From Cladocopium goreaui (lineage: Eukaryota; Sar; Dinophyceae; Suessiales; Symbiodiniaceae), in assembly GCA_947184155.2 (NCBI GenBank), contig CAMXCT020006423.1, forward strand, positions 248,001-312,000: 64,000 nucleotides of DNA. Direction: 5' to 3'. Under the pieces are notes generated by a model. That model did no database searches. It was not told the DNA's origin and saw nothing but the letters and a program-made list of their open reading frames with translations. The stretch's first letter is position 1. Each line of letters opens with the position of its first letter. Position numbers and translations under genes: made by a program. Of this stretch, positions 1-64,000 are shown one piece after another.

Positions 1-750
1 CCAAAGACTCAACACGCCAAGTGTGGCCAATGTGTAAAATACAAACTGTTGCTCAAACGTCTTGTATCCAACCCAGTGGCCAAGCGCAGCCAGATGGCAG
101 CTTTCAGGCAACATTTGCGGCAGCAATATCACGACAGAACTATGTATTGGCGCTCCCGCTCTCTGAGCCGTATGGGTGGCCTTGGAGAGGACATGACCAG
201 AACCATCAGCATCTGCCTTGATTCTATAGACCATTCAAAGTTTCCATTGCCTAAGTCGGCAGCAATGGGAAGCAAGTGTTTTGCTGGATATATCAAGCCA
301 TCCCTGACGGTGACAGGGGTGCTGCTTCACGGCCTAGCTGCCTTCCTTGTGGTTGGGGAGCCGCACTTGCAGAAAGACAGCTGCTGGACAGCCGAAATTT
401 TGGCCTATTGCATGCATGTTCTGTGTGGTTTGCCGTGGCTCGATGTGTCCCGTTGTCACATCAGATGCCACGGCGACAACAGCAGCCGCGAGCTGAAGAA
501 TAATTGCCTCACCCGGCTTCTTGCCGGGATGGTATCTAGTGGCCGTGTCCGCTCTGCATGTTTAGAGACATTGCAGAGCGGGCACAGCCACGAGGACATA
601 GATCAATGGTTCAGTTCTCTATCAACATTTGTGACCAACGAGCAAGAACTGCACACCACTGAGGAGTATCTCAATGCTTTGCAAAAGTTTCTCGACCAGC
701 CCCACAACCGGCCTCATGAACATGTGAAGCGTGTAATCCACATCGACTAG
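1..750 (+). CDS. DUF7869-like (transposase-like) protein, 5' truncated by window edge
   Basis: The frame is open from base 1 to a TAG at 748-750, giving 249 residues with no start inside the window that needs to be used. The visible part begins with a C-x2-C pair (CGQC, residues 8-11) followed by a basic helix. It carries 'HGDNSSRELKNN' (about 157-168) and 'GHSHEDIDQWF' (about 194-204). These two motifs, an Asp followed by Asn/Lys and then a G-H-x-H-x-D-I-D block, match what I know of the DUF7869 family. That family is common in dinoflagellates and some animals and resembles DDE-type transposase cores. No metal site was tested. The remaining C terminus (about 205-249) is hydrophilic with no motif I recognise. 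The frame is intact to its end, so the gene may be functional or only recently silenced. Family assignment is from memory of motifs. Confidence 0.55.
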   Translation, partial: PKTQHAKCGQCVKYKLLLKRLVSNPVAKRSQMAAFRQHLRQQYHDRTMYWRSRSLSRMGGLGEDMTRTISICLDSIDHSKFPLPKSAAMGSKCFAGYIKPSLTVTGVLLHGLAAFLVVGEPHLQKDSCWTAEILAYCMHVLCGLPWLDVSRCHIRCHGDNSSRELKNNCLTRLLAGMVSSGRVRSACLETLQSGHSHEDIDQWFSSLSTFVTNEQELHTTEEYLNALQKFLDQPHNRPHEHVKRVIHID

Positions 751-1078
751 GTCAGGAATTGGATTTTCGGATGGTATTTGACGGTTTTTCTTACTTCATT
801 GCTGACACATGTTTTAAACATCAACTTAACATTTGGTTCCTATTCCCAAATCAGCCCATAAGTTTTTTAGTTGCACGGGTTTGGCCCTTTCTCGGGGGAA
901 TCACGCTCAGGCGTGACCACCTGCAGCTTTTGTGCTTCAACAACAAGCTGGTTGGCATTGGGGGTCCCGGAGCGCCACATCTTTACCATTTCAGTCAGTT
1001 CCAGCATTCAGGACTGAATTCAACATTATTGCACACGGTTATCAACCCCGCCACCTGATCATTTTTTCAATTTAGCCT

Positions 1079-1410
1079 TCGCCCTCCAGGGCACTTGTTG
1101 CAAGTCAAGAAAATAGATTCAAGCAAAAGACCCTCCAGGCCGCTTGTTGCACGTCAAGAAAATAGATTCAAGCGAAAGACAATTCCGAAACAAAGTTTGA
1201 AATCGCTAAGGAAAAGGCATGTTCATTTGGTTGCTCTAAATGAACACGCAAATGAACACGCCTTTTTTGGGGTCATGTTGGGACCATGTTGATGCCATTA
1301 TTCCAACAAGTGTCCTTGGCAACCCCTTTTTGACTCCACCAAAGGCCCTCCAGGTCACTGGATGCAAGTCACGAATAATAGGTTCAAGTGAAAGGCAAAC
1401 CCGAAACTAT
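1079..1410. repeat. Three degenerate copies of a ~50-nt repeat
   Basis: Copies start near 1079, 1129 and 1344. They share CCCTCCAGG...TTGTTGCA(A/C)GTCA followed by AATAGATTCAAGCGAAAG. The first two are tandem and the third lies 215 nt downstream with several substitutions. Between copies 2 and 3 there is a short direct duplication of AAATGAACACG. No coding signal is seen; stretch 751-1078 also holds nothing I can assign. Confidence 0.6.
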
Positions 1411-1531
1411 AAGTTGGAAATCGACAGCGCCCTGCATGGGGTCTATGTTGGGTTATCGTGTTGTGTTGGGGCCATGTTGATACCGTGCCGAGTCACTTGG
1501 AACTTTATTTCGACAATGCTAGGCCTATGAA

Positions 1532-1681
1532 GTTCCCTGAGGTCTCTGTAGGCCCCCTTTTGGTCCCAAAAAATGGTGTTCATCCGAGCCCCTCGCGAAG
1601 GGCTCGGATGAACACCCCCGTTTGATGCAAACAATTCGGGTATCGACCCACCCTTTTGGGTCGCAGAGACCTCCATGGAAC
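1532..1681. repeat. 150-nt foldback (MITE-like) element
   Basis: The two ends are inverted copies: GTTCC-x3-AGGTCTCTG at 1532-1548 and CAGAGACCT-x4-GGAAC at 1664-1681. Inside lies a second inverted pair (GGCCCCCTTTTGGTCC against ACCCAAAAGGGTGGG). At the centre is a perfect 17-bp stem, 1575-1591 against 1600-1616, with an 8-nt loop. The whole unit can fold into one long hairpin. This is typical of small foldback or MITE elements. I cannot see an unambiguous target duplication. Confidence 0.6.
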
Positions 1682-2502
1682 CCTATAGCTAAGCCCATGT
1701 TGAATCATCTAAAGTAGCACGCTAGGGAATATGCCAGTTCGGGATTATTGCTTCCAACCAGCTTTCAACAACCAACCCGACATGAAAGCTGTTAAAGTGT
1801 GTTTGTGTTGTTTTTATTCTTCAGTTTTGCGTTGCCTCTGTTTTTGTCAAAAATGCAAGTGCAAGAAAATACACATGGACAGGTTTGCATGTTCCAGGCA
1901 AACTCGAGGAATTTGATCTTGCAATTAAAACCTTCTGTTTTGAGTTAGACTATCATGTCATACTCGTTGTTTGTGACCGGGAGGGGTCGATTCCACAGGA
2001 CTGCGCAGGGAAGCCATTAACCATACATTCTGGGATCGGCGACGGGTGCCACGGTCTGACAACGATGTTGTGCTGAGGACCGCCTGTGGGCTCCTAGGCA
2101 TTTTACAAAATTCCATCTCTTTGGTGATCTTTGCGATGAGAAAGACCATTGCGCAGTGACTGTTGGCCGTGATGTTGTTTGTTCTACTTGGTACGTGCTG
2201 TTACCTAAAAGAACCATATCAGTTTGAAATTAACTTGAAAACCCATCGCCAATGCCAGGATGAAGCAGTACATGAGCGATGAAGAGTACATCGAGCCGGC
2301 AATTTTGTATTTGCCTCATCGGGTGGTGCCTTGTACTTCATTCTTGGCGCCTCAAGGTTTCTAGTCCAAAATTCATTTCCTTCCTTGACATCCCAAGATT
2401 TTTCCGGTACGCCGCAGCGAACAAAGATATTGCAGGGAAACTGTTTTTTGAAAGCTCTCAGCCTTTGGATCGATCCTGAGTCAGTTTCCTGCGAGGTTCT
2501 CT

Positions 2503-3150
2503 GCATTTCCCCACCTGCCAGGTGAGGGTTGTTAGATTTTATCAGAGTTGTTCTTCTCTTCCTCCTCCTCCTTCCTCCTCCTCCTCCGCGTCCTCCTCCT
2601 CTTCTGCCACCTCTGCCTCCACTTCCACGTCCACTGTTGCCTTGCCAACTCTTGGCCAAGCCCTTCGCCAACTTCGGAGCTCAGTGCGCACTGCTGGACC
2701 TCAACCTGATACCTCCCCAGCTCAGTGCGCACCGCTGGACCTCAAAAGCCAGATAGAATGCCAGAATATATGTCAGATAGAATGCCAGATAGAATGCGAG
2801 AAGATATGCCAGATAAAATGCCATAAGATATGCCAGATAGAGTGCCAGGAGATATGCCAGATAGTGTTAGAATGCCAGAAGGTATGCAACGCCAGATAAT
2901 ATGTCAGATAGAATATATGTCAGATAAAGTGATGTTTGCCAGGTAGAATGCCAGAAGATTTGCCAGATGATATGCCAGAAGACATGCCAGATAGAATGCC
3001 AGATGGAATGCCAGAAGATATGCCAGAGCATCTGCCAGAAGATATGCCAGATCGAATGCCAGAAGATATGTCAGATAGAATGCCAGAAGACTTGCCAGTA
3101 ACAAAACGTATAAATGTCATGGCGGGGATCACTCGAAGTAAAGTAATTTT
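2503..3150 (+). repeat. Copy 1 of a repeat-built intron-like unit
   Basis: The unit opens with CCCCACCTGCCAG/GTGAGG, a strong splice-donor context. It continues with a CCT-rich pyrimidine tract (2550-2620) and two copies of a 41-nt block AGCTCAGTGCGCAC(T/C)GCTGG. A minisatellite of 12-nt units (ATGCCAGATAGA / ATGCCAGAAGAT, about 2750-3100) follows. It ends in ACAAAACGTATAAATGTCATGG...AAGTAAAGTAATTT. The same parts in the same order form the intron at 8009-8767. Apparent ORFs of the repeat (PDRMPED or SSGILSG patterns) are low complexity and were not called. Confidence 0.75.
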
Positions 3151-3915
3151 GAAGATTTGCGTGCTTTCCCCATGAGAAGACCCAGTTCTGTTTTCGGGGG
3201 CGCAATGCTGCGCCATGAGGCCTCAATCCTGATCGGAAAAGACGCGCTGATGACAAATCTGCAGACCCCCAGAAGTTATTGAAGTATGCTGAAAAAATGA
3301 GTGTCTAGACTGCAAAGGGTAACGTTTCATACTGGATTGTACTGTACTAGGCAAATCCATTGGTGTCTTCCATTTTTTCCTACGATGCCATGCTGTCACG
3401 CTGTTTTCATGCCAGGAGAGAGCCCTTATCTAATGCACGCAGCAGCGGACCAGCTGACAAAGATGGCAAAGGGCACCTGGGATCGAAAACCCTTGCTGCC
3501 TTTGGGAGCGTGCCTCGCCAAGAATATCTAGATCATGCCCGCCCACAAAGATCATAACTTCTTTTTTGCGTCAGCAAATCGTCAAGATAAACTAAAGGAA
3601 TCCATGGTAGGCTTCAATCTGTCACATGTGCGGCTGAGCTAAACAGGGCACAATTGAGCAGAGATTTTCGTCTTGTGGAAATTGTGTGATTTGCGCCCGG
3701 TGTGCTTGAAGGGGACGGTTTCTATTGTTTGGCCACATTGAAAGGGATAGAGGTCTTATCAAACAGATAACAATAGCCATGGTTTTGATGTGATTCAGGA
3801 TGCAACTGGTGGTAGCGAACATGGATGGGCGAGTACAAAGTTTGGCATACAGAGAAAATACATGTACTGATTTGTTTTGCCTCATTCTCCAAAACGCCTG
3901 TTTTTGGAATCCCAG
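3151..3915. other. Stretch without a recognised gene
   Basis: No ORF here has recognisable motifs. It probably contains intron or spacer sequence upstream of the exon that opens at 3916. Confidence 0.4.
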
Positions 3916-4414
3916 GTGTTTTGCCGTGGGGCCAAATGTTGGGCCTGCTGCCATGGCTGCAATGCCCGAAGCAGTCCACATGAACCCAGTGCCTTTGGCT
4001 GCAAGCCGTGCTAGCTTCTCACCACCACCGGGTTTCCAGAGAGAGGGTTTTCCAGTATCCTTTCAATTTCCTTTCCCGTATCATGTAGACATGGCATGTC
4101 AGGTCAATGCTTTGCAAGCCCAGGGATTTGTGCTGGGTTCCCTTCACAAGAGGCCATCAACTCCTTCAAATTTAAGAATAGTGCCCAATCATCAAAATAA
4201 TCTTTCCCAAAAGGAAGTGTTCCTGTGGACGCCAGCCCAGGACCCCAATGAAGTGCGGCTCCAGCGTGAAGTCTTGGACAGAAATCAGTTGCTTCGCTTC
4301 ACAAGCGACACGCGCAAGCGCGAAAAGTCGCGTGTAGTGGCCAACCTTTGGTCTCAAGGGCTTGAATTTCTTGAGGCCCTGCGCATCGTAGATGAAGCTT
4401 TCCAAGATTCTTGA
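3916..4414 (+). CDS. Terminal exon of an unrecognised gene
   Basis: An acceptor (GGAATCCCAG/G) at 3915/3916 opens a frame that runs to TGA at 4412-4414, about 165 residues. The frame is also open upstream of the acceptor, but that part looks intronic. The product starts with small hydrophobic residues and passes a Pro/Phe-rich part ('SPPPGFQREGFPVSFQFPFPY'-like, about 35-55). It ends in a charged helical region with 'NEVRLQREVLDRNQLLRF' and 'TRKREKSRVVANLWSQGLEF', suggesting an alpha-helical, possibly nucleic-acid or protein binding tail. I recognise no family. Upstream exons were not found; the intron-like unit at 2503-3150 lies just before it on the same strand. Confidence 0.4.
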
Positions 4415-4519
4415 GGAGTAGGTAGGTTTCTCTGGTCGTGCCACTAGAAGCCGCGCATCACATTTAAGTGGTGGAAAAACAAGAGATTCATCACAGCTGA
4501 GAGCTTGTTTGGCACCGTT

Positions 4520-4665
4520 CTACATGTGATGAACGTCGCCGTAGGTCATCACAAGAGCGTGGTTTCCAAGTTGTTTTTTGTTTTATTTTAGGAATGGCAT
4601 GCCTATTTTGCATCCCGAGCTTGCTTTTGAATGAAAGCATGATGAATGGCGGCGCCGCTCATCAC
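4520..4665. repeat. Two diverged relatives of the downstream hairpin satellite
   Basis: GTGATGAACGTCGCCGTAGG-TCATCAC near 4526 and GATGAATGGCGGCGCCGCTCATCAC near 4641 share the GTGATGAA...TTCATCAC inverted arms of the satellite at 4777-5420. They lack its TTTAGGG parts. They look like early or decayed units. Confidence 0.5.
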
Positions 4666-4776
4666 AGGTAGCTTTTGGATATAGCCCATTATCTCTGTGA
4701 TGAATGAATGTTTTTCTATTCTTTTTTTTGTGATGTAAGGATATCGCGTGCAGGGTTTCACCATTGTCGACTGAAC

Positions 4777-5420
4777 TTTTGTGATGAATAGCGACGCTAT
4801 TCATCACAAAAATTGTTCAAAACCTTTTGTCATTGTGTGAGTTTAGGGTTTAGGGTTCAGTGAAACACTATTTTCATTTCGATGGGCATGTGGATACTAC
4901 ATTGGAACACGAAGAAGGCAATTTTTTGTGATGAATGGCGTCGTTATTCATCACAAAAATTGTCTCAAACCATTTGCCATCGTGTGAGTTTAGGGTTTAG
5001 GGTTCGGTGCAATACGATTGTGGCCTCAATGGGCAGGACGGGTTCTAGATTGGAACATGAAAGGAGCGCAAAGTTTTGTGATGAATAGCGACGCTATTCA
5101 TCACAAAAATTGTTCAAAACCATTTGTCATTGTGAGTTTAGGGTTTAGGGTTTAGTGAAACACTATTTTCATGTCGATGGGCATGTGGATACTACGTTTA
5201 AACACGAAGGAGGCAATTTTTTGTGATGAATGGCGTCGTTATTCATCACAAAAAATGTCTCAAACCATTTGCCATTGTGTGAGTTTAGGGTTTAGGGTTC
5301 AGTGGAATACCATTGTGGTCTGGATGGGCAGGATGCATTCTAGATTGGAACATGAAAGGGTGCAAACTTTTGTGATGAATAGTGGTGCTATTCATCACAA
5401 AAATCGGTCCAATCATTTGT
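4777..5420. repeat. 148-nt satellite: hairpin plus (TTTAGGG)2, five units
   Basis: GTGATGAAT occurs at 4781, 4928, 5078, 5223 and 5372, a spacing of 145-150 nt. Each unit has a palindrome, then AAAATTG(T)TC, CATTTG(T/C)CATTGTGTGAG and TTTAGGGTTTAGGGTTC. The palindrome in unit 1 is perfect: 17-bp arms with one unpaired base, 4777-4811. Units alternate between two subtypes (GCGACGC and GGCGTCG centres), so the true period may be a 297-nt dimer. ORFs across the array are products of the repeat. Confidence 0.85.
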
Positions 5421-5557
5421 CATTGTGTGAGTTTAGAGTTTACGGTTCAGCGAAACTCTAACGTGATCTGCACCAGCTTCGTCATCATTTGCGAGTTTAG
5501 GGTTTAAGGTCCATTGAAATCACATTGTGATTGTAGAGGGGCGGGTGGATATTACCT

Positions 5558-6246
5558 TGAACTTAAACCCTAAAACCTTAAAACCCTAAATCCAAAAAAC
5601 CCTAAACCCTAAACCCTAAAACCTTAAAACCCTAAACCCTAAAACCCAAAACCCAAAACCCTAAAACCCAAAACCCAAAACCCTAAAACCTTAAAACCCT
5701 AAATCCAAAAAACCCTAAACCCTAAAACCCTAAAACCTTAAAACCCTAAACCCTAAAACCCAAAACCCTAAACCCTAAAACCCAAAACCCAAAACCCTAA
5801 AACCTTAAAACCCTAAAACCCTAAACCCTAAAACCCTAAAACCTTAAAACCCTAAATCCAAAACCCTAAACCCTAAAACACTAAACCCTAAAACCCAAAA
5901 TCCAAAACCCTAAAACCCAAAACCCTAAAACCCAAAATCCTAAAACATTAAAACCCTAAATCCAAAAAACCTTAAACCCTAAAACCCTAAATCCAAAAAA
6001 CCCTAAACCCTAAACCCTAAAACCTTAAAACCCTAAACCCTAAAACCCAAAACCCTAAACCCTAAAACCCAAAACCCAAAACCCTAAAACCTTAAAACCC
6101 TAAATCCAAAAAACCCTAAACCCTAAAACCCTAAAACCTTAAAACCCTAAATCCAAAACCCTAAACCCTAAACCCTAAAACCCAAAACCCTAAAACCCAA
6201 AACCCAAAACCCTAAAACCCAAAACCCTAAAACCCAAAACCCTAAA
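5558..6246. repeat. Interstitial telomere-like array, CCCTAAA type
   Basis: About 690 nt of CCCTAAA, CCCTAAAA, CCTTAAAA and CCCAAAA units, the C-rich strand of a TTTAGGG-like repeat. The units are imperfect and sub-blocks such as AACCTTAAAACCCTAAATCC recur, indicating internal duplication. Ordinary sequence lies on both sides, so it is not a chromosome end in this assembly. TTTAGGG is the telomere motif reported for dinoflagellates and plants. Confidence 0.9.
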
Positions 6247-6334
6247 TATTTTTGTGAAATAGCAGAATTTGGAGTCTGGGTTCTATTTTCGAGATTTGGA
6301 AAGGCTCAAAAAAATCACAGGCGCTCTGACGAAC

Positions 6335-6900
6335 ATGCCGCCGCAACGGAGAAAGTCTGAGCAAGGAGCTTCTAGTGCCCCTGGCTCGGGCAAGAAAGGC
6401 CGCATTGAGGATTATGGTTTTTCACCCACCAAATCAATGCTGCCTGAAGCCGAAGCCGCTTGCAAATTGTTGCGAGACTGGGTGTCAGGGCCTCATGGAG
6501 TTTCACATGTTCCTTGCTCTAGGTCGGCTTTTCTGTGTCATTCCAAGGTCGAATAAAATATCGACCCACGAGAACATGCACAAGTATGTTGAGGCAACCA
6601 TTGGCACAGAGGTGCCTGCCCATGTCATGTGCTTGTCTTCCAACAATGGGGGTCTCATGGAATCGTTAGTTGCAGCACGGTCCAGGAGACAATCAAAAGT
6701 TTCTTCCAATGGACGGACACGGCCTTCCCAGCCCGGAATGGAGCGTCATCGCCCCAGAATGCCTTCCCACGGCCATGTCTTTCCTTATGAAGCTTGTGAA
6801 AAACGTATTTTTGGATCCCATTGTCAAAACTCTGACTGTAGTTTTAAATCAAATCCAAAGGGGATGATACTGCTGGTTTTGGGGGGAAACAACTAAGGCA
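6335..6900 (+). pseudogene. Putative 5' exons of the downstream gene, frames broken
   Basis: ATG at 6335 opens a basic N terminus (MPPQRRKSEQ...) running to about 6487. Protein-like sequence then continues in another frame ('EFHMFLALGRLFCVIP', 'YVEATIGTEVPAHVMCLSSN'). It shifts again to 'TVQETIKSFFQWTD' near 6675 and again to 'LPTAMSFLMKLVKNVFLD' near 6770. Either several very short introns are present or indels have broken the coding sequence. No clean donor-acceptor pairs explain all three shifts, so decay or assembly indels are more likely. Product unknown. It is on the same strand and just upstream of the exon chain starting at 7487, and may be its 5' end. Confidence 0.3.
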
Positions 6901-7486
6901 GTATGCTCGCAGGAGCGATCTTCTAACTGCCGGCACGGGGGTCTTGCTGCGCCCTTGGCATTTGGCTTTTGCCCCAGAGGCAGGCTTCAAGGGATACGTT
7001 GAGCCAGTCAGATGCTCAGATAAAAAACACACCTTTGGACAAGTGCTGCATTAGGTGTTTCGTTTACATTTAAAAAGTGCACTGTCCGTGTGGGCCCACT
7101 TTGAAGGATGTGATCAGTATGCTGACTGGCCTGATCTGTGGGTTTGGGTTCGGCACCGAGTTCGAGATTGTATTTCCCTATTTTTGCACTCTTGTGAATT
7201 CGCGCGTTTGGCCTAGGTTTCAAACAGATCCCAACCAAGGGGCGACAGAGAAACTCACTGTGTGTCTTCTGCCGCCCCGGGTCTATGACCGCCGCCCAGT
7301 CATTCCGGCGAGCGATGTGTGCTCAGATTCAAGCCTCTTGGATCCCATCAGCTTGCTGTGTGTGAAAGGCTGGTCGCGTTCATTTTGCGCGGTGCTGGTC
7401 ATGCTGGCGGCTTTTGGAATGAAGGAGCTGTATGAGGCGACTGCTAATCTGGATTTTTCTGACCTGCTGCTGTTTTTGTCTTTCAG

Positions 7487-10400
7487 TGCATGATGGTGCA
7501 GGCCATGCCGGCAGAGGTGAAGGAGACTGGCTCTCAGAGCTAGCTTTTTCAAGTAATCCTAGATAATCCTGTGATGGTTGCAAAAGGTTTCCCAGCTCAC
7601 TCACTGTTTCAAATGATGTCTCAAGTTTTTACCTCCTGTGATTGTTCTCAGGTCTTTTTCCATGATCCACGGCGCGGTTCAGACAGTGGATGTCACGGCC
7701 GACGGAGTTCCTGGGCTTGTTGCCCAGAACCGAGGCCACTTTGATACTTTCTGGCTGGTCTTGGATTTTTTTGATACTGTGAACCCGATACTGTCAGATC
7801 CCATCGTGCAGGGCTGACGCTTCAGAGCGTCAGCGTTCGGCGAAAGCCGAACGCTTTCAATCTGTTGTGGCAAATGAAGTTGGTTCGAGGGTATGGGGAT
7901 ACAGCAAGCTTCGAACAGGCCCGGCTTGGTTTGGGTTGTGTTTCGGTGTTCTGCATGTGCTCGTTTTCTTCCATTGATTCAGAATTTCTCTCATTCCCCA
8001 CCTGCCAGGTGAGGGTTGTTAGATTAGATTTTATCAGAGTTGTTCTTCTCCTCCTTCTCCTCCTTCTCCTCCTTCTCCTCCTCCTTCTCCTCCTTCTCCT
8101 CCTCCGCGTCCTCCTCCTCTTCTACCACCTCTGCCTCCACTTCCACGGCCAAGCTCTTCGCCAACTTCGGAGCTCAGTGCGCACTGCTGGACCTCAACCT
8201 GGGACCTTCCTAGCTCAGCGCGCACCGCTGGACTTCAACCTGGGACCTGCCGAGCTCAGTGCGCACCGCTGGACCTCAACCTGGGGCCTTCCGAGCTCAG
8301 TGTGCACCGCGGGACCTCAAAAGCCAGATAGAATGCCAGAAGATATGCCAGATAGAATGTCAGATAGAATGCGAGAAGATATGCCAGATAAAATGCCATA
8401 GAGTGTCAGGAGATATGCCAGATAGAATGTTAGAAGATATGCCAGATAGAATGCCAGAAGGTATGCCAGATAGAATGCCAGAAGGTATGCCAGATAGAAT
8501 GCCAGATAAAATGTCAGATAGAATGCCAGAAGATGTGCCAGATAAAGTGCCAGAATGTTTGCCAGATAGAATGCCAGAAGATTTGAGTAGATAATATGCC
8601 AGAAGATATGCCAGATAGAATGCCAGAAGATATGCCAGATAGAATGCCAGATAGAATGCCAGAAGATATGTCAGATAGAATGCCAGAAGATTTGCCAGTA
8701 ACAAAATGTATAAATGTCATGGTTGGGATCACACGAAGTAAAGTAATTTGTTTTTTTTTGTGGGCAGGCTTGGGCGGACGTGGGCGAGTTCCAGACCGCT
8801 ATGCAGATTGGCAAGCAGGAGGCCACGGCTGCAATGTTTTTGATGAACGACATCGACCAGCGGGTCGCAAATCGGCTTTCTTCCTTGGTCATGATTCTCT
8901 GCTAGCATTAATTGTCAGACTCCATTTTCTGGTTCTGACATATTGAGGGTCCTTTGCGCCGCGCCTTTGTCAGGAAATGGTCGCAACCCAAATTTATCTA
9001 TCACGAAGCCATCGCAGCCGGATTTCTGAATTCCAGCTTCAATTCAGGAACGGGGAGCCTCTTGAGCTGGGAGAGGCATCTCCTGAACTCTTATGAAGTG
9101 ACTTCACTCCTCATAGAACGGATGGCTTCTGACTATGAAAGAGCAGGCGCCAAACTTCGGAAACCTTACACAGCCCCGCAGATTGAGACTTTGTCGCGTT
9201 GATTTTTCACAGTGGTCTTCAAAGCAATCCATGCCATCAATTTTCAATTGTTCTCAAATTAAAGTTGAAGTAATTTGAGGGCCAGCGGCGTTTGGAGCCG
9301 CTTTGTTTAGGAAACATTGCAGCGCATCTGTGGAGCCTTTGTGGCCGCCTTGGCCTCTTTGAGGGCGAAGGTGCCAGAGGCATTCTTGCAACAGCACATG
9401 CCCGATCTGGAGAAGCAGTTTCTCATCTTCAGCAGGTGAACAGTTGGCTGATATTCTTCTAACGAAGCAGTGGTTTTGGCCAACCGAGGTTTTTCCAGAA
9501 GCATTTGGACGGTGATCTTGATTTGTTGCTGCGAAGCACGGTGCCACCGGTTCAGTTGGAGAAGGTCTCAGCGATGCGGTCGGTGCTCTTCAAGTACCAG
9601 CGCCACGTGCATTCCCGAGATAATTTGTTGAGCGTGTAACTGAATAACGCCAGCAGGAAGTAGTCAATTTTACTTGCAGTGCCACTTGAAGCTTCCTTTT
9701 GGCACAACTTGCAGTGCGCAATCAGGTGGACCAACAGCAGGAACAGAACATGGAGCAGCTCCTTTGCTTCATGCTGTTGCTGGATGACGTAAAGACACAT
9801 ATTTTTTTATGTTCGGTAATTGCCCAGCTCAGGTTGCATTCTGAAATGCAGAAGCTCACCTTCAAGCAAACCAGTGAGTCGGTCCAAGCAGATTTGCACT
9901 TGATGTCGGAGTGGGCTGACCAGCACGCGGATTTCCACAACCGGCAGGGTCTGTTGGACTTGAGGTACCTGAATGACCGTTTCCAAACCGGAAAGTCCCG
10001 TGTCGAGGCACTCATGGCTTCAAAGCACATGTACGTCCTTCCCAGCGACAACCGACTCTCTCCGCATGCAGAGATCCTCCGCTTCCAGAATGTGTTGGGT
10101 GGAGGTGCCCAGCCGTTCCTTGAAATATATAGCAGTTTTTTGGGCAGCCAATGTCTTGTGATCTTCTTCTTCTCTTTGATTCAAACTTGTTTCTTGTCGA
10201 GATTGCAAAGCAAAGGTTCATTTTGCTTGTCTTGGACGCCACAAGCTGGCCAACCAGTGGCTGACCAAATTTCATCAGCCTGCGCGTTTTTTTTTAGGCA
10301 ATGCCATTAAAAGCATGAAGTAGGGGTTTTCTTCTCAGTAATTTGCAAGCAATGTCAGGAGGAGGTATCATCGACGACAGCCTTGAAGTCAGCGATGCCA

Positions 10401-13400
10401 TCATGAACGGAAACCCAAATGCAGTCCTCCTGTGCCTGGCTCCTGCTTCCCATTCGAATGTGCGACAGGAAGCCGTGGTGCAGAAGAGACGGCAGCTAGA
10501 AGATAGACTGTTAGGGTCACTTGTCTTGAAGCGCGTCTGACAGATTCATTATTGTTGTCTGTTGTTCGAGCAGCTTTGGTGTTTGTAGATGCCCAGTAAA
10601 GAACAATTTTAACTTGGAAAGCTTTCAGGGCCACGCAGACTGCAGGGCATTTGACGTGTCCGAGACCACTTTGGTGTTTGCAGATAGCGGCCATGCTTCT
10701 GACCGACGCAAGAAGAGCCAATTTGGACCCTTGACCATCTATCCCGTTTTTTCCTCTGTGGGTCTGTTTTCTGCTTTACCCTTTCTAGCTGCAGCTTGAT
10801 AATTACATGTGCCAAGATTCTCCCCGACGCCGCGCTAGCTAATGCCTTTTCCGTTGTCTCCAGGCTGGATTTGCGTGTCCAAGTTGCACAGCAAGTCTCC
10901 ATGGCACAAGTCCAAGGGCATGCAAGGGACGATTGGCCCAATTGAGAGGGCTCGCGTGATGGATCTCCAATCGCCTCAGGATGACAAGCCTTTGACTCCA
11001 GCGCACCGAGTGCCTTTGTCAGCTCTTTCGAAGTTGAAGATATTGTTTGTTTTTAATTGCTTGGTCGGGCTGGTCTGGCAAATTGCTCGATAAAGTGTTT
11101 CTTTCAAGCATTCCCTGTGGTGCAGGTGATGCAGAAGGGAATTCCTGGCATTCTCCAAATCATCACCCAGATGCTCGATGGCTTAAGTCTTGGAGCCACT
11201 GAGAAGGTCTTGATTGTGGACTGCATGTGCAATCGCTTCAACGAGTGGGGTTTGGCAAGCTGGAAGGTCCAGCAGGACGTTCTGGCATCGTCAACAGGGG
11301 CGATTTGCGATTTGCATTTTATGGGATTTGTTTGGGCCGAGGAGGATGGTGAGTTCAGTGACCGTCTGCCAAGCCAAATCTCGGCTCAGATGTTGGAGGA
11401 CTCTTGTTGCTAACTTTAGGAGAATTTAATGTTTTGTGGTGATTTTCAAAACCAATATGTAATATGCATAGTTATTTGCATAAATGTAATTTACATAACT
11501 TTAATACCTACATATATATATATGTATGAATAGATGAAATTATTGATAGTGTATTATTGATAGTGTTTGTAGACACAAACAAATACATATGCAATATATA
11601 TATATATACATACTGTATATACTCTCTTTGTTTTAGTATATACCATCGGTGTCTTGAGGATTGGTGGGACAGCAGTGTGGAGGCTGGGCCCAAGAGACGT
11701 GCATCAGAAGCCTTTGGGCTCCCCTGGCCAACGCTGGCTGTCCTTTGCTTCACCAACAATGAGTTGAAGATGCTTGGATCTGCTTGGGCCTTTTTTTCTC
11801 CCAGCAGGGATTTTTGATTCGATATCACCTTTCCCAACATCAATCCACTTATTTTTACCACTTGTTTTTCTCTATAACGTGCCCCAGTAGTATTTGGAAC
11901 TGAGGGTGCCCGGTGCTGTTTCGGAACCATTGTCGACTTCAAACGATGACTCCCTCAAGAAGGGCATTGAAGGTCTTGAGTTGGTGGTCAAGCAGTGGAA
12001 CCAAGCTCGGGCCGCCCAGTTCGGAGAGGCTGCTTCATCAGAACATGCCCGCAATGGTCAGAGCTCTGAGTCAGCTGGAACAGCAGGCAATGGCAATCGC
12101 ACATTCAGCAGGCCTGTATTTGCACCTGATGAGCGCAAGATCGACATATCCGCCAATCATCTGTTCTGTGATGATCATGTCGTCACCATCGAGCATTTTG
12201 AAGCGAACAGTGAGATCCTGGGCTGGACTTTATATTTTCATCTTTTGTGTTTTCCTTGGTGACCACCTCATCTCGACTGTTCGCGTTCATTCCTGCCACC
12301 AGGATTGTGGCAGCGGGCATGTCGGTATCCCAGCAACACGTCAAAGTCTATGTGACGAAGGATCACGCGCTGCATTTAGCCAACCTTGCAGAGCGAGATT
12401 TGTCCCTGAGTGCTTGCGAGCTGTTTGGCTTTGGCCTTGGCAGCTGGAGTCTCCTTGTGCAAGGACCAGATCAAGCGGTTTTGAAGGTTTTGGGCCATGT
12501 ATCTCTTTTCCAGTCGCGGCATTTTTTGTTATTATGTGGGATTGGGACATGTTCATTTTCAGGAGTGGCCCGCCAGAGTGTTCGTCAGTGCTTCCCTTGG
12601 CTTTTGGCCAGCGATGCAGATGCAGTCGTGTCTGTTGATGGGGGGGAGAAGAAGATCCTGGCAGTATCAGAGATGCTGTGTGACGCTGCGTCCAAGCACG
12701 GCATTATGGATTTTGCTTGTCATGACTATGATATGATGCAGAAGACACAGGTTCGTTTAAAAAAATGACCACTGTTTGCTGCTAAACTTTTCGAGTTGAT
12801 AGACTTGAAAGCATCTCTTCATTTTGCATTTCCATGGAAGGCCAATGGAAACCCGGAGAGTTGGCGGTACCAACTGACCGCCCGGACCAAATTGAGTGTC
12901 TACACGCCGAAGCCCTTGCCTGATGATGTCGATAAGCTCAACATACGTGGCAGCATGCTCGGTGCTGCTTACCATGACAAGTACGACAAACTTCCCCGAA
13001 ACAAGTTGGTCCAAACACTGTTTGAGGCCACTCAGCTGAAAGAATCCTCCTTACGGTTGCAGGTTCCTGTTCCCCTCAACCTTTGTTTCAACCTGCTGTT
13101 TCTGAACGTGCCCTCTTCTGCCTGTTAGGTTGGATGTGAGCGCGGCGTTCCCTGCATCCTGCAGCCCAAGAAGCCGAAATGCTGGCTGGTGTGCAGCATG
13201 AAGCTACGAGCCGGTCATGTTCATTGCCTGACTGTGTGATGACACATTCAGTGTGAGGCCATGTGTCGCATGTGCATTGCGGAGTTTTGAGCAAGGCTGC
13301 AAGGTCCTTTCGTGTCGTGACTAAATCTAACTTTTTTTTTAAAACCATTCTCTTGGCGAAAAAACACAGTCATCAAGATATAATTGCAGCGACGTTCTCG

Positions 13401-14417
13401 CATGCTGTGCTTTTGGCAACAAGGTTGTCATATAACTTGCTATGATGCATTGTTCCAATCACTGTTCGGATCTCGTGGAACAAAAGAGCGGCCGCGAGCC
13501 GCTGCCAAGTTGATTCATGAGTTGGGGTGGACTCAGACTTCGCCACTGTGTATCGGGAAGCCTTGTGACAAGGTGAGCGGCAGCCTGTGACCTCAAACTT
13601 CCTTTTCTCCCCACCACTTTGCCATGGCTGAAGAGTCCACTTTGCCTGACGTGACGAAGCTTTCAGATGATGAAGTAGTAACGACACCGGTTGGCAAGCC
13701 GACCAAAGCTTTGTCTTCACCGAGTGCCCCTGAGAAGGTCAAGGTCAAGGCCAAGGCCAAGGCCGAGGCCAAGGCCGTTGTCCAGAAAAGGCCGGCTACT
13801 CGCAGCACAGTGTTGAAGCGGCCTGCTGCCAGATCGGACGCTGCAGAAGAGTCAGAGTCAATGCCGGTCAAACGACCAGCCACCGCGGGTGCTGAGCATG
13901 GTGGAGATTCAGATGGTCCAATCAAAGCTTACAAGGAGTTTCGCAGAGCCACTGGAAGCTATAGCATCAGGGTCAAGAAGGGCGATGGTCCGAAGAGGGA
14001 GCTCTTCAGGGTCTGGGTTGAAAATTTGGTTGGTTCATGCCAGTTTTTTCAAGTGATTTTTGGTATTATACGATTTTAAGGTTTTCAACTTGGTGCGTTC
14101 CAAATTGCGATGGTTGTGCAGTTCCTGGCTGATTGTTGCCGATTGTGCAGGTCCATCGACAGGAAGGACTTTCAGATGAAGCGCAAAGGGATGTGGCCGA
14201 TACTCTGATCTAATTATTTTCTACCTTTCAGGAAATTGTCAACTTTTCCTTTTTGATGTGGGTGCGATATTTTTTCTAGTGGTCATTTAAAGCCAGGAAT
14301 GTTGCCGAGCAGCTTTCGAAGCAGGCAAAGAGAAAGAGGATGTGGCGATGCTCTTTGATTCTCGGACATCGAGATTTGTTTTGATGTTGTTACGATCTTG
14401 TGCCGTACGCCTTTGAC
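7487..14417 (+). CDS. Multi-exon gene of unknown function (about 20 exons)
   Basis: A chain of exons joined by phase: 7652-7812, 7983-8008, 8768-8887, 8948-9184, 9311-9435, 9537-9626, 9692-9788, 9828-10098, 10211-10285, 10350-10509, 10622-10761, 10864-11048, 11126-11348, 11637-11762, 11891-12204, 12303-12493, 12563-12750, 12796-13062, 13129-13213, 13424-13572, 13636 to about 14010, 14151 to about 14193, and 14297-14417. Donors are mostly GT, with GC at 12494 and probably 7813, and GA at 9185 and 12205. The join from 11762 to 11891 does not keep phase and is uncertain; 7487-7540 is a possible earlier exon. Near the C terminus lie Lys/Ala and KRPA repeats (13740-13880) of a type common in dinoflagellate proteins. 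They are followed by 'GSYSIRVKKGDG' and an acidic/basic helix. The body has a coiled-coil-like Gln-rich part (9700-9790) but no domain I recognise. Confidence 0.5.
7814..7855. other. Two adjacent perfect hairpins
   Basis: CTGACGC-TTCAGA-GCGTCAG (7814-7833) is followed at once by AGCGTTCGGC-GAAA-GCCGAACGCT (7832-7855). The second has a 10-bp stem closed by a GNRA tetraloop. They sit directly after the likely donor of the exon ending at 7812, inside an intron. Role unknown. Confidence 0.6.
8009..8767 (+). repeat. Copy 2 of the repeat-built unit, forming an intron
   Basis: Begins at donor GTGAGG (8009) and runs to acceptor GGGCAG/G (8767). Contents in order are a CTCCTT/CTCCTC tract (8045-8110), four copies of a 41-nt block AGCTCAGTGCGCACCGCTGG (8170-8315), and the 12-nt ATGCCAGATAGA / ATGCCAGAAGAT minisatellite (8325-8700). 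It ends with ACAAAATGTATAAATGTCATGG...AAGTAAAGTAATTT. Homology to 2503-3150 extends a few bases into the upstream exon (CCCCACCTGCCAG), so the duplicated unit included the donor junction. Confidence 0.75.
11495..11636. repeat. AT-rich microsatellite in an intron
   Basis: TATATATATGTATGAATAG and (TA)n / ATACATA tracts, plus a direct duplication of TATTGATAGTGT. It ends at a pyrimidine-rich acceptor TTTGTTTTAG (11636). Confidence 0.6.
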
Positions 14418-14430
14418 CTAATGGCTTGAA

Positions 14431-14502
14431 CTGAGCGGCCACGGGCCGCTGAGCGGCCACGGGCCGCTGAGCGGCCACAGGCCGCTGAGCGGCTGCGAGT
14501 CG
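14431..14502. repeat. Four 18-nt GC-rich tandem repeats
   Basis: CTGAGCGGCCACGGGCCG at 14431 and 14449, CTGAGCGGCCACAGGCCG at 14467, and a decayed unit at 14485. Each unit contains a CGGCC-GGCCG inverted pair, so the array can fold. It lies just after the last exon of the preceding gene. Confidence 0.8.
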
Positions 14503-14546
14503 CTGAGCATCCTTGAGATGCTGCAACTATTTATTTTGTCGTTATT

Positions 14547-14762
14547 TTGGAATCAACTGCTCTTCCCTTTCCTTGTGAGGAAGAGATGTTGAAGCAGCCA
14601 CGTGCGAAGCAAGCTGAGCCACCAGAATCGGAGCAGGCTGCGGCTGAGCCCTTGATGGACGGATCCGCTACGTTGGAGGATGGTGGTGAGCCTGAGGAAG
14701 GCGAAGAGGAACGCCAGGAGGTCGATGCGGCTGTCGAAGTTTCTTTAAAAGATGTTGATTGA
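14547..14762 (+). CDS. Acidic low-complexity tail, possible terminal exon
   Basis: Open frame to TGA at 14760-14762. Composition is Glu/Ala/Pro rich ('KQAEPPESEQAAAEP', 'EEGEEERQEVDAAVEVSL'), like disordered acidic tails. It could be a terminal exon of the preceding gene, because no better stop-containing exon was seen. It has no motif, and an acceptor was not proven. The 770 nt that follow (14763-15534) hold no gene I can support. Confidence 0.25.
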   Translation: MESTALPFPCEEEMLKQPRAKQAEPPESEQAAAEPLMDGSATLEDGGEPEEGEEERQEVDAAVEVSLKDVD

Positions 14763-15534
14763 ACATCTCACAAGTAGCCAGCTCGACTCCTGCTTGGATC
14801 CTGTCCGGGTGAGAAAAAGGCGTACGGATGCAGAAATTCCTGTCTGATTTTTTTTAGCGAACATGCCACGGCGGGTTTGATTTTTCGAAAGCAGCACGAT
14901 TCTGACATTGCTGGTAACTATTTTTTTGGCACGTAGGAATTTTGGCAAACGCCCGTTTCAAGCAGTCAGCGATTGAACGCCAATAGCCTTACACCTTCCA
15001 ATAGCCTAATAACTTTTAAAACCACCTGTTATTAATCCCAAGCTCTGAACCCCAAAACCCTACATCTTTTTCAGAGCCCGAAACAGCCTTCGGTCCTTCC
15101 ATATCCTTAAACCTTCAAATAGTTCAGCAGTTAAACTTAATCATTATTAAAATCAACCCCTGAAGTCCAATAACCCTAAGCCGTCCAAGCCCTAAATGGT
15201 TGAAAGCCCATAGGTTTTCACGTTAAACGAGATTAGTTAGTGCAAGGTTAGTTAGTGTAAGATTATAGTTGAGTAGTGACGCCAGGGGTGCTTTGACGTG
15301 CGTACAAGGTTGTAACTTCTGACCTCGCCAGCCACTGGAGCAGATCATCACATTTAGACCTGCCATCATATTCTGTGAAGCACCCGCCCAACTTGTGAAG
15401 TTACATTGGACCTGGTATTATCCACATAAAGTTGGGTTTAAGCTTCTGCCATTTCACAAGTTGGAAGCTACCGCCCTCCCACATGTTGAAAGCTTGAAAC
15501 GCTGTGTGCCCCCAGATAGGTTTTGTGCCCCCAT

Positions 15535-18216
15535 TTAGGGGGAGCGAGCCTTCAGTGTGACTGTGCGCTCGCCAGTGGCAAGTCGCAGCATCTCTGGCGG
15601 CGTCGCAATCGCAGCAACTTTGGTGAGGCCAGGGAACACAGCAAACGCACTCAGGATCTCGTGGACAGCAAGGCCTGTGTAGGACCCAGCCGAGAAACCA
15701 TGCACGTTGACATCCCTGCCACCGCTTGTAGCCGCTGTGGGGACTAGCTGTGGAAAACATGACTTCAGAAATAAATGTTTGCCTTGCGGATGGTAGCAAC
15801 GAAAGATTTGCATGATTGCTGTTGTCCAGGTCGGGTGTGGTGGCCTGGCATGGGCTGGCCTGATATTCGCAGCCTCAATTAGGCGAATCGCTCGCGTGAG
15901 CAGCAGCTGTTGATCCGCGAACTGTTCAGGGAGAAAATCTCGCCACGCTGTCCATCCTTCTGCCGTGGAGAGTAGCTGATAGATCACATACTCATGCACA
16001 GTTTTGGTAAGGCCAAGCTGGGTGATATGGTCTTCCCAGTTATCAGTCATCGCAAGCGATGGGCCATACACCTTGGTTTGCGCAAGATTTTGCAGAAAAA
16101 TATCATATTCATGCTCGCCACTAAGTAGGCCACCCCCTAGTCCACTGCAATGCACTTCAAGGGGTCGGTCTTGCATCGGGGCGTCATCTTGCCAGACGTC
16201 AGCGAGGGAAAATATCCAGGAGGCCCACTCTGCAGAGCCTGTGAGGGCTACGGGCAGCGCATCTGCGAGTTGCCCCCCAATGTAGTGTTGTTTGGACACT
16301 ACCCCAATATCTATGGCCTGCTCGTTGACGGTGACTTCCCACTTAGCCATCTCTCTGAAGGGAAACGGAAGACCAAACGCGAGGGGAGTTGCCTGCTGTA
16401 GCGATGTACATGAAGGTGCAGATTGTTCCTTCCGGTGCCACAGGCCACACAACAATGTGAGTTGAGCTTGGGAGAGGGGAACAGGAGGCACTTTGGCATG
16501 CAGTCTCAGACCAACCACTGGAAGGAAATTGGGATGCAACCATTGGGGCTTCCATTCTTGTGTCCCAAAGAGAGCCGCAGCCAGCGGCAACCAGCCAAAT
16601 TGGGCCAGCTCAGCGAGACTGCTGGGCATTCTTTTCTTGGCATTGGTGCCAAACCCATGCAGGATAACAGGCCGCATGTAATGTGGCTCAATCGTCATGG
16701 CTTGGTACATCTTGTCTCCAGGTAATACTCGTACGCTGACTTCACCCGGCAACAGGCTCAGGGTCGGAAGAGCTCCTTGCTCATATGCAGGCCGGGCCCA
16801 TTTGTGGAAGTTGGGTTGTCTGCCTTGGTAGCCATCAAGGATTCTCCGTAGATGACCGTGGCGCGGCCAGACTCCAGAGGCTGGGACCGGAAAAGTGACT
16901 AAGCCCGACCACTGGCCCAACACACTCCACGCATGGCACCAATCTGCAGTGACCCGGGTGGACGTGCCAAGCAGAGGAGAGCCAAGTAATCCACTAGCGA
17001 CTGCTTGCTCAACGTCAACAGGTGGATATGTAGTAGCAAGATAGGCTTCAACATGTCTATGATAGGCACGGGTAATATCATGGGCTATTTCATCAGGATC
17101 AGTATCCGAGTCCTCCAATACAGTGATGGGCACAGGGCTCTCATGACCTGACGCTAATACAATGACCAGGCCCGCATTAATTTCAGTGAATGCCTCGCTC
17201 ACTAAGATGACTCCTTTGGGCCGACACTCAGCGGCAGTGTCATCCTCGGCTGCTTTGTCCTTCCGGGCAGGTTTGGTTGACCCAGCCGGTGAAGAGACAT
17301 CGCTGCTGGACGACGCCCGACGAGACATGCGGGGACTCGGGTCTGGGGAACCCCCGTAGTCAACCTCATCTGCCAGATCGACACCATAGGTAAGTGGCGG
17401 AGCTCGTAGCGGGTCAGCTGCTCGGACTGCAATATGGTCAGCACTATGTGATCTGGACAGTTTCGATGGTGGGCCAGGTTGCTGCATATCCCTGCCCGTG
17501 TCCACAGAGCGCGCACGTTTGTGCGATGATGCAATGGGACTTGGCAGCTTGCTTTTTGCAACTTTGCTTGGCGTAGCTGGGAGGGTTGGGTCAGTGCTTG
17601 CTAGCCAAAGTTCTCGTATCTCAAAGAGGGTCACCGGCACACAATCGCTGTCAATCAGTGCAAAGTTGATGGTCGGAAAGAGGAATACACAAGCATCAAG
17701 GATGTATGTCCCAGCCCATGTCGGGTGTACCTTGTGAAGACCAGTGTCAGCCGAAATGTGGACAAAGACAACTGTAGTGAGTTCGCCATATGGACCGACA
17801 TATCGTAGCCGTTCTTTCCACCAAGCAGCGACCATTGGCCAATGGCTGAGCCCAGGCACAGACTTGACCTTGTCGGATTGCAGATCCCGATTGTCCGTCA
17901 CCAGATATACCGTGTGGTAGGGCAGAAATGCTGAGCTCTGACTAACCAACCATCGGTACAACTTGTGCCAATCAGGTCCAGGTAAGGTTTCACGCCCGTC
18001 GACCATGGCAATTTCATAGTCATGCCGATCCGGTGCAGCTGTCTTCTTATGGGGGTCTCCGAATCGCCAGTGCTGCTCAATCGATACATTTAGCCCGTAT
18101 TCCGTCGAAATGCTTTTGTGCTGTTCAATTGCGTAGAGCAAGTCAAAGAAACTAATATTAGGGTTCTTTTCATGCCAAGACTTCGCCACCTGTTCTCTGG
18201 AGAGCAGAGACATCAC
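15535..18216 (-). CDS. Large protein with GT-A-like DxD motif and GxSxG serine motif
   Basis: One uninterrupted frame of 893 codons. The displayed first codon is GTG, the next codon is ATG, and the frame stays open upstream ('ISSPGIHS'), so this is probably an internal or terminal exon. Around residues 170-200 the sequence 'FALIDSDCVPVTLFEI' has the hydrophobic-DxD-hydrophobic form of GT-A glycosyltransferases. A Ser/Pro-rich disordered region follows (about 210-330). Near the end 'HGFSAGSYTG' (Ser842) matches the nucleophile elbow of alpha/beta hydrolases. Only about 50 residues remain after it, so the hydrolase-like part is short or truncated. The stop lies at 15535-15537. I recognise the DSDCVP type from uncharacterised dinoflagellate proteins. 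No catalytic activity should be assumed. Confidence 0.6.
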   Translation of the reverse strand: MMSLLSREQVAKSWHEKNPNISFFDLLYAIEQHKSISTEYGLNVSIEQHWRFGDPHKKTAAPDRHDYEIAMVDGRETLPGPDWHKLYRWLVSQSSAFLPYHTVYLVTDNRDLQSDKVKSVPGLSHWPMVAAWWKERLRYVGPYGELTTVVFVHISADTGLHKVHPTWAGTYILDACVFLFPTINFALIDSDCVPVTLFEIRELWLASTDPTLPATPSKVAKSKLPSPIASSHKRARSVDTGRDMQQPGPPSKLSRSHSADHIAVRAADPLRAPPLTYGVDLADEVDYGGSPDPSPRMSRRASSSSDVSSPAGSTKPARKDKAAEDDTAAECRPKGVILVSEAFTEINAGLVIVLASGHESPVPITVLEDSDTDPDEIAHDITRAYHRHVEAYLATTYPPVDVEQAVASGLLGSPLLGTSTRVTADWCHAWSVLGQWSGLVTFPVPASGVWPRHGHLRRILDGYQGRQPNFHKWARPAYEQGALPTLSLLPGEVSVRVLPGDKMYQAMTIEPHYMRPVILHGFGTNAKKRMPSSLAELAQFGWLPLAAALFGTQEWKPQWLHPNFLPVVGLRLHAKVPPVPLSQAQLTLLCGLWHRKEQSAPSCTSLQQATPLAFGLPFPFREMAKWEVTVNEQAIDIGVVSKQHYIGGQLADALPVALTGSAEWASWIFSLADVWQDDAPMQDRPLEVHCSGLGGGLLSGEHEYDIFLQNLAQTKVYGPSLAMTDNWEDHITQLGLTKTVHEYVIYQLLSTAEGWTAWRDFLPEQFADQQLLLTRAIRLIEAANIRPAHARPPHPTWTTAIMQIFRCYHPQGKHLFLKSCFPQLVPTAATSGGRDVNVHGFSAGSYTGLAVHEILSAFAVFPGLTKVAAIATPPEMLRLATGERTVTLKARSP

Positions 18217-18376
18217 ACTGTGAATTCCTGGGCTACTGATTTGGCAGTGGAATTGAAGAGAGGGGGAGGGAGGGAGGTGTTGAGAATCCTGACACGTCCT
18301 TGGTCAGAAGACTCAAGCACACCAAGTGAAATACAAGGAAAACCGACAGGGAGGAACAAAAGAAGGACAAACAAAC

Positions 18377-18700
18377 CTTGTAGTCCTTCGTCTCGTCCTT
18401 GTCAATGCTCTTCACATGGCCGGATTTCAGGCCTTCTTCGATAGCTCCCGCCAAATCTTCTGACCAGATCTGTATCGACATCTTCAAAGGAAGGTCACCC
18501 ATCTTCGTGGCCATTGGGAGTGGTTTTCTCGATTGAAAAGAGTAAACTCGAACCTCGCTCGATCTCTTGTTTGATATCCTGGCGAAGAAATGCGACAATT
18601 GGAGTCCGTCCTCGGCCACGACTCTGAAACCTGAATGTCTGCGGGGTGTGGGTTCCGAGTCTTCGCTCTCAACGTCCAGGTTCTCTCTGAGCGTCAGCAT
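18377..18700 (-). CDS. Upstream exon of unknown protein, minus strand
   Basis: From an ATG at 18700 the frame encodes 'MLTLRENLDVESEDSEPTP', then a Ser/Arg-rich part, then 'IQIWSEDLAGAIEEGLKSG' and 'SIDKDETKDYK'. It stops being protein-like at a donor AAG/GTTTGT (18377/18376). The frame is also open upstream to 18799. It probably belongs to the gene of the 893-codon exon, 160 nt downstream, but no acceptor near 18220-18240 restores phase 0. The link is therefore unproven. No domain recognised. Confidence 0.4.
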
Positions 18701-19185
18701 GGCTGTACGGCTTCCTCGAGCTTGGTCCTGACCTTCGCCACATTTGGAGCTGTGAGCCCACGATTTAGTAGGAGAGAAAAGGGTGATGGTGCCAAACATT
18801 ACCCCAGAGCCACCCCGGAATGCGGGGTATCCTTGAGTTACTGTGTGACACTTGATCGCCCGTTAATCAAAACAAATTTTAAAAATACAGCAGTCTAACA
18901 CACGTAGAATTCCGAAAACGGCCACAAAACATGGAACCAGGTGTTAGAGACTGATCTCTATACTCCTCGGGGATCCACAAGGTTGAGTGTCCTAGCTAGC
19001 TGAAAATCCTCCTTCTCAATGTGTTGCTCCTCCTTCTCAATGTGTTACTGGTACTCAAGTGAAGGTGGGTTTCACTTCGAGGATTTGGCCCAGGAAGCAA
19101 TCGGTTTCAAAACTCAACCGAAAATCGTGCAAACGATGATTTGAGTAATCCCAGATTTCACACTGCAAACAAAGTTGACATTAAG

Positions 19186-19390
19186 ACGCCATCAAGGTTC
19201 CAGATCCCAAATTAACTGGCATGGATCAATGAATCCGTTGGTATCTGAAATGCTAGATGCTTTCAAGATCTTAGATCCAAGTGATGATGCCGTCAAAGGT
19301 CTAAATCCCAAATTTACAGGCGTGGGTCAATGAATCCATTGGTTTCTGAAATGCTAGATGCTTTCAGGGTATTAGATTCAGTGATGGTGA
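19186..19390. repeat. Two tandem copies of a ~102-nt repeat
   Basis: GCC(A/G)TCAAGG...CCCAAATT-AC-GGC(A/G)TGG(A/G)TCAATGAATCC(G/A)TTGGT...GAAATGCTAGATGCTTTCA occurs at 19186 and again at 19288 with a few substitutions. The flanks 18900-19185 and 19391-19493 hold no supported gene. Confidence 0.7.
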
Positions 19391-19493
19391 CTGACATTGG
19401 ATCCTATGGTTGCCTGAGATGCTTGAATTGCCTTCAGGCGTTCCGACTGACCCCCAAACAAATTGACGGTTGGAGGCAAACTTTCTCTGGACT

Positions 19494-19802
19494 TCATGAT
19501 TGTCCTGCTTTGAGACTTGTGCCTGTCTGAGTGATGGGCTGCGTTGTCACGTCCCAGAAAATATCGAATAAAGCCAAATTTTGGAGTTGCTCTAAGGTGT
19601 TCAACAAGAAAAGCTTATGCTTTCGAATTGACCCAGCTTCCGTCCCTCGCTCAAACAAGAGCTTGTCGGTAGCGGCCAGGTAAACCACAGTGGTGGCCAA
19701 GTCTGCATAGCCCGGAAAAGCAAAAACCCTGTGCCCTTCGAGGATGGCTGCCCCAGTGGCAAATTCTTCGCTCGAAGTGATGGACGAAACTGACTGTCTC
19801 AT
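19494..19802 (-). CDS. Possible exon of an unknown protein
   Basis: A 102-codon frame ending at 19494 with good protein character: 'GAAILEGHRVFAFPGYADLATTVVYLAATDKLLFERG' then 'HKLFLLNTLEQLQNLALFDIFWDV'. The hydrophobic periodicity suggests a folded alpha/beta domain. I recognise no family, found no partner exon, and the region next to it is repetitive. It may be a fragment. Confidence 0.3.
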   Translation of the reverse strand: MRQSVSSITSSEEFATGAAILEGHRVFAFPGYADLATTVVYLAATDKLLFERGTEAGSIRKHKLFLLNTLEQLQNLALFDIFWDVTTQPITQTGTSLKAGQS

Positions 19803-19889
19803 CCTGGACCAAGATGGTTCCTGCTCACTCCAGAAAGAATGGGTGCAACACTGTCAAGGTCCCTTTATCGCAGCCATGTTTTGAACACT

Positions 19890-22400
19890 TTTTGGGCCCT
19901 GTTTTAGGGGCCATGATGAAGCAGGTTTGTTGGCATTCGAGGCGCTCCAAGGCTTACCGAGGCCTGCCCGAGGCACGAGGACAAAGCGAGGCTCACGGGG
20001 ACTCGAATCTATATAACTATGGGGGTACGCCCATGCGTCACCGCAAAACTGCCTGTTTTGGGGCCCTGGTTTTGGAACCTCATTTTGCTCAATCTTGCGG
20101 CCGCTTCTTGCTACTTACATGGGGGAAGGTTTTGGCGGCAGCAGGTTCCGAGTCCTTTGTGGTGGAGAAATCTATTGCAGGTTCTGGTGCGCGAGCTGAA
20201 CCACTTCAAGCAGCAGCGCAAAGCGTTGCGACAGGCATCTCAACTGTGTTGCTTTGGCTTGCAGATTCAATTCGTCACTGTTTTCTGATGTTGGCCCTCT
20301 TGAAACCATCGCGGAGAACAAGACAGAACAGAAATCGGCAGCAAAGCTCCGCCAGCGGTTGCTAAAAGCACCCCAACAGCCGCCAAGCTAGGATGTGCGT
20401 TTTCCCACAGCGCGGAGCGTATAGTTGATGAACTTGGACTACTATACCCTGAAAACCGCGGAAATTTGCGGAAAAACATGGCCAGCGTATAGCGTATAGT
20501 TAGTTCAATTCGATAAAAAGACCTTACTAAAAAAAATCTTTCTTAGAATGTGAGCTGACCGGCCAAAATGGATCTCACGCCACAGCGCGGAGCGTTTAGT
20601 AGGGTACTAAACCGTCTGGCCCGCAACACCAAAATTGCGTTCTCGCCACAGCGCGGTGGGTTTAGTTGGGCTCTTTGTTTGTACGATTATTCTACAAATT
20701 CCATTTGTTTGCGTGACGGGCGCAGCACTTGAGAACCCCGTACGGCCATCTGAAAGGTTGAAGCGCGGCTGGATACTTTTATTTGACGCCTCCACATGGA
20801 GCAGTGGAAAGGTGGAAGCCGATGGTGCCAAGCACACACTGCCCTGTGGGTAGATCTCCTTCATTGGGGCCCAGATGAAAGATTTCCCTCATTTGCAGAG
20901 GAAACCAACAAAGCTATATTTCGTTGCTTGCCCCGTCCATGGAACAAAGCTGAAAAAATTTGCAGTAGTGAACTCTTTCTCATCAATGTGGTTGGAAATC
21001 AACAGCGCTCTTGCAGCAGAAGGACAGCGCCCATCACAGTGGCAAGCCCAACCTGAAGCCTCCACCAAGAAAGATAAACGCGATCTTTGACCCTCAGCTA
21101 TGATTGCTGTAGCTCCCCTTTTTTCTTCACTGGAAGATTGGACTATCTACACACACACACCGAAAGCCGGTGTGACGCTCGGAGATTTACAGATGCTTCA
21201 AAAGCGGCTTGTGGTGTTCAGATTTAAAGTTCCTGTGGAGAATCCCGACATCGGCATTCCTGCAAAGGGGAATCGTGGATGTTTGCGCTTCCAGACTCCA
21301 GACTTGCAGTTGCAAATCCAAGATGAGGATTTGACGTATGTTTAAATCCCCGCGCCCCATCTTCAATGTTGGACGGAGGCTTAAATGTTGCAGTTTCACC
21401 TTTTGAACTGATAGCCATCAAAAAGAAATTTTGCCTCAGGTCACATCCTCAAATTGGAATTCACTTCTTAGTTGCAATAGCATCAACACACCCTCAACAT
21501 TGACAATGGGGTCGCAGGGGTTCAGTTTGTGGTTGGCCCTTGTGGGGGCCATGCAAGGAAAGATGGCCGTACGGGGTTCTCAAGGGCTGCGCCTGCCACG
21601 CTTCAATGAATGTTTAAGATGGGCATACTGGGTTCTCAAGCGCAGCGCCTGCCGCGCGTCAACCTTTAAGATGGCCGTACTGTGTTCTCAAGCGCTGCAC
21701 CTGTCGCACTTCAACCTTTACGACGGCCGCACGGAGTTCTCAAGCGCTGCACCTGCCGCGCTTCAACTTTGAAGATGGCCGTACAGGGTTCTCAAGCGCT
21801 GCGCCTGCCGCGCTTCAACCTTTAAGATGGCCGTACGGTGTTCTCAAGTGCTGCGCCCGTCACGCAAACAAATGGAATTTGTAGAATAATCGTACAAACA
21901 AAGAGCCCAACTAAACCCACCGCGCTGTGGCGAGAACACAATTTTGGTGTTGCGGGCCAGACGGTTTAGTACCCTACTAAACGCTCCGCGCTGTGGCGTG
22001 AGATCCATTTTGGCCGGTCGGCTTACATTCTAAGAAAGATTTTTTTTTTAGTAAGGTCTTTTTATCGAATTGAACCAACTATACGCTATACGCTGGCCAT
22101 GTTTTTCCGCAAATTTCCACGGTTTTCAGGGTATAGTAGTCCAAGTTCATCAACTATACGCTCCGCGCTGTGGGAAAACGCACATCCTAGCTTGGCGGCG
22201 GTGCCTGCCACATGTTGACGTCCTCAAAGGCGGTTTCTTCCACAGTAGCTCCTGCCATGCGTGCCTCGGGCAGGCCTCGGTAAGCCTTGGAGCGCCTCGA
22301 ATGCCAACAAACCTGCTTCATCATGGCTCCCAAAACAGGATCCAAAAAACCAGTAGAAACATGGCGGCCAGAAAGGGACCTCGACTGTACACCCAGAGGG
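19890..22400. mobile_element. Foldback repeat family, copy A (most complete)
   Basis: Two arms are inverted copies. Left 20376-20766 (GCCAAGCTAGGATGTGCG, CACAGCGCGGAGCGT, then GTTTAGTAGGGTACTAAACC and TTGAAGCGCGG) mirrors right 21790-22205. An outer pair, 19890-19975 against 22268-22345 (AGGCAGGCCTCGGTAAGCC on one strand), extends the symmetry. The core 20767-21790 holds two mixed-strand fragments and a series of GCGCTTGAGAAC / ATGGCCGTAC blocks. No transposase ORF is present, so it would be non-autonomous. Three other rearranged copies lie in this window. Confidence 0.7.
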
Positions 22401-22484
22401 AAAAATACGGTCTTTCGCTACGAGCGAACAGCCAGAAATTTCTGCTCGTAGTCTTTGTCCGCATCAAACCCAAGGTCTTGGCCA

Positions 22485-22716
22485 GGTGAACTGCTAGGCT
22501 GGATTTGCCGACATTGGGGGCACCTGATATTACGATGACCGACTCAGCAAGTTTGCCCAACAGCAAGGGGTACCAATCGGCAGACGTCACTTTGCCAGCA
22601 AGCTCTTCCACTGTCGTGACGTGGCTCTGCCAGTAGCAAAGGTCCCTCAAAATTCCCCGCAAATTGCTGGTGCTGCGAGATACGGCCACCTTTTCCTTTG
22701 CCTTTGTGCCTGCCAC
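22485..22716 (-). CDS. P-loop NTPase exon (fragment)
   Basis: The minus-strand frame encodes 'LAESVIVISGAPNVGKSSLA' followed by 'VHLAKTLG'. This is a textbook Walker A loop (GAPNVGKS) after a hydrophobic beta strand. Upstream is a basic N terminus (MAGTKAKEKVAVSRS). A donor TTGG/GTTTGATG ends the exon near 22485. Walker B and later motifs are not visible nearby. The 3' side enters foldback repeat copy A, so the gene may have been cut by that insertion. Helicase, GTPase and AAA classes all remain possible. Confidence 0.45.
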
Positions 22717-22856
22717 TTGGATGGGTCGACAAAGGTGGCGGTGCCCCTGTAAATTTGCGACTCATGGCAATCGAACGCCGCAGACGCAGAGACCCGAAAC
22801 AGTTTCGCAAAAGCAGTCCCCTTAAGATAAGGGCTTTGCAAAACCCAGTACTAACT

Positions 22857-23408
22857 CTGACAGCATGTTTGTCAGAAACTGTGGCCTGAAAAGAAAGTGG
22901 GTTTCCAGGTTCGTGACAACATGATCGTCGGAGAAATCAACCTGACGGTGAACTATGCAATTGTTGCAACTTCAAAACATCCAATTTCCGACTGCCTGAT
23001 TGCCAGAGGATTGTTTTGAGAAAAAGAATGTTCACTTCCTGACTTCATGCTTGTCAGTTCTTTTATTTTTATCTTAAGATGCGGGTTCGAAATTCTGGCT
23101 TGAAATTCCGGGTGATTGGAAAATTAACATCAAATTTCCGACTACATGATGGTCGGGAGATGCAAGTTTGGAAAAAACTGGGCCTCAAATTCCTGACAGT
23201 TTGATTGTCGGGGAGAGCAGCCCGATTCCGAACATTGTTCTTGCTGACAATTTGGGACATCCAATTACTGACTGCTTGATTGTCAGAGGATTTAGTTTGG
23301 AAGAAACTTTAATGCCTACTTCCTGAATTCATATCGGTCCCTTTAAATTAAGGGACTTGAACCTGACTGGAAAACGAGCATCAAAGTTTCCGACAGCATG
23401 ATTGTCTG
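22857..23408. repeat. Seven dispersed 19-nt hairpins, (C/T)GACnnCATGATTGTC(A/G)G
   Basis: Hairpins at 22857-22875, 22913-22931, 23039-23057, 23138-23156, 23193-23211, 23268-23286 and 23390-23408. Each has a 5-6 bp stem (CTGAC/GTCAG or CCGAC/GTCGG) and a loop close to nnCATGATT. Stem changes are often compensated (CTGAC pairs with GTCAG, CCGAC with GTCGG). Spacing is 55-125 nt. A related weak copy is at 22986. They lie downstream of the minus-strand membrane-protein gene. Confidence 0.65.
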
Positions 23409-23744
23409 GAGCTCGGTTCATGTCAGAAACTGGAGAAACTTGCAAATAGGCATCCAAAGAAAAACTTTCAACCCCTTCAAACCAGGAGGGACACTAGACA
23501 TCCCAGGACAACTTGGTTTCAACCGACTTGCTTGGTATGCCAACGAGTCACAAAGTACATGATACATCAAACAGATAACACCCTGTTTGGTGTCTAACCT
23601 TCGACATGACTATGGAGATTCGCGCCAACAGACTCAGTCACTAAAGACCGCAAGACTCGGTCATGACAAAAACCTGGGTTCTCCAACTGTTCATTTGTTC
23701 CATGCATTGTTGTCCATCAGGATCACAGTGAGCTTTGCTGCGTC

Positions 23745-24056
23745 CTAGAGAACCCAAGTTGGGCGCGACAACGCCACTCCACGAAACCTGCCAGCCAGGG
23801 CGAGATAGTATTCTGCCCGAGCTTCATCTTCACCACGTAACCTTTCCGACAAGCTCTCGAGGCGGTCCCCCAGACCTGTAAATAGATGCTCCTGGTCTTG
23901 TCTATCCAGAGTCCTGTCTTGATGGGAAACATCTATGAAGAATAGGAGCGTCTGCTGAAAAAGGCGAGCTGTGATAAAATCTTCCCTCACCAGGCAGTTG
24001 TACAACTCTGTCTGCAATTTGTTGCGCGCTATCGCCCAAAGAACGTCTTGAGGCAA
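23745..24056 (-). CDS. C-terminal frame of the membrane protein (-1 relative)
   Basis: This frame overlaps the 3' end of the 552-codon ORF by 28 nt and is shifted by -1. It has no ATG; the first usable codon is TTG. It encodes a charged helical segment ('LVREDFITARLFQQTLLFF', 'LGDRLESLSERLRGEDEAR') and ends '...SRPTWVL' at a stop at 23745. The natural reading is that both frames make one protein of about 650 residues. They are separated by an indel, a frameshift site or an unseen intron. No classic X-XXY-YYZ heptamer is evident in the overlap. Confidence 0.45.
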   Translation of the reverse strand: MPQDVLWAIARNKLQTELYNCLVREDFITARLFQQTLLFFIDVSHQDRTLDRQDQEHLFTGLGDRLESLSERLRGEDEARAEYYLALAGRFRGVALSRPTWVL

Positions 24057-25687
24057 TCCTGATCCGCCCCCACATCATTGAATTCAATGAGAGGGTGGTT
24101 CTCTGCCGGTGACTCTCCTCTGGGATAGTCCAACCTTGCTCCAACACCTCCAACCGCATTGAAGTCGCTCTGTAGGCCTAGCAACCGATCTTGGTGAAGA
24201 ACCGTTGCCATGAACCTATCGGGACCCACTGCGCGGTACGCCATCATGTTTCGCCGCTCCCTTGCAAAAACTTGCTGTCTTTGGTCTATCGACAAGCTCT
24301 CGAAGGGATTGAAACCTCCAAGGCGTACCATTCCAACATGCTGCCATTCGACCTGTTCTGCCAGCCTTTCGTGATCTGCAGAAACCTCGTAGAGGTCTTC
24401 TCTAAGTCTTCTGACCACGGACGATAATTCAGAAAGCTGACCATTCAGAAAAGTTACTTCTCGTCTCGAAATGTCGCTTTCAGCGTTGATGCGACCAAAC
24501 ATTGACCCAATCATAGCGTCGTCAACTCCCTCCACGACAGATGCTGGTGGTAAAAATTTCCACCACTCCCGAAGCACCCAAGTGGCGAGTAAACAGAGTG
24601 CTGAGCAAAGAAGAGGCACCAACCATGACATCGAAGCTCTGTTGTGCGCAGATGAATCACTTCCAGGCCAAGGGCATCCGCTTGCACTGTCGATGGAATA
24701 AAACTCCAAGTCTGCTCCATCCGCTAACTGAACTGTGACGAAGAATAAAATGGGCCAACATTGTAAGCAGGCGAACCATCCCAATAGTCTCTGTACGTAG
24801 AGGCAATACCTGCAAAAACCATAATCCTGGTAGAAAGATTTGTCCACTGATCTGTCGAATGCAAACAAGATAGGGAAAAGGTTGCCTGAAAAATTCTGCA
24901 ACATCTGCTGAAAATTTCCAAATTTGCATCGCAATATGACCCAAAGCTTCTCTGAAACCGAACGAGAGAGTCGTCTGCCCTTCAAACTAAATCCAAGTCC
25001 GGATAACCAAAGGACAGAGCAACCGATCGCTCTCCACTCGTAGCTGGACCTGTGGAGACTTAAAATTGATAAAATCCTGGAGTAAGTTGGCCGCCACGTG
25101 GTGCACCTGGTCTCCAGTTGTTGACGGGCCTGGCTCCACGAAGGAAATACGTTGCTAGACTGCATTGCATGAACAATACGACCATTCACAGAGGTAATAA
25201 ACCAGTAGTGCAAAGTTTGCCCCACTAATGCACGCTGAAATTCTCGACAGACTTGCAAGAATGCTTGCAGAAAAAGGAAGCTCACTGCCCAAAATAAATA
25301 TTGTTTGAGATTCACCTCCATGAAATGGCCAGCGGTTAATGGAGTGCAAATCGCCATGCAAAAACAGGTCCAGATCCAGGCTGCATTGAAACTTCCTACC
25401 TTTGGTCCAATGATTCGATTTTCCAAGACCGATAAATTGTGCTTGAACAGACTTTCCATCAGAGATTGATACGAGCAAAAAAGAATTGTCACTCCCAAAG
25501 CAAAAATGCAAAATGACATACCCGCAGCGCCCCCAGTGGAAAAACGTATGTCAGAAGAAAGGAAAAGCTCTGCGACTGCTGGAAAAAGAGTCCAGATAGA
25601 ATAACCCATGGCACTACCGATCCAGATGTGCCGCAGGCTGGACCACTCGAACCTGGTACACGGTTTGTACCAGAGCCAAGTGACCAA
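24029..25687 (-). CDS. Multi-pass membrane protein with coiled-coil tail, unknown
   Basis: 552 codons without an intron. Strongly hydrophobic segments are visible near residues 25-45, 55-75, 105-120, 130-145, 225-240, 310-330 and 365-385, which suggests six or seven membrane spans. After the last span comes a soluble tail with 'VTFLNGQLSELSSVVRRLRE' and 'ADHERLAEQVEWQHV', a likely coiled coil. 'DQRQQVFARERRNMMAYRAV' follows. The start used is the first in-frame initiator after an upstream stop. The end (…KTFFGR) lies inside the next frame, suggesting a frame break. No channel, transporter or receptor signature is recognised. The direct repeats AAGGGAC and CCCCTT at 22815, 23338 and 25698 hint that the block might once have been mobile. 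Confidence 0.5.
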   Translation of the reverse strand: MVTWLWYKPCTRFEWSSLRHIWIGSAMGYSIWTLFPAVAELFLSSDIRFSTGGAAGMSFCIFALGVTILFCSYQSLMESLFKHNLSVLENRIIGPKVGSFNAAWIWTCFCMAICTPLTAGHFMEVNLKQYLFWAVSFLFLQAFLQVCREFQRALVGQTLHYWFITSVNGRIVHAMQSSNVFPSWSQARQQLETRCTTWRPTYSRILSILSLHRSSYEWRAIGCSVLWLSGLGFSLKGRRLSRSVSEKLWVILRCKFGNFQQMLQNFSGNLFPILFAFDRSVDKSFYQDYGFCRYCLYVQRLLGWFACLQCWPILFFVTVQLADGADLEFYSIDSASGCPWPGSDSSAHNRASMSWLVPLLCSALCLLATWVLREWWKFLPPASVVEGVDDAMIGSMFGRINAESDISRREVTFLNGQLSELSSVVRRLREDLYEVSADHERLAEQVEWQHVGMVRLGGFNPFESLSIDQRQQVFARERRNMMAYRAVGPDRFMATVLHQDRLLGLQSDFNAVGGVGARLDYPRGESPAENHPLIEFNDVGADQDCLKTFFGR

Positions 25688-25689
25688 GT

Positions 25690-26514
25690 GAAAAAATTGC
25701 CCCTTGTTTTAAAGGGACTCCCGCCCTCCCACCACTTGATTGGGAAAAGTCACAGCATTACAAATGATGATGTGACGTGTGAATGATGTGGTGTTTCCAA
25801 TGGAATTGTTGAATACCACATCGAAAATTCAGAAATAGAAATGGGAAGTTGAACGCCAAATTGTTTGCTTCTAGATTTGGTTGGACGTTTCAACGCTTCG
25901 CAAACGTTTGTTTACCACTACTCAGAGAGATTCCTGTTGATCCTTATTTGTGAGGGTTCACAAATTTTTGTTTGGAGAAATAATGCTTTCATCTTTTTTC
26001 AAAAGAGTGACATCTAATAGGTTCTCTCCATCAGGTATTTCCAGCTAGCTTAAACTCTTCTCCAAGAGTTTCTAGCTGTGTTCTCATCACTTGGAGAGAA
26101 TGAACTCCACAATATTCAAGTGTCCAGGAGTGTCGTGGACACAAGAAGTAGTCTCAATGTCAAACCAATGTAGGTATCTTCAGCTCAAGCCAAAAGCTGT
26201 ACCAGACTCAAATCGAATCCAGAATAAGATGTAGAACTGATCAATATACCACAATCACTGGTCAAACTGATCAATGACATCATCCTGATGTCAGAAATGA
26301 TAAGTCCGAAGACCAATAGAATATTGTGATACAGGATGGTCACATACAAGGTTCCTTCCGCAATAAGTAGAGTGTTCTCTACCAATCTCCCATGACGCGA
26401 TGAACTCTTGCAGTAGCCTTCCACGTATCTTCTGTGCATAAACTATACAACCATGATGAATGACATGTCGCTTCACCCTTACCCAAAGGGTGCTCCCACA
26501 GGGTGTCAAATTTC
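25690..26514. other. Stretch without a recognised gene
   Basis: AT-rich sequence with local short direct repeats (ACTGATCAATGACATC, TAGTAGAGTGTTCTC). No ORF with protein character was found. Repeat copy B starts at about 26515. Confidence 0.4.
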
Positions 26515-27715
26515 CATAGTACGCCCATGCGTCACCGCAAAACTGCCTGTTTTGGGGCCCTGGTTTTGGAACCTCATTTTGCTCAATCTTGCGGCCGCTT
26601 CTTGCTACTTACATGGGGGAAGGTTTTGGCGGCAGCAGGTTCCGAGTCCTTTATGGTGGAGAAATCTATTGCAGGTTCTGGTGCGCGAGCTGAACCACTT
26701 CAAGCAGCAGCGCAAAGCCATCTTAAACATTGAAGCGTGGCAGGCGGAGCCCTTGAGAACCCCGTACGGCCATCTTTCCTTGCATGGCCCCCACAAGGGC
26801 CAACCACAAACTGAACCCCTGCGACCCCATTGTCAATGTTGAGGGTGTGTTGATGCTATTGCAACTAAGAGAAGTGAATTCCAATTTGAGGATGTGACCT
26901 CAGGCAAAATTTCTTTTTGATGGCTATCATTTCAAAAGGTGAAACTGCAACATTTAAGCCTCCGTCGAAAATTGAAGATGGGGCGCGGGGATTTAAACAT
27001 ACGTCAAATCCTCATCTTGGATTTGCAACTGCAAGTCTGGAGTCTGGAAGCGCAAACATCGACGATTCCCCTTTGCAGGAATGCCGAAGTCGGGATTCTC
27101 CACAGGAACTGTAAATCTGAACACCACAAGCCGCTTTTGAAGCATCTGTAAATCTCCGAGCGTCACACCGGCTTTCAGTGTGTGTGTAGATAGTCCAATC
27201 TTCCAGTGAAGAAAAAAGAGAAGCTACAGAAATCATGGCTGAGGGTCAAAGATCGCGTTTATCTTCTTGGTGGAGGCTTCAGGTTGGGCTTGCCACTGTG
27301 ATGGGCGCTGTCCTTCTGCTGCAAGAGCGCTGTTGATTTCCAACCACATTGATGAGAAAGAGTTCGCTACTGCAATTTTTTCAGCTTTGTTCCATGGACG
27401 GGGCAAGCAACGAAATATAGCTTTGTTGGTTTCCTCTGCAAATGAGGGAAATCTTTCATCTGGGCTCCAATGAAGGAGATCTACCCACAGGGCAGTGTGT
27501 GCTTGGCACCATCGGCTTCCACCTTTCCACTGCTCCATGTGGAGCCGCCAGCCGCGCTTCAACCTTTAGATGGCCCTACGGGGTTCTCAAGTGCTGCGCC
27601 CGTCACGCAAAAAATTGAATCTCTAAAACAATCGTGCAAACAAAGAGCCCAACTAAACCGCTCTGGCGAGAACACAATTTTGGTGTTGCAGGCCAGACGT
27701 CTCACCTTAGTCACT
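26515..27715. mobile_element. Foldback repeat family, copy B (rearranged)
   Basis: 26515-26720 repeats 20025-20230 in the same orientation (ACGCCCATGCGTCACCGC, then the CTTGCGGCCGCTTCTTG part). From about 26725 to 27715 it matches 20680-21640 in the opposite orientation, including GGATTTAAACATACGTC and CACACACTGAAAGCCGG-type segments. The switch of orientation inside one block shows an internal inversion or two insertions. The apparent ORFs are shared by all copies and are not thought to be genes. Confidence 0.65.
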
Positions 27716-28020
27716 AGTTCCTGGACTGAACCGCCGATCATTTTCCTTGTTGCTTGTTTGTTTGGTTTTGGTGGGTTGTTTGGTTTAGTTGTATTTTGGT
27801 TTTGCTTTTTGTTTCGCTTGTGTGGTTGTGTTTTTTGTGCTGGTTTTCTCAATGGATTGTGACGGCCGCTGGACTATGTACAGGTCCCTTACCAGTCCAC
27901 TTTTGTGGCTTCCATCTTTGATGGCGGCTCTTTGTATGCATTAATTAGGTAATTTACTGGTTCTGTGCAACAGGCAGCTGAACGTGTGGAACGACCTGGC
28001 GAAAGCCAAGAGGCGGAGGG
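27600..28020. repeat. Left arm of a large inverted repeat around the tandem arrays
   Basis: Parts of this segment return in reverse orientation at 32690-33110. These are AACTAAACC...GCGAGAACACAA; the T-rich tract with GTTTGTTTGG and TTTTTTGTGC; GGACTATGTACAGGTCCC; TGCATTAATT; and CCTGGCGAAAGCCAAGAGG. Identity is moderate with indels. Confidence 0.6.
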
Positions 28021-28054
28021 TTTCTAAACGCTCCGGGGCTGGATCCGAGCCACC

Positions 28055-28510
28055 ACCTTCGAAGGTACCCTTCAAGGGGGGCTTGAAGGGTCCCTTCCCG
28101 GGGGGGGGGCACGAAGGTGAGAAGGGCTTGAAGCCCCCTTGAAGCCCCCTTGAAGCCCTTCTCAAGCCCCCTTGAAGCCCTTCTCAAGCCCCCTTGAAGC
28201 CCCCTTGAAGCCCTTCTCAAGCCCCCCTTCAAGCCCCCTTGAAGCCCCCTTCACCTTGAAGCCCCCTTCAAGCCCTTCTCAAGCCCCCTTGAAGCCCCCT
28301 TGAAGCCCTTCTCAAGCCCCCTTGAAGCCCCCCTTCAAGCGAGCCACCTTCAAGCGAGCCACCTTCAAGCCCCCCTGAAGCCCTTCTCAAGCCCCCTTGA
28401 AGCCCTTCTCAACCCCCCTTGAAGCCACCTTGAACGGGTCTCAAGCCCCGCAAGCCTCCTTCAAGCCCTTCTGAAGCCCCCATCCAGCCCCCTGGAAGTC
28501 CGTCCAAGCC
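28055..28510. repeat. GAAGCCCCCTT tandem array, left
   Basis: Irregular array of CTTGAAGCCCCCTT, CTTGAAGCCCTTCTCAAGC and TTCAAGCCCC units, about 450 nt. Many units are near-palindromic (CTTGAAG / CTTCAAG), so alternative hairpins are possible. The same family recurs at 31920-32405. Between it and the next array (28511-28980) I see no gene. Confidence 0.8.
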
Positions 28511-28980
28511 CTTCCCAAACGGCTCTTTTATGTAAGAACTTCTGTGCGACAACTTCGGTGCCCTAACTCCTGTGTAACAACGGCTGTTTAAGATGATGTA
28601 GATGATGTAGCTGATGTACATGACTAGTAGGAGATGTATGTCATGTAGATGAAGTTGATTTATGTGGGAGATGTAAAGGAAGTGAAAGTACAATACTACG
28701 TAGACGAACGTGGTAGCTGTTCTTGGGGAAATACTCTGCGCAGGAGCCTAAGCGAAAAATGACGACCATCGGGATCAGCTTTCCGAAACTGCGCAAACAA
28801 TCAAGAAGTTCAGTGTCCTTCGCCATCATGCCAAAAACAGCAACATACAACCAATGTTATCTCGTCCAAGCTGCCAAAAGATATATTCTCAGAACAAGCA
28901 TGGAAAGAATAAAATATGGCCCATCCTGGTCGCAGGCTCTTGTGCAGACCGATCTCCACGTTGAAGAAGTTGTAGCATGG

Positions 28981-31800
28981 TGGTAGTCCTTAAATAAAGA
29001 GTTTGAATTTAGATCATGGCATTGTGGAAGGCAAGGGGGGGAAGTTTAAATCAAGAATTAGATTTTAGATCATGGCATTGTGGAAGGCAAGGGGGGGAAG
29101 TTTAAATAAAGAGTTAGGTTTTAGATCATGGCATAGTGGAAGGCAAGGGGGGGAAGTTTAAATAAAGAGTTAGATTTTAGATTATGGCATAGTGGATGGC
29201 AAGGGATGGCAAGGGAAGGCAAGTTTAAGTAAAGAGGTAGATTTTAGATCATGGCATTGTGGAAGGCAAGGGGGGGAAAGTTTAAATAAAGAATTCGATT
29301 TTAGATCATGGCATTGTGGAAGGCAAGGAGGGGAAGTTTAAATAAAGACTTAGAATTTAGATCACGGCATTGTGGAAGGCAAGGGGGGGAAGTTTAAATA
29401 AAGAGTTTGGTTTTAGATCATGGCATAGTGGAAGGCAAGGGGGGGAAGTTTAAATAAAGAGTTAGGTTTTAGATTGTGGCATAGTGGATGGCAAGGGAAG
29501 GGAAGTTTGAATAAAGAGGTAGATTTTAGATCATGGCATTGTGGAAGGCAAGGGAGGGAAAAGTTTAAATAAAGAAGTCGATTTTAGATCATGGCATTGT
29601 GGAAAGGCAAGGGGGGGAAAAGTTTAAATAAAGAATTCGATTTTAGATCATGGCATTGTGGAAAGGCAAGGGGGGGAACTTTAAATAAAGACTTAGAATT
29701 TAGATCATGGCAAGATTTTAGATTATGGCATAGTGGATGGCAAGGAGAGGGAAGTTTGAATAAAGAGGTAGATTTTAGATCATGGCATTGTGGAAGGCAA
29801 GGGGGGGAAACGTTTAAATAAAGAATTCGATTTTAGATCATGGCATTGTGGAAAGGCAAGGGGGGGAACTTTAAATAAAGACTTAGAATTTAGATCATGG
29901 CATTGGAAGGCAAGGGGGGGAAGTTTAAATAAAGAGTTAGGTTTTAGATCATGGCATTGTGGAAAGGCAAGGGGGGGAACTTTAAATAAAGACTTAGAAT
30001 TTATATCTCGTCCAAGCTGCCAAAAGATATATTCTCAGAACAAGCATGGAAAGAATAAAATATGGCCCATCCTGGTCGCAGGCTCTTGTGCAGACCGATC
30101 TCCACGTTGAAGAAGTTGTAGCATGGTGGTAGTCCTTAAATAAAGAGTTTGAATTTAGATCATGGCATTGTGGAAGGCAAGGGGGGGAAGTTTAAATCAA
30201 GAATTAGATTCTAGATCATGGCATTGTGGAAGGCAAGGGGGGGAAGTTTAAATAAAGAGTTAGGTTTTAGATCATGGCATAGTGGAAGGCAAGGGGGGGA
30301 AGTTTAAATAAAGAGTTAGATTTTAGATTATGGCATAGTGGATGGCAAGGGAAGGCAAGTTTAAGTAAAGAGGTAGATTTTAGATCATGGCATTGTGGAA
30401 GGCAGGGGGGGAAAAGTTTAAATAAAGAATTCGATTTTAGATCATGGCATTGTGGAAGGCAAGGAGGGGAAGTTTAAATAAAGACTTAGAATTTAGATCA
30501 CGGCATTGTGGAAGGCAAGGGGGGGAAGTTTAAATAAAGAGCTAGGTTTTAGATCATGGCATAGTGGAAGGCAAGGGGGGGGAAGTTTAAATAAAGAGTT
30601 AGATTTTAGATTATGGCATAGTGGATGGCAAGGGAAGGGAAGTTTGAATAAAGATGTAGATTTTAGATCATGGCATTGTGGAAGGCAAGGGGGGGAAAAG
30701 TTTAAATAAAGAATTCGATTTTAGATCATGGCATTGTGGAAAGGCAAGGGGGGGAAAGTTTAAATAAAGAATTCGATTTTAGATCATGGCATTGTGGAAA
30801 GGCAAGGGGGGGGAACTTTAAATAAAGACTTAGAATTTAGATCATGGCAAGATTTTAGATTATGGCATAGTGGATGGCAAGGGAAGGGAAGTTTGAATAA
30901 AGAGGAAGATTTTAGATCATGGCATTGTGGAAGGCAAGGGGGGGAAGCGTTTAAATAAAGAATTCGATTTTAGATCATGGCATTGTGGAAAGGCAAGGGG
31001 GGGAACTTTAAATAAAGACTTAGAATTTAGATCATGGCATTGGAAGGCAAGGGGGGGAAGTTTAAATAAAGAGTTAGGTTTTAGATCATGGCATTGTGGA
31101 AGGCAAGGGTTAGATTTTAGATTATGGCATAGTGGATGGCAAGGGAAGGGAAGTTTGAATAAAGAGGTAGATTTTAGATCATGGCATTGTGGAAGGCAAG
31201 GGGGGGAAAAGTTTAAATAAAGAATTCGATTTTAGAAAGTTTAAATAAAGAATTCGATTTGAGATCATGGCATTGTGGAAAGGCAAGGGGGGGAACTTTA
31301 AATAAAAGACTTAGAATTTAGATCATGGCAAGATTTTAGGTTATGGCATAGTGGATGGCAAGGGAAGGGAAGTTTGAATAAAGAGGTAGATTTTAGATCA
31401 TGGCATTGTGGAAGGCAAGGGAGGGAAACGTTAAAATAAAGAATTCGATTTTAGATCATGGCATTGTGGAAAGGCAAGGGGGGGGGAACTTTAAATAAAG
31501 ACTTAGAATTTAGATCATGGCATTGGAAGGCAAGGGGGGGAAGTTTAAATAAAGAGTTAGATTTGAGATCATGGCATTGTGGAAGGCAAAGGGGTGGAAG
31601 TTTAAATAAAGAGTTCGATTTTAGATCATGGCACTGTGGAAGGCAAGGGGGGGAAGTTTAAATTCTTTTTTTAGATCGTGGCATTGTGGAAGGCAAGGGG
31701 GAGGGGAAGTTTAAATAAAAATTTAGAATTTAGATCATGGCATTGTGGAAGGCAAGGGAGGGGAAGTTTAAACAAAAATTCAGAATTTAGAGCATGGCAT
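28981..31800. repeat. 2.8-kb array of a ~57-nt unit with higher-order duplication
   Basis: About 48 units of GTTTAAATAAAGAGTTAGAT-TTTAGATCATGGCATTGTGG-AAGGCAAGGGGGGGAA, with variants in the G run and the AGAGTT/AGAATTC/AGACTT positions. A non-repeat marker of about 140 nt (CTCGTCCAAGCTGCCAAAAG ... GTAGCATGGTGGTAGTCC) occurs at 28861 and again at 30007. The order of unit variants after it is also repeated. A segment of about 1,145 nt has therefore been duplicated in tandem. ORFs such as WKARGGSLNKE repeats are by-products. Confidence 0.9.
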
Positions 31801-31919
31801 TGTGGAAGGCAGGGAGGGGGGCGCAAGTGAATAGGCTGGGGGGCGCTATTGGAGGCGCAAGTGATCGGTTTGAGGCGCAAGTGATCAGGCGGCGCAACCC
31901 TCTCAAAAGCCTTTCTCAA

Positions 31920-32405
31920 ACACCTTTCGAACCTTGCTCAAACCCCCTTCAAACCTTTCCGAAGCCCCCTTGAAGCCCTCTGAAGCCCTTCTAAAGCCCC
32001 CACCAAGCCGCCTTGAAGCCCTCTTCACCTTGAAGCCCCCTTCAAGCCCTTCTCAATCCCCTGAAACCCTTCTGAAGCCCCCTTCAAGCCCCGCTTGAAG
32101 CCCCCTTCACCTTGAAGCCCCATTGAAGCCCTTCTCAAGCCCCCTTGAAGCCCTTCTGAAGCCCCCTTGAAGCCCTTCTCAAGCCCCTTCACCTTCCCTT
32201 GAAGCCCTTCTCAAGCCCCCTTCAAGCCCCCTTGAAGCCCCCTTGAAGCTCCCTTGAAGCCCTTCTCAAGCCCCCTTAAAGCCCCCTTCAAGCCCTTGAA
32301 GGCTTCACAAAGGTGAAGCCCCCTTCAAGCCCCCTTGAAGCCCCCTTGAGAAGGGCTTGAAGCCCCCCTTGAAGCCCCCCCTTGAAGCCCCCCTTCAAGC
32401 CTTCT
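31920..32405. repeat. GAAGCCCCCTT tandem array, right
   Basis: Same degenerate units as 28055-28510 (CCCTTGAAGCCCTTCTCAAG, CCCTTCAAGCCCC), in the same written orientation, about 480 nt. Confidence 0.8.
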
Positions 32406-32594
32406 GAAGGTGAAGGGTACTGTTCGTTTTAGTCTTCGGATCCTTCCTGACGCTCCGCGCTGTGGCGTGAGATAGGGTACTAAACCGCCCGCAACACAAA
32501 AATTGTTTTTTTCCGTCCAGCCTCTTGGCTTTCGTCAGGTCGTTGTCCGAGCCCCCATTACCTTTCGGCGGGTCTACAGTCTTGAGTCTTACCA

Positions 32595-32690
32595 GTACTC
32601 GCGGACCAGCGGGGAATCGAACCGCCACCGGAAGTCTGTCAGCACCACAAGAGTGATGCCCTACCAACTTCACCACGAGGACGGCTGGCT
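32595..32690 (-). repeat. tRNA-like / SINE head with A and B boxes
   Basis: On the minus strand TGGTGAAGTTGG fits the Pol III A box (TRGYNNARYNGG), and about 50 nt later GGTTCGATTCC fits the B box exactly. The sequence between can form part of an anticodon-like stem (GCATC/GGTGC). The acceptor and T stems do not pair cleanly and the loop sizes are off. A tRNA pseudogene or the head of a tRNA-derived SINE is more likely than a working tRNA. Confidence 0.45.
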
Positions 32691-33110
32691 TTCGCCAGGT
32701 CGTTCAACATGTTCGATTGAATGTTGCATAGAACCGGTATATTAACCAATTAATGCATACAAAAAGCCGCCATTGGTGGGGAGCCGCAAGAGTGAACTGG
32801 TGTGGGACCTGTACATAGTCCAGCAGCCGTCACGAAAGAACAGCAAACAGAAAAAAACACCCAAAGCAACAGAACACACAACAAAACAACCAAACAAACA
32901 AAAAGCACCAAAAACACAAAAAACGATAGTGATCGGCGGTCTGACTATCGATGAGGTAGAGGTGATAGCATTGTATCAGCATTTTTGTGTTCTCGCCACA
33001 GCGCGGTGGGTTTAGTTGGACTCTTTGTTTGTACGATTGTTCTACAAATTCCATTTGTTTGTGTGACGGGCGCAGCATTTTGAAAACCCCATACGGCCAT
33101 CTTAAAGGTT
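32690..33110. repeat. Right arm of the large inverted repeat
   Basis: Reverse-orientation counterpart of 27600-28020: CTTTCGCCAGGTCGTTC, ATTAATGCATACAAA, GGGACCTGTACATAGTCC, an A/C-rich tract matching the T/G-rich one, then the CAGCGCGGTGGGTTTAGTTG block. With the left arm it brackets all the tandem arrays. Confidence 0.6.
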
Positions 33111-33429
33111 GAAGCGCGGCAGGCGCAGCGCTTGAGAACCCTACGCGGCAGGTGCAGCGCTTGAGAACTCCGTGCGGCCATCGTAAAGGTTGAAGTGCGG
33201 CAGGTGCAGCGCTTTGGCTTGCAGATGCAATTCGTCACTGTTTTCTGATGTTGGCTCTCTTGAGACCATCGTGGAGAGCAACTAAACCCACCGCACTGGA
33301 GAACACAATTTTGGTGTTGCGGGCCAGACGGTTTTGTACCCAACTAAACGCTCCGCGCTGTGGCATGAGATCAATTTCGGCCGGTCGGCTTACATTCCAA
33401 GATTTTTTTTTTGTATGTTTTTTATTGAA

Positions 33430-34165
33430 ATCTATTGCAGGTTCCGGTGCGCGAGCTGAACCACTTCAAGCAGCAGCGCAAAGCGTTTGCGACAGGCATC
33501 TCAACTGTGTTGCTTTGGCTTGTAGATGCAATTCGTCACTGTTTTCTGATGTTGGCCATCTTGAGACCATTGCGGAGAACAAGACAGAACAGAAATCGGC
33601 AGCAAAGCGCTGCCAGCGGTTGCCAAAAGCACCCCAACGCTGCCAAGCTAGGATGTGCGTTTTCCACAGCGTAGAGCGTGTTTTTGATGAATTTGGACTA
33701 CTATACCCTCAAAACCGTGGAAATTTGCGGAAAAACATGGCCAGCGTATAGCGTATACTCGGTTCAATTCATAAAAAATACTACTCGGTTTAATTCATAA
33801 AAAATATTACTAAAAATCTTTTAAAATGTGCTGAGCGGCCAAAATAGATCCACTCTTGGCCGGTCAGCTCACATTCTAAGAGTTCCTTCGGCCAAACTCG
33901 AAGGAAAAAAAAGGTCAGCTCACATTCTAAGAAATATTTTTTTACTAATGTTTTTTTATCGACTTGAACCAACTATACACTTTTTGCTCCTGCCGAAAGG
34001 CAACGGGCTCGGGACAAAAAAAACTATACACTTTTTGCTGGCCATGTTTTTCCGCAAATTTCCACGGTTTTTAGGGTAAAGAGTGCAAGTTCATCAACTA
34101 TACACTCCGCGCTGTGGGAAAACGCACATCCTAGCTTGGCGGCTGTTGGAGTGTTTTTAGCAACC
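33430..34165. mobile_element. Foldback repeat family, copy C (core deleted)
   Basis: 33430-33640 repeats 20165-20375. Then left arm 33616-33845 (GGTTGCCAAAAGCACCCCAA, GCCAAGCTAGGATGTGCG...) is followed almost directly by the inverted right arm 33850-34165 (...CGCACATCCTAGCTTGGCGG, GTTGGAGTGTTTTTAGCAACC). The spacer is only a few bases. This is a pure hairpin version of copy A with the internal 1 kb missing. The sequences TAAGAGTTCCTTCGGCC and CCTGCCGAAAGGCAACGGGC look like small insertions inside the right arm. Confidence 0.7.
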
Positions 34166-34359
34166 GCTGGACCCCCTTCTGCATGTGCCTGTCCAGGGAT
34201 GGGTATCATGTCAATCAACACCTGTCGCAGGGCATGTTCGGAAACAAGGGGGTCATCTCGTACATCTCTGCCTTCGCGTGGCACTGTGTGCAGGTCCGAA
34301 CATCCGTTTTCCGCAGCCTGCAATAAGGCACTACAAGGTGCGCTTGCAATGATCCGGGT

Positions 34360-36065
34360 GGGCTCTTTGTTTGCACGATTATTTCAGAGATTCAACTTTT
34401 TGCGTGACAGGCGCAGCACTTGAGAACCCCGTACGGCCCATCTGAAAGGTTGAAGCGCGGCTGGATACTTTTATTTGACGCCTTCATTGCGGCCCAGATG
34501 AAAGATTTCCCTCATTTGCAGAGGAAACCAACAAAGCTTCGTTTCGTTGCTTGCCCCGTCCATGGAACAAAGCTGAAAAAATTGCAGTAGTGAACTCTTT
34601 CTCATCAATGTGGTTGGAAATCAATCAGCGCTCCAGGAGAAGGACAGCGCCCATCACAGTGGCAAGCCCAACCTGAAGCCTCCACCAAGAAGATAAACGC
34701 GATCTTTGACCCTCAGCCATGATTTCTGTAGCTTCCCTTTTTTCTTCACTGGAAGATTGGACTATCTACACACACACCGAAAGCCGGTGTGACGCTCGGA
34801 GATTTACAGATGCTTCAAAAGCGGCTTGTGGTGTTCAGATTTACAGTTCCTGTGGAGAATCCCGACATCGGCATTCCTGCAAAGGGGAATCGTCGATGTT
34901 TGCGCTTCCAGACTCCAGACTAGTTGCAAATCCAAGATGAGGATTTGACGTATGTTTAAATCCCCGCGCCCCATCTTCAATTTTCGACGGAGGCTTAAAT
35001 GTTGCAGTTTCACCTTTTGAAATAATAGCCATCAAAAAGAAATTTTTGCTGCAAGGAAAGATGGCCGTACGGGGTTCAAGGGCTGCGCAGGCTTCAATGT
35101 TAAACTGGGTTCTCAAAGCGCAGCGCCTGCCGTCAACCTTTAAGATGGCCGTACTGTGTTCTCAAGCGCCGCACCTGCCGCACTTCAAGCTTTACGATGG
35201 CCGCACGGAGTTCTCAAGCAGTGCACCTGCCGCGCTTCAACTTTGAAGATGGCCGTACAGAGTTCTCAAGCGCTGCGCCTACCGCGCTTCAACCTTCAAG
35301 ATGGCCGTACGGGGTTCTCAAGTGCTGCGCCCGTCACGCAAACAATGGAATTTGTAAAATAATCACAAAAAAAGACCCCCACTAAACCCACCGCGCTGTC
35401 CATTTTGGCCGGTCGGCTTACATTCTATTTTTTTTTTAGTAATGTCTTTTTATCGAATTGAACCAACTATACGCTTTTCGCTGGCCATGTTTTTCCGCGA
35501 ATTTCCACGGTTTTCACGGTATAGTAGTCCAAGTTAATCAACTATACGCTCCGCACTGTGGGAAAACGTCGTAGCTTGGCGGCGGTGCCTGCCACATGTT
35601 GCAGCAGTGCCCACTGCTACATTGCCCGATAGTGCATTCCTCTCGGCACTGGGAACCCCAGCGGCCCGAATGGTCCCACCACAAACTGGATCACTGGCAC
35701 AACGAGCTATAGAAGAGTGGGAACGAAACCTGTGTGAAAACAAAGCAGTCGCAATCCTGGAGCGGATGCAGGCTGGAAGCCCCCAATGCCTTCATCCAAG
35801 CCATCACTAGGATCATGCAAGAACCACCCAGTCATTGCGCAAATGATCAACTCAGAGGTAAGCGATGACCCAGCACCCCCGGAGAGAGCAGCCAGCTTTT
35901 GAGTCCCCGTGCCTCGTGAGCCTCGCTTTTGTCCTCGTGCCTCGGGCAGGCCTCGGTAAGCCTTGGAGCGCCTCGAATGCCAACAAACCTGCTTCATCAT
36001 GGCTCCCAAAACAAGATCCAAAAAAACCAGTAGAAATATGGCGGCCAGAAAGGGACCTCGACTGT
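34360..36065. mobile_element. Foldback repeat family, copy D
   Basis: Same orientation as copy A: 34360-35340 matches 20680-21860, and 35395-35585 matches 22010-22205. 35930-36065 (CCTCGGTAAGCCTTGGAGCG ... AGAAAGGGACCTCGACTG) matches 22270-22395. Between the last two blocks is a 340-nt unique insert (35590-35930) with no recognised gene. The left terminal arm is missing. From 36066 to about 36895 no gene can be supported. Confidence 0.65.
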
Positions 36066-36902
36066 ACCCACTTAGTTTCTGTGTTCTGAACTGTGTTGAC
36101 CAACGTGAATGTTGGCTCAAGCCTGCGAGAGCGAAAAGTGTGTGAGTGTGTCGCTGTGAGACGGCCTGGGAGAGTCGAGACTGCAGAAACGCGAAGCGAT
36201 CACCTTTTTTTTGTTGTGTTTTTGTTTTGGTTTTGTCAGGCCAAAAGCGGGAGATATCCGAAAGGTTGGTGTCTTGAGAGCCCGCTTGGCTCAGAAGTTC
36301 TCTGAAAAGGAGTAGGCGCTTCTTGGCATCTGTCCGGCATGTCGGCTTTCAACTTGGCGTCTTGCGAAGACAAGTTGTCCTGCTCTGGCAATCATTGATC
36401 TGAGAATTTCGGACCTGGTATTCGCTACGAACTAATTACAATGTGGCGTGCAAAAGCCACGACTTCCCGCATTGGTTTGGCTTCCAGGGCTGTCTGGGGT
36501 GTTGATGGTTTCAAATTCATCTGAGAAGACGCCTCTGGATGACGCTTGAGTCATTGTTTGTTGACGGATGCTCTCATGGAATGCTTGGATAGCGAGAGTC
36601 GGAGTGGGGCATGTGACTCCAAGGACCGTAAAGCTTTGACACACAAAGTTAGATTGCGAAAACCGCTTTCAAACCTCTCGTGAAAACCAGGGAGATTGCA
36701 GGAGTCCAACCACTTCGAGACCAAATTCCGTCCTGCCAACATCCCGACCGAGGCTTTGAGGGGTGTCACAGACAAGAGGTCCTACTGCAGAGAGAGCTCC
36801 GACCCAGCAGTTGACTGAGGCGTCTATGAAGCCACTCTGAAAAGAGAATGAGCGAGGTTTCCTGAAGGGCCGCCAGTTAGTGAGATCCCGACTGGCAGCA
36901 CC

Positions 36903-37250
36903 TTAACCCGCCGTTTTGGTGTGATCCAAAAAGAAAAAGTAAGGCCCATAGATGATTATAAAGCCAACCAGATGGAAGTAATCACTCTTCATGGGTTGAT
37001 CATAGCTTGCACGGGGGCCTCCATCCTCAGAGCCTTTGCCAACGCAGGCAAAGAAACCCTGGTCGCGAAATGCCGGGACCTTGCATCGGCCTACAAAGAA
37101 ATGCCACTCTCAGATGAAGCATACAGGCTTGATTCTTTTCTAGTGGTCTTCAACCCTAAGACAGGGGAACCAGAAATTTACCAGCAAGCAGTTTTACCTT
37201 TTGGGCCTATTGCATCCGTGACAGCATTCCTTGGTTGCGATGGACATCTG
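36903..37250 (+). pseudogene. Reverse transcriptase fragment
   Basis: The frame reads 'RRFGVIQKEKVRPIDDYKAN', then 'CRDLASAYKEMPLSDEAY', 'LVVFNPKTGEPEIYQQAVLP' and 'FGPIASVTAFL'. These correspond to RT fingers/palm blocks: K-V-R-x-I-D-D, a D-x-x-x-A-Y-K segment with the first catalytic Asp, and the L-P-F-G-x-x-A-S-V block common in dinoflagellate retroelements. Similarity then fades at about 37250, before the expected YxDD box, although the frame stays open to 37365. It is a 5'- and 3'-truncated copy. Its lineage differs from the RT at 57838-61158. Confidence 0.55.
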
Positions 37251-37399
37251 GCGTCATCAGACTTTGAGATCCCGGTCAAGAAGAAAGGAGCGGCTGCTTT
37301 CAGATCTCTGCACATTGTTTTGGTGCAGTTTTTTGAGCAACGAAATAAGTTCAAGAGAATAACATGACCCTTTTTGATTTCAGAGACGATGAGAACCTG

Positions 37400-38650
37400 A
37401 CTGCAGCGTCAAACATCCTGCAGAACATGCGACTCCAGATTCAACAGGTTCGAGTGAACCTCAATTTTTTTGCACGCCATGCAAATTCTCCAAGTTACAG
37501 TAGTCGCAGGCTGCAGCCGTTCTTCCGTCAGAAAGGCCGCCTACCATTCGTGGAACAATTTTCGATGAGTCCACGTCATATGACAATTTTTCGATCCAAC
37601 GTTAGTGCAATCACGTTAGAGGGATGTTCACACATGAATTCATGCATGTTTCTTTGAAATTGATACAGGCACGCAGTGTTAGGATCAAATAGCAAAACGG
37701 TATCGAGGTTTGTTGCAGAGGTGTGCAGCCAAATTGTGATGGAAAAAATGCCAATGGATTTGCCACTTAAGACTGCAAATTTGCATTCTGAAGATGGTGT
37801 AAGTTTACGACCTTTTGTCATGGTTTGCGACAGTTCCAATACGCATCCCTTGAGTCTCCGAAATTAGTAAATTTATGTAAATTTAATTTGGCAAAAAATT
37901 GCCTAAATATGTGTTTTTTACTGTAAAACATGTTGAAGTGCACTTTTTTATTTACTATTTACTTCATGTTTTGTGAATATACTTTACCGATACCTAAATT
38001 AAGTTATTGATATACCTAAGTTGATTTATTGTTAATATATCTTATGTTTTCAATGTATTTTTTGAAACATCCACTTTTTTTTTGAAAACGTTTCTTTTTT
38101 TCAGTGGCAACTTGGCTATTGCACAGACAGGGAGCAGATATATTCATGCAAACATTCACCATATATTTCATCTCAAGTAAACACATGAAAGTTGAGAAAC
38201 TCTGCGATGAACCAAACCATCCACTTTACTGATCCTGTCAAAGTATACGCATGGGAGAGTGTCCAAACCTATATTTACTTGAAAATTGCTAGGAACCTTT
38301 GCTTGGCCAAAAGTCTTGCGTGTTTAGTTGGTTAGTTATTTAGTTAGTTAGTTAGTTTGTTTGTTTGTGACAATTTGGACAAAAAATATAGAAAAAATGT
38401 TTTGCAAAAACATGAGGCGCAGATTGTGTGCAGTTCATGTGCAGTTTATATTCAATCTATATGCAGATTCCCAAACTGCATATGTGTATGCAGTGTATAT
38501 GCAATTTGGGCCAAACGGGGTGAAGGCTTTTAAAGGTTGAATCTGAAAATTTGATTTTTGGGGCCTTACGGTTCATTCATTTGTGGGGTGTAAGGTTCAT
38601 AAGGTTCCGGGCCTCAAGCTTCATAGATGTTTGGTGTTGCCTGCCCACAT
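37400..38650. other. AT-rich spacer with a short microsatellite
   Basis: No gene supported. A (TTAG)n-(TTTG)n tract occupies 38326-38368, and a 'GTGCAGTTTATATTCAATC' region has imperfect direct repeats of TGCAGT. Confidence 0.4.
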
Positions 38651-38879
38651 TTTTTTTGAATTCATGGTTCATAGATTACCAGTAGTACCGCACAAGGCGG
38701 TGGCGGAAGTTTCAAAGATAGGAAACATATAGGAGAGATCGGTTGTTGTGAATGACGGATGGCAGAGCGAATCCACTGATGGATCGAAAGGTGGTTTGAT
38801 TTTTTTTTCTGGAGTGGTTGCAATGGTTGCAGTGGTCACCTGGTCGGTCACCTCGCCCACAACTGCTGGATGTAGTGTG

Positions 38880-39145
38880 GTGTACAGCAGCTGTAGTTGT
38901 AGTTGTAGTGTGGTGGAGTTGTAGTTGTGGTGTAGTGTAATTAGTTTAGTGTAGTTGCAGTTGCATTTGTGATGGTGTAATGAGTGTAGCGTAACGTAAT
39001 GCAATGTAATGTATTGTAATGTTGGGTAGGGTAGTGTAGTGTAGTGTAATTGAGTGTGGTGTGGTGTGGTGTGGTGTAGTGTGGTGTAGTGTGGTGTAGT
39101 GTAATGTAGTGTAGTGTAGTGTGTGGTGTAGTGTGGTGTAGGTGG
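38880..39145. repeat. (GTGTA/GTGGT)n microsatellite
   Basis: Runs of GTAGT, GTGTAGT and GTGTGGT over about 260 nt. A second, larger tract of the same kind lies at 42690-43130. The His/Thr/Tyr-rich reading on the opposite strand is an artefact of the repeat. Confidence 0.8.
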
Positions 39146-39454
39146 AATGGTAAAAATTTGATTTTCAATGATATATTTTTTGTTTTTTTCATGTTTTTGA
39201 ACGTTTTTTGGGAATGTGTGTTTATTATTTTGTTTTCTTACTTGCATTTAAAAAAATGTTGTTGTATTTTGTTTTATTTTGTTTTTCTCAAATTTGTTTT
39301 TTTCAAAATATCTGTGGTTTTGATTTTCTTGCGGTTTGATTTGGTATGATATGTTCGAGTGTTTTCTCCGATGCATAGAAATTGCGATTAAATATTTTAA
39401 TATCTTAATCAATTGTTCATGTTTTTTGTGTTTGCTGTTATGACGTGACTGCTT

Positions 39455-39790
39455 TGATTAATGATTAATGATTAATGGATTAATGGATTAATGGATTAAT
39501 GGATTAATGATGAATGATTACTAGTTTTTTAATGATTAATGATTGATTGATTAATGATTATTTTTTTTTGCGTGGCAAATTTGGAACAAACACATGGATT
39601 TTTTTTTTTGCATGGCAAACCACATGGATATTTATTTGCGTGGCAAACTTGGAACAAAACGCATTTTTTTTTTACGTGGCAAACTTGGAACCAAACACAT
39701 GGATAATTTTTTGGCATGGCAAACTTGGAACCAAACACATGGATTGTTTTTTGCGTGGCAAACTTGAAACCAAACACATGGATTTTTTTT
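39455..39790. repeat. TTAATGGA repeats and a ~35-55-nt tandem repeat
   Basis: (GGATTAAT)n at 39455-39505, then about six copies of TTTTTTGCGTGGCAAACTTGG-AACCAAACACATGGAT from 39562 to 39785. T-run and unit lengths vary. Confidence 0.75.
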
Positions 39791-39798
39791 CCCTGATT

Positions 39799-41663
39799 TT
39801 CAGTTTAGGCATGTCCACGCATGTAACGCTGAAGGAAGTGACTGACATAAATATTTTTCAAATGTCATGTTGACTGATGCCAGTTGACGTTGATATTTTT
39901 TCTGATCCACATCTTCGTTGTGTTGGATTGTCACCGTCAAGTCACGGATAGCCGCCGCTATAGCCACTTGGGAAACAACACCGGTCTTGGATTTTCAAGT
40001 TGACATCCCAAAATTAGCAGCTAGTTGTTAGCTCTTAGCTGCCTTAGCTGCCTTAGCTGTGGTTTGAACTCCGCATTTAAAAACCAACGACAAAACACAA
40101 ATGTGTTTATGTTGCATTGGGTCTTTGGTTGAGCTGAATTTGCAATGTTCTTTGCTTGTACATGTCCAATAAACAAATGTTTGACTCACTATCAGTACCA
40201 GATATCAATATCACTATCACTATCTAACTGCATGACTCACTGCCACTATCAGCTATCAGTCCCCAGAGTCACTAGACTTGACTAGACTAGACTAGTCTCT
40301 AGAGTCTCTAGAGTCTAAATATTCATGCTAGAGTGAATTAGAGTGGCTACATTCAGACCTGGACCTAGGGCCTAGAGCCTCTACAGCCTAAATTCTGGAC
40401 CCAGAAAAAAACCGCCCTCGTGTTCCTCAAAAAAATATCAGGGGCCCTGCCAGTTCTGAGTTTGTTCAGGGGTCCTGCCTTGAGCTGGGCACGGCGCATC
40501 CTCAGTTCAAAATTTGTCACCTATCCGTAAGCCTAATTTCTTTGCTCCGTTTTCAGTTGTTTGCTGCCAGCTGCCCACTACGTCACTAAGTGCCTCAAGT
40601 CTACGGCCTAGATCCTAAGGCCTTGAGCCTGGAGCCTGAGGCCTCAACTCCGAGATTCTGGGGCCTCGAGCCTGGAACCTTAGGGCCTCAGATCCGAGAT
40701 TCTGGGGCCTCGAGCCTGGAGCCTAGGGCCTTGTTTCTCTGAACCAATCCATTAAAAAAAATTAAAAAAAAACATTAAAAAAAACATAAAAAAATAAAGA
40801 TCATCAAACAAAATCATAAAAAAATGATAAAAACCAAAAAACGTGCAAAATCATAAAACTGATCATAAAAATGAACGTTTGCAATTTGCAGCTGGCAGCA
40901 AACAACTGAAAACGGAGCAAAGAAATTAGGCTTACGGATAGGTGACAAATTTTGAACTGAGGATGCGCCGTGCCCAGCTCAAGGCAGGACCCCTGAACAA
41001 ACTCAGAACTGGCAGGGCCCCTGATATTTTTTTGAGGAACACGAGGGCGGTTTTTTTCTGGGTCCAGAATTTAGGCTGTAGAGGCTCTAGGCCCTAGGTC
41101 CAGGTCTGAATGTAGCCACTCTAATTCACTCTAGCATGAATATTTAGACTCTAGAGACTCTAGAGACTAGTCTAGTCTAGTCAAGTCTAGTGACTCTGGG
41201 GACTGATAGCTGATAGTGGCAGTGAGTCATGCAGTTAGATAGTGATAGTGATATTGATATCTGGTACTGATAGTGAGTCAAACATTTGTTTATTGGACAT
41301 GTACAAGCAAAGAACATTGCAAATTCAGCTCAACCAAAGACCCAATGCAACATAAACACATTTGTGTTTTGTCGTTGGTTTTTAAATGCGGTGTTCAAAC
41401 CACAGCTAAGGCAGCTAAGGCAGCTAAGAGCTAACAACTAGCTGCTAATTTTGGGATGTCAACTTGAAAATCCAAGACCGGTGTTGTTTCCCAAGTGGCT
41501 ATAGCGGCGGCTATCCGTGACTTGACGGTGACTATCCAACACAACGAAGATGTGGATCAGAAAAAATATCAACGTCAACTGGCATCAGTCAACATGACAT
41601 TTGAAAAATATTTATGTCAGTCACTTCCTTCAGCGTTACATGCGTGGACATGCCTACACTGAA
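39799..41663. repeat. 1.87-kb near-perfect palindrome
   Basis: Left arm 39799-40574 and right arm 40888-41663 are inverted copies of about 776 nt. The only differences I noticed are isolated substitutions (for example GAACTCCGC against GAACACCGC). The 313-nt centre 40575-40887 contains repeats of AGATTCTGGGGCCTCGAGCC and an A-rich tail. Arm content includes CTAGAGTCTCTAGAGTCTAA and CTTAGCTGCCTTAGCTG, with no ORF of note. The arms start within TTTCAGT-TAGGCATGTCC. Confidence 0.85.
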
Positions 41664-41959
41664 ACTCAGACATAACACGCCATGACATGTTGAGCCACTA
41701 AATGGTTTTGTTCTATTGATTCTAATGTGACTGCAAAGAAGAAAGTGCTGACCAAAAACTTGAAGCCAATGCAGAGGCACACACGAGGGGGGCTACACAT
41801 GGGGCTTACGCCTAGCCTAATATCCAAAAAAAATCAACAGCAAAAACAATTCAAACTAAAACGACACCATCTACCTACAATTCAAATCACTCGAAACCAT
41901 CCACATAAGATTTGACCTGCACGGCTTGCGCTGAAAGGGACAGTATTTTTTTTCCTCGC

Positions 41960-42660
41960 AAATGATGGTGTTATCTGTTGTCTCAATCTCTACTCTCTAT
42001 TTACTATTTTTCTCTCCTCAAAAACTTCAACTTTTACACCTTTCTATCAATTCATTGAAGGCAATCCCTAGTGAGAAGTCAGAATCTGATAGTCTAGAGT
42101 TCTAGAGTCTAGTCTAGTCATAAAATTGAAAATAACCAATCAACAAATAGAAAAACATAAGCACTCAATTATCATATTGCCATAAGAAAATTGCAAACAA
42201 TCATGAAAAAACATTTAAAACATATAAACACACCATGAAAAATCATTGAAAAACATAAAAGATAACATTAAAAAAAAACATTGAAATCATTCAAAAAACA
42301 GTAAAAACATAAAAACCATAAAAAATCTTTCGATAACATAATAAAAAACTTTTCAAAAACATAAACATAAAAAACCATGAAAAACATACAAAAACTCATT
42401 GAAAAAATCATATATAAAAAACTATATATAAAAAAAAAACTTGAACAAATCAAATACAAAAAATCATAAAAAATCATAAAAAATCATAGGCAAAATCAAA
42501 AAACAAATCATTAAAAAACATAAAAACAACGAAAAAATCATAAAAAATCATAACAAATCATAAAGAATCATAAAACATCATATTTTTTTCCATTTTTTCA
42601 AATCATATCCTAAAAACCATAAATATTCACACAAACATCATTTTTTTTTAAAAAAATGTG
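41960..42660. repeat. A-rich low-complexity region, (ATCATAAAAA)n
   Basis: Dense ATCATAAAAA, AAAACATAAAAAC and CATTGAAAAA words, no gene. The same words occur at the centre of the palindrome (40790-40870). Confidence 0.7.
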
Positions 42661-42689
42661 GCCAACGTTTTGGATCTCAAGTGTAGTGT

Positions 42690-43130
42690 TCTGTCATGTA
42701 CTGTAGTTGTAGATGTAGTTGTAGTCGTAATTGTAGTCAGTTAGTGTAGTGTAGTGTAGTGTAGTGTGGTGTAGTGTAGTGTAGTGTAGTGTAGTGTAGT
42801 GTAATTTAGTGTAGTGTACTGTGGTGGAGTGTAGTGAGTAGGAGTGGTGTAGTGTAGTGTAGTGTTGTAGTGTAGTGTAGTAGTGTTGTAGTGTAGAGTG
42901 TAGTGTAGTAGTGTGTTTAGTGTAGTAGTGTAGTGTTGTAGTTGTAGTGTAGTGTAGTGTAGTGTAGTGTAGTTGTAGTGCAGTGTAGTGGAGTGTAGTG
43001 CAATGTAGTGTAGTGCAGTGGAATGTAGCGTAGTGTAGTGTAGTGGAGTGTAGTGTAGTGTAATTTACTGTAGTGTAGTGGAATGTAATCTAGGTGTAGT
43101 TGTAGTTGTAGTGTAGTGTAGTGGTGATTG
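42690..43130. repeat. (TAGTG)n microsatellite
   Basis: About 440 nt of GTAGT/GTGTA units with interruptions, the same family as 38880-39145. Confidence 0.85.
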
Positions 43131-43234
43131 TAGTTGAAAATGCTACAAAACCCTCACTTTTTTACTCACTTTTGACAAGGTCCACAATCCCTTGCGCCTG
43201 CTACGCAAAACGACATCTGAACGTCCAAGAGTGG

Positions 43235-43680
43235 CGCGAACCCGTTGTTTTTTCGACTTCGAAAAATGTGCTTCGCCCCACAACGCCGTGCACTTTTTCG
43301 ACATCGCAACTTCCAAAAGTGGTCCGAACATGTGGTGTTTTTAACATATTGACTTCGAAATGTGCTTCGCGCCACAACGCCGTGCACTTTTTCGACATCT
43401 CAACTTCCAAAAGTGGTCCGGACCTGGCGTGTGCAGTACATTTTGACTTCGACATGTGCTTCGCCCCACAACCGCGTGCACTTTTTTGACATCGCAACTT
43501 CCAAAAGTGGTCCGAACATGTGTTTTTTTTAACATTTTGACTTCGAAATGCGCTCTTTGCCACAACGGCGTGCGCTTTTTCGACATCTCAACTTCCAAAA
43601 GTGCTCCGAACGTGGGGTGTTTTTAGTTTTTGCACTTGCAAATGTGCTCCGCGCCACCACGGCGTGCATTTTTTCATCTT
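43235..43680. repeat. Five copies of a ~95-nt tandem repeat
   Basis: (G/C)TGCTTCGC-CCACAACG-CGTGCACTTTTTCGACATC-CAACTTCCAAAAGTGGTCCG starts near 43268, 43366, 43455, 43551 and 43644. Several reading frames are open through all copies, but substitutions fall evenly across codon positions as far as I can judge. I do not call a gene. The following 43690-44985 has no supported gene. Confidence 0.8.
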
Positions 43681-44989
43681 TCATCTGGCCAGCTGGGCTC
43701 CGCAGCCGCCGCTTTAGCGAGCCTACTTTTCGACCCTCTGGAGCCACAAATCATTGGAAAAACACAGTGTTTCGCGACTTTACTACCTTTTCGCGCGCCT
43801 GGACCTTCTTTCTTCTGAGACTTCTCTTTCTGACCTTCTTTCTTCTTTTCTTCTGTTCTCTGACTCTTCCCATCTCTGCTTTTCATGTGTCCATATTGTC
43901 GGAAGTTTGACTTCTAAACTTCCTTCGAATATTTTTTCTTTCTCATCTTTCAAGGTTCGATCATACTTTTTTGGGGTAAAGGATTTTGTTTGATCTTGGG
44001 CTCATCGGTGTTTGGCCCGCAAGGTTCATACATGTGTTGGCCCCAAGATTGATAGATTTGTTTCGGCCTCAATTTTTTTTGGGTTCAGATTCAAAAATTT
44101 TGGTTTCAACGTTTATCGGCTTGTGGGTTTCCAAGTTCAATAGTTTCGAGGTTCACGTTCATCAACGCACTTGGAATCAACCTTCAATCAATTTAGTTTC
44201 TTTGCTGGACTTTTCCTGGCAGCTTGCAACCTTTGGCTTTGAAGATGCACGCCGCTAACATGTGACGTTTGATTCTTCACATGTTCCGGTTGAATGATGA
44301 ACACAAAAAATGTGTATATCAAATTATTGACTGAATTTGTTTGAATCAACATATCGCATGTTTTTAGAAAATTAGTGGGAAAAAACAATGAAATTTACCG
44401 GGGCGCATGCGACAAAACGCCGCTTGGCTGCCAAACCTATGTTTCTTGAACATGGCTGTGAAAATCCACCATGGTCTCAATATGTCAACAGAATTTGGTA
44501 AACATATTTGAATTTTCATACTTTCATGCGAATCGCACGCACCAATGATAAGCCTTTCGGCTCCAAACAAAAATGTCAACCTGGAATTTGAAGCCTCGAT
44601 AATTCAATTTTGAACCCAAAAAAATTCAACCGGAAGGCCAAAAAATGTTTAAACATATATAGGCCCCATAATCCTATGAACCTTCAGGTTCATGAACATA
44701 TAAACCTTAAACCGTAAGCGTTGTAAAATATATGAACCGCAAGACCCAGATTCCATGAACTTTGAGGCCCAAAACTCTGTGAATTTGAATCCCCCAACGT
44801 ATCAAAAATGAAGTTTAGCTTGACTTCAAAACCTGGGAACTTACAGACCCAGAAATGCATGAACCTGAAACCGTAAAAATCTTTGAACCTGAACCGCTCA
44901 AACAAAAATAAGGTCAGGAAGAATGTGAGGCGTAAATGCCCACCACATCCCCGCATATTTCAAGGAAAAGTGAACAAATTCGTCATTTT

Positions 44990-45022
44990 CAAACGTATGT
45001 GTACATGTACATACAAAAACAC

Positions 45023-45054
<32 letters not shown>

Positions 45055-46065
45055 AATGTACATATATACATATATACATATATACATATATACATATATA
45101 CTTATATACATATATACATATTTACATATATACATATATACATATATACATGTATACATGTATACATGTATACATGTATACATATATACATATATACAAA
45201 TATACATATATACATATATACATATATACATATATACATATATACATATATACTTATATACAAATATACATATTTACATTTATACATATATACATATATA
45301 CATATATACATGTATACATGTATACATATATACATATATACATATATACATATATACATATATACACATATACACATATACACATATACACATATACATA
45401 TATACATATATACATATATACATATATACATATTTACATAGATACATATATACATATATACATATATACATATATACATATATATATACATATATACAAA
45501 TATACATATATACATATATACATATATACATATATACAATATACATATATACTTATATACATATATACATATTTACATATATACATATATACATATATAC
45601 ATATATACATGTATACATGTATACATGTATACATATATACATATATACATATATACATATATACATATATACATATATACACATATACACATATACATAT
45701 ATACACATATACTTATATACATATATACATATATACATATATACATACATACATATTTACATAGATACATATATACATATATACATATATACATATATAC
45801 ACATATACACATATACACATATACATATATACATATTTGCATATATACATATATACATATATACATATATACATATATACATTTATACATTTATACATAT
45901 ATACATATATACATATATACATATATACATATATACATATATACATATATAGATATATACATGCACATATACATGTACATATACATATACATGTATACAT
46001 GTATACATATACGTATACGTATACATATACATATGCAATATGAATATGTACAATTGATGATTTGG
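44990..46065. repeat. (ACATATAT)n microsatellite, ~1.07 kb
   Basis: Almost pure 8-nt ACATATAT units with ACATGTAT, ACTTATAT, ACACATAT and AGATATAT variants. The long Tyr/Ile/His ORFs over it have no biological support. 46066-47010 holds no supported gene. Confidence 0.95.
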
Positions 46066-47014
46066 CAACATATTTGTCAAAATATATGCACGTTGTGAGG
46101 TTCCAGAATGGACATCGATATTCCTCAGATTTTTGTACACATGACAAGTGGTTGTTTGGGATTTGTGAGTTTGATTGTTTTTTTTTTAAACATGTATGTA
46201 TATATAAATATCAACCTTTGTAAGTTTAGAAGACTTCCGAGTTGTGGACAGGCTCAAGGAGTAGTTCCTTTTTTGCGATGTTGGGAAACCTACTGTGCAA
46301 AACAAGTGTGCTTCCCTCTTTTGAAGAACATCCAGTCAGCACAGTCCTCAAAACCACTTTCTACTGGACATTGTTGAGGCAATGGTTTCCAAAACCCTTT
46401 TGGCCGTGAAAATGCGCAAAAAAAATGACATGGCTCATTTGTACCTAGTTGGGCCCAGGGAAGGCCGAATGACCCTATGTACCAACTTAGTAGATACAAA
46501 CGACGGTCCGGGTATGGGGATGGGTCCCTATTGGATATGTTTCTGGTTTGCAGCTACCAGGATTTGCTCGCAGGATTTGACGGTGATTTTTGGGCTTAAT
46601 TTTTGACTAGCAGGGGCCATCATTTTACTGTGTCAGATTTGTTACAGACATCCAGATATTCAGTGGTCATACCAAGTTCGAGCCCGGTACCTTGATAGAC
46701 CTGCTCTGTTTCCAAAAAGATTTATTTACGAAGTAGGAACCCCAAAAGGATACAAGAGCAATTCCACACGAGTTTGATGGTGGTAAAACAAAATCTTTTT
46801 TTTGAATCGTCAGTGTGCCCCCAACATCCCTCTGGGGCACCAACGGGGCGCCATCATGGTAGAAGTACTTGGCAAATGGATTTGCCCGACAATGGGGGAA
46901 GGGCCCCAGTGCGTTTTTGGGCGCCGGAGATTTTGAGGTAAATTCCAAAAAATGTGTGACAATCGGAGGTGACAGACAAACCCCGATTTCTCGCAAAGCC
47001 TACGTTTTTTCTTC

Positions 47015-47128
47015 AGAGAGAGAGAGAGAGAGAAAACCTTGAGAGAGAGGGCGTTGAGAGAGAGAGAGAGAGAGAGAGGGAGAAGAGAAACTTTGAGAGA
47101 ACGAAAACCTTGAGAGAGAGAGGGCCTT

Positions 47129-47184
<56 letters not shown>

Positions 47185-47233
47185 AAACCTTGAGAGAGAG
47201 GGCCTTGAGAGAAAGAAAAGCTTGAATGAGCTT

Positions 47234-47264
<31 letters not shown>

Positions 47265-47360
47265 GCAGAACCTTGAGAGGAAAAAAAGGCCTTGTGAGAG
47301 ACAGAGAGGGAAACCTTGAGAGAGAGAGGGCCTTGAGAGAGAGACAACCTTGAGAAGCGC
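47015..47360. repeat. (GA)n with AAACCTTGAGAGAG blocks
   Basis: GA dinucleotide runs broken by AAACCTTGAGAGAGAG and GGGCCTTGAGAG, at variable spacing. No gene. 47361-47838 also shows none. Confidence 0.9.
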
Positions 47361-47838
47361 TTCCATGAGATGCCTTGAGGGCAACAAGGGATCACATCTA
47401 AAAAGCATGTGTTTTGCACATGACTGAGCACACATGTGTGCTTAAATTTTTGGTATAAGAATACATGTTCACAGCATAACAGGTCTATATAATACTTTAA
47501 AAAAAAACCAAAAGGAGGTCGTACTTTGGCAATTCAGGGGTCGTAGTTTTGGTAGTAGTTTGCTACCGCAAAGGAATAAACATGGATTCAAAAAATAGAC
47601 TATTTCCTTTTTTTTTGTCTATTTTTGGGTACATGTTGAAGAGATAAAATTAACTTTTTCGGCAAATCAAAAAAGATAGCAATTAACTGTTTCGGCAAAT
47701 TGATTAAACTATTTTCTCTTATTCAAACAATATATATATTTTGAGAAGAAGTAAAATAGACTATTTCCTTAGGAAATCGTTTCAAACCCACGAAATAGGT
47801 TATAGACAATTTTTGGTTGAAGACAATCAATCTTTTGG

Positions 47839-48400
47839 GTGCTTCTACGAAGCGACGGTTGTGCTGTTTCGTGCGGATGCAACGAACATGACCAGTGTGG
47901 AATTCCACTGCCACCTCAGGAATATACGGACGCAGCAGCGGGGTGGTTTCATACTGTGGTTCTTCGAAGTGATGGGAATGCAGTTGCGCGTGGAGCGAAT
48001 CAGTGTGGACAATGCAACATTACACCTTTGAATCGTGGATGTCGTACCTCCAGGTGTCTGCAGGAGGATATCATATAGTACTTCGTCGGAGTGATGGCCA
48101 TGCGGTGGCTCACGGAAGCAATTTGGAGGGACAATGCCACATCCCAGATTTGGACGCAGGCGTGTCATACATCAAAGTCTCAGCCGGCGCAAGACACACG
48201 GTTTTGTTGCGAAATGACGGTAACGCTGTAGCATACGGGGACAACACGTTGGGGCAATGTGAGAATTCCACCGTTGTCACCCAATATTATTTTCGCCGAC
48301 ATGTCTTCCGGCTACTTCCATATACAGTGCTTTGCCGGAGTGATGGCCGTACAGTGGCTTGTGGTTTGGCAACGCCTACGCGTGCTCGCTACCTTGGAGG
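47839..48400 (+). pseudogene. RCC1-like repeat protein, frameshifted relic
   Basis: At least four RCC1-type repeats are visible: 'LLRSDGCAVSCGCNEHDQCG', 'VVLRSDGNAVARGANQCGQC', 'IVLRRSDGHAVAHGSNLEGQC' and 'VLLRNDGNAVAYGDNTLGQC', with the linker 'VSAGARHTVLL'. A fifth is partial ('VLCRSDGRTVACG'). RCC1-like repeats build beta-propellers, and this LLRSDG form is very common in dinoflagellates. The frame changes near 48035, near 48257 and near 48320, each inside a repeat. At least three indels therefore separate it from an intact reading. No start codon or introns that would repair it were found. 48600-49850 has no supported gene. Confidence 0.65.
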
Positions 48401-49854
48401 CGCATGGGTACTTGATCAGGTTGGTGCCACAATGGACTATACACCTAGCAAGGCCGAAAGTGTCCGTGTTGCGGCAAATAGGTTTGGTGCTGACCTCCTC
48501 GGATTCCATTTGTTTCTGTTGAGTTCTTGTGGTAATGCAACCCGCAAGGGTCCTCAGTTCACACTTGCAATCATTCTTGGGACCCCTTGAAAGTCCGGAT
48601 ACCGCACAAACAGAGTCGCTTTGGATCGTTTCCCTGCCTCATCTTGATGTCAAAGGCATGTCTGTAGATTTGCCCAGATTTTTCAGGAGTTTCGTGCACT
48701 GCGGAAGTTGATGTTTGTATTCTTTTTCGTGCTGCAGCTTTTGGTTTCCCCGGACTTCCTGGCTTCAGTGCCCTGTTGCCGCAGGCTTGATCTGGGATCG
48801 GTGCCCACAAGGATTTTTATGTTTTTTCTTTGTTTTTTCTTGCGTAATCTCATAATTTCAGAAAGTACCACAATGTGCGGTTTGACAAAAATAAACATAT
48901 TGAATCGACGTGATCAGTTTTTTAGGTCAGAATCGAAGTGGGGAGACAGACGCTGACATTAAAATACAAATCCCTGGCAGGTTCATCGGACTCTAGCAGT
49001 CGCAGTTTCTTTTCCATTGTTTCTGGTGAAAATGAAACTTTTGAGTTTCAATGGGCGTGGCTTGGAAGTATCTGGATCTGTGATGAGTGCTTTGCTGACG
49101 CAATATTTCCATGTATTTTCAACGGGTTGTAGAGACATCAAGTGACATCAAAACGATGTGCAATGGTCCAAGCGAACCCCACAACTCGCCATGCAATTTG
49201 TGACATTGGGACGACCACTCGTGGAACGGAAAAAGGCTCTTCCATAAGTCACTGGGGTTCGTAGTTGATGTTCAGGCTTTTGGACCTAGAGTTCGTTTGC
49301 ATCCAGCCACAGTTTTGCTTGCCAGGCCTGGTGATGGCAGTCATTCGAAGGTCTCACAAACGGTTTGTTGATTCACAGGTGCACCGAATGCTGCAATGCT
49401 TGGCGGAGGAACACCTCATTTTCGAATCTGGAAAAGGGACTTCCAAGATCACACTGATTTCTTTGTTTAGCTGCATCAAGCAAAGGGTGGCAAGTTGAAC
49501 AAAAGTGAGTCCGGTTGCCCATCACTTGTAGGTATCACATGTGATGTTTTTGGAGGAAGTATGAGAAGCTCTGTTTGAGGAAGTGTGGGCCTCACCCAAC
49601 AGCGCAGAAGAGCAGGTCTTTTTGAAATTCCTTTCTGCTTTGCCTGGACTCTAGAGCCTGAAAAAAAAACGTGCGCCCATTCCGCTGAACAGCGGTGTAA
49701 ACTATGTGCTGCCCTGCTGTTGCTAGTACAGCGACTGTCGTGAGTTGCACTTGCTGTATCCTCCATCCACAATTTAATTCGATGATTCGATATCCCTGTT
49801 GGAATTTCCCTTATAATTTGGGAGGCGTCGACCTTTTTATAAATGGTTTATATA

Positions 49855-50530
49855 GGGGCATTTTGTAGTTGCAAGAAACCCCCTAACCAGGGCATTTTGT
49901 AACAAAACACCTAAAAGGCAAAATTGTACATTTTGAAGTCTTCATTTTGTAAGAGTTTTGAGGGGCCAACTCATTTTATCAGACCATCGACTTTGTTTTT
50001 TTGAGGCTTTTTGTATGGTCAATGTGCTGTTATTAAACATCAAAAAACTCAGCACGGTGTGCAATGACATTTTGTAAGGAGATGTCGTCAAGAGTAGGAG
50101 AACCATGTTGTAAGAATATATGATTTTAAGGCATTGATACAAATTGTTGTTCAAATTTGTACATGTTTTTGATTTGACTCAATCATACTCAATCATCAGG
50201 AGTTCTGGCAGGCAATGATGCCAAAGAACAAAAATACAAAAGGTGGCAAAAAAAAGGAATCCTTAAATAAAGGCTGCTTGAGAATCAACGAGGCCGGGAA
50301 AAAAAACAGGGAACCAGAAGTTGTTGCCTTACAAAATGATACCCAAAAACGCTATCTGAAATCACAACATCCTATAAAAAGGTCATTGAGTGGGATGCAA
50401 CATTCATATCATGAAAAAAGTTGTCACCTTACAAAATGATGACGGATTTTAGAGTCGAATGTGGGTGCTAAAAACCTATGTTTTTTGTAAGGGCCAAAAT
50501 TCCCAAAAACCGATCCATTTTATAAGGATT
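49855..50530. repeat. Dispersed CATTTTGTAAG motif, about ten copies, both strands
   Basis: CATTTTGTA(A/G) or its complement CTTACAAAATG occurs near 49858, 49890, 49928, 49944, 50067, 50106, 50330, 50432, 50485 and 50515. It lies in otherwise unique AT-rich sequence. The block ends 45 nt before repeat A1 of the retrotransposon. Confidence 0.5.
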
Positions 50531-50575
50531 TCAAAATCCCACCGATTTATGCTTGCAAGAAGCCGGGTCCGACCC

Positions 50576-50670
50576 GTGGTTTGTACTTGTACATAGTTGT
50601 TCACAGGTAGGACCCGGAACTTCATCGGTCCGTTGCCGTTTTGCTTCAAGCTTGCATATCGTATTTCTCC
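50576..50670 (+). repeat. Split direct repeat A1
   Basis: 95 nt starting GTGGTTTGTACTTGTACATAG and ending CATATCGTATTTCTCC. Identical by eye to A2 at 61333-61427. It forms the left end of the retrotransposon. Confidence 0.9.
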
Positions 50671-50855
50671 ATGGCTGTCCAGTCCAGGCGTTGTTTGGAC
50701 AAAGGGCAGGCTGCATTGCATCGACCTGTGGTTCTTCATCCACCACCGGTGCATCTGCCCAAGTGGTCTATTGGTGCCTTCTGTTCTGGTTTTGCACTGG
50801 GTGTGGCTTTTGCCTCGGTTTCCTTTTTCTGGTGGTTGTCATCACTGTGATTATC

Positions 50856-51365
50856 ATGAATGCTCCTCGTCGTGTTCTTCCTCAGGAGATCCGTTTTACG
50901 TTGGAGTTCCAACCTGGTGCACCTTTCCAGCAGTCTATCATCAATTCAATCATGGCTCCATTCAACCTGGATCAATTGGACTGCAGCATTAATGAGATCA
51001 TCTACCCCACTGCTTGGCCGATTGGCTTCGGAGGCGACCCTGACCTCATCGACCTTCCTACTCACTGGGTACCTTGGGACGACGACATTGTTTCTACATC
51101 CCAGTACCATTTCTATGTCGCTGACCTCGAAGTGTACGAATCCATGGCTGCCGTGGCAACTGCAACAGACAATCATCTTTCTATGGTACCTGCAGGTGTC
51201 CCCTTTGACTTCCGCATGGAGACCATTTTGATTGTGCACCAGTTGCCATTGATGCAACTCATGGAGCTTGCGGCCCAGTCAGCTGACAGGATCATTACCT
51301 TGGAACGACGTCTGGGTGACGCTGAGGCAGCCATTGCACAGATCCGTTTCCATCTTGGTATTTGA
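50856..51365 (+). CDS. Retrotransposon ORF1, unknown, coiled-coil C terminus
   Basis: 169 codons from ATG 50856 (MNAPRRVLPQ...). The frame is open further upstream but has no ATG there. The N-terminal 120 residues look like a mixed alpha/beta fold with many Pro, Trp and Asp residues ('PTAWPIGFGGDPDLIDLPTH'). The last 40 ('SADRIITLERRLGDAEAAIA') have a heptad pattern for a short coiled coil. No known domain. ORF1 and ORF3 share this layout of globular head plus C-terminal coiled coil, so they may be structural (Gag-like) proteins. That role is inference. Confidence 0.5.
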   Translation: MNAPRRVLPQEIRFTLEFQPGAPFQQSIINSIMAPFNLDQLDCSINEIIYPTAWPIGFGGDPDLIDLPTHWVPWDDDIVSTSQYHFYVADLEVYESMAAVATATDNHLSMVPAGVPFDFRMETILIVHQLPLMQLMELAAQSADRIITLERRLGDAEAAIAQIRFHLGI

Positions 51366-51594
51366 AGCACCTGCCATTCCTGTCCTGTTTACTTTTCGGG
51401 TGGCTGGCTTCTTCGGATATTTGCTTGGACCTTCAATCTTGGCAGTTCAAAAGTGCATGTGCTGTTTTTGGGTGGCCGCTGCCTTCCACTCATGTTTCCG
51501 TTGATGTCATTTCCATGATGCACCGCTGTGCTTTCGTTTATCTTGCCCGCCTGGCAGCTTTCGGCTCGAATAACCCGATCTGGTTGTTCTGGCC

Positions 51595-52218
51595 ATGTCC
51601 CACCGTACCCCATTGCGCGGTCTGAGGGATGCCATGTTTGATAGCTCAGATTGGAGGTTGTCCTTGGAATATCTTGTTCCAGGATCTTTACCTCCACCTG
51701 TGGTGGAATCTTGCTCTGTGACATTTCCACCTGGTTTCTCATTGTACCAGGTGTCACAAATGCTGGAGCATGGTGGGCACCATCGTTGCAGAGTTCATGG
51801 TATTCATATTGCCCTCTATTCACCAGCCAGTCCTTCCGAAGCGGTTACAGCCCCACCTGATTTCGGCTCTCCAGCTGCCATTGAGGAGACGATGGACGCA
51901 GATGATGCAGACTCAGAGCAGGGTACAGGCAACTCTCAAAACGATGGATCGGTATTGGACCTCGCAAGGTCTGTTTCCACTCATAGGCTGACGTCTAATG
52001 AGATGCATGCCCTTGACCACCTGGCTCTGCAAATTCATCAGAGGCTGGAAGCTTCGCGTTCAGTCCCTCACCATTCAGCTGAGTATGCCCGTGGGTCATG
52101 GCTGATGACCAGAGCTTACTTAGCCCGTGCTTTGGAGGACACATTGGCCAACCCATCGACGCTTGGTGGTGCAGCATCTTCTGATCCCCTGGGACTTGGG
52201 GACCCTGGCCTTAACTGA
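51595..52218 (+). CDS. Retrotransposon ORF2, unknown
   Basis: 207 codons, ATG at 51595 to TGA at 52218. A basic start (MSHRTPLRGLRD) is followed by a Pro-rich globular part and an acidic stretch ('EETMDADDADSEQGTGNSQN'). A helical segment ('NEMHALDHLALQIHQRLEAS') follows, then an Ala/Gly-rich tail. No motif recognised. It is separated from ORF1 by 230 nt of T-rich spacer. Such spacers could hold trans-splicing acceptor sites, the normal way dinoflagellates resolve multi-gene transcripts, but I cannot prove that here. Confidence 0.45.
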   Translation: MSHRTPLRGLRDAMFDSSDWRLSLEYLVPGSLPPPVVESCSVTFPPGFSLYQVSQMLEHGGHHRCRVHGIHIALYSPASPSEAVTAPPDFGSPAAIEETMDADDADSEQGTGNSQNDGSVLDLARSVSTHRLTSNEMHALDHLALQIHQRLEASRSVPHHSAEYARGSWLMTRAYLARALEDTLANPSTLGGAASSDPLGLGDPGLN

Positions 52219-52555
52219 CGGTGTGCTGCTGTACTGACCTTTTTGCTCATGCATGATACCGCCGCTGTCATTTGGACATCAATTGTCTATTTATATGTGA
52301 CCGCGCCCGTGTCACACTGCATTGGGTCTTATAGTCTCAGCTCACATCAAGCAGTGGCTGATATTTTCAACGCTCATATCTGACATCGCATGTCGGAGGA
52401 AAAAGAGTGCCCTTTTGCGTATTTCAATTCGATTTTCAATTCCATGTTGTTGCACTGAGCCGTCATTTTCACTTCTGTCCATTTTCTTCATTGGTCATTT
52501 CGCAGTTTGGCAGTGGGCTCAAACGGGGCATTTATTCCAGTCCGTACTGGCTGCG

Positions 52556-53146
52556 ATGCAGGGGCTGCAGTTGTCGTATCCCCCGGCCCAATTCACCTTT
52601 CAGATTACCTTCGGTTCAGATTCGGTGGTGCCAATTGAGCGACTCTTCCGGTTCTTTGCCCTGGAATCTTTGGTGTTGGACCCTGGGAGGACACTTTTTC
52701 CTCTTCAAGTTCCTCGTGACCTGGAGGTCGACGTGACCCCATCGCAGTGGCGCAAGTATAAGCCAGACTGGGAATCGGCCTTTAATGAGGATTACGAGTA
52801 CATCGTCTTCCTGCCAGAGGGCCTGTACGCACAAGTCTACACCCATATGACTCGTGCCTTCCCCGATCACATAGTCCAATGCCACGGAGATGGACGTGTT
52901 GCCAAGGTGGACGTTCGGGTGAAGCCAATGGCATTTGCCGACTTGGCTGATGCCCTTTACCAGGTGCAGTCAGAAGTTGACTCTCTCCATGCTGAGGTTG
53001 CGAAGATGCGGCGATGCCAGGACTTGTTGTTCCACAATCTTGCAACCATCACAAAAGACTGGATGGAGGTCAATCCTGAACTTGCTGACCGTCTTCATCC
53101 ATCGACGCCCCAGTCCTGGATTGCACCACGATCAGAAGAAGATTGA
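52556..53146 (+). CDS. Retrotransposon ORF3, unknown, coiled-coil C terminus
   Basis: 196 codons from ATG 52556 (MQGLQLSYPPAQ...). The frame is open from 52322, but the upstream part is Cys/Phe/Ser-rich and looks non-coding. The head contains 'FTFQITFGSDSVVPIERLFR' and 'EYIVFLPEGLYAQVYTHMTR'. Near the end 'ADALYQVQSEVDSLHAEVAK' is a clear coiled coil. The layout resembles ORF1 despite no obvious sequence identity. Function unknown. Confidence 0.5.
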   Translation: MQGLQLSYPPAQFTFQITFGSDSVVPIERLFRFFALESLVLDPGRTLFPLQVPRDLEVDVTPSQWRKYKPDWESAFNEDYEYIVFLPEGLYAQVYTHMTRAFPDHIVQCHGDGRVAKVDVRVKPMAFADLADALYQVQSEVDSLHAEVAKMRRCQDLLFHNLATITKDWMEVNPELADRLHPSTPQSWIAPRSEED

Positions 53147-53425
53147 CGACAGTCCTTGGACATGGCGACGGTTTTGACTTTGTGCCCATCTGGACCACGC
53201 CTGGTCAATTTTTTGTCTCGGATCATTTTCGGCAGACAACAGCTCTGCTCACATTTCACCATCTGTGCTTGGCAAAAGGCTGTGTGGACCGGTGTTTGTT
53301 CCATTGTCTATCCGCTGATAGCCAACATGCATTGCCTATGCTTGCACTCAGGTGTCACATTTTTCACTTCTTTGGCTTGCTGGCATTTCTGGTTCAAACC
53401 TTTTTGACCCGCCGGTCTCGTAGTC

Positions 53426-55510
53426 ATGGATCCCCCTTTGGAGCTACTGGGTGACCATACTATTTTGCCTGGGTCAGGTTGTGGCAGAGGCATTTCCATT
53501 TTCCAGCCTAATAGACCTGCTCCGTCTGAACCCTTGTTTAGAGTCAAACGGTGGAGACGTGAACCGGCTCAGAGTTACGTTGACCCATCTCCAAAAGCTT
53601 CGGCGACATCTTACAAGTCTGTTTTAAACAGGTGGGATGGTCAAGGACTTGGCGCACACTACAAATCATATAGCAATGGACCCCTCTACATTGGTGGCCT
53701 GCAGCCACCTCCAATGAGACCTCGTCGGGAAGTGGAGTGGGATGCACATCCTCCAGGTCTGCAGTATGTTCCACCATCGACATTGGGTGTCCACGCGCGG
53801 TCTTATCAGTGTCAGCTCAATCATGATCGCCCTATGTCAGCAGGATGTGCATCTATCGTTCAAATGCAGCCGCACAGTTCTTCAATTTTCCTGTCTGGTG
53901 TCCTTGATGTGCCTTCAAATGTTGTGAAAGCTTCGATAGCAGATTCCACTACAATGCATGCCTTACATCAGCAGCTGAGAACCCAACACCACATTGATTG
54001 GCTTCAGCTTCTGAAACAGGCTGGTTCCAACAGCGAGCTCATCAAGTCCACGCAGGACAGCCCCAACCAAGAAGCTCACTTGATCAAGGTTGTTGCGAAG
54101 TTTGCACCGTCTACTTTAGCGGCATATCTCAAGGGCTGGTCACAGTGGGTGGAGTTTTGTCATTGCCATCAGGTATGTCCTTACAGCCCGCCGACAGTTT
54201 TCCTTGCAGATTTTCTCCAGGTGTCCTCTAAGAGGAGTTCACTGGGTGTTGCCACGGCGCAATCGCGAGCTCTCACGTGGGTCTCGAAGTATGCTGGGTT
54301 CCCGGCACTCTTGGGGTCCTTACAGGCGCCGATTACTCGGGCTTACACAATTCCATCAGAGATCTCTGTCAGGAAAGAAGCCGCCCCACTGCCGTTGAGC
54401 TTTGTTGTGTACTTGGAGTCCTGCATTCTTAAGGAGCTGGGCACAGCTGCGGACAGGTTACTGATGGGCTCACTGCTTGTTTTGATCTGGTCATCTCTGC
54501 GGTGGAGTGACGCACTTTGGGTTACCCCAAGTGCACTCACAGAGGACGTTGATGTTATCCGAGGCATCGCAGTCCGTACCAAGACGACGTCACGCGGAAT
54601 GCCATTTGCGTTCGTCAAGTCAGGGCTCTTGGCCACATCGACACAGGTCACTTGGTCTATGAAGTGGCTCAACTTGGTGCGTCAAGCACTGCAACGGACA
54701 GCGGAAGTATTTCCGGATTTCACTCCAGATTTCTTGCTGCCCATGTGTGGGCCGAATGTGGATAACCCCATGTTCACGGCACCCATGCCTCGGACACAAG
54801 GAGTCTTGCTGTTGAGACGACTTCTCTTGCAGTCCAACAAAGATGCGTCTGTCTTGAGTATCGGCGTGCACTCCCCGAAGGTAACTTTACTTAGTTGGGC
54901 ACGACAAATTGGAGCGTCAGAGGAAGCCAGAATGGCCCAGGGCCATCATCGCCAGTCAGGCGCTCGCTCCAACGTGGCCTTGTACGGCCGGGACGACGTA
55001 CATCCAGCTATACAGTTACAGTACCAGATCATTCAGCGCATTGCTTCAGGTTTCAGGCCAGTGATTCCACTTCTTCGTGGTGGTGCTAAACCTGTTTTGG
55101 ACAAACCAGTATCCGTGGCCCCACCCTCAGAGGAAGTCACATCACAGGCTCAGACACAATTGTGCCTCCCCCATTCTGATGACTTGGCCGACACCGACTC
55201 TGGTGAGTCTGATGCTGGGGCGGCGCCTGAGCTTCAGGATGACACAGAGGTTCCAGTGATCCAAGCAGCCTCAGCTGATTGTCTCTTTCTTTTGAATACA
55301 ACGTCATCAATTGCTCATGTGGCCGCTGTATGCGATGAATCTGATACTTACAGGGTGGTAACAGTGGATGCTGGGGAAGTGCGAAAATCGTTCAAGTTTG
55401 CTTGCAATGTCCGTCGTGCAGCCTGGGATGCTGAAATTATTCCAGCTGAAACATTCCCAGAAAAATTTAGGCTGTGCATGAGACCAGCCTGCTCTAAGAT
55501 GTTTGACTGA
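53426..55510 (+). CDS. Tyrosine recombinase of the retrotransposon
   Basis: 694 codons. The N-terminal 170 residues are Pro/Arg-rich. Residues 220-310 ('FAPSTLAAYLKGWSQWVEFC', 'PTVFLADFL') form a SAM-like core-binding domain. The catalytic domain shows R359 ('SSLRWSDAL'), a beta-hairpin Lys near 386 ('VRTKTTSRG'), H482-S-P-K485 in 'GVHSPKVTLLSWARQIG', H507/H508 ('QGHHRQ') and Y520 ('ALYGRDDV'). This is the R-H-x-x-(R/K)-H-Y set of tyrosine recombinases, with Lys at the second Arg position, also known in some YR retroelements and Cryptons. About 170 residues follow the tyrosine and include an acidic region ('DDLADTDSGESDAGA'). The enzyme would integrate the circular cDNA. It lies upstream of the RT, whereas in DIRS-1 and Ngaro it is downstream. 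Confidence 0.85.
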   Translation: MDPPLELLGDHTILPGSGCGRGISIFQPNRPAPSEPLFRVKRWRREPAQSYVDPSPKASATSYKSVLNRWDGQGLGAHYKSYSNGPLYIGGLQPPPMRPRREVEWDAHPPGLQYVPPSTLGVHARSYQCQLNHDRPMSAGCASIVQMQPHSSSIFLSGVLDVPSNVVKASIADSTTMHALHQQLRTQHHIDWLQLLKQAGSNSELIKSTQDSPNQEAHLIKVVAKFAPSTLAAYLKGWSQWVEFCHCHQVCPYSPPTVFLADFLQVSSKRSSLGVATAQSRALTWVSKYAGFPALLGSLQAPITRAYTIPSEISVRKEAAPLPLSFVVYLESCILKELGTAADRLLMGSLLVLIWSSLRWSDALWVTPSALTEDVDVIRGIAVRTKTTSRGMPFAFVKSGLLATSTQVTWSMKWLNLVRQALQRTAEVFPDFTPDFLLPMCGPNVDNPMFTAPMPRTQGVLLLRRLLLQSNKDASVLSIGVHSPKVTLLSWARQIGASEEARMAQGHHRQSGARSNVALYGRDDVHPAIQLQYQIIQRIASGFRPVIPLLRGGAKPVLDKPVSVAPPSEEVTSQAQTQLCLPHSDDLADTDSGESDAGAAPELQDDTEVPVIQAASADCLFLLNTTSSIAHVAAVCDESDTYRVVTVDAGEVRKSFKFACNVRRAAWDAEIIPAETFPEKFRLCMRPACSKMFD

Positions 55511-55720
55511 GCGCGGACTTGGCATGTCAAAACAGTGCAGTCACGATATCAGTGCATCCCGCTGCGTGCACTTGTGACATTTTTGGTACCCATTTTTCCA
55601 TTGGTACCATTGCACGGGTCTCATTTTCCGCATATCTTTCAGCACATGTGTCCATATATTTTCTTATATATACGTTGTACCCTGCCAGCCATTTTTGTCT
55701 CGAGGTGCCGCTTGCCACCC

Positions 55721-56248
55721 ATGACTGACTTCGCTAAGTTAGAGGCTATGGTGAACTCTGCACTCCCCTTTGTCAGGGAGTGGGCTTCAGATGATCATCA
55801 CAGGGCACACCTTGAAGTTTGCTTGGCGGGATGTGCAGCAGTGGCGAAGCATCTGGCATCCAGATTCCATTGGACGCTCATCTCAGTCCTCTGCTCACTG
55901 GCTGCGAAGGTGTTGATTACTCAGGATGAGGCCCAAGCGGACCTAGCTCCATCTGGGTGGATCCCTGACAGGACGCATCCCTGTTCAGTTATCACCTTCA
56001 CTTTAGCTTTGCCCGTTGAGCAGGCGCATCTTTTGGTTTTCCAGCTCTCCGGAGCCCTTTCAGTGGTCACGGAGTGGGGCCTATCTAGCTCCCCACTGTT
56101 GACCCCGGAGGATCACTTGGTCTTCCGCCACCTTCGATCGATGCTTTTCGACTTGATTACAGCTGTGCGTCTTGGAGCTGGAGGTCAGGCCGCTGACCGG
56201 CTGATGGAGGAGCTACCTAGTCTTAGCCAGCCTGCCGCGCAAGAGTGA
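55721..56248 (+). CDS. Retrotransposon ORF5, unknown helical protein
   Basis: 175 codons from ATG 55721 (MTDFAKLEAMVNSAL...). Mostly alpha-helical by composition, with conserved-looking Trp and Cys ('REWASDDHHRAHLEVCLAGC', 'WTLISVLCSLAAKVLI') and a C-terminal helix rich in Leu ('RHLRSMLFDLITAVRLGAGG'). No motif recognised. The frame is open upstream from 55535 without a better start. It sits between the recombinase and the Gag-like ORF. The 385 nt after it (56249-56632) are non-coding. Confidence 0.45.
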   Translation: MTDFAKLEAMVNSALPFVREWASDDHHRAHLEVCLAGCAAVAKHLASRFHWTLISVLCSLAAKVLITQDEAQADLAPSGWIPDRTHPCSVITFTLALPVEQAHLLVFQLSGALSVVTEWGLSSSPLLTPEDHLVFRHLRSMLFDLITAVRLGAGGQAADRLMEELPSLSQPAAQE

Positions 56249-56632
56249 CCCATGCATTCATCTGCCTTGGATCAAAAGGGGCGGTATTGCTGAGTTTATC
56301 CCAGTCATGTCCTGGGATGATTTAGTGTGCTTGGGTTTTTGCCACGCTTGGCTACCCTTGTACGGGTTCCTTGCTTGCACCTGGCTTTTTGACTCGCAGT
56401 CAGTTTGGCTCAGGTCTAGGGTCCAGCCACGCTTGGCTAAATTTATCAATCTACTGGTAGTCAGTTTAGGTTCATGATCCACGCGGGATTGTACTATGTC
56501 CATCAATTTATGCCACATTTCACTGACTGTTTTTGGTCAGATCCATGTTCACATGTGTTTACATTACCTCGGCCTATTCTGTAGTTTCAGTGATTGCTTT
56601 CTGTCGTCCAAGTGTCGGTGGGGCGTTCAGAC

Positions 56633-57834
56633 ATGGCTTCACAATCTATGGCCTTAGATGATCCTGTGTCTTTTAGATCGTTGATGGCTGACTGCCACAT
56701 GCCATCGATTCAGATTGAACACATTTTTCATGCTGGGTACACGACGATTGCACTCCTTGCCCATGGAATTCACGATGAATCCAAGATGGAGGAGTTTGTT
56801 GAACACTTGAGTGTGATTCCAGATGGTGAGACTTTTCAGACATTCTCCCTGCAGTCAGCAGCGATCAGAAGGGTCCTCAAGGAGTGCATTGCGAAGTGTG
56901 TGCTGTCAGGACGTGATACTCCCATTGATGCCCCTACAGCACCACCCACTAAGACACGTTTGTCGGTGGCAGATGTCAAAGCACTCAAAACAGAGTTTTG
57001 CCAGAACTATCCAGGTGAGTTGTTGCTGCCCGGGACTATGCCGTCTTTGTCCTTTCTGTGCACCCTCAAGGACGCGATTGACACCAACAACTTCACCTGG
57101 ATTCCATGGAAAAGCAGGACATCTGAAGCAGATGAACAAGCGTTTGCTGAACATCGCAGACCCAGGAATGATCGCCAACTGCTTCGCTCACTGCTCACTG
57201 AAGGTGACTCAGTTCTCAATGAACAGCCTGAAGCAGTCATCAATCACCAAGCCCCTACAGAAGTTGTTTTGGCCAAGTTCCAAACCTTTTATCTGTTGCT
57301 TTGGCTATGTTGGGCTCTGCGCACCTGGCTTTGGCAAAACCACGAGATCAGCACCTGCGTGCCCCATCGTTGTCGGAAATTTTGGATGCTGACAGGGTTG
57401 CATGGTCCGCTGTCACAGACCTGCTATATGAGTCGAAGTGGACACTCAATGATGTCCTCAATGAAGTGGCCTTCTGCAGGCAGGTTTTTCATACCTCCTT
57501 GGCACCTCGTCCTCGTCCGGTACAACAACCGAAGCAGGATCCGCCCAAGCGCAGACCTGATCTTCCAAAGCCGCTTCCCAAGAAGCCCAAGACCGCCAGC
57601 CCAGGTAACGACTCACCCAAACAGCCGAAGCCTGACACCAAGGAATTGAAATGGGACAATGCTTGGCTTCGCAAATTGCCTGACGGAAAAGGGATCTGTA
57701 TGCGCTTCAATTTGAATAAGTGCAAGTCTGGTAAGACTTGTCGCTTTGCTCACCAATGCCCAGTACCGAAGGCCAATGGAGAACCGTGTGGAGGTTTTCA
57801 TACAGCAGCCCGACACAAGTCGGCACCACACTGA
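56633..57834 (+). CDS. Gag-like ORF with CCCH zinc finger, -1 frame break
   Basis: Starts at ATG 56633 (MASQSMALDD...). The first frame is protein-like to about 57290 ('PTEVVLAKFQTF'). Coding then continues in the -1 frame ('ALAMLGSAHLALAKPRDQHL') to TGA at 57832-57834. The C-terminal part is Pro/Lys-rich (RPVQQPKQDPPKRRPD) and ends in a CCCH finger with spacing C-x7-C-x5-C-x3-H ('CMRFNLNKC', 'TCRFAH'). Such fingers bind RNA, and a nucleocapsid role is likely. The frame break may be a mutation or a frameshift site; no classic slippery heptamer is evident at 57280-57300. The final frame is the same as that of the polyprotein, from which only the TGA divides it. Confidence 0.6.
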
Positions 57835-57837
57835 CCA

Positions 57838-60800
57838 TTGCAGCAGGAAAGCGATAATTCAGTTCCTCCACAACAGTTGCAGGACCTGGCTGAGTCATTG
57901 GAGCCACCCGATTCTGTTCATACAGCATCGAAGGTAGAAGTCTCCCGTGCACCTTCTCAGAATTCTGGCATTTTCGAACAACTTGCATCGTGTTCTGCTC
58001 CCAAATTTTTTCTTGACATTTTTGCCGGGGCGACCATGCCAGTGAGTATGGCCCTTGTCCCATTTGCATGTGATCGTGTCGAACCGGTGGACCTTATTCA
58101 TGGCCATGACTTGCTGGATGACAGCGTCTTCGAAGCAGTGCTTCTTTTGGCAGCATCAGGTATGATTGGGGCAGCATTGGCTGCGCCTTATTGTAGCAAA
58201 CACAGCAGGGCTACTCTTCGTCCTCCAGGCCCTGCCCCTGTCAGAACGCCAGAGTTTATTGATGGCCTTCCCTCCAACTCTCCGTTACAGCAACTGGCAG
58301 TTGAAGAAAGTGCTGCTATCCACGACAGATCGCGCATTTTATTGTCAGAGGTTGACAAAAAGGGGGGGTTGGCCATTTTGGAAAATCCCGCCACATCGAT
58401 GACATGGGACGACCCTCTCATGGTCCAGTGGGTCCACACTGTGGCTCCGTTTGCGGCCCAAGCCTCTGCTTGCCAGTTTGGCAAAGACTGGGCAAAAGCT
58501 TGGATGTTCGTGGCCAACAGACCTGACATTTTTGCACTTGCCAAATCTTGCCCTCATGGAGCAAATGTACATCAACAGATCGCGGGAGTCCGGATGTCAG
58601 ATGGGTCATTCCTCAGTCGCATCACTGCTGAATATCCGCCTGATCTGGCTCATGCCTTGGCATTGATCATTGCCCCTTACGTCACCAAGAACTCCATGGT
58701 TTTGCCCATTGACAACTGGCAAGCGGCGCTCCCTCAATCACTCAAGTGGCCACGCCTGCCTACGCGTGTCGAAGATGGAGGAGGGCTTAATAGCACAGCC
58801 GCTCACATGCTCAGACCATCCCATGACAAGCTGGCGTCATTGCGATCCCGTTGGTTTCGAAGGTTGAGTGATACCAAACACTGTTTCAAGATCACAGCTT
58901 CTTTGACATCAGGTTGCAAACACCCACCCCTTTCGGATGTGGACCTACAACCTTACATCGATGACATGTTGGAAGTGCTTGATTGTCCTCCTGGTGATCA
59001 CCTTCTTCACATTCCTCCTGGACAACCGTTTCGGCTCTACCTCTGGCACACTTTGGCGCAGTCTTTGTCTGACCCTGATGCTGATTTCCTCTTGGACCTT
59101 GTGAAGGGTGTTCCCTTGGGTGTCAATGAGTCACTCAAACCCTCACCATCTTGGCAAGTTCATGATGGTGTGGTTTCTGACCCTGAACCATTATTGGTGT
59201 GGCATGACTCGTGGAAGAGCGCAGCTGATCACCCTGCCATTGTGGAGGACCTGATCAAAGAAGAACTTGCAGCTGGTTTCATAGCTTTAGTTCCTGGCGG
59301 CGTACCTGAACTCCAGAAACAGTTTCAGCGGACTGCTGTGGGCAAGTTGGGTGTCGTGATTTCTGAAGGCAGATCACCTCGGCTGGTCGTGGATAGCTCC
59401 ATCAGCAACGTGACTGCCAATACTGTGATCCCTAACCACATGACTCTCCCACGCATCTCTGATGTTATGGAATGCGCACCTGACTCTATGGCCAGACAGC
59501 AGATGATTCAACTTACACTGGATGTGTCAAAAGCGCACCGCCGCATCCTCATTGATCCTAAGGATGGTGGCATGCTGTGTTTCCATGCCAACGGGAAACT
59601 GTACCGTTGCATCACGTTGAACTTCGGTGCACGCGCCAGTGGTTGGTACTGGGGCAGGGTCGCCGGATTGATGGTCCGCACAAGCCACGCACTCCTTGCC
59701 CATGGTCACGCATTGTGGCAGTATGTTGATGACTTGCTGGCATGGCTTGATCGCATCTCATCTCCTTTGTGGGCATCACTCTTGGTCGTGCTGTTTCTCA
59801 TCTTGGGTATTCCCATGTCATGGCATAAGGCATCATTGGACGTTGAGGTGGACTGGATCGGATGGCGTATCTCTGTTCTGACGTGGTCCATCTCCATCCC
59901 CGAGGAGAAAATCTCGCGCATTGTACAACAGCTGCGCAAGTTTGGGGACTGCACCAAAGTGCCACTTAAAGACATGCAGTCCATTGTGGGTCGCTTGCTT
60001 TGGCTCACATCGGGATGGCATTTCCTCAGGCCTTTGCTCATCCCACTGTACAAGGCTATGCACCACATCCCTACAACCATGGTGGGCATGGACCATGTCA
60101 CATACCAACATTTCCTGGGTGAACTGTCACCGCAACTCACACTTACAACTGGCTTTACTCACAGACATCAGTCTCTTTGCCAACAAGTCAGGTTAGTGAG
60201 AGTGGCGAACACGAATGTGCACACCTTGGATGATGCAGCCAAGCTACACATCAAATCCCGACGCATTTGGGTGGGCATTCAGGATCCCACATCACCCATG
60301 CGTACATTGGATGATGAGGCCAAAGAAGCCATGAGCCTATGGGAGAAACTCCTTGTGTCTACCCCTTTTTCGCTGTCTATGTCACCAGCTACCTTTTTGG
60401 ACATCACCGCCACAGCAGACGCAATGGCATCTCAATCTCTTGCTGGCTTTGGGGGGGCAGCGATGTTTCCCAATGGCGTTTGGGTGTGGTTTCAATTCCA
60501 AATCACGCTCTCTGAAGCTCAAGCGTTGTGGCCTTGGGTCGGGTCGGACATGCAGAAGCACATTGCTGCATGGGAACTCCTGGCACAGTTTGCACTGACG
60601 TTCTGCATTGAATCTGCACTCCCTCGTGGTCGCGGTCCTGTTGCCTGCCAACAAGGGACAGACAACAGTGCAGCTGATGCAGCATCAGCGAAAGGACTCT
60701 CCATGACACCTGCGGTCTCTACAGTTCTGGCTCCATATTACAGGTTCATGCGACGCTACCATGTGTTTCCAAGATTGACCCATGTCCCTGGTCATCTGAA

Positions 60801-61158
60801 TACTATTGCGGACTCGTTGAGTCGATTCAAGCAGCCCCTTCCTGAACCACTGACAGTGAGCAACCACTGTCCAGTGCGGTGGCAGGTGCTCCTTGCGTCT
60901 TCTCCAGTCTGCATTGCTCAGTCTGGCCGGAAATGGCCGTCCAAATTTGGCATTGACGTAAAAAAGCGCTGCGGCAGTCCGCTGACTGTGGGTTCCCTCA
61001 ATCGATTCCTTTTTGGGGGAGTTTGCGACTCCGGCTGGTCGATTTTCGACTTTCTTTGGTGCATTTCCAAACTCCCCACCTGTTCAACCAGATTACTACC
61101 CCGGTTCTTGGGTATGCACCTCTGGCTTGTCGTTTTGTGTTGGGGGGTTACAAATTGA
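57838..61158 (+). CDS. Polyprotein: methyltransferase-like, reverse transcriptase, RNase H
   Basis: 1,106 codons, in the same frame as the preceding CCCH ORF after TGA-CCA. There is no ATG before residue 67, so expression by read-through or fusion is likely. Residues 57-285 resemble a cytosine methyltransferase fold: 'FFLDIFAGA' (motif I), 'AAPYCSKHS' (motif IV with Cys119), 'LAILENPATS' (motif VI) and 'CQFGKDWAKAW'. Reverse transcriptase spans about 470-740. It has 'LVVDSSISNV', D562 in 'LTLDVSKAH', 'LNFGARASGWYW' and the catalytic YVDD (629-632). RNase H spans about 852-1000, with D861, E913, D942 and 'HVPGHLNTIADSLSR' (D992). This RT-RH arrangement with H-x-P-G-x-x-N-x-x-A-D-x-L-S-R is typical of DIRS-type elements. 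The last 35 codons lie in repeat B1. Confidence 0.85.
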   Translation: MQQESDNSVPPQQLQDLAESLEPPDSVHTASKVEVSRAPSQNSGIFEQLASCSAPKFFLDIFAGATMPVSMALVPFACDRVEPVDLIHGHDLLDDSVFEAVLLLAASGMIGAALAAPYCSKHSRATLRPPGPAPVRTPEFIDGLPSNSPLQQLAVEESAAIHDRSRILLSEVDKKGGLAILENPATSMTWDDPLMVQWVHTVAPFAAQASACQFGKDWAKAWMFVANRPDIFALAKSCPHGANVHQQIAGVRMSDGSFLSRITAEYPPDLAHALALIIAPYVTKNSMVLPIDNWQAALPQSLKWPRLPTRVEDGGGLNSTAAHMLRPSHDKLASLRSRWFRRLSDTKHCFKITASLTSGCKHPPLSDVDLQPYIDDMLEVLDCPPGDHLLHIPPGQPFRLYLWHTLAQSLSDPDADFLLDLVKGVPLGVNESLKPSPSWQVHDGVVSDPEPLLVWHDSWKSAADHPAIVEDLIKEELAAGFIALVPGGVPELQKQFQRTAVGKLGVVISEGRSPRLVVDSSISNVTANTVIPNHMTLPRISDVMECAPDSMARQQMIQLTLDVSKAHRRILIDPKDGGMLCFHANGKLYRCITLNFGARASGWYWGRVAGLMVRTSHALLAHGHALWQYVDDLLAWLDRISSPLWASLLVVLFLILGIPMSWHKASLDVEVDWIGWRISVLTWSISIPEEKISRIVQQLRKFGDCTKVPLKDMQSIVGRLLWLTSGWHFLRPLLIPLYKAMHHIPTTMVGMDHVTYQHFLGELSPQLTLTTGFTHRHQSLCQQVRLVRVANTNVHTLDDAAKLHIKSRRIWVGIQDPTSPMRTLDDEAKEAMSLWEKLLVSTPFSLSMSPATFLDITATADAMASQSLAGFGGAAMFPNGVWVWFQFQITLSEAQALWPWVGSDMQKHIAAWELLAQFALTFCIESALPRGRGPVACQQGTDNSAADAASAKGLSMTPAVSTVLAPYYRFMRRYHVFPRLTHVPGHLNTIADSLSRFKQPLPEPLTVSNHCPVRWQVLLASSPVCIAQSGRKWPSKFGIDVKKRCGSPLTVGSLNRFLFGGVCDSGWSIFDFLWCISKLPTCSTRLLPRFLGMHLWLVVLCWGVTN

Positions 61159-61332
61159 TCTTGTGGTCTGTACATGTGTCAACCCGCTGGTATCAAATTA
61201 GTGTACAGCCCCCTTCGAGATCATTTTGCACCACGCTGAAAAATAGGGAGCCCCAGCAGCTGCTGCTTTGTGTTATGCACTTTCATGTACTTGACATATG
61301 TAAGTTGAAGCAACGGAAGCTGAACTGTGAAC
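61058..61332 (+). repeat. Split direct repeat B1
   Basis: 275 nt from GGTGCATTTCCAAACTCCCC to GAAGCTGAACTGTGAAC. Matches B2 (61481-61755) except at about three positions (for example GGTATGCACC against GGTATGTACC). The polyprotein stop (61158) lies inside it. Confidence 0.9.
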
Positions 61333-61427
61333 GTGGTTTGTACTTGTACATAGTTGTTCACAGGTAGGACCCGGAACTTCATCGGTCCGTTGCCGTTTTG
61401 CTTCAAGCTTGCATATCGTATTTCTCC
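61333..61427 (+). repeat. Split direct repeat A2
   Basis: 95-nt copy of A1, directly abutting B1 with no spacer. Followed by a 53-nt spacer (61428-61480) containing a hairpin CCACCGT-x11-ACGGTGG (61447-61471). Confidence 0.9.
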
Positions 61428-61480
61428 CCTCCACCATCCCCTTGCTCCACCGTCCGTGGACTTTACGGTGGTGAGTAGGG

Positions 61481-61755
61481 GGTGCATTTCCAAACTCCCC
61501 ACCTGTTCAACCAGATTACTACCCCGGTTCTTGGGTATGTACCTCTGGCTTGTCGTTTTGTGTTGGGGGGTTACAAATTGATCTTGTGGTCTGTACATGT
61601 GTCAACCCGCTGGTATCAAATTAGTGTCCAGCCCCCTTCGAGATCATTTTGCACCACGCTGAAAAATAGGGAACCCCAGCAGCTGCTGCTTTGTGTTATG
61701 CACTTTCATGTACTTGACATATGTAAGTTGAAGCAACGGAAGCTGAACTGTGAAC
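61481..61755 (+). repeat. Split direct repeat B2 (right end)
   Basis: 275 nt, second copy of B1, ending ...CTGAACTGTGAAC. Sequence after it (CTTCCAAATTCGAACC) is not repeated elsewhere in the window and is taken as host DNA. Confidence 0.9.
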
Positions 61756-61943
61756 CTTCCAAATTCGAACCCGGATGATTCGATGATTTTCTCATTAAAG
61801 AAACTATTTTTAGGGATTTCTTATTGCCATCTTCAATGATGTTCCAGACGTTTCTTGGGTAGTGCATCTTGTTGCTGCTGCTGCTGCTTGCTGTCAAGGC
61901 CTGTGGCAGAAACGGGGCGAAACGGTAGCTGGTAGCCGACGCA

Positions 61944-63876
61944 ATGGCTGAACGTTATGCCATCTCCCAGGACGGATGTCAATTGTTGTGGATCTGGGTT
62001 TATCCCCAAAAATGACTGGCTTCCCTATTGGAATTGCGATGAATGGAGCCAAATGCCATGTGGCCAACCCCATTGGGCACACTCACCCAGGTGGAGGTAC
62101 CGGAAGGTGCTGCTGTGCCAGAGCTGGTGAAGTTGAAGATGGAAACCGAAGCGAAACTGGCCGAGGTGGAAATGGCTTTAAGTCAATGTGGGATATGGGG
62201 GATACCACAAAACAGCACTTTGATTGGAACTATGATGAAAACACACAGGATTTGGGGCTTTGGGGGGTACGAAATTTTCAGACCCAGATTTCAGCCGAGC
62301 CAGCTGAGAATCAATCTTCAATTTGGTGTGCCATGTTCGCAACCAACATGTTTTCCTATCATATGCCTATGCCAAATTGCACAATGTCTAGAAATTATAT
62401 AAGCAGTAAATTTTACATGAATTTACAAGTTTGGAACTGGCAAAACTGGGCCTGCACCAACCATCGAACGAACCACAAAAATGGTAATGAAACCCCGTCT
62501 TTGCCGGACCGAGTCTCATGTGAGGCAAAGAAGCAAGCGCTGGCCGAGAAGCAGAAGACTCGAGATGTCTGGGTTCAGACGATTGTAGTGGTGGGGATGG
62601 TGCTCGCAAAAGGGGATTCTGAATGGAACCACAAAATTGGTCATTTTATGGTCTACTGAAGCAATAGGCAACAAGTATATAATAACTAGTTGTTCAATTT
62701 TCAGGGTTGATATTTTTGATCACTCTCCATACCTTATGCCATGAAACAGTTTCAGATTTTTTTTTCTCTGCACAGTTTGTGCGTAGTGGATACCATTTGA
62801 GTCTTGGAACCATACGAACCAGGACGATGGTGCAATAGTCATGGGAATGTGCTCTCCACACAGGAGGAACGTGCAAAGCTCAAGGAGCGCACGGCTGCCT
62901 ATGAGAAGGAGAACTGCCTTTCTGACAATTATTGTCCAGTATTGACTCATTCCATTTGTGGATTTGTGAACTTTGGGTGATCCCTGGGATCCCGAAAAAA
63001 CCCAGTGGGCCCAGGAGTTTCCCACTGAGACACACCGTTTCGGATGGGGATAGCCAGGAGTACGCTGACACTGCCGCAGAGCTTGTGAAGCTGCGACGGG
63101 AAGCGAAACTCAATGGCAACTTCTTCGTCGAACCCGAGGTCACAAGAAATTTGAATGCGATTGATATGGAGGTTTCCTACGTCATGGGGGTGCCCCTATT
63201 AGTGAATGGTTTTTTTCATGGAAAATCCTATTAAATTATATAAACTGGTGATTTGGTGGTAGCCCAAAGTCAGGATTCTAGATGTTCTACTTCTTTCGGA
63301 CACCTGACTAGTTCCCACAGCCAACAGCTGCGTTCAGCTTTAGAATATGTCCTTGCGGATTGCGCTGGTTGCAGGCCAAGCTGCTCTTTGTAGTTCGTAT
63401 TGCGGGAATCATCAAAATGAGCCCAAAGCCCAGGCCAGATGTCGGACATGGGTCGCTCCAGTTTTTCTAAATTTCAGGTCACTTGAGGCGATTCTTTGGG
63501 CGATTTTTTGGGGGGTTATCCCCAATTCTCAGGAAGACAATGAATTCAGCAATTCAGCATTTGTCTTTCCTTGTGAGAGATGTTGAGTCCCCCTTCTTAC
63601 TGATCTGCTGTCAGGAAAGTGCTGCAGTTGCTCAGATTGAAGCAGTTGCACAATGGCGTGTTTCTGAAGGCAACGCTGTGGTTATCGGTTGTTCTACTAG
63701 CCCCAATAGGTGACCCATGCCCCAAAACTGCACGCAAGAAGCATCACATAGCACAGATTTGTCAGGTCAACAAACCAATTCTGAACATGCTGAAGCTGGT
63801 GCAGCCTTACGTGACCTATGGCTTCCCCTCCTTGAAGACCGTGAGGGAGCTGATCTACAAGCGCGGCTTCGGCAAG
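61944..63876 (+). CDS. RPL7: Ribosomal protein L7 (uL30), 3' part beyond window
   Basis: Large-subunit ribosomal protein read from phase-consistent exons: 62091-62165, 62525-62566, 62864-62908, 63058-63138, 63375-63433, 63615-63669 and 63766-63876. A possible first exon is 61944-61970 (MAERYAISQ). Donors are GT, GT, GA, GT, GC, GC and GT; every acceptor is AG followed by G. The product shows eukaryotic L7 hallmarks in order: '[17 protein letters not shown]', '[11 protein letters not shown]', '[20 protein letters not shown]', '[12 protein letters not shown]', '[18 protein letters not shown]' and '[20 protein letters not shown]', then 'LIYKRGFGK'. About 150-160 residues are present; the C-terminal third lies beyond the window. 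Exons are very short (42-111 nt). The usual 'RIRGIN' reads 'RIAGII' here. Only the first exon is weakly supported. Confidence 0.9.
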
Positions 63877-63940
63877 GTCTGCAACTCAGAAAGTCAGAGA
63901 AAGTTAGAGAGCCAGGTTTTTTTGGTGTTTTGAATGATGA

Positions 63941-63984
63941 TATGCTGTCCATATGCTGTCCATATGCTGTCCATATGCTGTCCA
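63941..63984. repeat. Four 11-nt tandem repeats in an L7 intron
   Basis: ATATGCTGTCC repeated four times without change, inside the intron that starts after 63876. Confidence 0.85.
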
Positions 63985-64000
63985 TTTGTAAGTGAAGGTC

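Follow-up and report, generated by a model that had tools for sequence, protein, structure and literature searches.

A probable DIRS-order tyrosine recombinase retrotransposon of Cladocopium goreaui with four additional conserved genes

Retrotransposons carrying a tyrosine recombinase (YR) are poorly understood. Their general description comprises three long open reading frames (ORFs). In VIPER these encode a Gag-like protein, the YR and a reverse transcriptase with RNase H (RT/RH), and in VIPER/TATE an A1 repeat at the 5′ end faces B1-A2-B2 at the 3′ end (PMC6681497). PAT, Toc, Kangaroo and Ngaro likewise combine RT-RH with a YR. Split direct repeats are found in PAT and Ngaro, a zinc-finger Gag in Pat1, an inverted YR in Kangaroo and a Dam-like methyltransferase in the DIRS group including PAT (PMC4157794, PMC3266345, PMC3783388). 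DIRS-like elements of Symbiodinium were described by de Mendoza et al. in 2018 with A-coding-B-A-B repeats and a shuffled order of YR and Pol (PMC5890265).

The window analysed here is a stretch of 64,000 nucleotides from Cladocopium goreaui (contig CAMXCT020006423.1, positions 248,001 to 312,000). A near-complete YR retrotransposon occupies positions 50575-61755 of the window, with seven genes, every ORF on the + strand, and split direct repeats of the form A1...B1-A2-B2:

50575..50670, +, A1, terminal repeat at the left end (96 nt, no mismatch to A2; boundary fits the empty-site comparison)
50856..51365, +, ORF1, conserved part from the ATG (frame open 50526-51365; 12 aligned copies)
51595..52218, +, ORF2 (frame open 51574-52218; the C1501 and C3035 counterparts are 32% and 34% identical)
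52556..53146, +, ORF3 (frame open 52301-53146; 14 aligned copies)
53408..55510, +, YR, 700 aa, with a conserved catalytic motif
55721..56248, +, ORF5, conserved part from the Met (frame open 55511-56248; 15 aligned copies)
56594..57834, +, ORF6, Gag-like (overlapping frames 56594-57649 and 57232-57834)
about 57688-57771, +, C-terminal CCCH zinc finger of ORF6 (Pfam zf-CCCH at 0.01, with related models; none reaches the curated cut-off)
57832..57834, +, in-frame TGA at the ORF6/Pol junction (context CAC-TGA-CC)
57835..61158, +, Pol (conserved N-terminal domain about aa 57-300; RT, whose YVDD is near aa 630; C-terminal part resembling RNase H)
61058..61332, +, B1 (275 nt, 98.9% identical to B2)
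61332..61427, +, A2 (96 nt, 100% identical to A1)
61481..61755, +, B2, right terminal repeat (275 nt, 98.9% identical to B1)

The near-complete element with split direct repeats that the first-pass annotation had recognised is thus present, and its count of seven genes holds with the two ORF6 frames taken as one. Because the counterpart in C662 is a single frame of 426 aa, we consider the two frames to be a single gene that a frame break has split in the window copy.

The repeat arrangement is of the PAT/Ngaro/VIPER type and recurs in C662, C3035, C1501 and C5842, that is, with the window included, in five of the seven elements examined as contiguous stretches. It was not seen in the other two, C1533 and C89, the latter containing a long run of N. 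The A and B sequences themselves differ from family to family of elements, and A-repeat pairs lie 10.47-10.80 kb apart on five contigs. The joint between B1 and A2 presumably corresponds to a circle junction. When the flanks of the window element are joined, an uninterrupted target repeat is restored with no target duplication. A search with the joined flanks gave 38 other matches, of which 21 span the junction by at least 18 bases, and the eight empty-site copies examined run through it without duplication. Insertion without target-site duplication, as in the DIRS order, is seen at the flanks of the window element, C3035, C1501 and C5842 and at the empty sites.

In this genome the YR precedes Pol, with both in one orientation, in 22 of the 24 contigs among the matches listed for both. 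Both lists comprise the best-scored candidates and were counted by reading, so a contig lacking a YR row is no evidence of absence. The first-pass annotation had taken the position of the recombinase upstream of the RT as a departure from known elements. The position itself is well founded; the order is not new, as it occurs in Symbiodinium DIRS-like elements (PMC5890265) and in VIPER (PMC6681497). RT and YR co-occur and also diverge together (r=0.985, from 36 pairs among 9 copies), so that the objection that they never co-occur is not borne out. In the pair formed by the window element and C512, Pol dS (0.49) exceeds YR dS (0.20). On this evidence copies are mosaic, and the genes have not been inherited throughout as a single unit. 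Near-identical pairs such as C738/C5162 and C4757/C5868 may reflect duplicated assembly or recent duplications. No relatives of Pol, YR, ORF3 or ORF5 on viral contigs were confirmed.

The recombinase identity of the YR ORF rests on conserved catalytic motifs, since homology searches gave no match: integrase models found nothing in 19 YR proteins (13 + 6), nor did a solved-structure search with the YR. Matches in PHROGs were dismissed as chance hits. The candidate catalytic residues are R365 (54500), K392 (54581), H488 (54869), K491 (54878), H513 (54944) and Y526 (54983). All six residues of this R-K-H-K-H-Y set are invariant in 14/14 aligned YRs, down to 24-28% identity. The second box of tyrosine recombinases is usually H-x-x-R; here it reads H-x-x-K.

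Pol has the RT and RNase H expected of the DIRS order. The Pfam model RVT_1 finds 6 of the 18 Pol members (2.2e-7 at best), the window copy itself giving no match, and the RNase H is recognised by a conserved motif only. Pol ends shortly after the RNase H region, within B1. No methyltransferase family was found in the 18 Pol members, in contrast to PAT/DIRS1-like elements, where a Dam-like methyltransferase follows the RNase H.

The four extra genes are ORF1, ORF2, ORF3 and ORF5. Their dN/dS ratios were compared with those of YR and Pol, ORF6 being left out, over pairs which share history and are not independent. Medians are 0.14 for ORF1 (upper 95% bound below 1 in 17/17 pairs), 0.07 for ORF2 (20/21; all sequences partial except that of the window), 0.12 for ORF3 (30/31) and 0.07 for ORF5 (26/26). 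The corresponding values are 0.13 for YR and 0.07 for Pol (9/9), so that purifying selection on the extra genes is comparable (0.07-0.14). Being under the same selection as the polymerase, these genes do something for the element. ORF1-3 and ORF5 are found in the relatives C1501 and C3035 with order and strand unchanged. The extra frames are hence kept open, as first proposed, and do not represent separate insertions into a single copy. In C5842 and C89, ORF1-3 were not detected; a distant relative in which they went undetected has a YR-Gag-Pol backbone like that of the window element.

ORF1 and ORF3 are probably paralogues, as suggested by alignment of their profiles (hhalign probability 83, P 8.9e-6; shallow alignments); homology of ORF5 to either was sought and not found. 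The C-terminal part of ORF1 appears coiled-coil-like by eye, and the C-terminus of ORF3 gives weak coiled-coil matches. Searches of solved structures with ORF1/ORF3 and ORF5 returned weak coiled-coil or chance matches and nothing else, and Pfam searches weak matches only. Genome searches gave 33 matches on 30 contigs for ORF3, 53 for ORF5 and 71 for ORF1. ORF1 and ORF5 further have relatives on contigs for which the matches listed include neither YR nor Pol.

ORF6 and Pol share a frame and are parted by one stop. In 17/17 copies showing the junction the context is CAC-TGA-CC (an 18th row, C4077, begins inside Pol and was omitted), and frame and context are retained down to 46-47% Pol identity. 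The base 3′ of the stop is C in 17/17 at this junction and mixed at ORF1, ORF2, ORF3, YR and ORF5. That the stop is a TGA says little for readthrough, because most other ORFs usually end in TGA as well (13/13 for ORF2, 16/16 for ORF3, 17/17 for ORF5 and 14/15 for YR, though 5/12 for ORF1). The first Met of Pol lies downstream of the conserved FFLDIF in 12/16 copies and upstream of it in 4/16. The segment before the Met is weakly constrained, with dN/dS below 1 in 97/108 pairs, a median of 0.55 and values up to 1.49. An RNA structure 3′ of the UGA was not convincing, with eight weak pairs starting some 60 columns downstream. In yeast, UGA-C is described as the UGA tetranucleotide with the most readthrough (PMC4446449). 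We predict from the conserved junction that Gag-Pol is made by readthrough of the in-frame TGA.

With SymbioDIRS-Dnmt3 and DNMT-less DIRS of Symbiodinium the element thus shares the host group, the A-coding-B-A-B repeats, the RT-RNase H Pol, a divergent RT poorly matched by Pfam and a YR in an ORF separate from Pol, the order of the two being shuffled between two published forms (PMC5890265). Compared by description, it differs in having no recognisable DNMT and no recognisable Dnmt3-type domain in Pol, in its four more conserved genes and in the gag/pol in-frame stop; ‘gag’, ‘capsid’ and ‘readthrough’ are not found in the main text of that paper. It resembles VIPER/TATE in gene content and repeats, but there Gag is ORF1 of three, whereas here the element opens with three other genes and has its zinc-finger gene after YR and before Pol. 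The zinc finger also recalls Pat1, and the YR is not inverted as it is in Kangaroo. Of the suggestion that this may be an undescribed lineage, the part on gene order falls, since that order has been known since 2018 (PMC5890265); the four extra genes are a new feature as far as literature searches show.

Our preferred reading, to which we give a probability of roughly 0.8, is a low-copy DIRS-order YR retrotransposon of the sort known from Symbiodinium, its backbone (A - YR - Gag - Pol - B-A-B) being SymbioDIRS-like, in a lineage with two additions: a 5′ module of three genes, ORF1-3, and, separately, ORF5. Genomic RNA would be packaged by the zinc-finger Gag-like protein, and Pol would be produced as a Gag-Pol fusion through one leaky UGA-C. 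As Pol copies the RNA, B1-A2-B2 would serve to restore the two ends and to close a circle, in which the B|A junction would equal the internal B1|A2 joint. Recombination of this junction with the target by the YR would complete the insertion and produce no target duplication. The products of ORF1-3 and ORF5 may be accessory proteins that the element needs in order to spread, with structural, particle or nucleic-acid-handling roles the most likely.

The main competitor is that the locus is a divergent SymbioDIRS-Dnmt3 copy whose Pol N-terminal domain is a methyltransferase drifted past recognition, ORF1-3 and ORF5 being present but unannotated in all such elements. Host group, repeats, separate YR ORF and the two architectures with shuffled order agree with it, and the 5′-biased transcripts lacking Pol or YR coverage reported for those elements (PMC5890265) recall the 5′ position of ORF1-3 in the window element. 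The Pol N-domain motifs FLDIF(S/A)GA, AAPYCSKHS and LENPxTS, which we take to resemble C5-methylase motifs, also stand in the correct order. Against this, PF00145 matches none of the 18 Pol members or 17 N-domains, and no PF00145 place listed falls inside a listed Pol copy (123 of 2685 candidates scored). Solved structures gave no homology match to the N-domain. Its profile compares with four DNMTs of the same genome at a probability of 0.25%, whereas the profile of those four finds solved methylases at 1.4e-36. A cytosine methyltransferase in the Pol N-terminus is not upheld, motif resemblance being what remains, and we regard a divergent SymbioDIRS-Dnmt3 copy as unlikely, though an account of real weight.

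A composite origin, with ORF1-3 (and ORF5) merely carried as passengers or captures from other elements, appears very improbable. It would fit the 45 of 71 ORF1 matches that are distant relatives (mostly 21-34% identity, context unknown), the weak ORF3 matches on 8 contigs that have neither YR nor Pol among the matches listed, the failure to detect ORF1-3 in C5842 and C89, and the mosaic copies. The gene order and strand that C1501 and C3035 share with the window element and selection equal to that on YR and Pol speak against it, as does a YR or Pol row next to the strongest ORF3 matches on 22 of 30 contigs, counted by reading of best-scored lists. It is also conceivable, if doubtful, that Gag and Pol are separate proteins obtained by reinitiation, a non-AUG start or trans-splicing. 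Dinoflagellate mRNAs undergo trans-splicing, and a 21-mer which we take to be the dinoflagellate spliced leader has 172 exact copies in the genome (reversed control 0), in agreement with the dinoflagellate host first proposed. The commonness of TGA as a stop in the element and the upstream Met in 4/16 copies point the same way. The frame and context held in all 17 junction copies and the FFLDIF without a preceding Met in 12/16 favour readthrough instead.

A bolder form of the preferred reading would see a virus-like YR retrotransposon lineage of seven genes, with four selected accessory proteins (a duplicated ORF1/ORF3 pair, ORF2 and ORF5), a readthrough Gag-Pol and recombinase-inserted circles; we put it forward as a rather long shot. 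The window family offers four extra genes under polymerase-like selection, and with ORF1-3 and ORF5 it gives structure prediction and assays a well-delimited set of targets. The conserved UGA-C junction is a concrete, cheap test case for readthrough in YR retrotransposons. The wider YR family is very large in this genome, two queries giving 2166 and 1994 first-look candidates, so its machinery may be of importance for how dinoflagellate genomes are structured.

The element (50575-61755) is a near-complete tyrosine-recombinase (YR) retrotransposon, most likely of the DIRS order, and encodes, on the plus strand, ORF1, ORF2, ORF3, YR, ORF5, the Gag-like ORF6 and Pol (RT and RNase H-like). The first-pass annotation placed its main novelty in the order YR before RT. 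This order is already in print, since de Mendoza et al. 2018 (PMC5890265) describe repeats of this kind, YR in an ORF of its own and two architectures that differ in gene order. In the parts of the main text that we covered, we found no description of further conserved genes. The paper also reports transcripts over the 5′ region and not over Pol or the recombinase; across the two data sets, ORF1-3 may be what is transcribed, which would fit this 5′ bias.

Two contigs of the same genome, C1501 and C3035, whose YR is 55 and 58% identical to that of the window, carry relatives of ORF1-3 and ORF5 in the same order and on the same strand. Selection was estimated by the Nei-Gojobori method on pairs with dS 0.05-1.2, which share history and hence are not independent. 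The upper 95% bootstrap bound of dN/dS stays below 1 apart from a single pair each for ORF2 and ORF3.

Table. Identity of relatives in C1501 and C3035, and median dN/dS
ORF1: 39% and 33%; 0.14 (17 pairs)
ORF2: 32% and 34%; 0.07 (21 pairs, partial sequences)
ORF3: 41% and 40%; 0.12 (31 pairs)
YR: 0.13 (19 pairs)
ORF5: 49% and 50%; 0.07 (26 pairs)
Pol: 0.07 (9 pairs)
Pol N-terminal part: 0.07 (13 pairs)

Profile alignment, based on shallow alignments, links ORF1 to ORF3 (probability 83, P 8.9e-6); the same comparison gave no relationship of ORF5 with either. Matches to ORF3 number 33, spread over 30 contigs. A YR or Pol match adjoins on 22 of these contigs, which hold the strongest matches, and on none of the other 8 among the matches listed. 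Some of the 53 ORF5 matches (36-37% and 22-24% identity) are on contigs without a YR among the matches listed. Distant relatives of ORF1 are numerous: they make up 45 of the 71 ORF1 places, mostly at 21-34% identity, and many lie in open frames 185-293 aa long (e.g. C6048:878519-878941 and C602:217323-217745). In contig C5842, a 9037-bp element with 35% YR identity, YR directly follows A1. ORF1-3 and ORF5 were not detected there by tblastn at 1e-3, and a 185-aa frame occupies the position expected for ORF5. ORF1-3 would therefore have been either gained in the clade of the window or lost in that of C5842. Furthermore, element copies are mosaics, because dS between the window and C512 is 0.49 in Pol versus 0.20 in YR.

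The genome searched comprises 1.166 Gb in 6202 contigs. The dinoflagellate spliced-leader 21-mer served as host marker and has 172 exact copies (reversed control, 0). The YR protein has at least 66 matches (best 64 of 2166 candidates scored): seven copies at 88-100% identity, about a dozen at 55-60%, and more at ~40% and 31-33%. Pol has at least 48 matches on 40 contigs (best 42 of 3900 candidates scored). The YR list includes 24 of these 40. In 22 of the 24, the two genes share a strand with YR on the 5′ side of Pol, at a distance of 2.2 to 4.7 kb in 21 and of 11.5 kb in C2016. In C94, a YR belonging to a 33% family is found 8.4 kb downstream of Pol; in C713, the two are on opposite strands and >50 kb apart. 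The other 16 Pol contigs have no YR among the matches listed, which is not informative on YR absence. YR and Pol diverge together: their identities in nine copies have a correlation of 0.985, a value reached in 2 of 5000 permutations. Beyond these copies the YR family is very large; searches with two of its members gave 2166 and 1994 first-look candidates, and many of those scored have intact frames of 640-900 aa. In C6057, a 2250-aa open frame from about 137984, of which the first part was fetched, has a related YR near its start and is possibly a YR-Pol fusion.

The element is bounded by A1 on the left and B2 on the right, where the repeats read B1-A2-B2. B1 passes directly into A2 with one base common to both, and such joints are also present in C662, C3035, C1501 and C5842. 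An inverted repeat flanks the joint, with GTGAAC ahead of it and GTTCAC ~23 bases into A. The palindrome TGTACTTGTACA lies between the arms in the window, C662, C3035 and C1501; C5842 retains only the outer AGTGAAC/GTTCACT. This arrangement resembles a two-armed YR core site. Repeats differ from family to family and are 90-100% identical within one element, which would follow from their renewal during reverse transcription.

Table. Identity within repeat pairs
Window: A 100%, B 98.9%
C3035: A 100%, B 99.6%
C1501: A 98%, B 99.6%
C5842: A 90%, B 95%

Allowing up to 3 mismatches, a 29-nt stretch of A is found at 44 genome places (control, 0), and pairs of it lie 10.47-10.80 kb apart on five contigs. 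It also occurs in tandem at 432-433-bp steps, some about twice that (C906:140286-142045, C1450:10721-13769, C5365:15232-17424), and at 423 bp in C2906. These arrays look like tandem A-spacer-B-like units, as if short circles had been stacked by YR-mediated crossover where B meets A.

For the insertion site, the 300-base flanks were joined and searched in the genome, setting aside the window's own two. Among 38 other matches, 21 span the junction by at least 18 bases and 17 end within 5 bases of it. The element is inserted in a dispersed repeat, because the joined flanks match uninterrupted copies elsewhere. In the eight copies fetched from the 21, the sequence continues through the junction into AAATTCGAACCCGG or a close variant of it; compared with these copies, the window shows other C-run lengths and single-base changes there. 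No target duplication is visible against these eight empty sites, within the C-run uncertainty, and none beyond one ambiguous base in the flanks of C3035, C1501 and C5842. The flanks (50275-50574 and 61756-61776) place the element near the end of the repeat. By reading, this end bears CCGGGT...TTCGAACCCGG, possibly a box-B-like end.

The ORF6 frame runs on into Pol across a single TGA (CAC-TGA-CC) in all 17 copies showing the junction, the most distant of which have a Pol 46-47% identical to that of the window. In 12 of 16 copies, Pol has its first methionine past the conserved FFLDIF (residue 60, 68 or 113); the remaining four have it ahead of this motif. The simplest reading of these frames is a predicted Gag-Pol fusion by TGA readthrough. 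According to PMC4446449, UGA-C gives the highest readthrough of the UGA tetranucleotides in yeast, where UGA-CCG served as a reporter context. Against readthrough count the use of TGA as the usual stop in most of the element's genes and the weak constraint on the Pol segment ahead of the first methionine. Our literature search found no paper that combines gag-pol stop codon readthrough with a tyrosine-recombinase retrotransposon. The C-terminal CCCH finger of ORF6 matches Pfam zf-CCCH below cut-off (E 0.01).

Six catalytic positions never vary among 14 aligned YR sequences, whose identity falls as low as 24-28%; the second box has K where R is usual. YR matched neither integrase models nor solved structures. 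RVT_1 is matched by 6 of 18 Pol members, the window copy not among them. Conservation in the Pol alignment is strong in the N-terminal part, where three motifs resemble those of cytosine methylases. A cytosine methylase reading failed Pfam, solved-structure and profile-comparison tests, while a profile of four true DNA methyltransferases from the same genome scores strongly.

Other features were observed in the window:
5565-6246: ~90 copies of a AAACCCTA-like unit, telomere-like and internal to the contig
15535-18303, minus strand: uninterrupted 922-aa frame
28990-31820: 57-bp satellite, ~50 copies
45040-46011: (ATATACAT)n array, ~122 units
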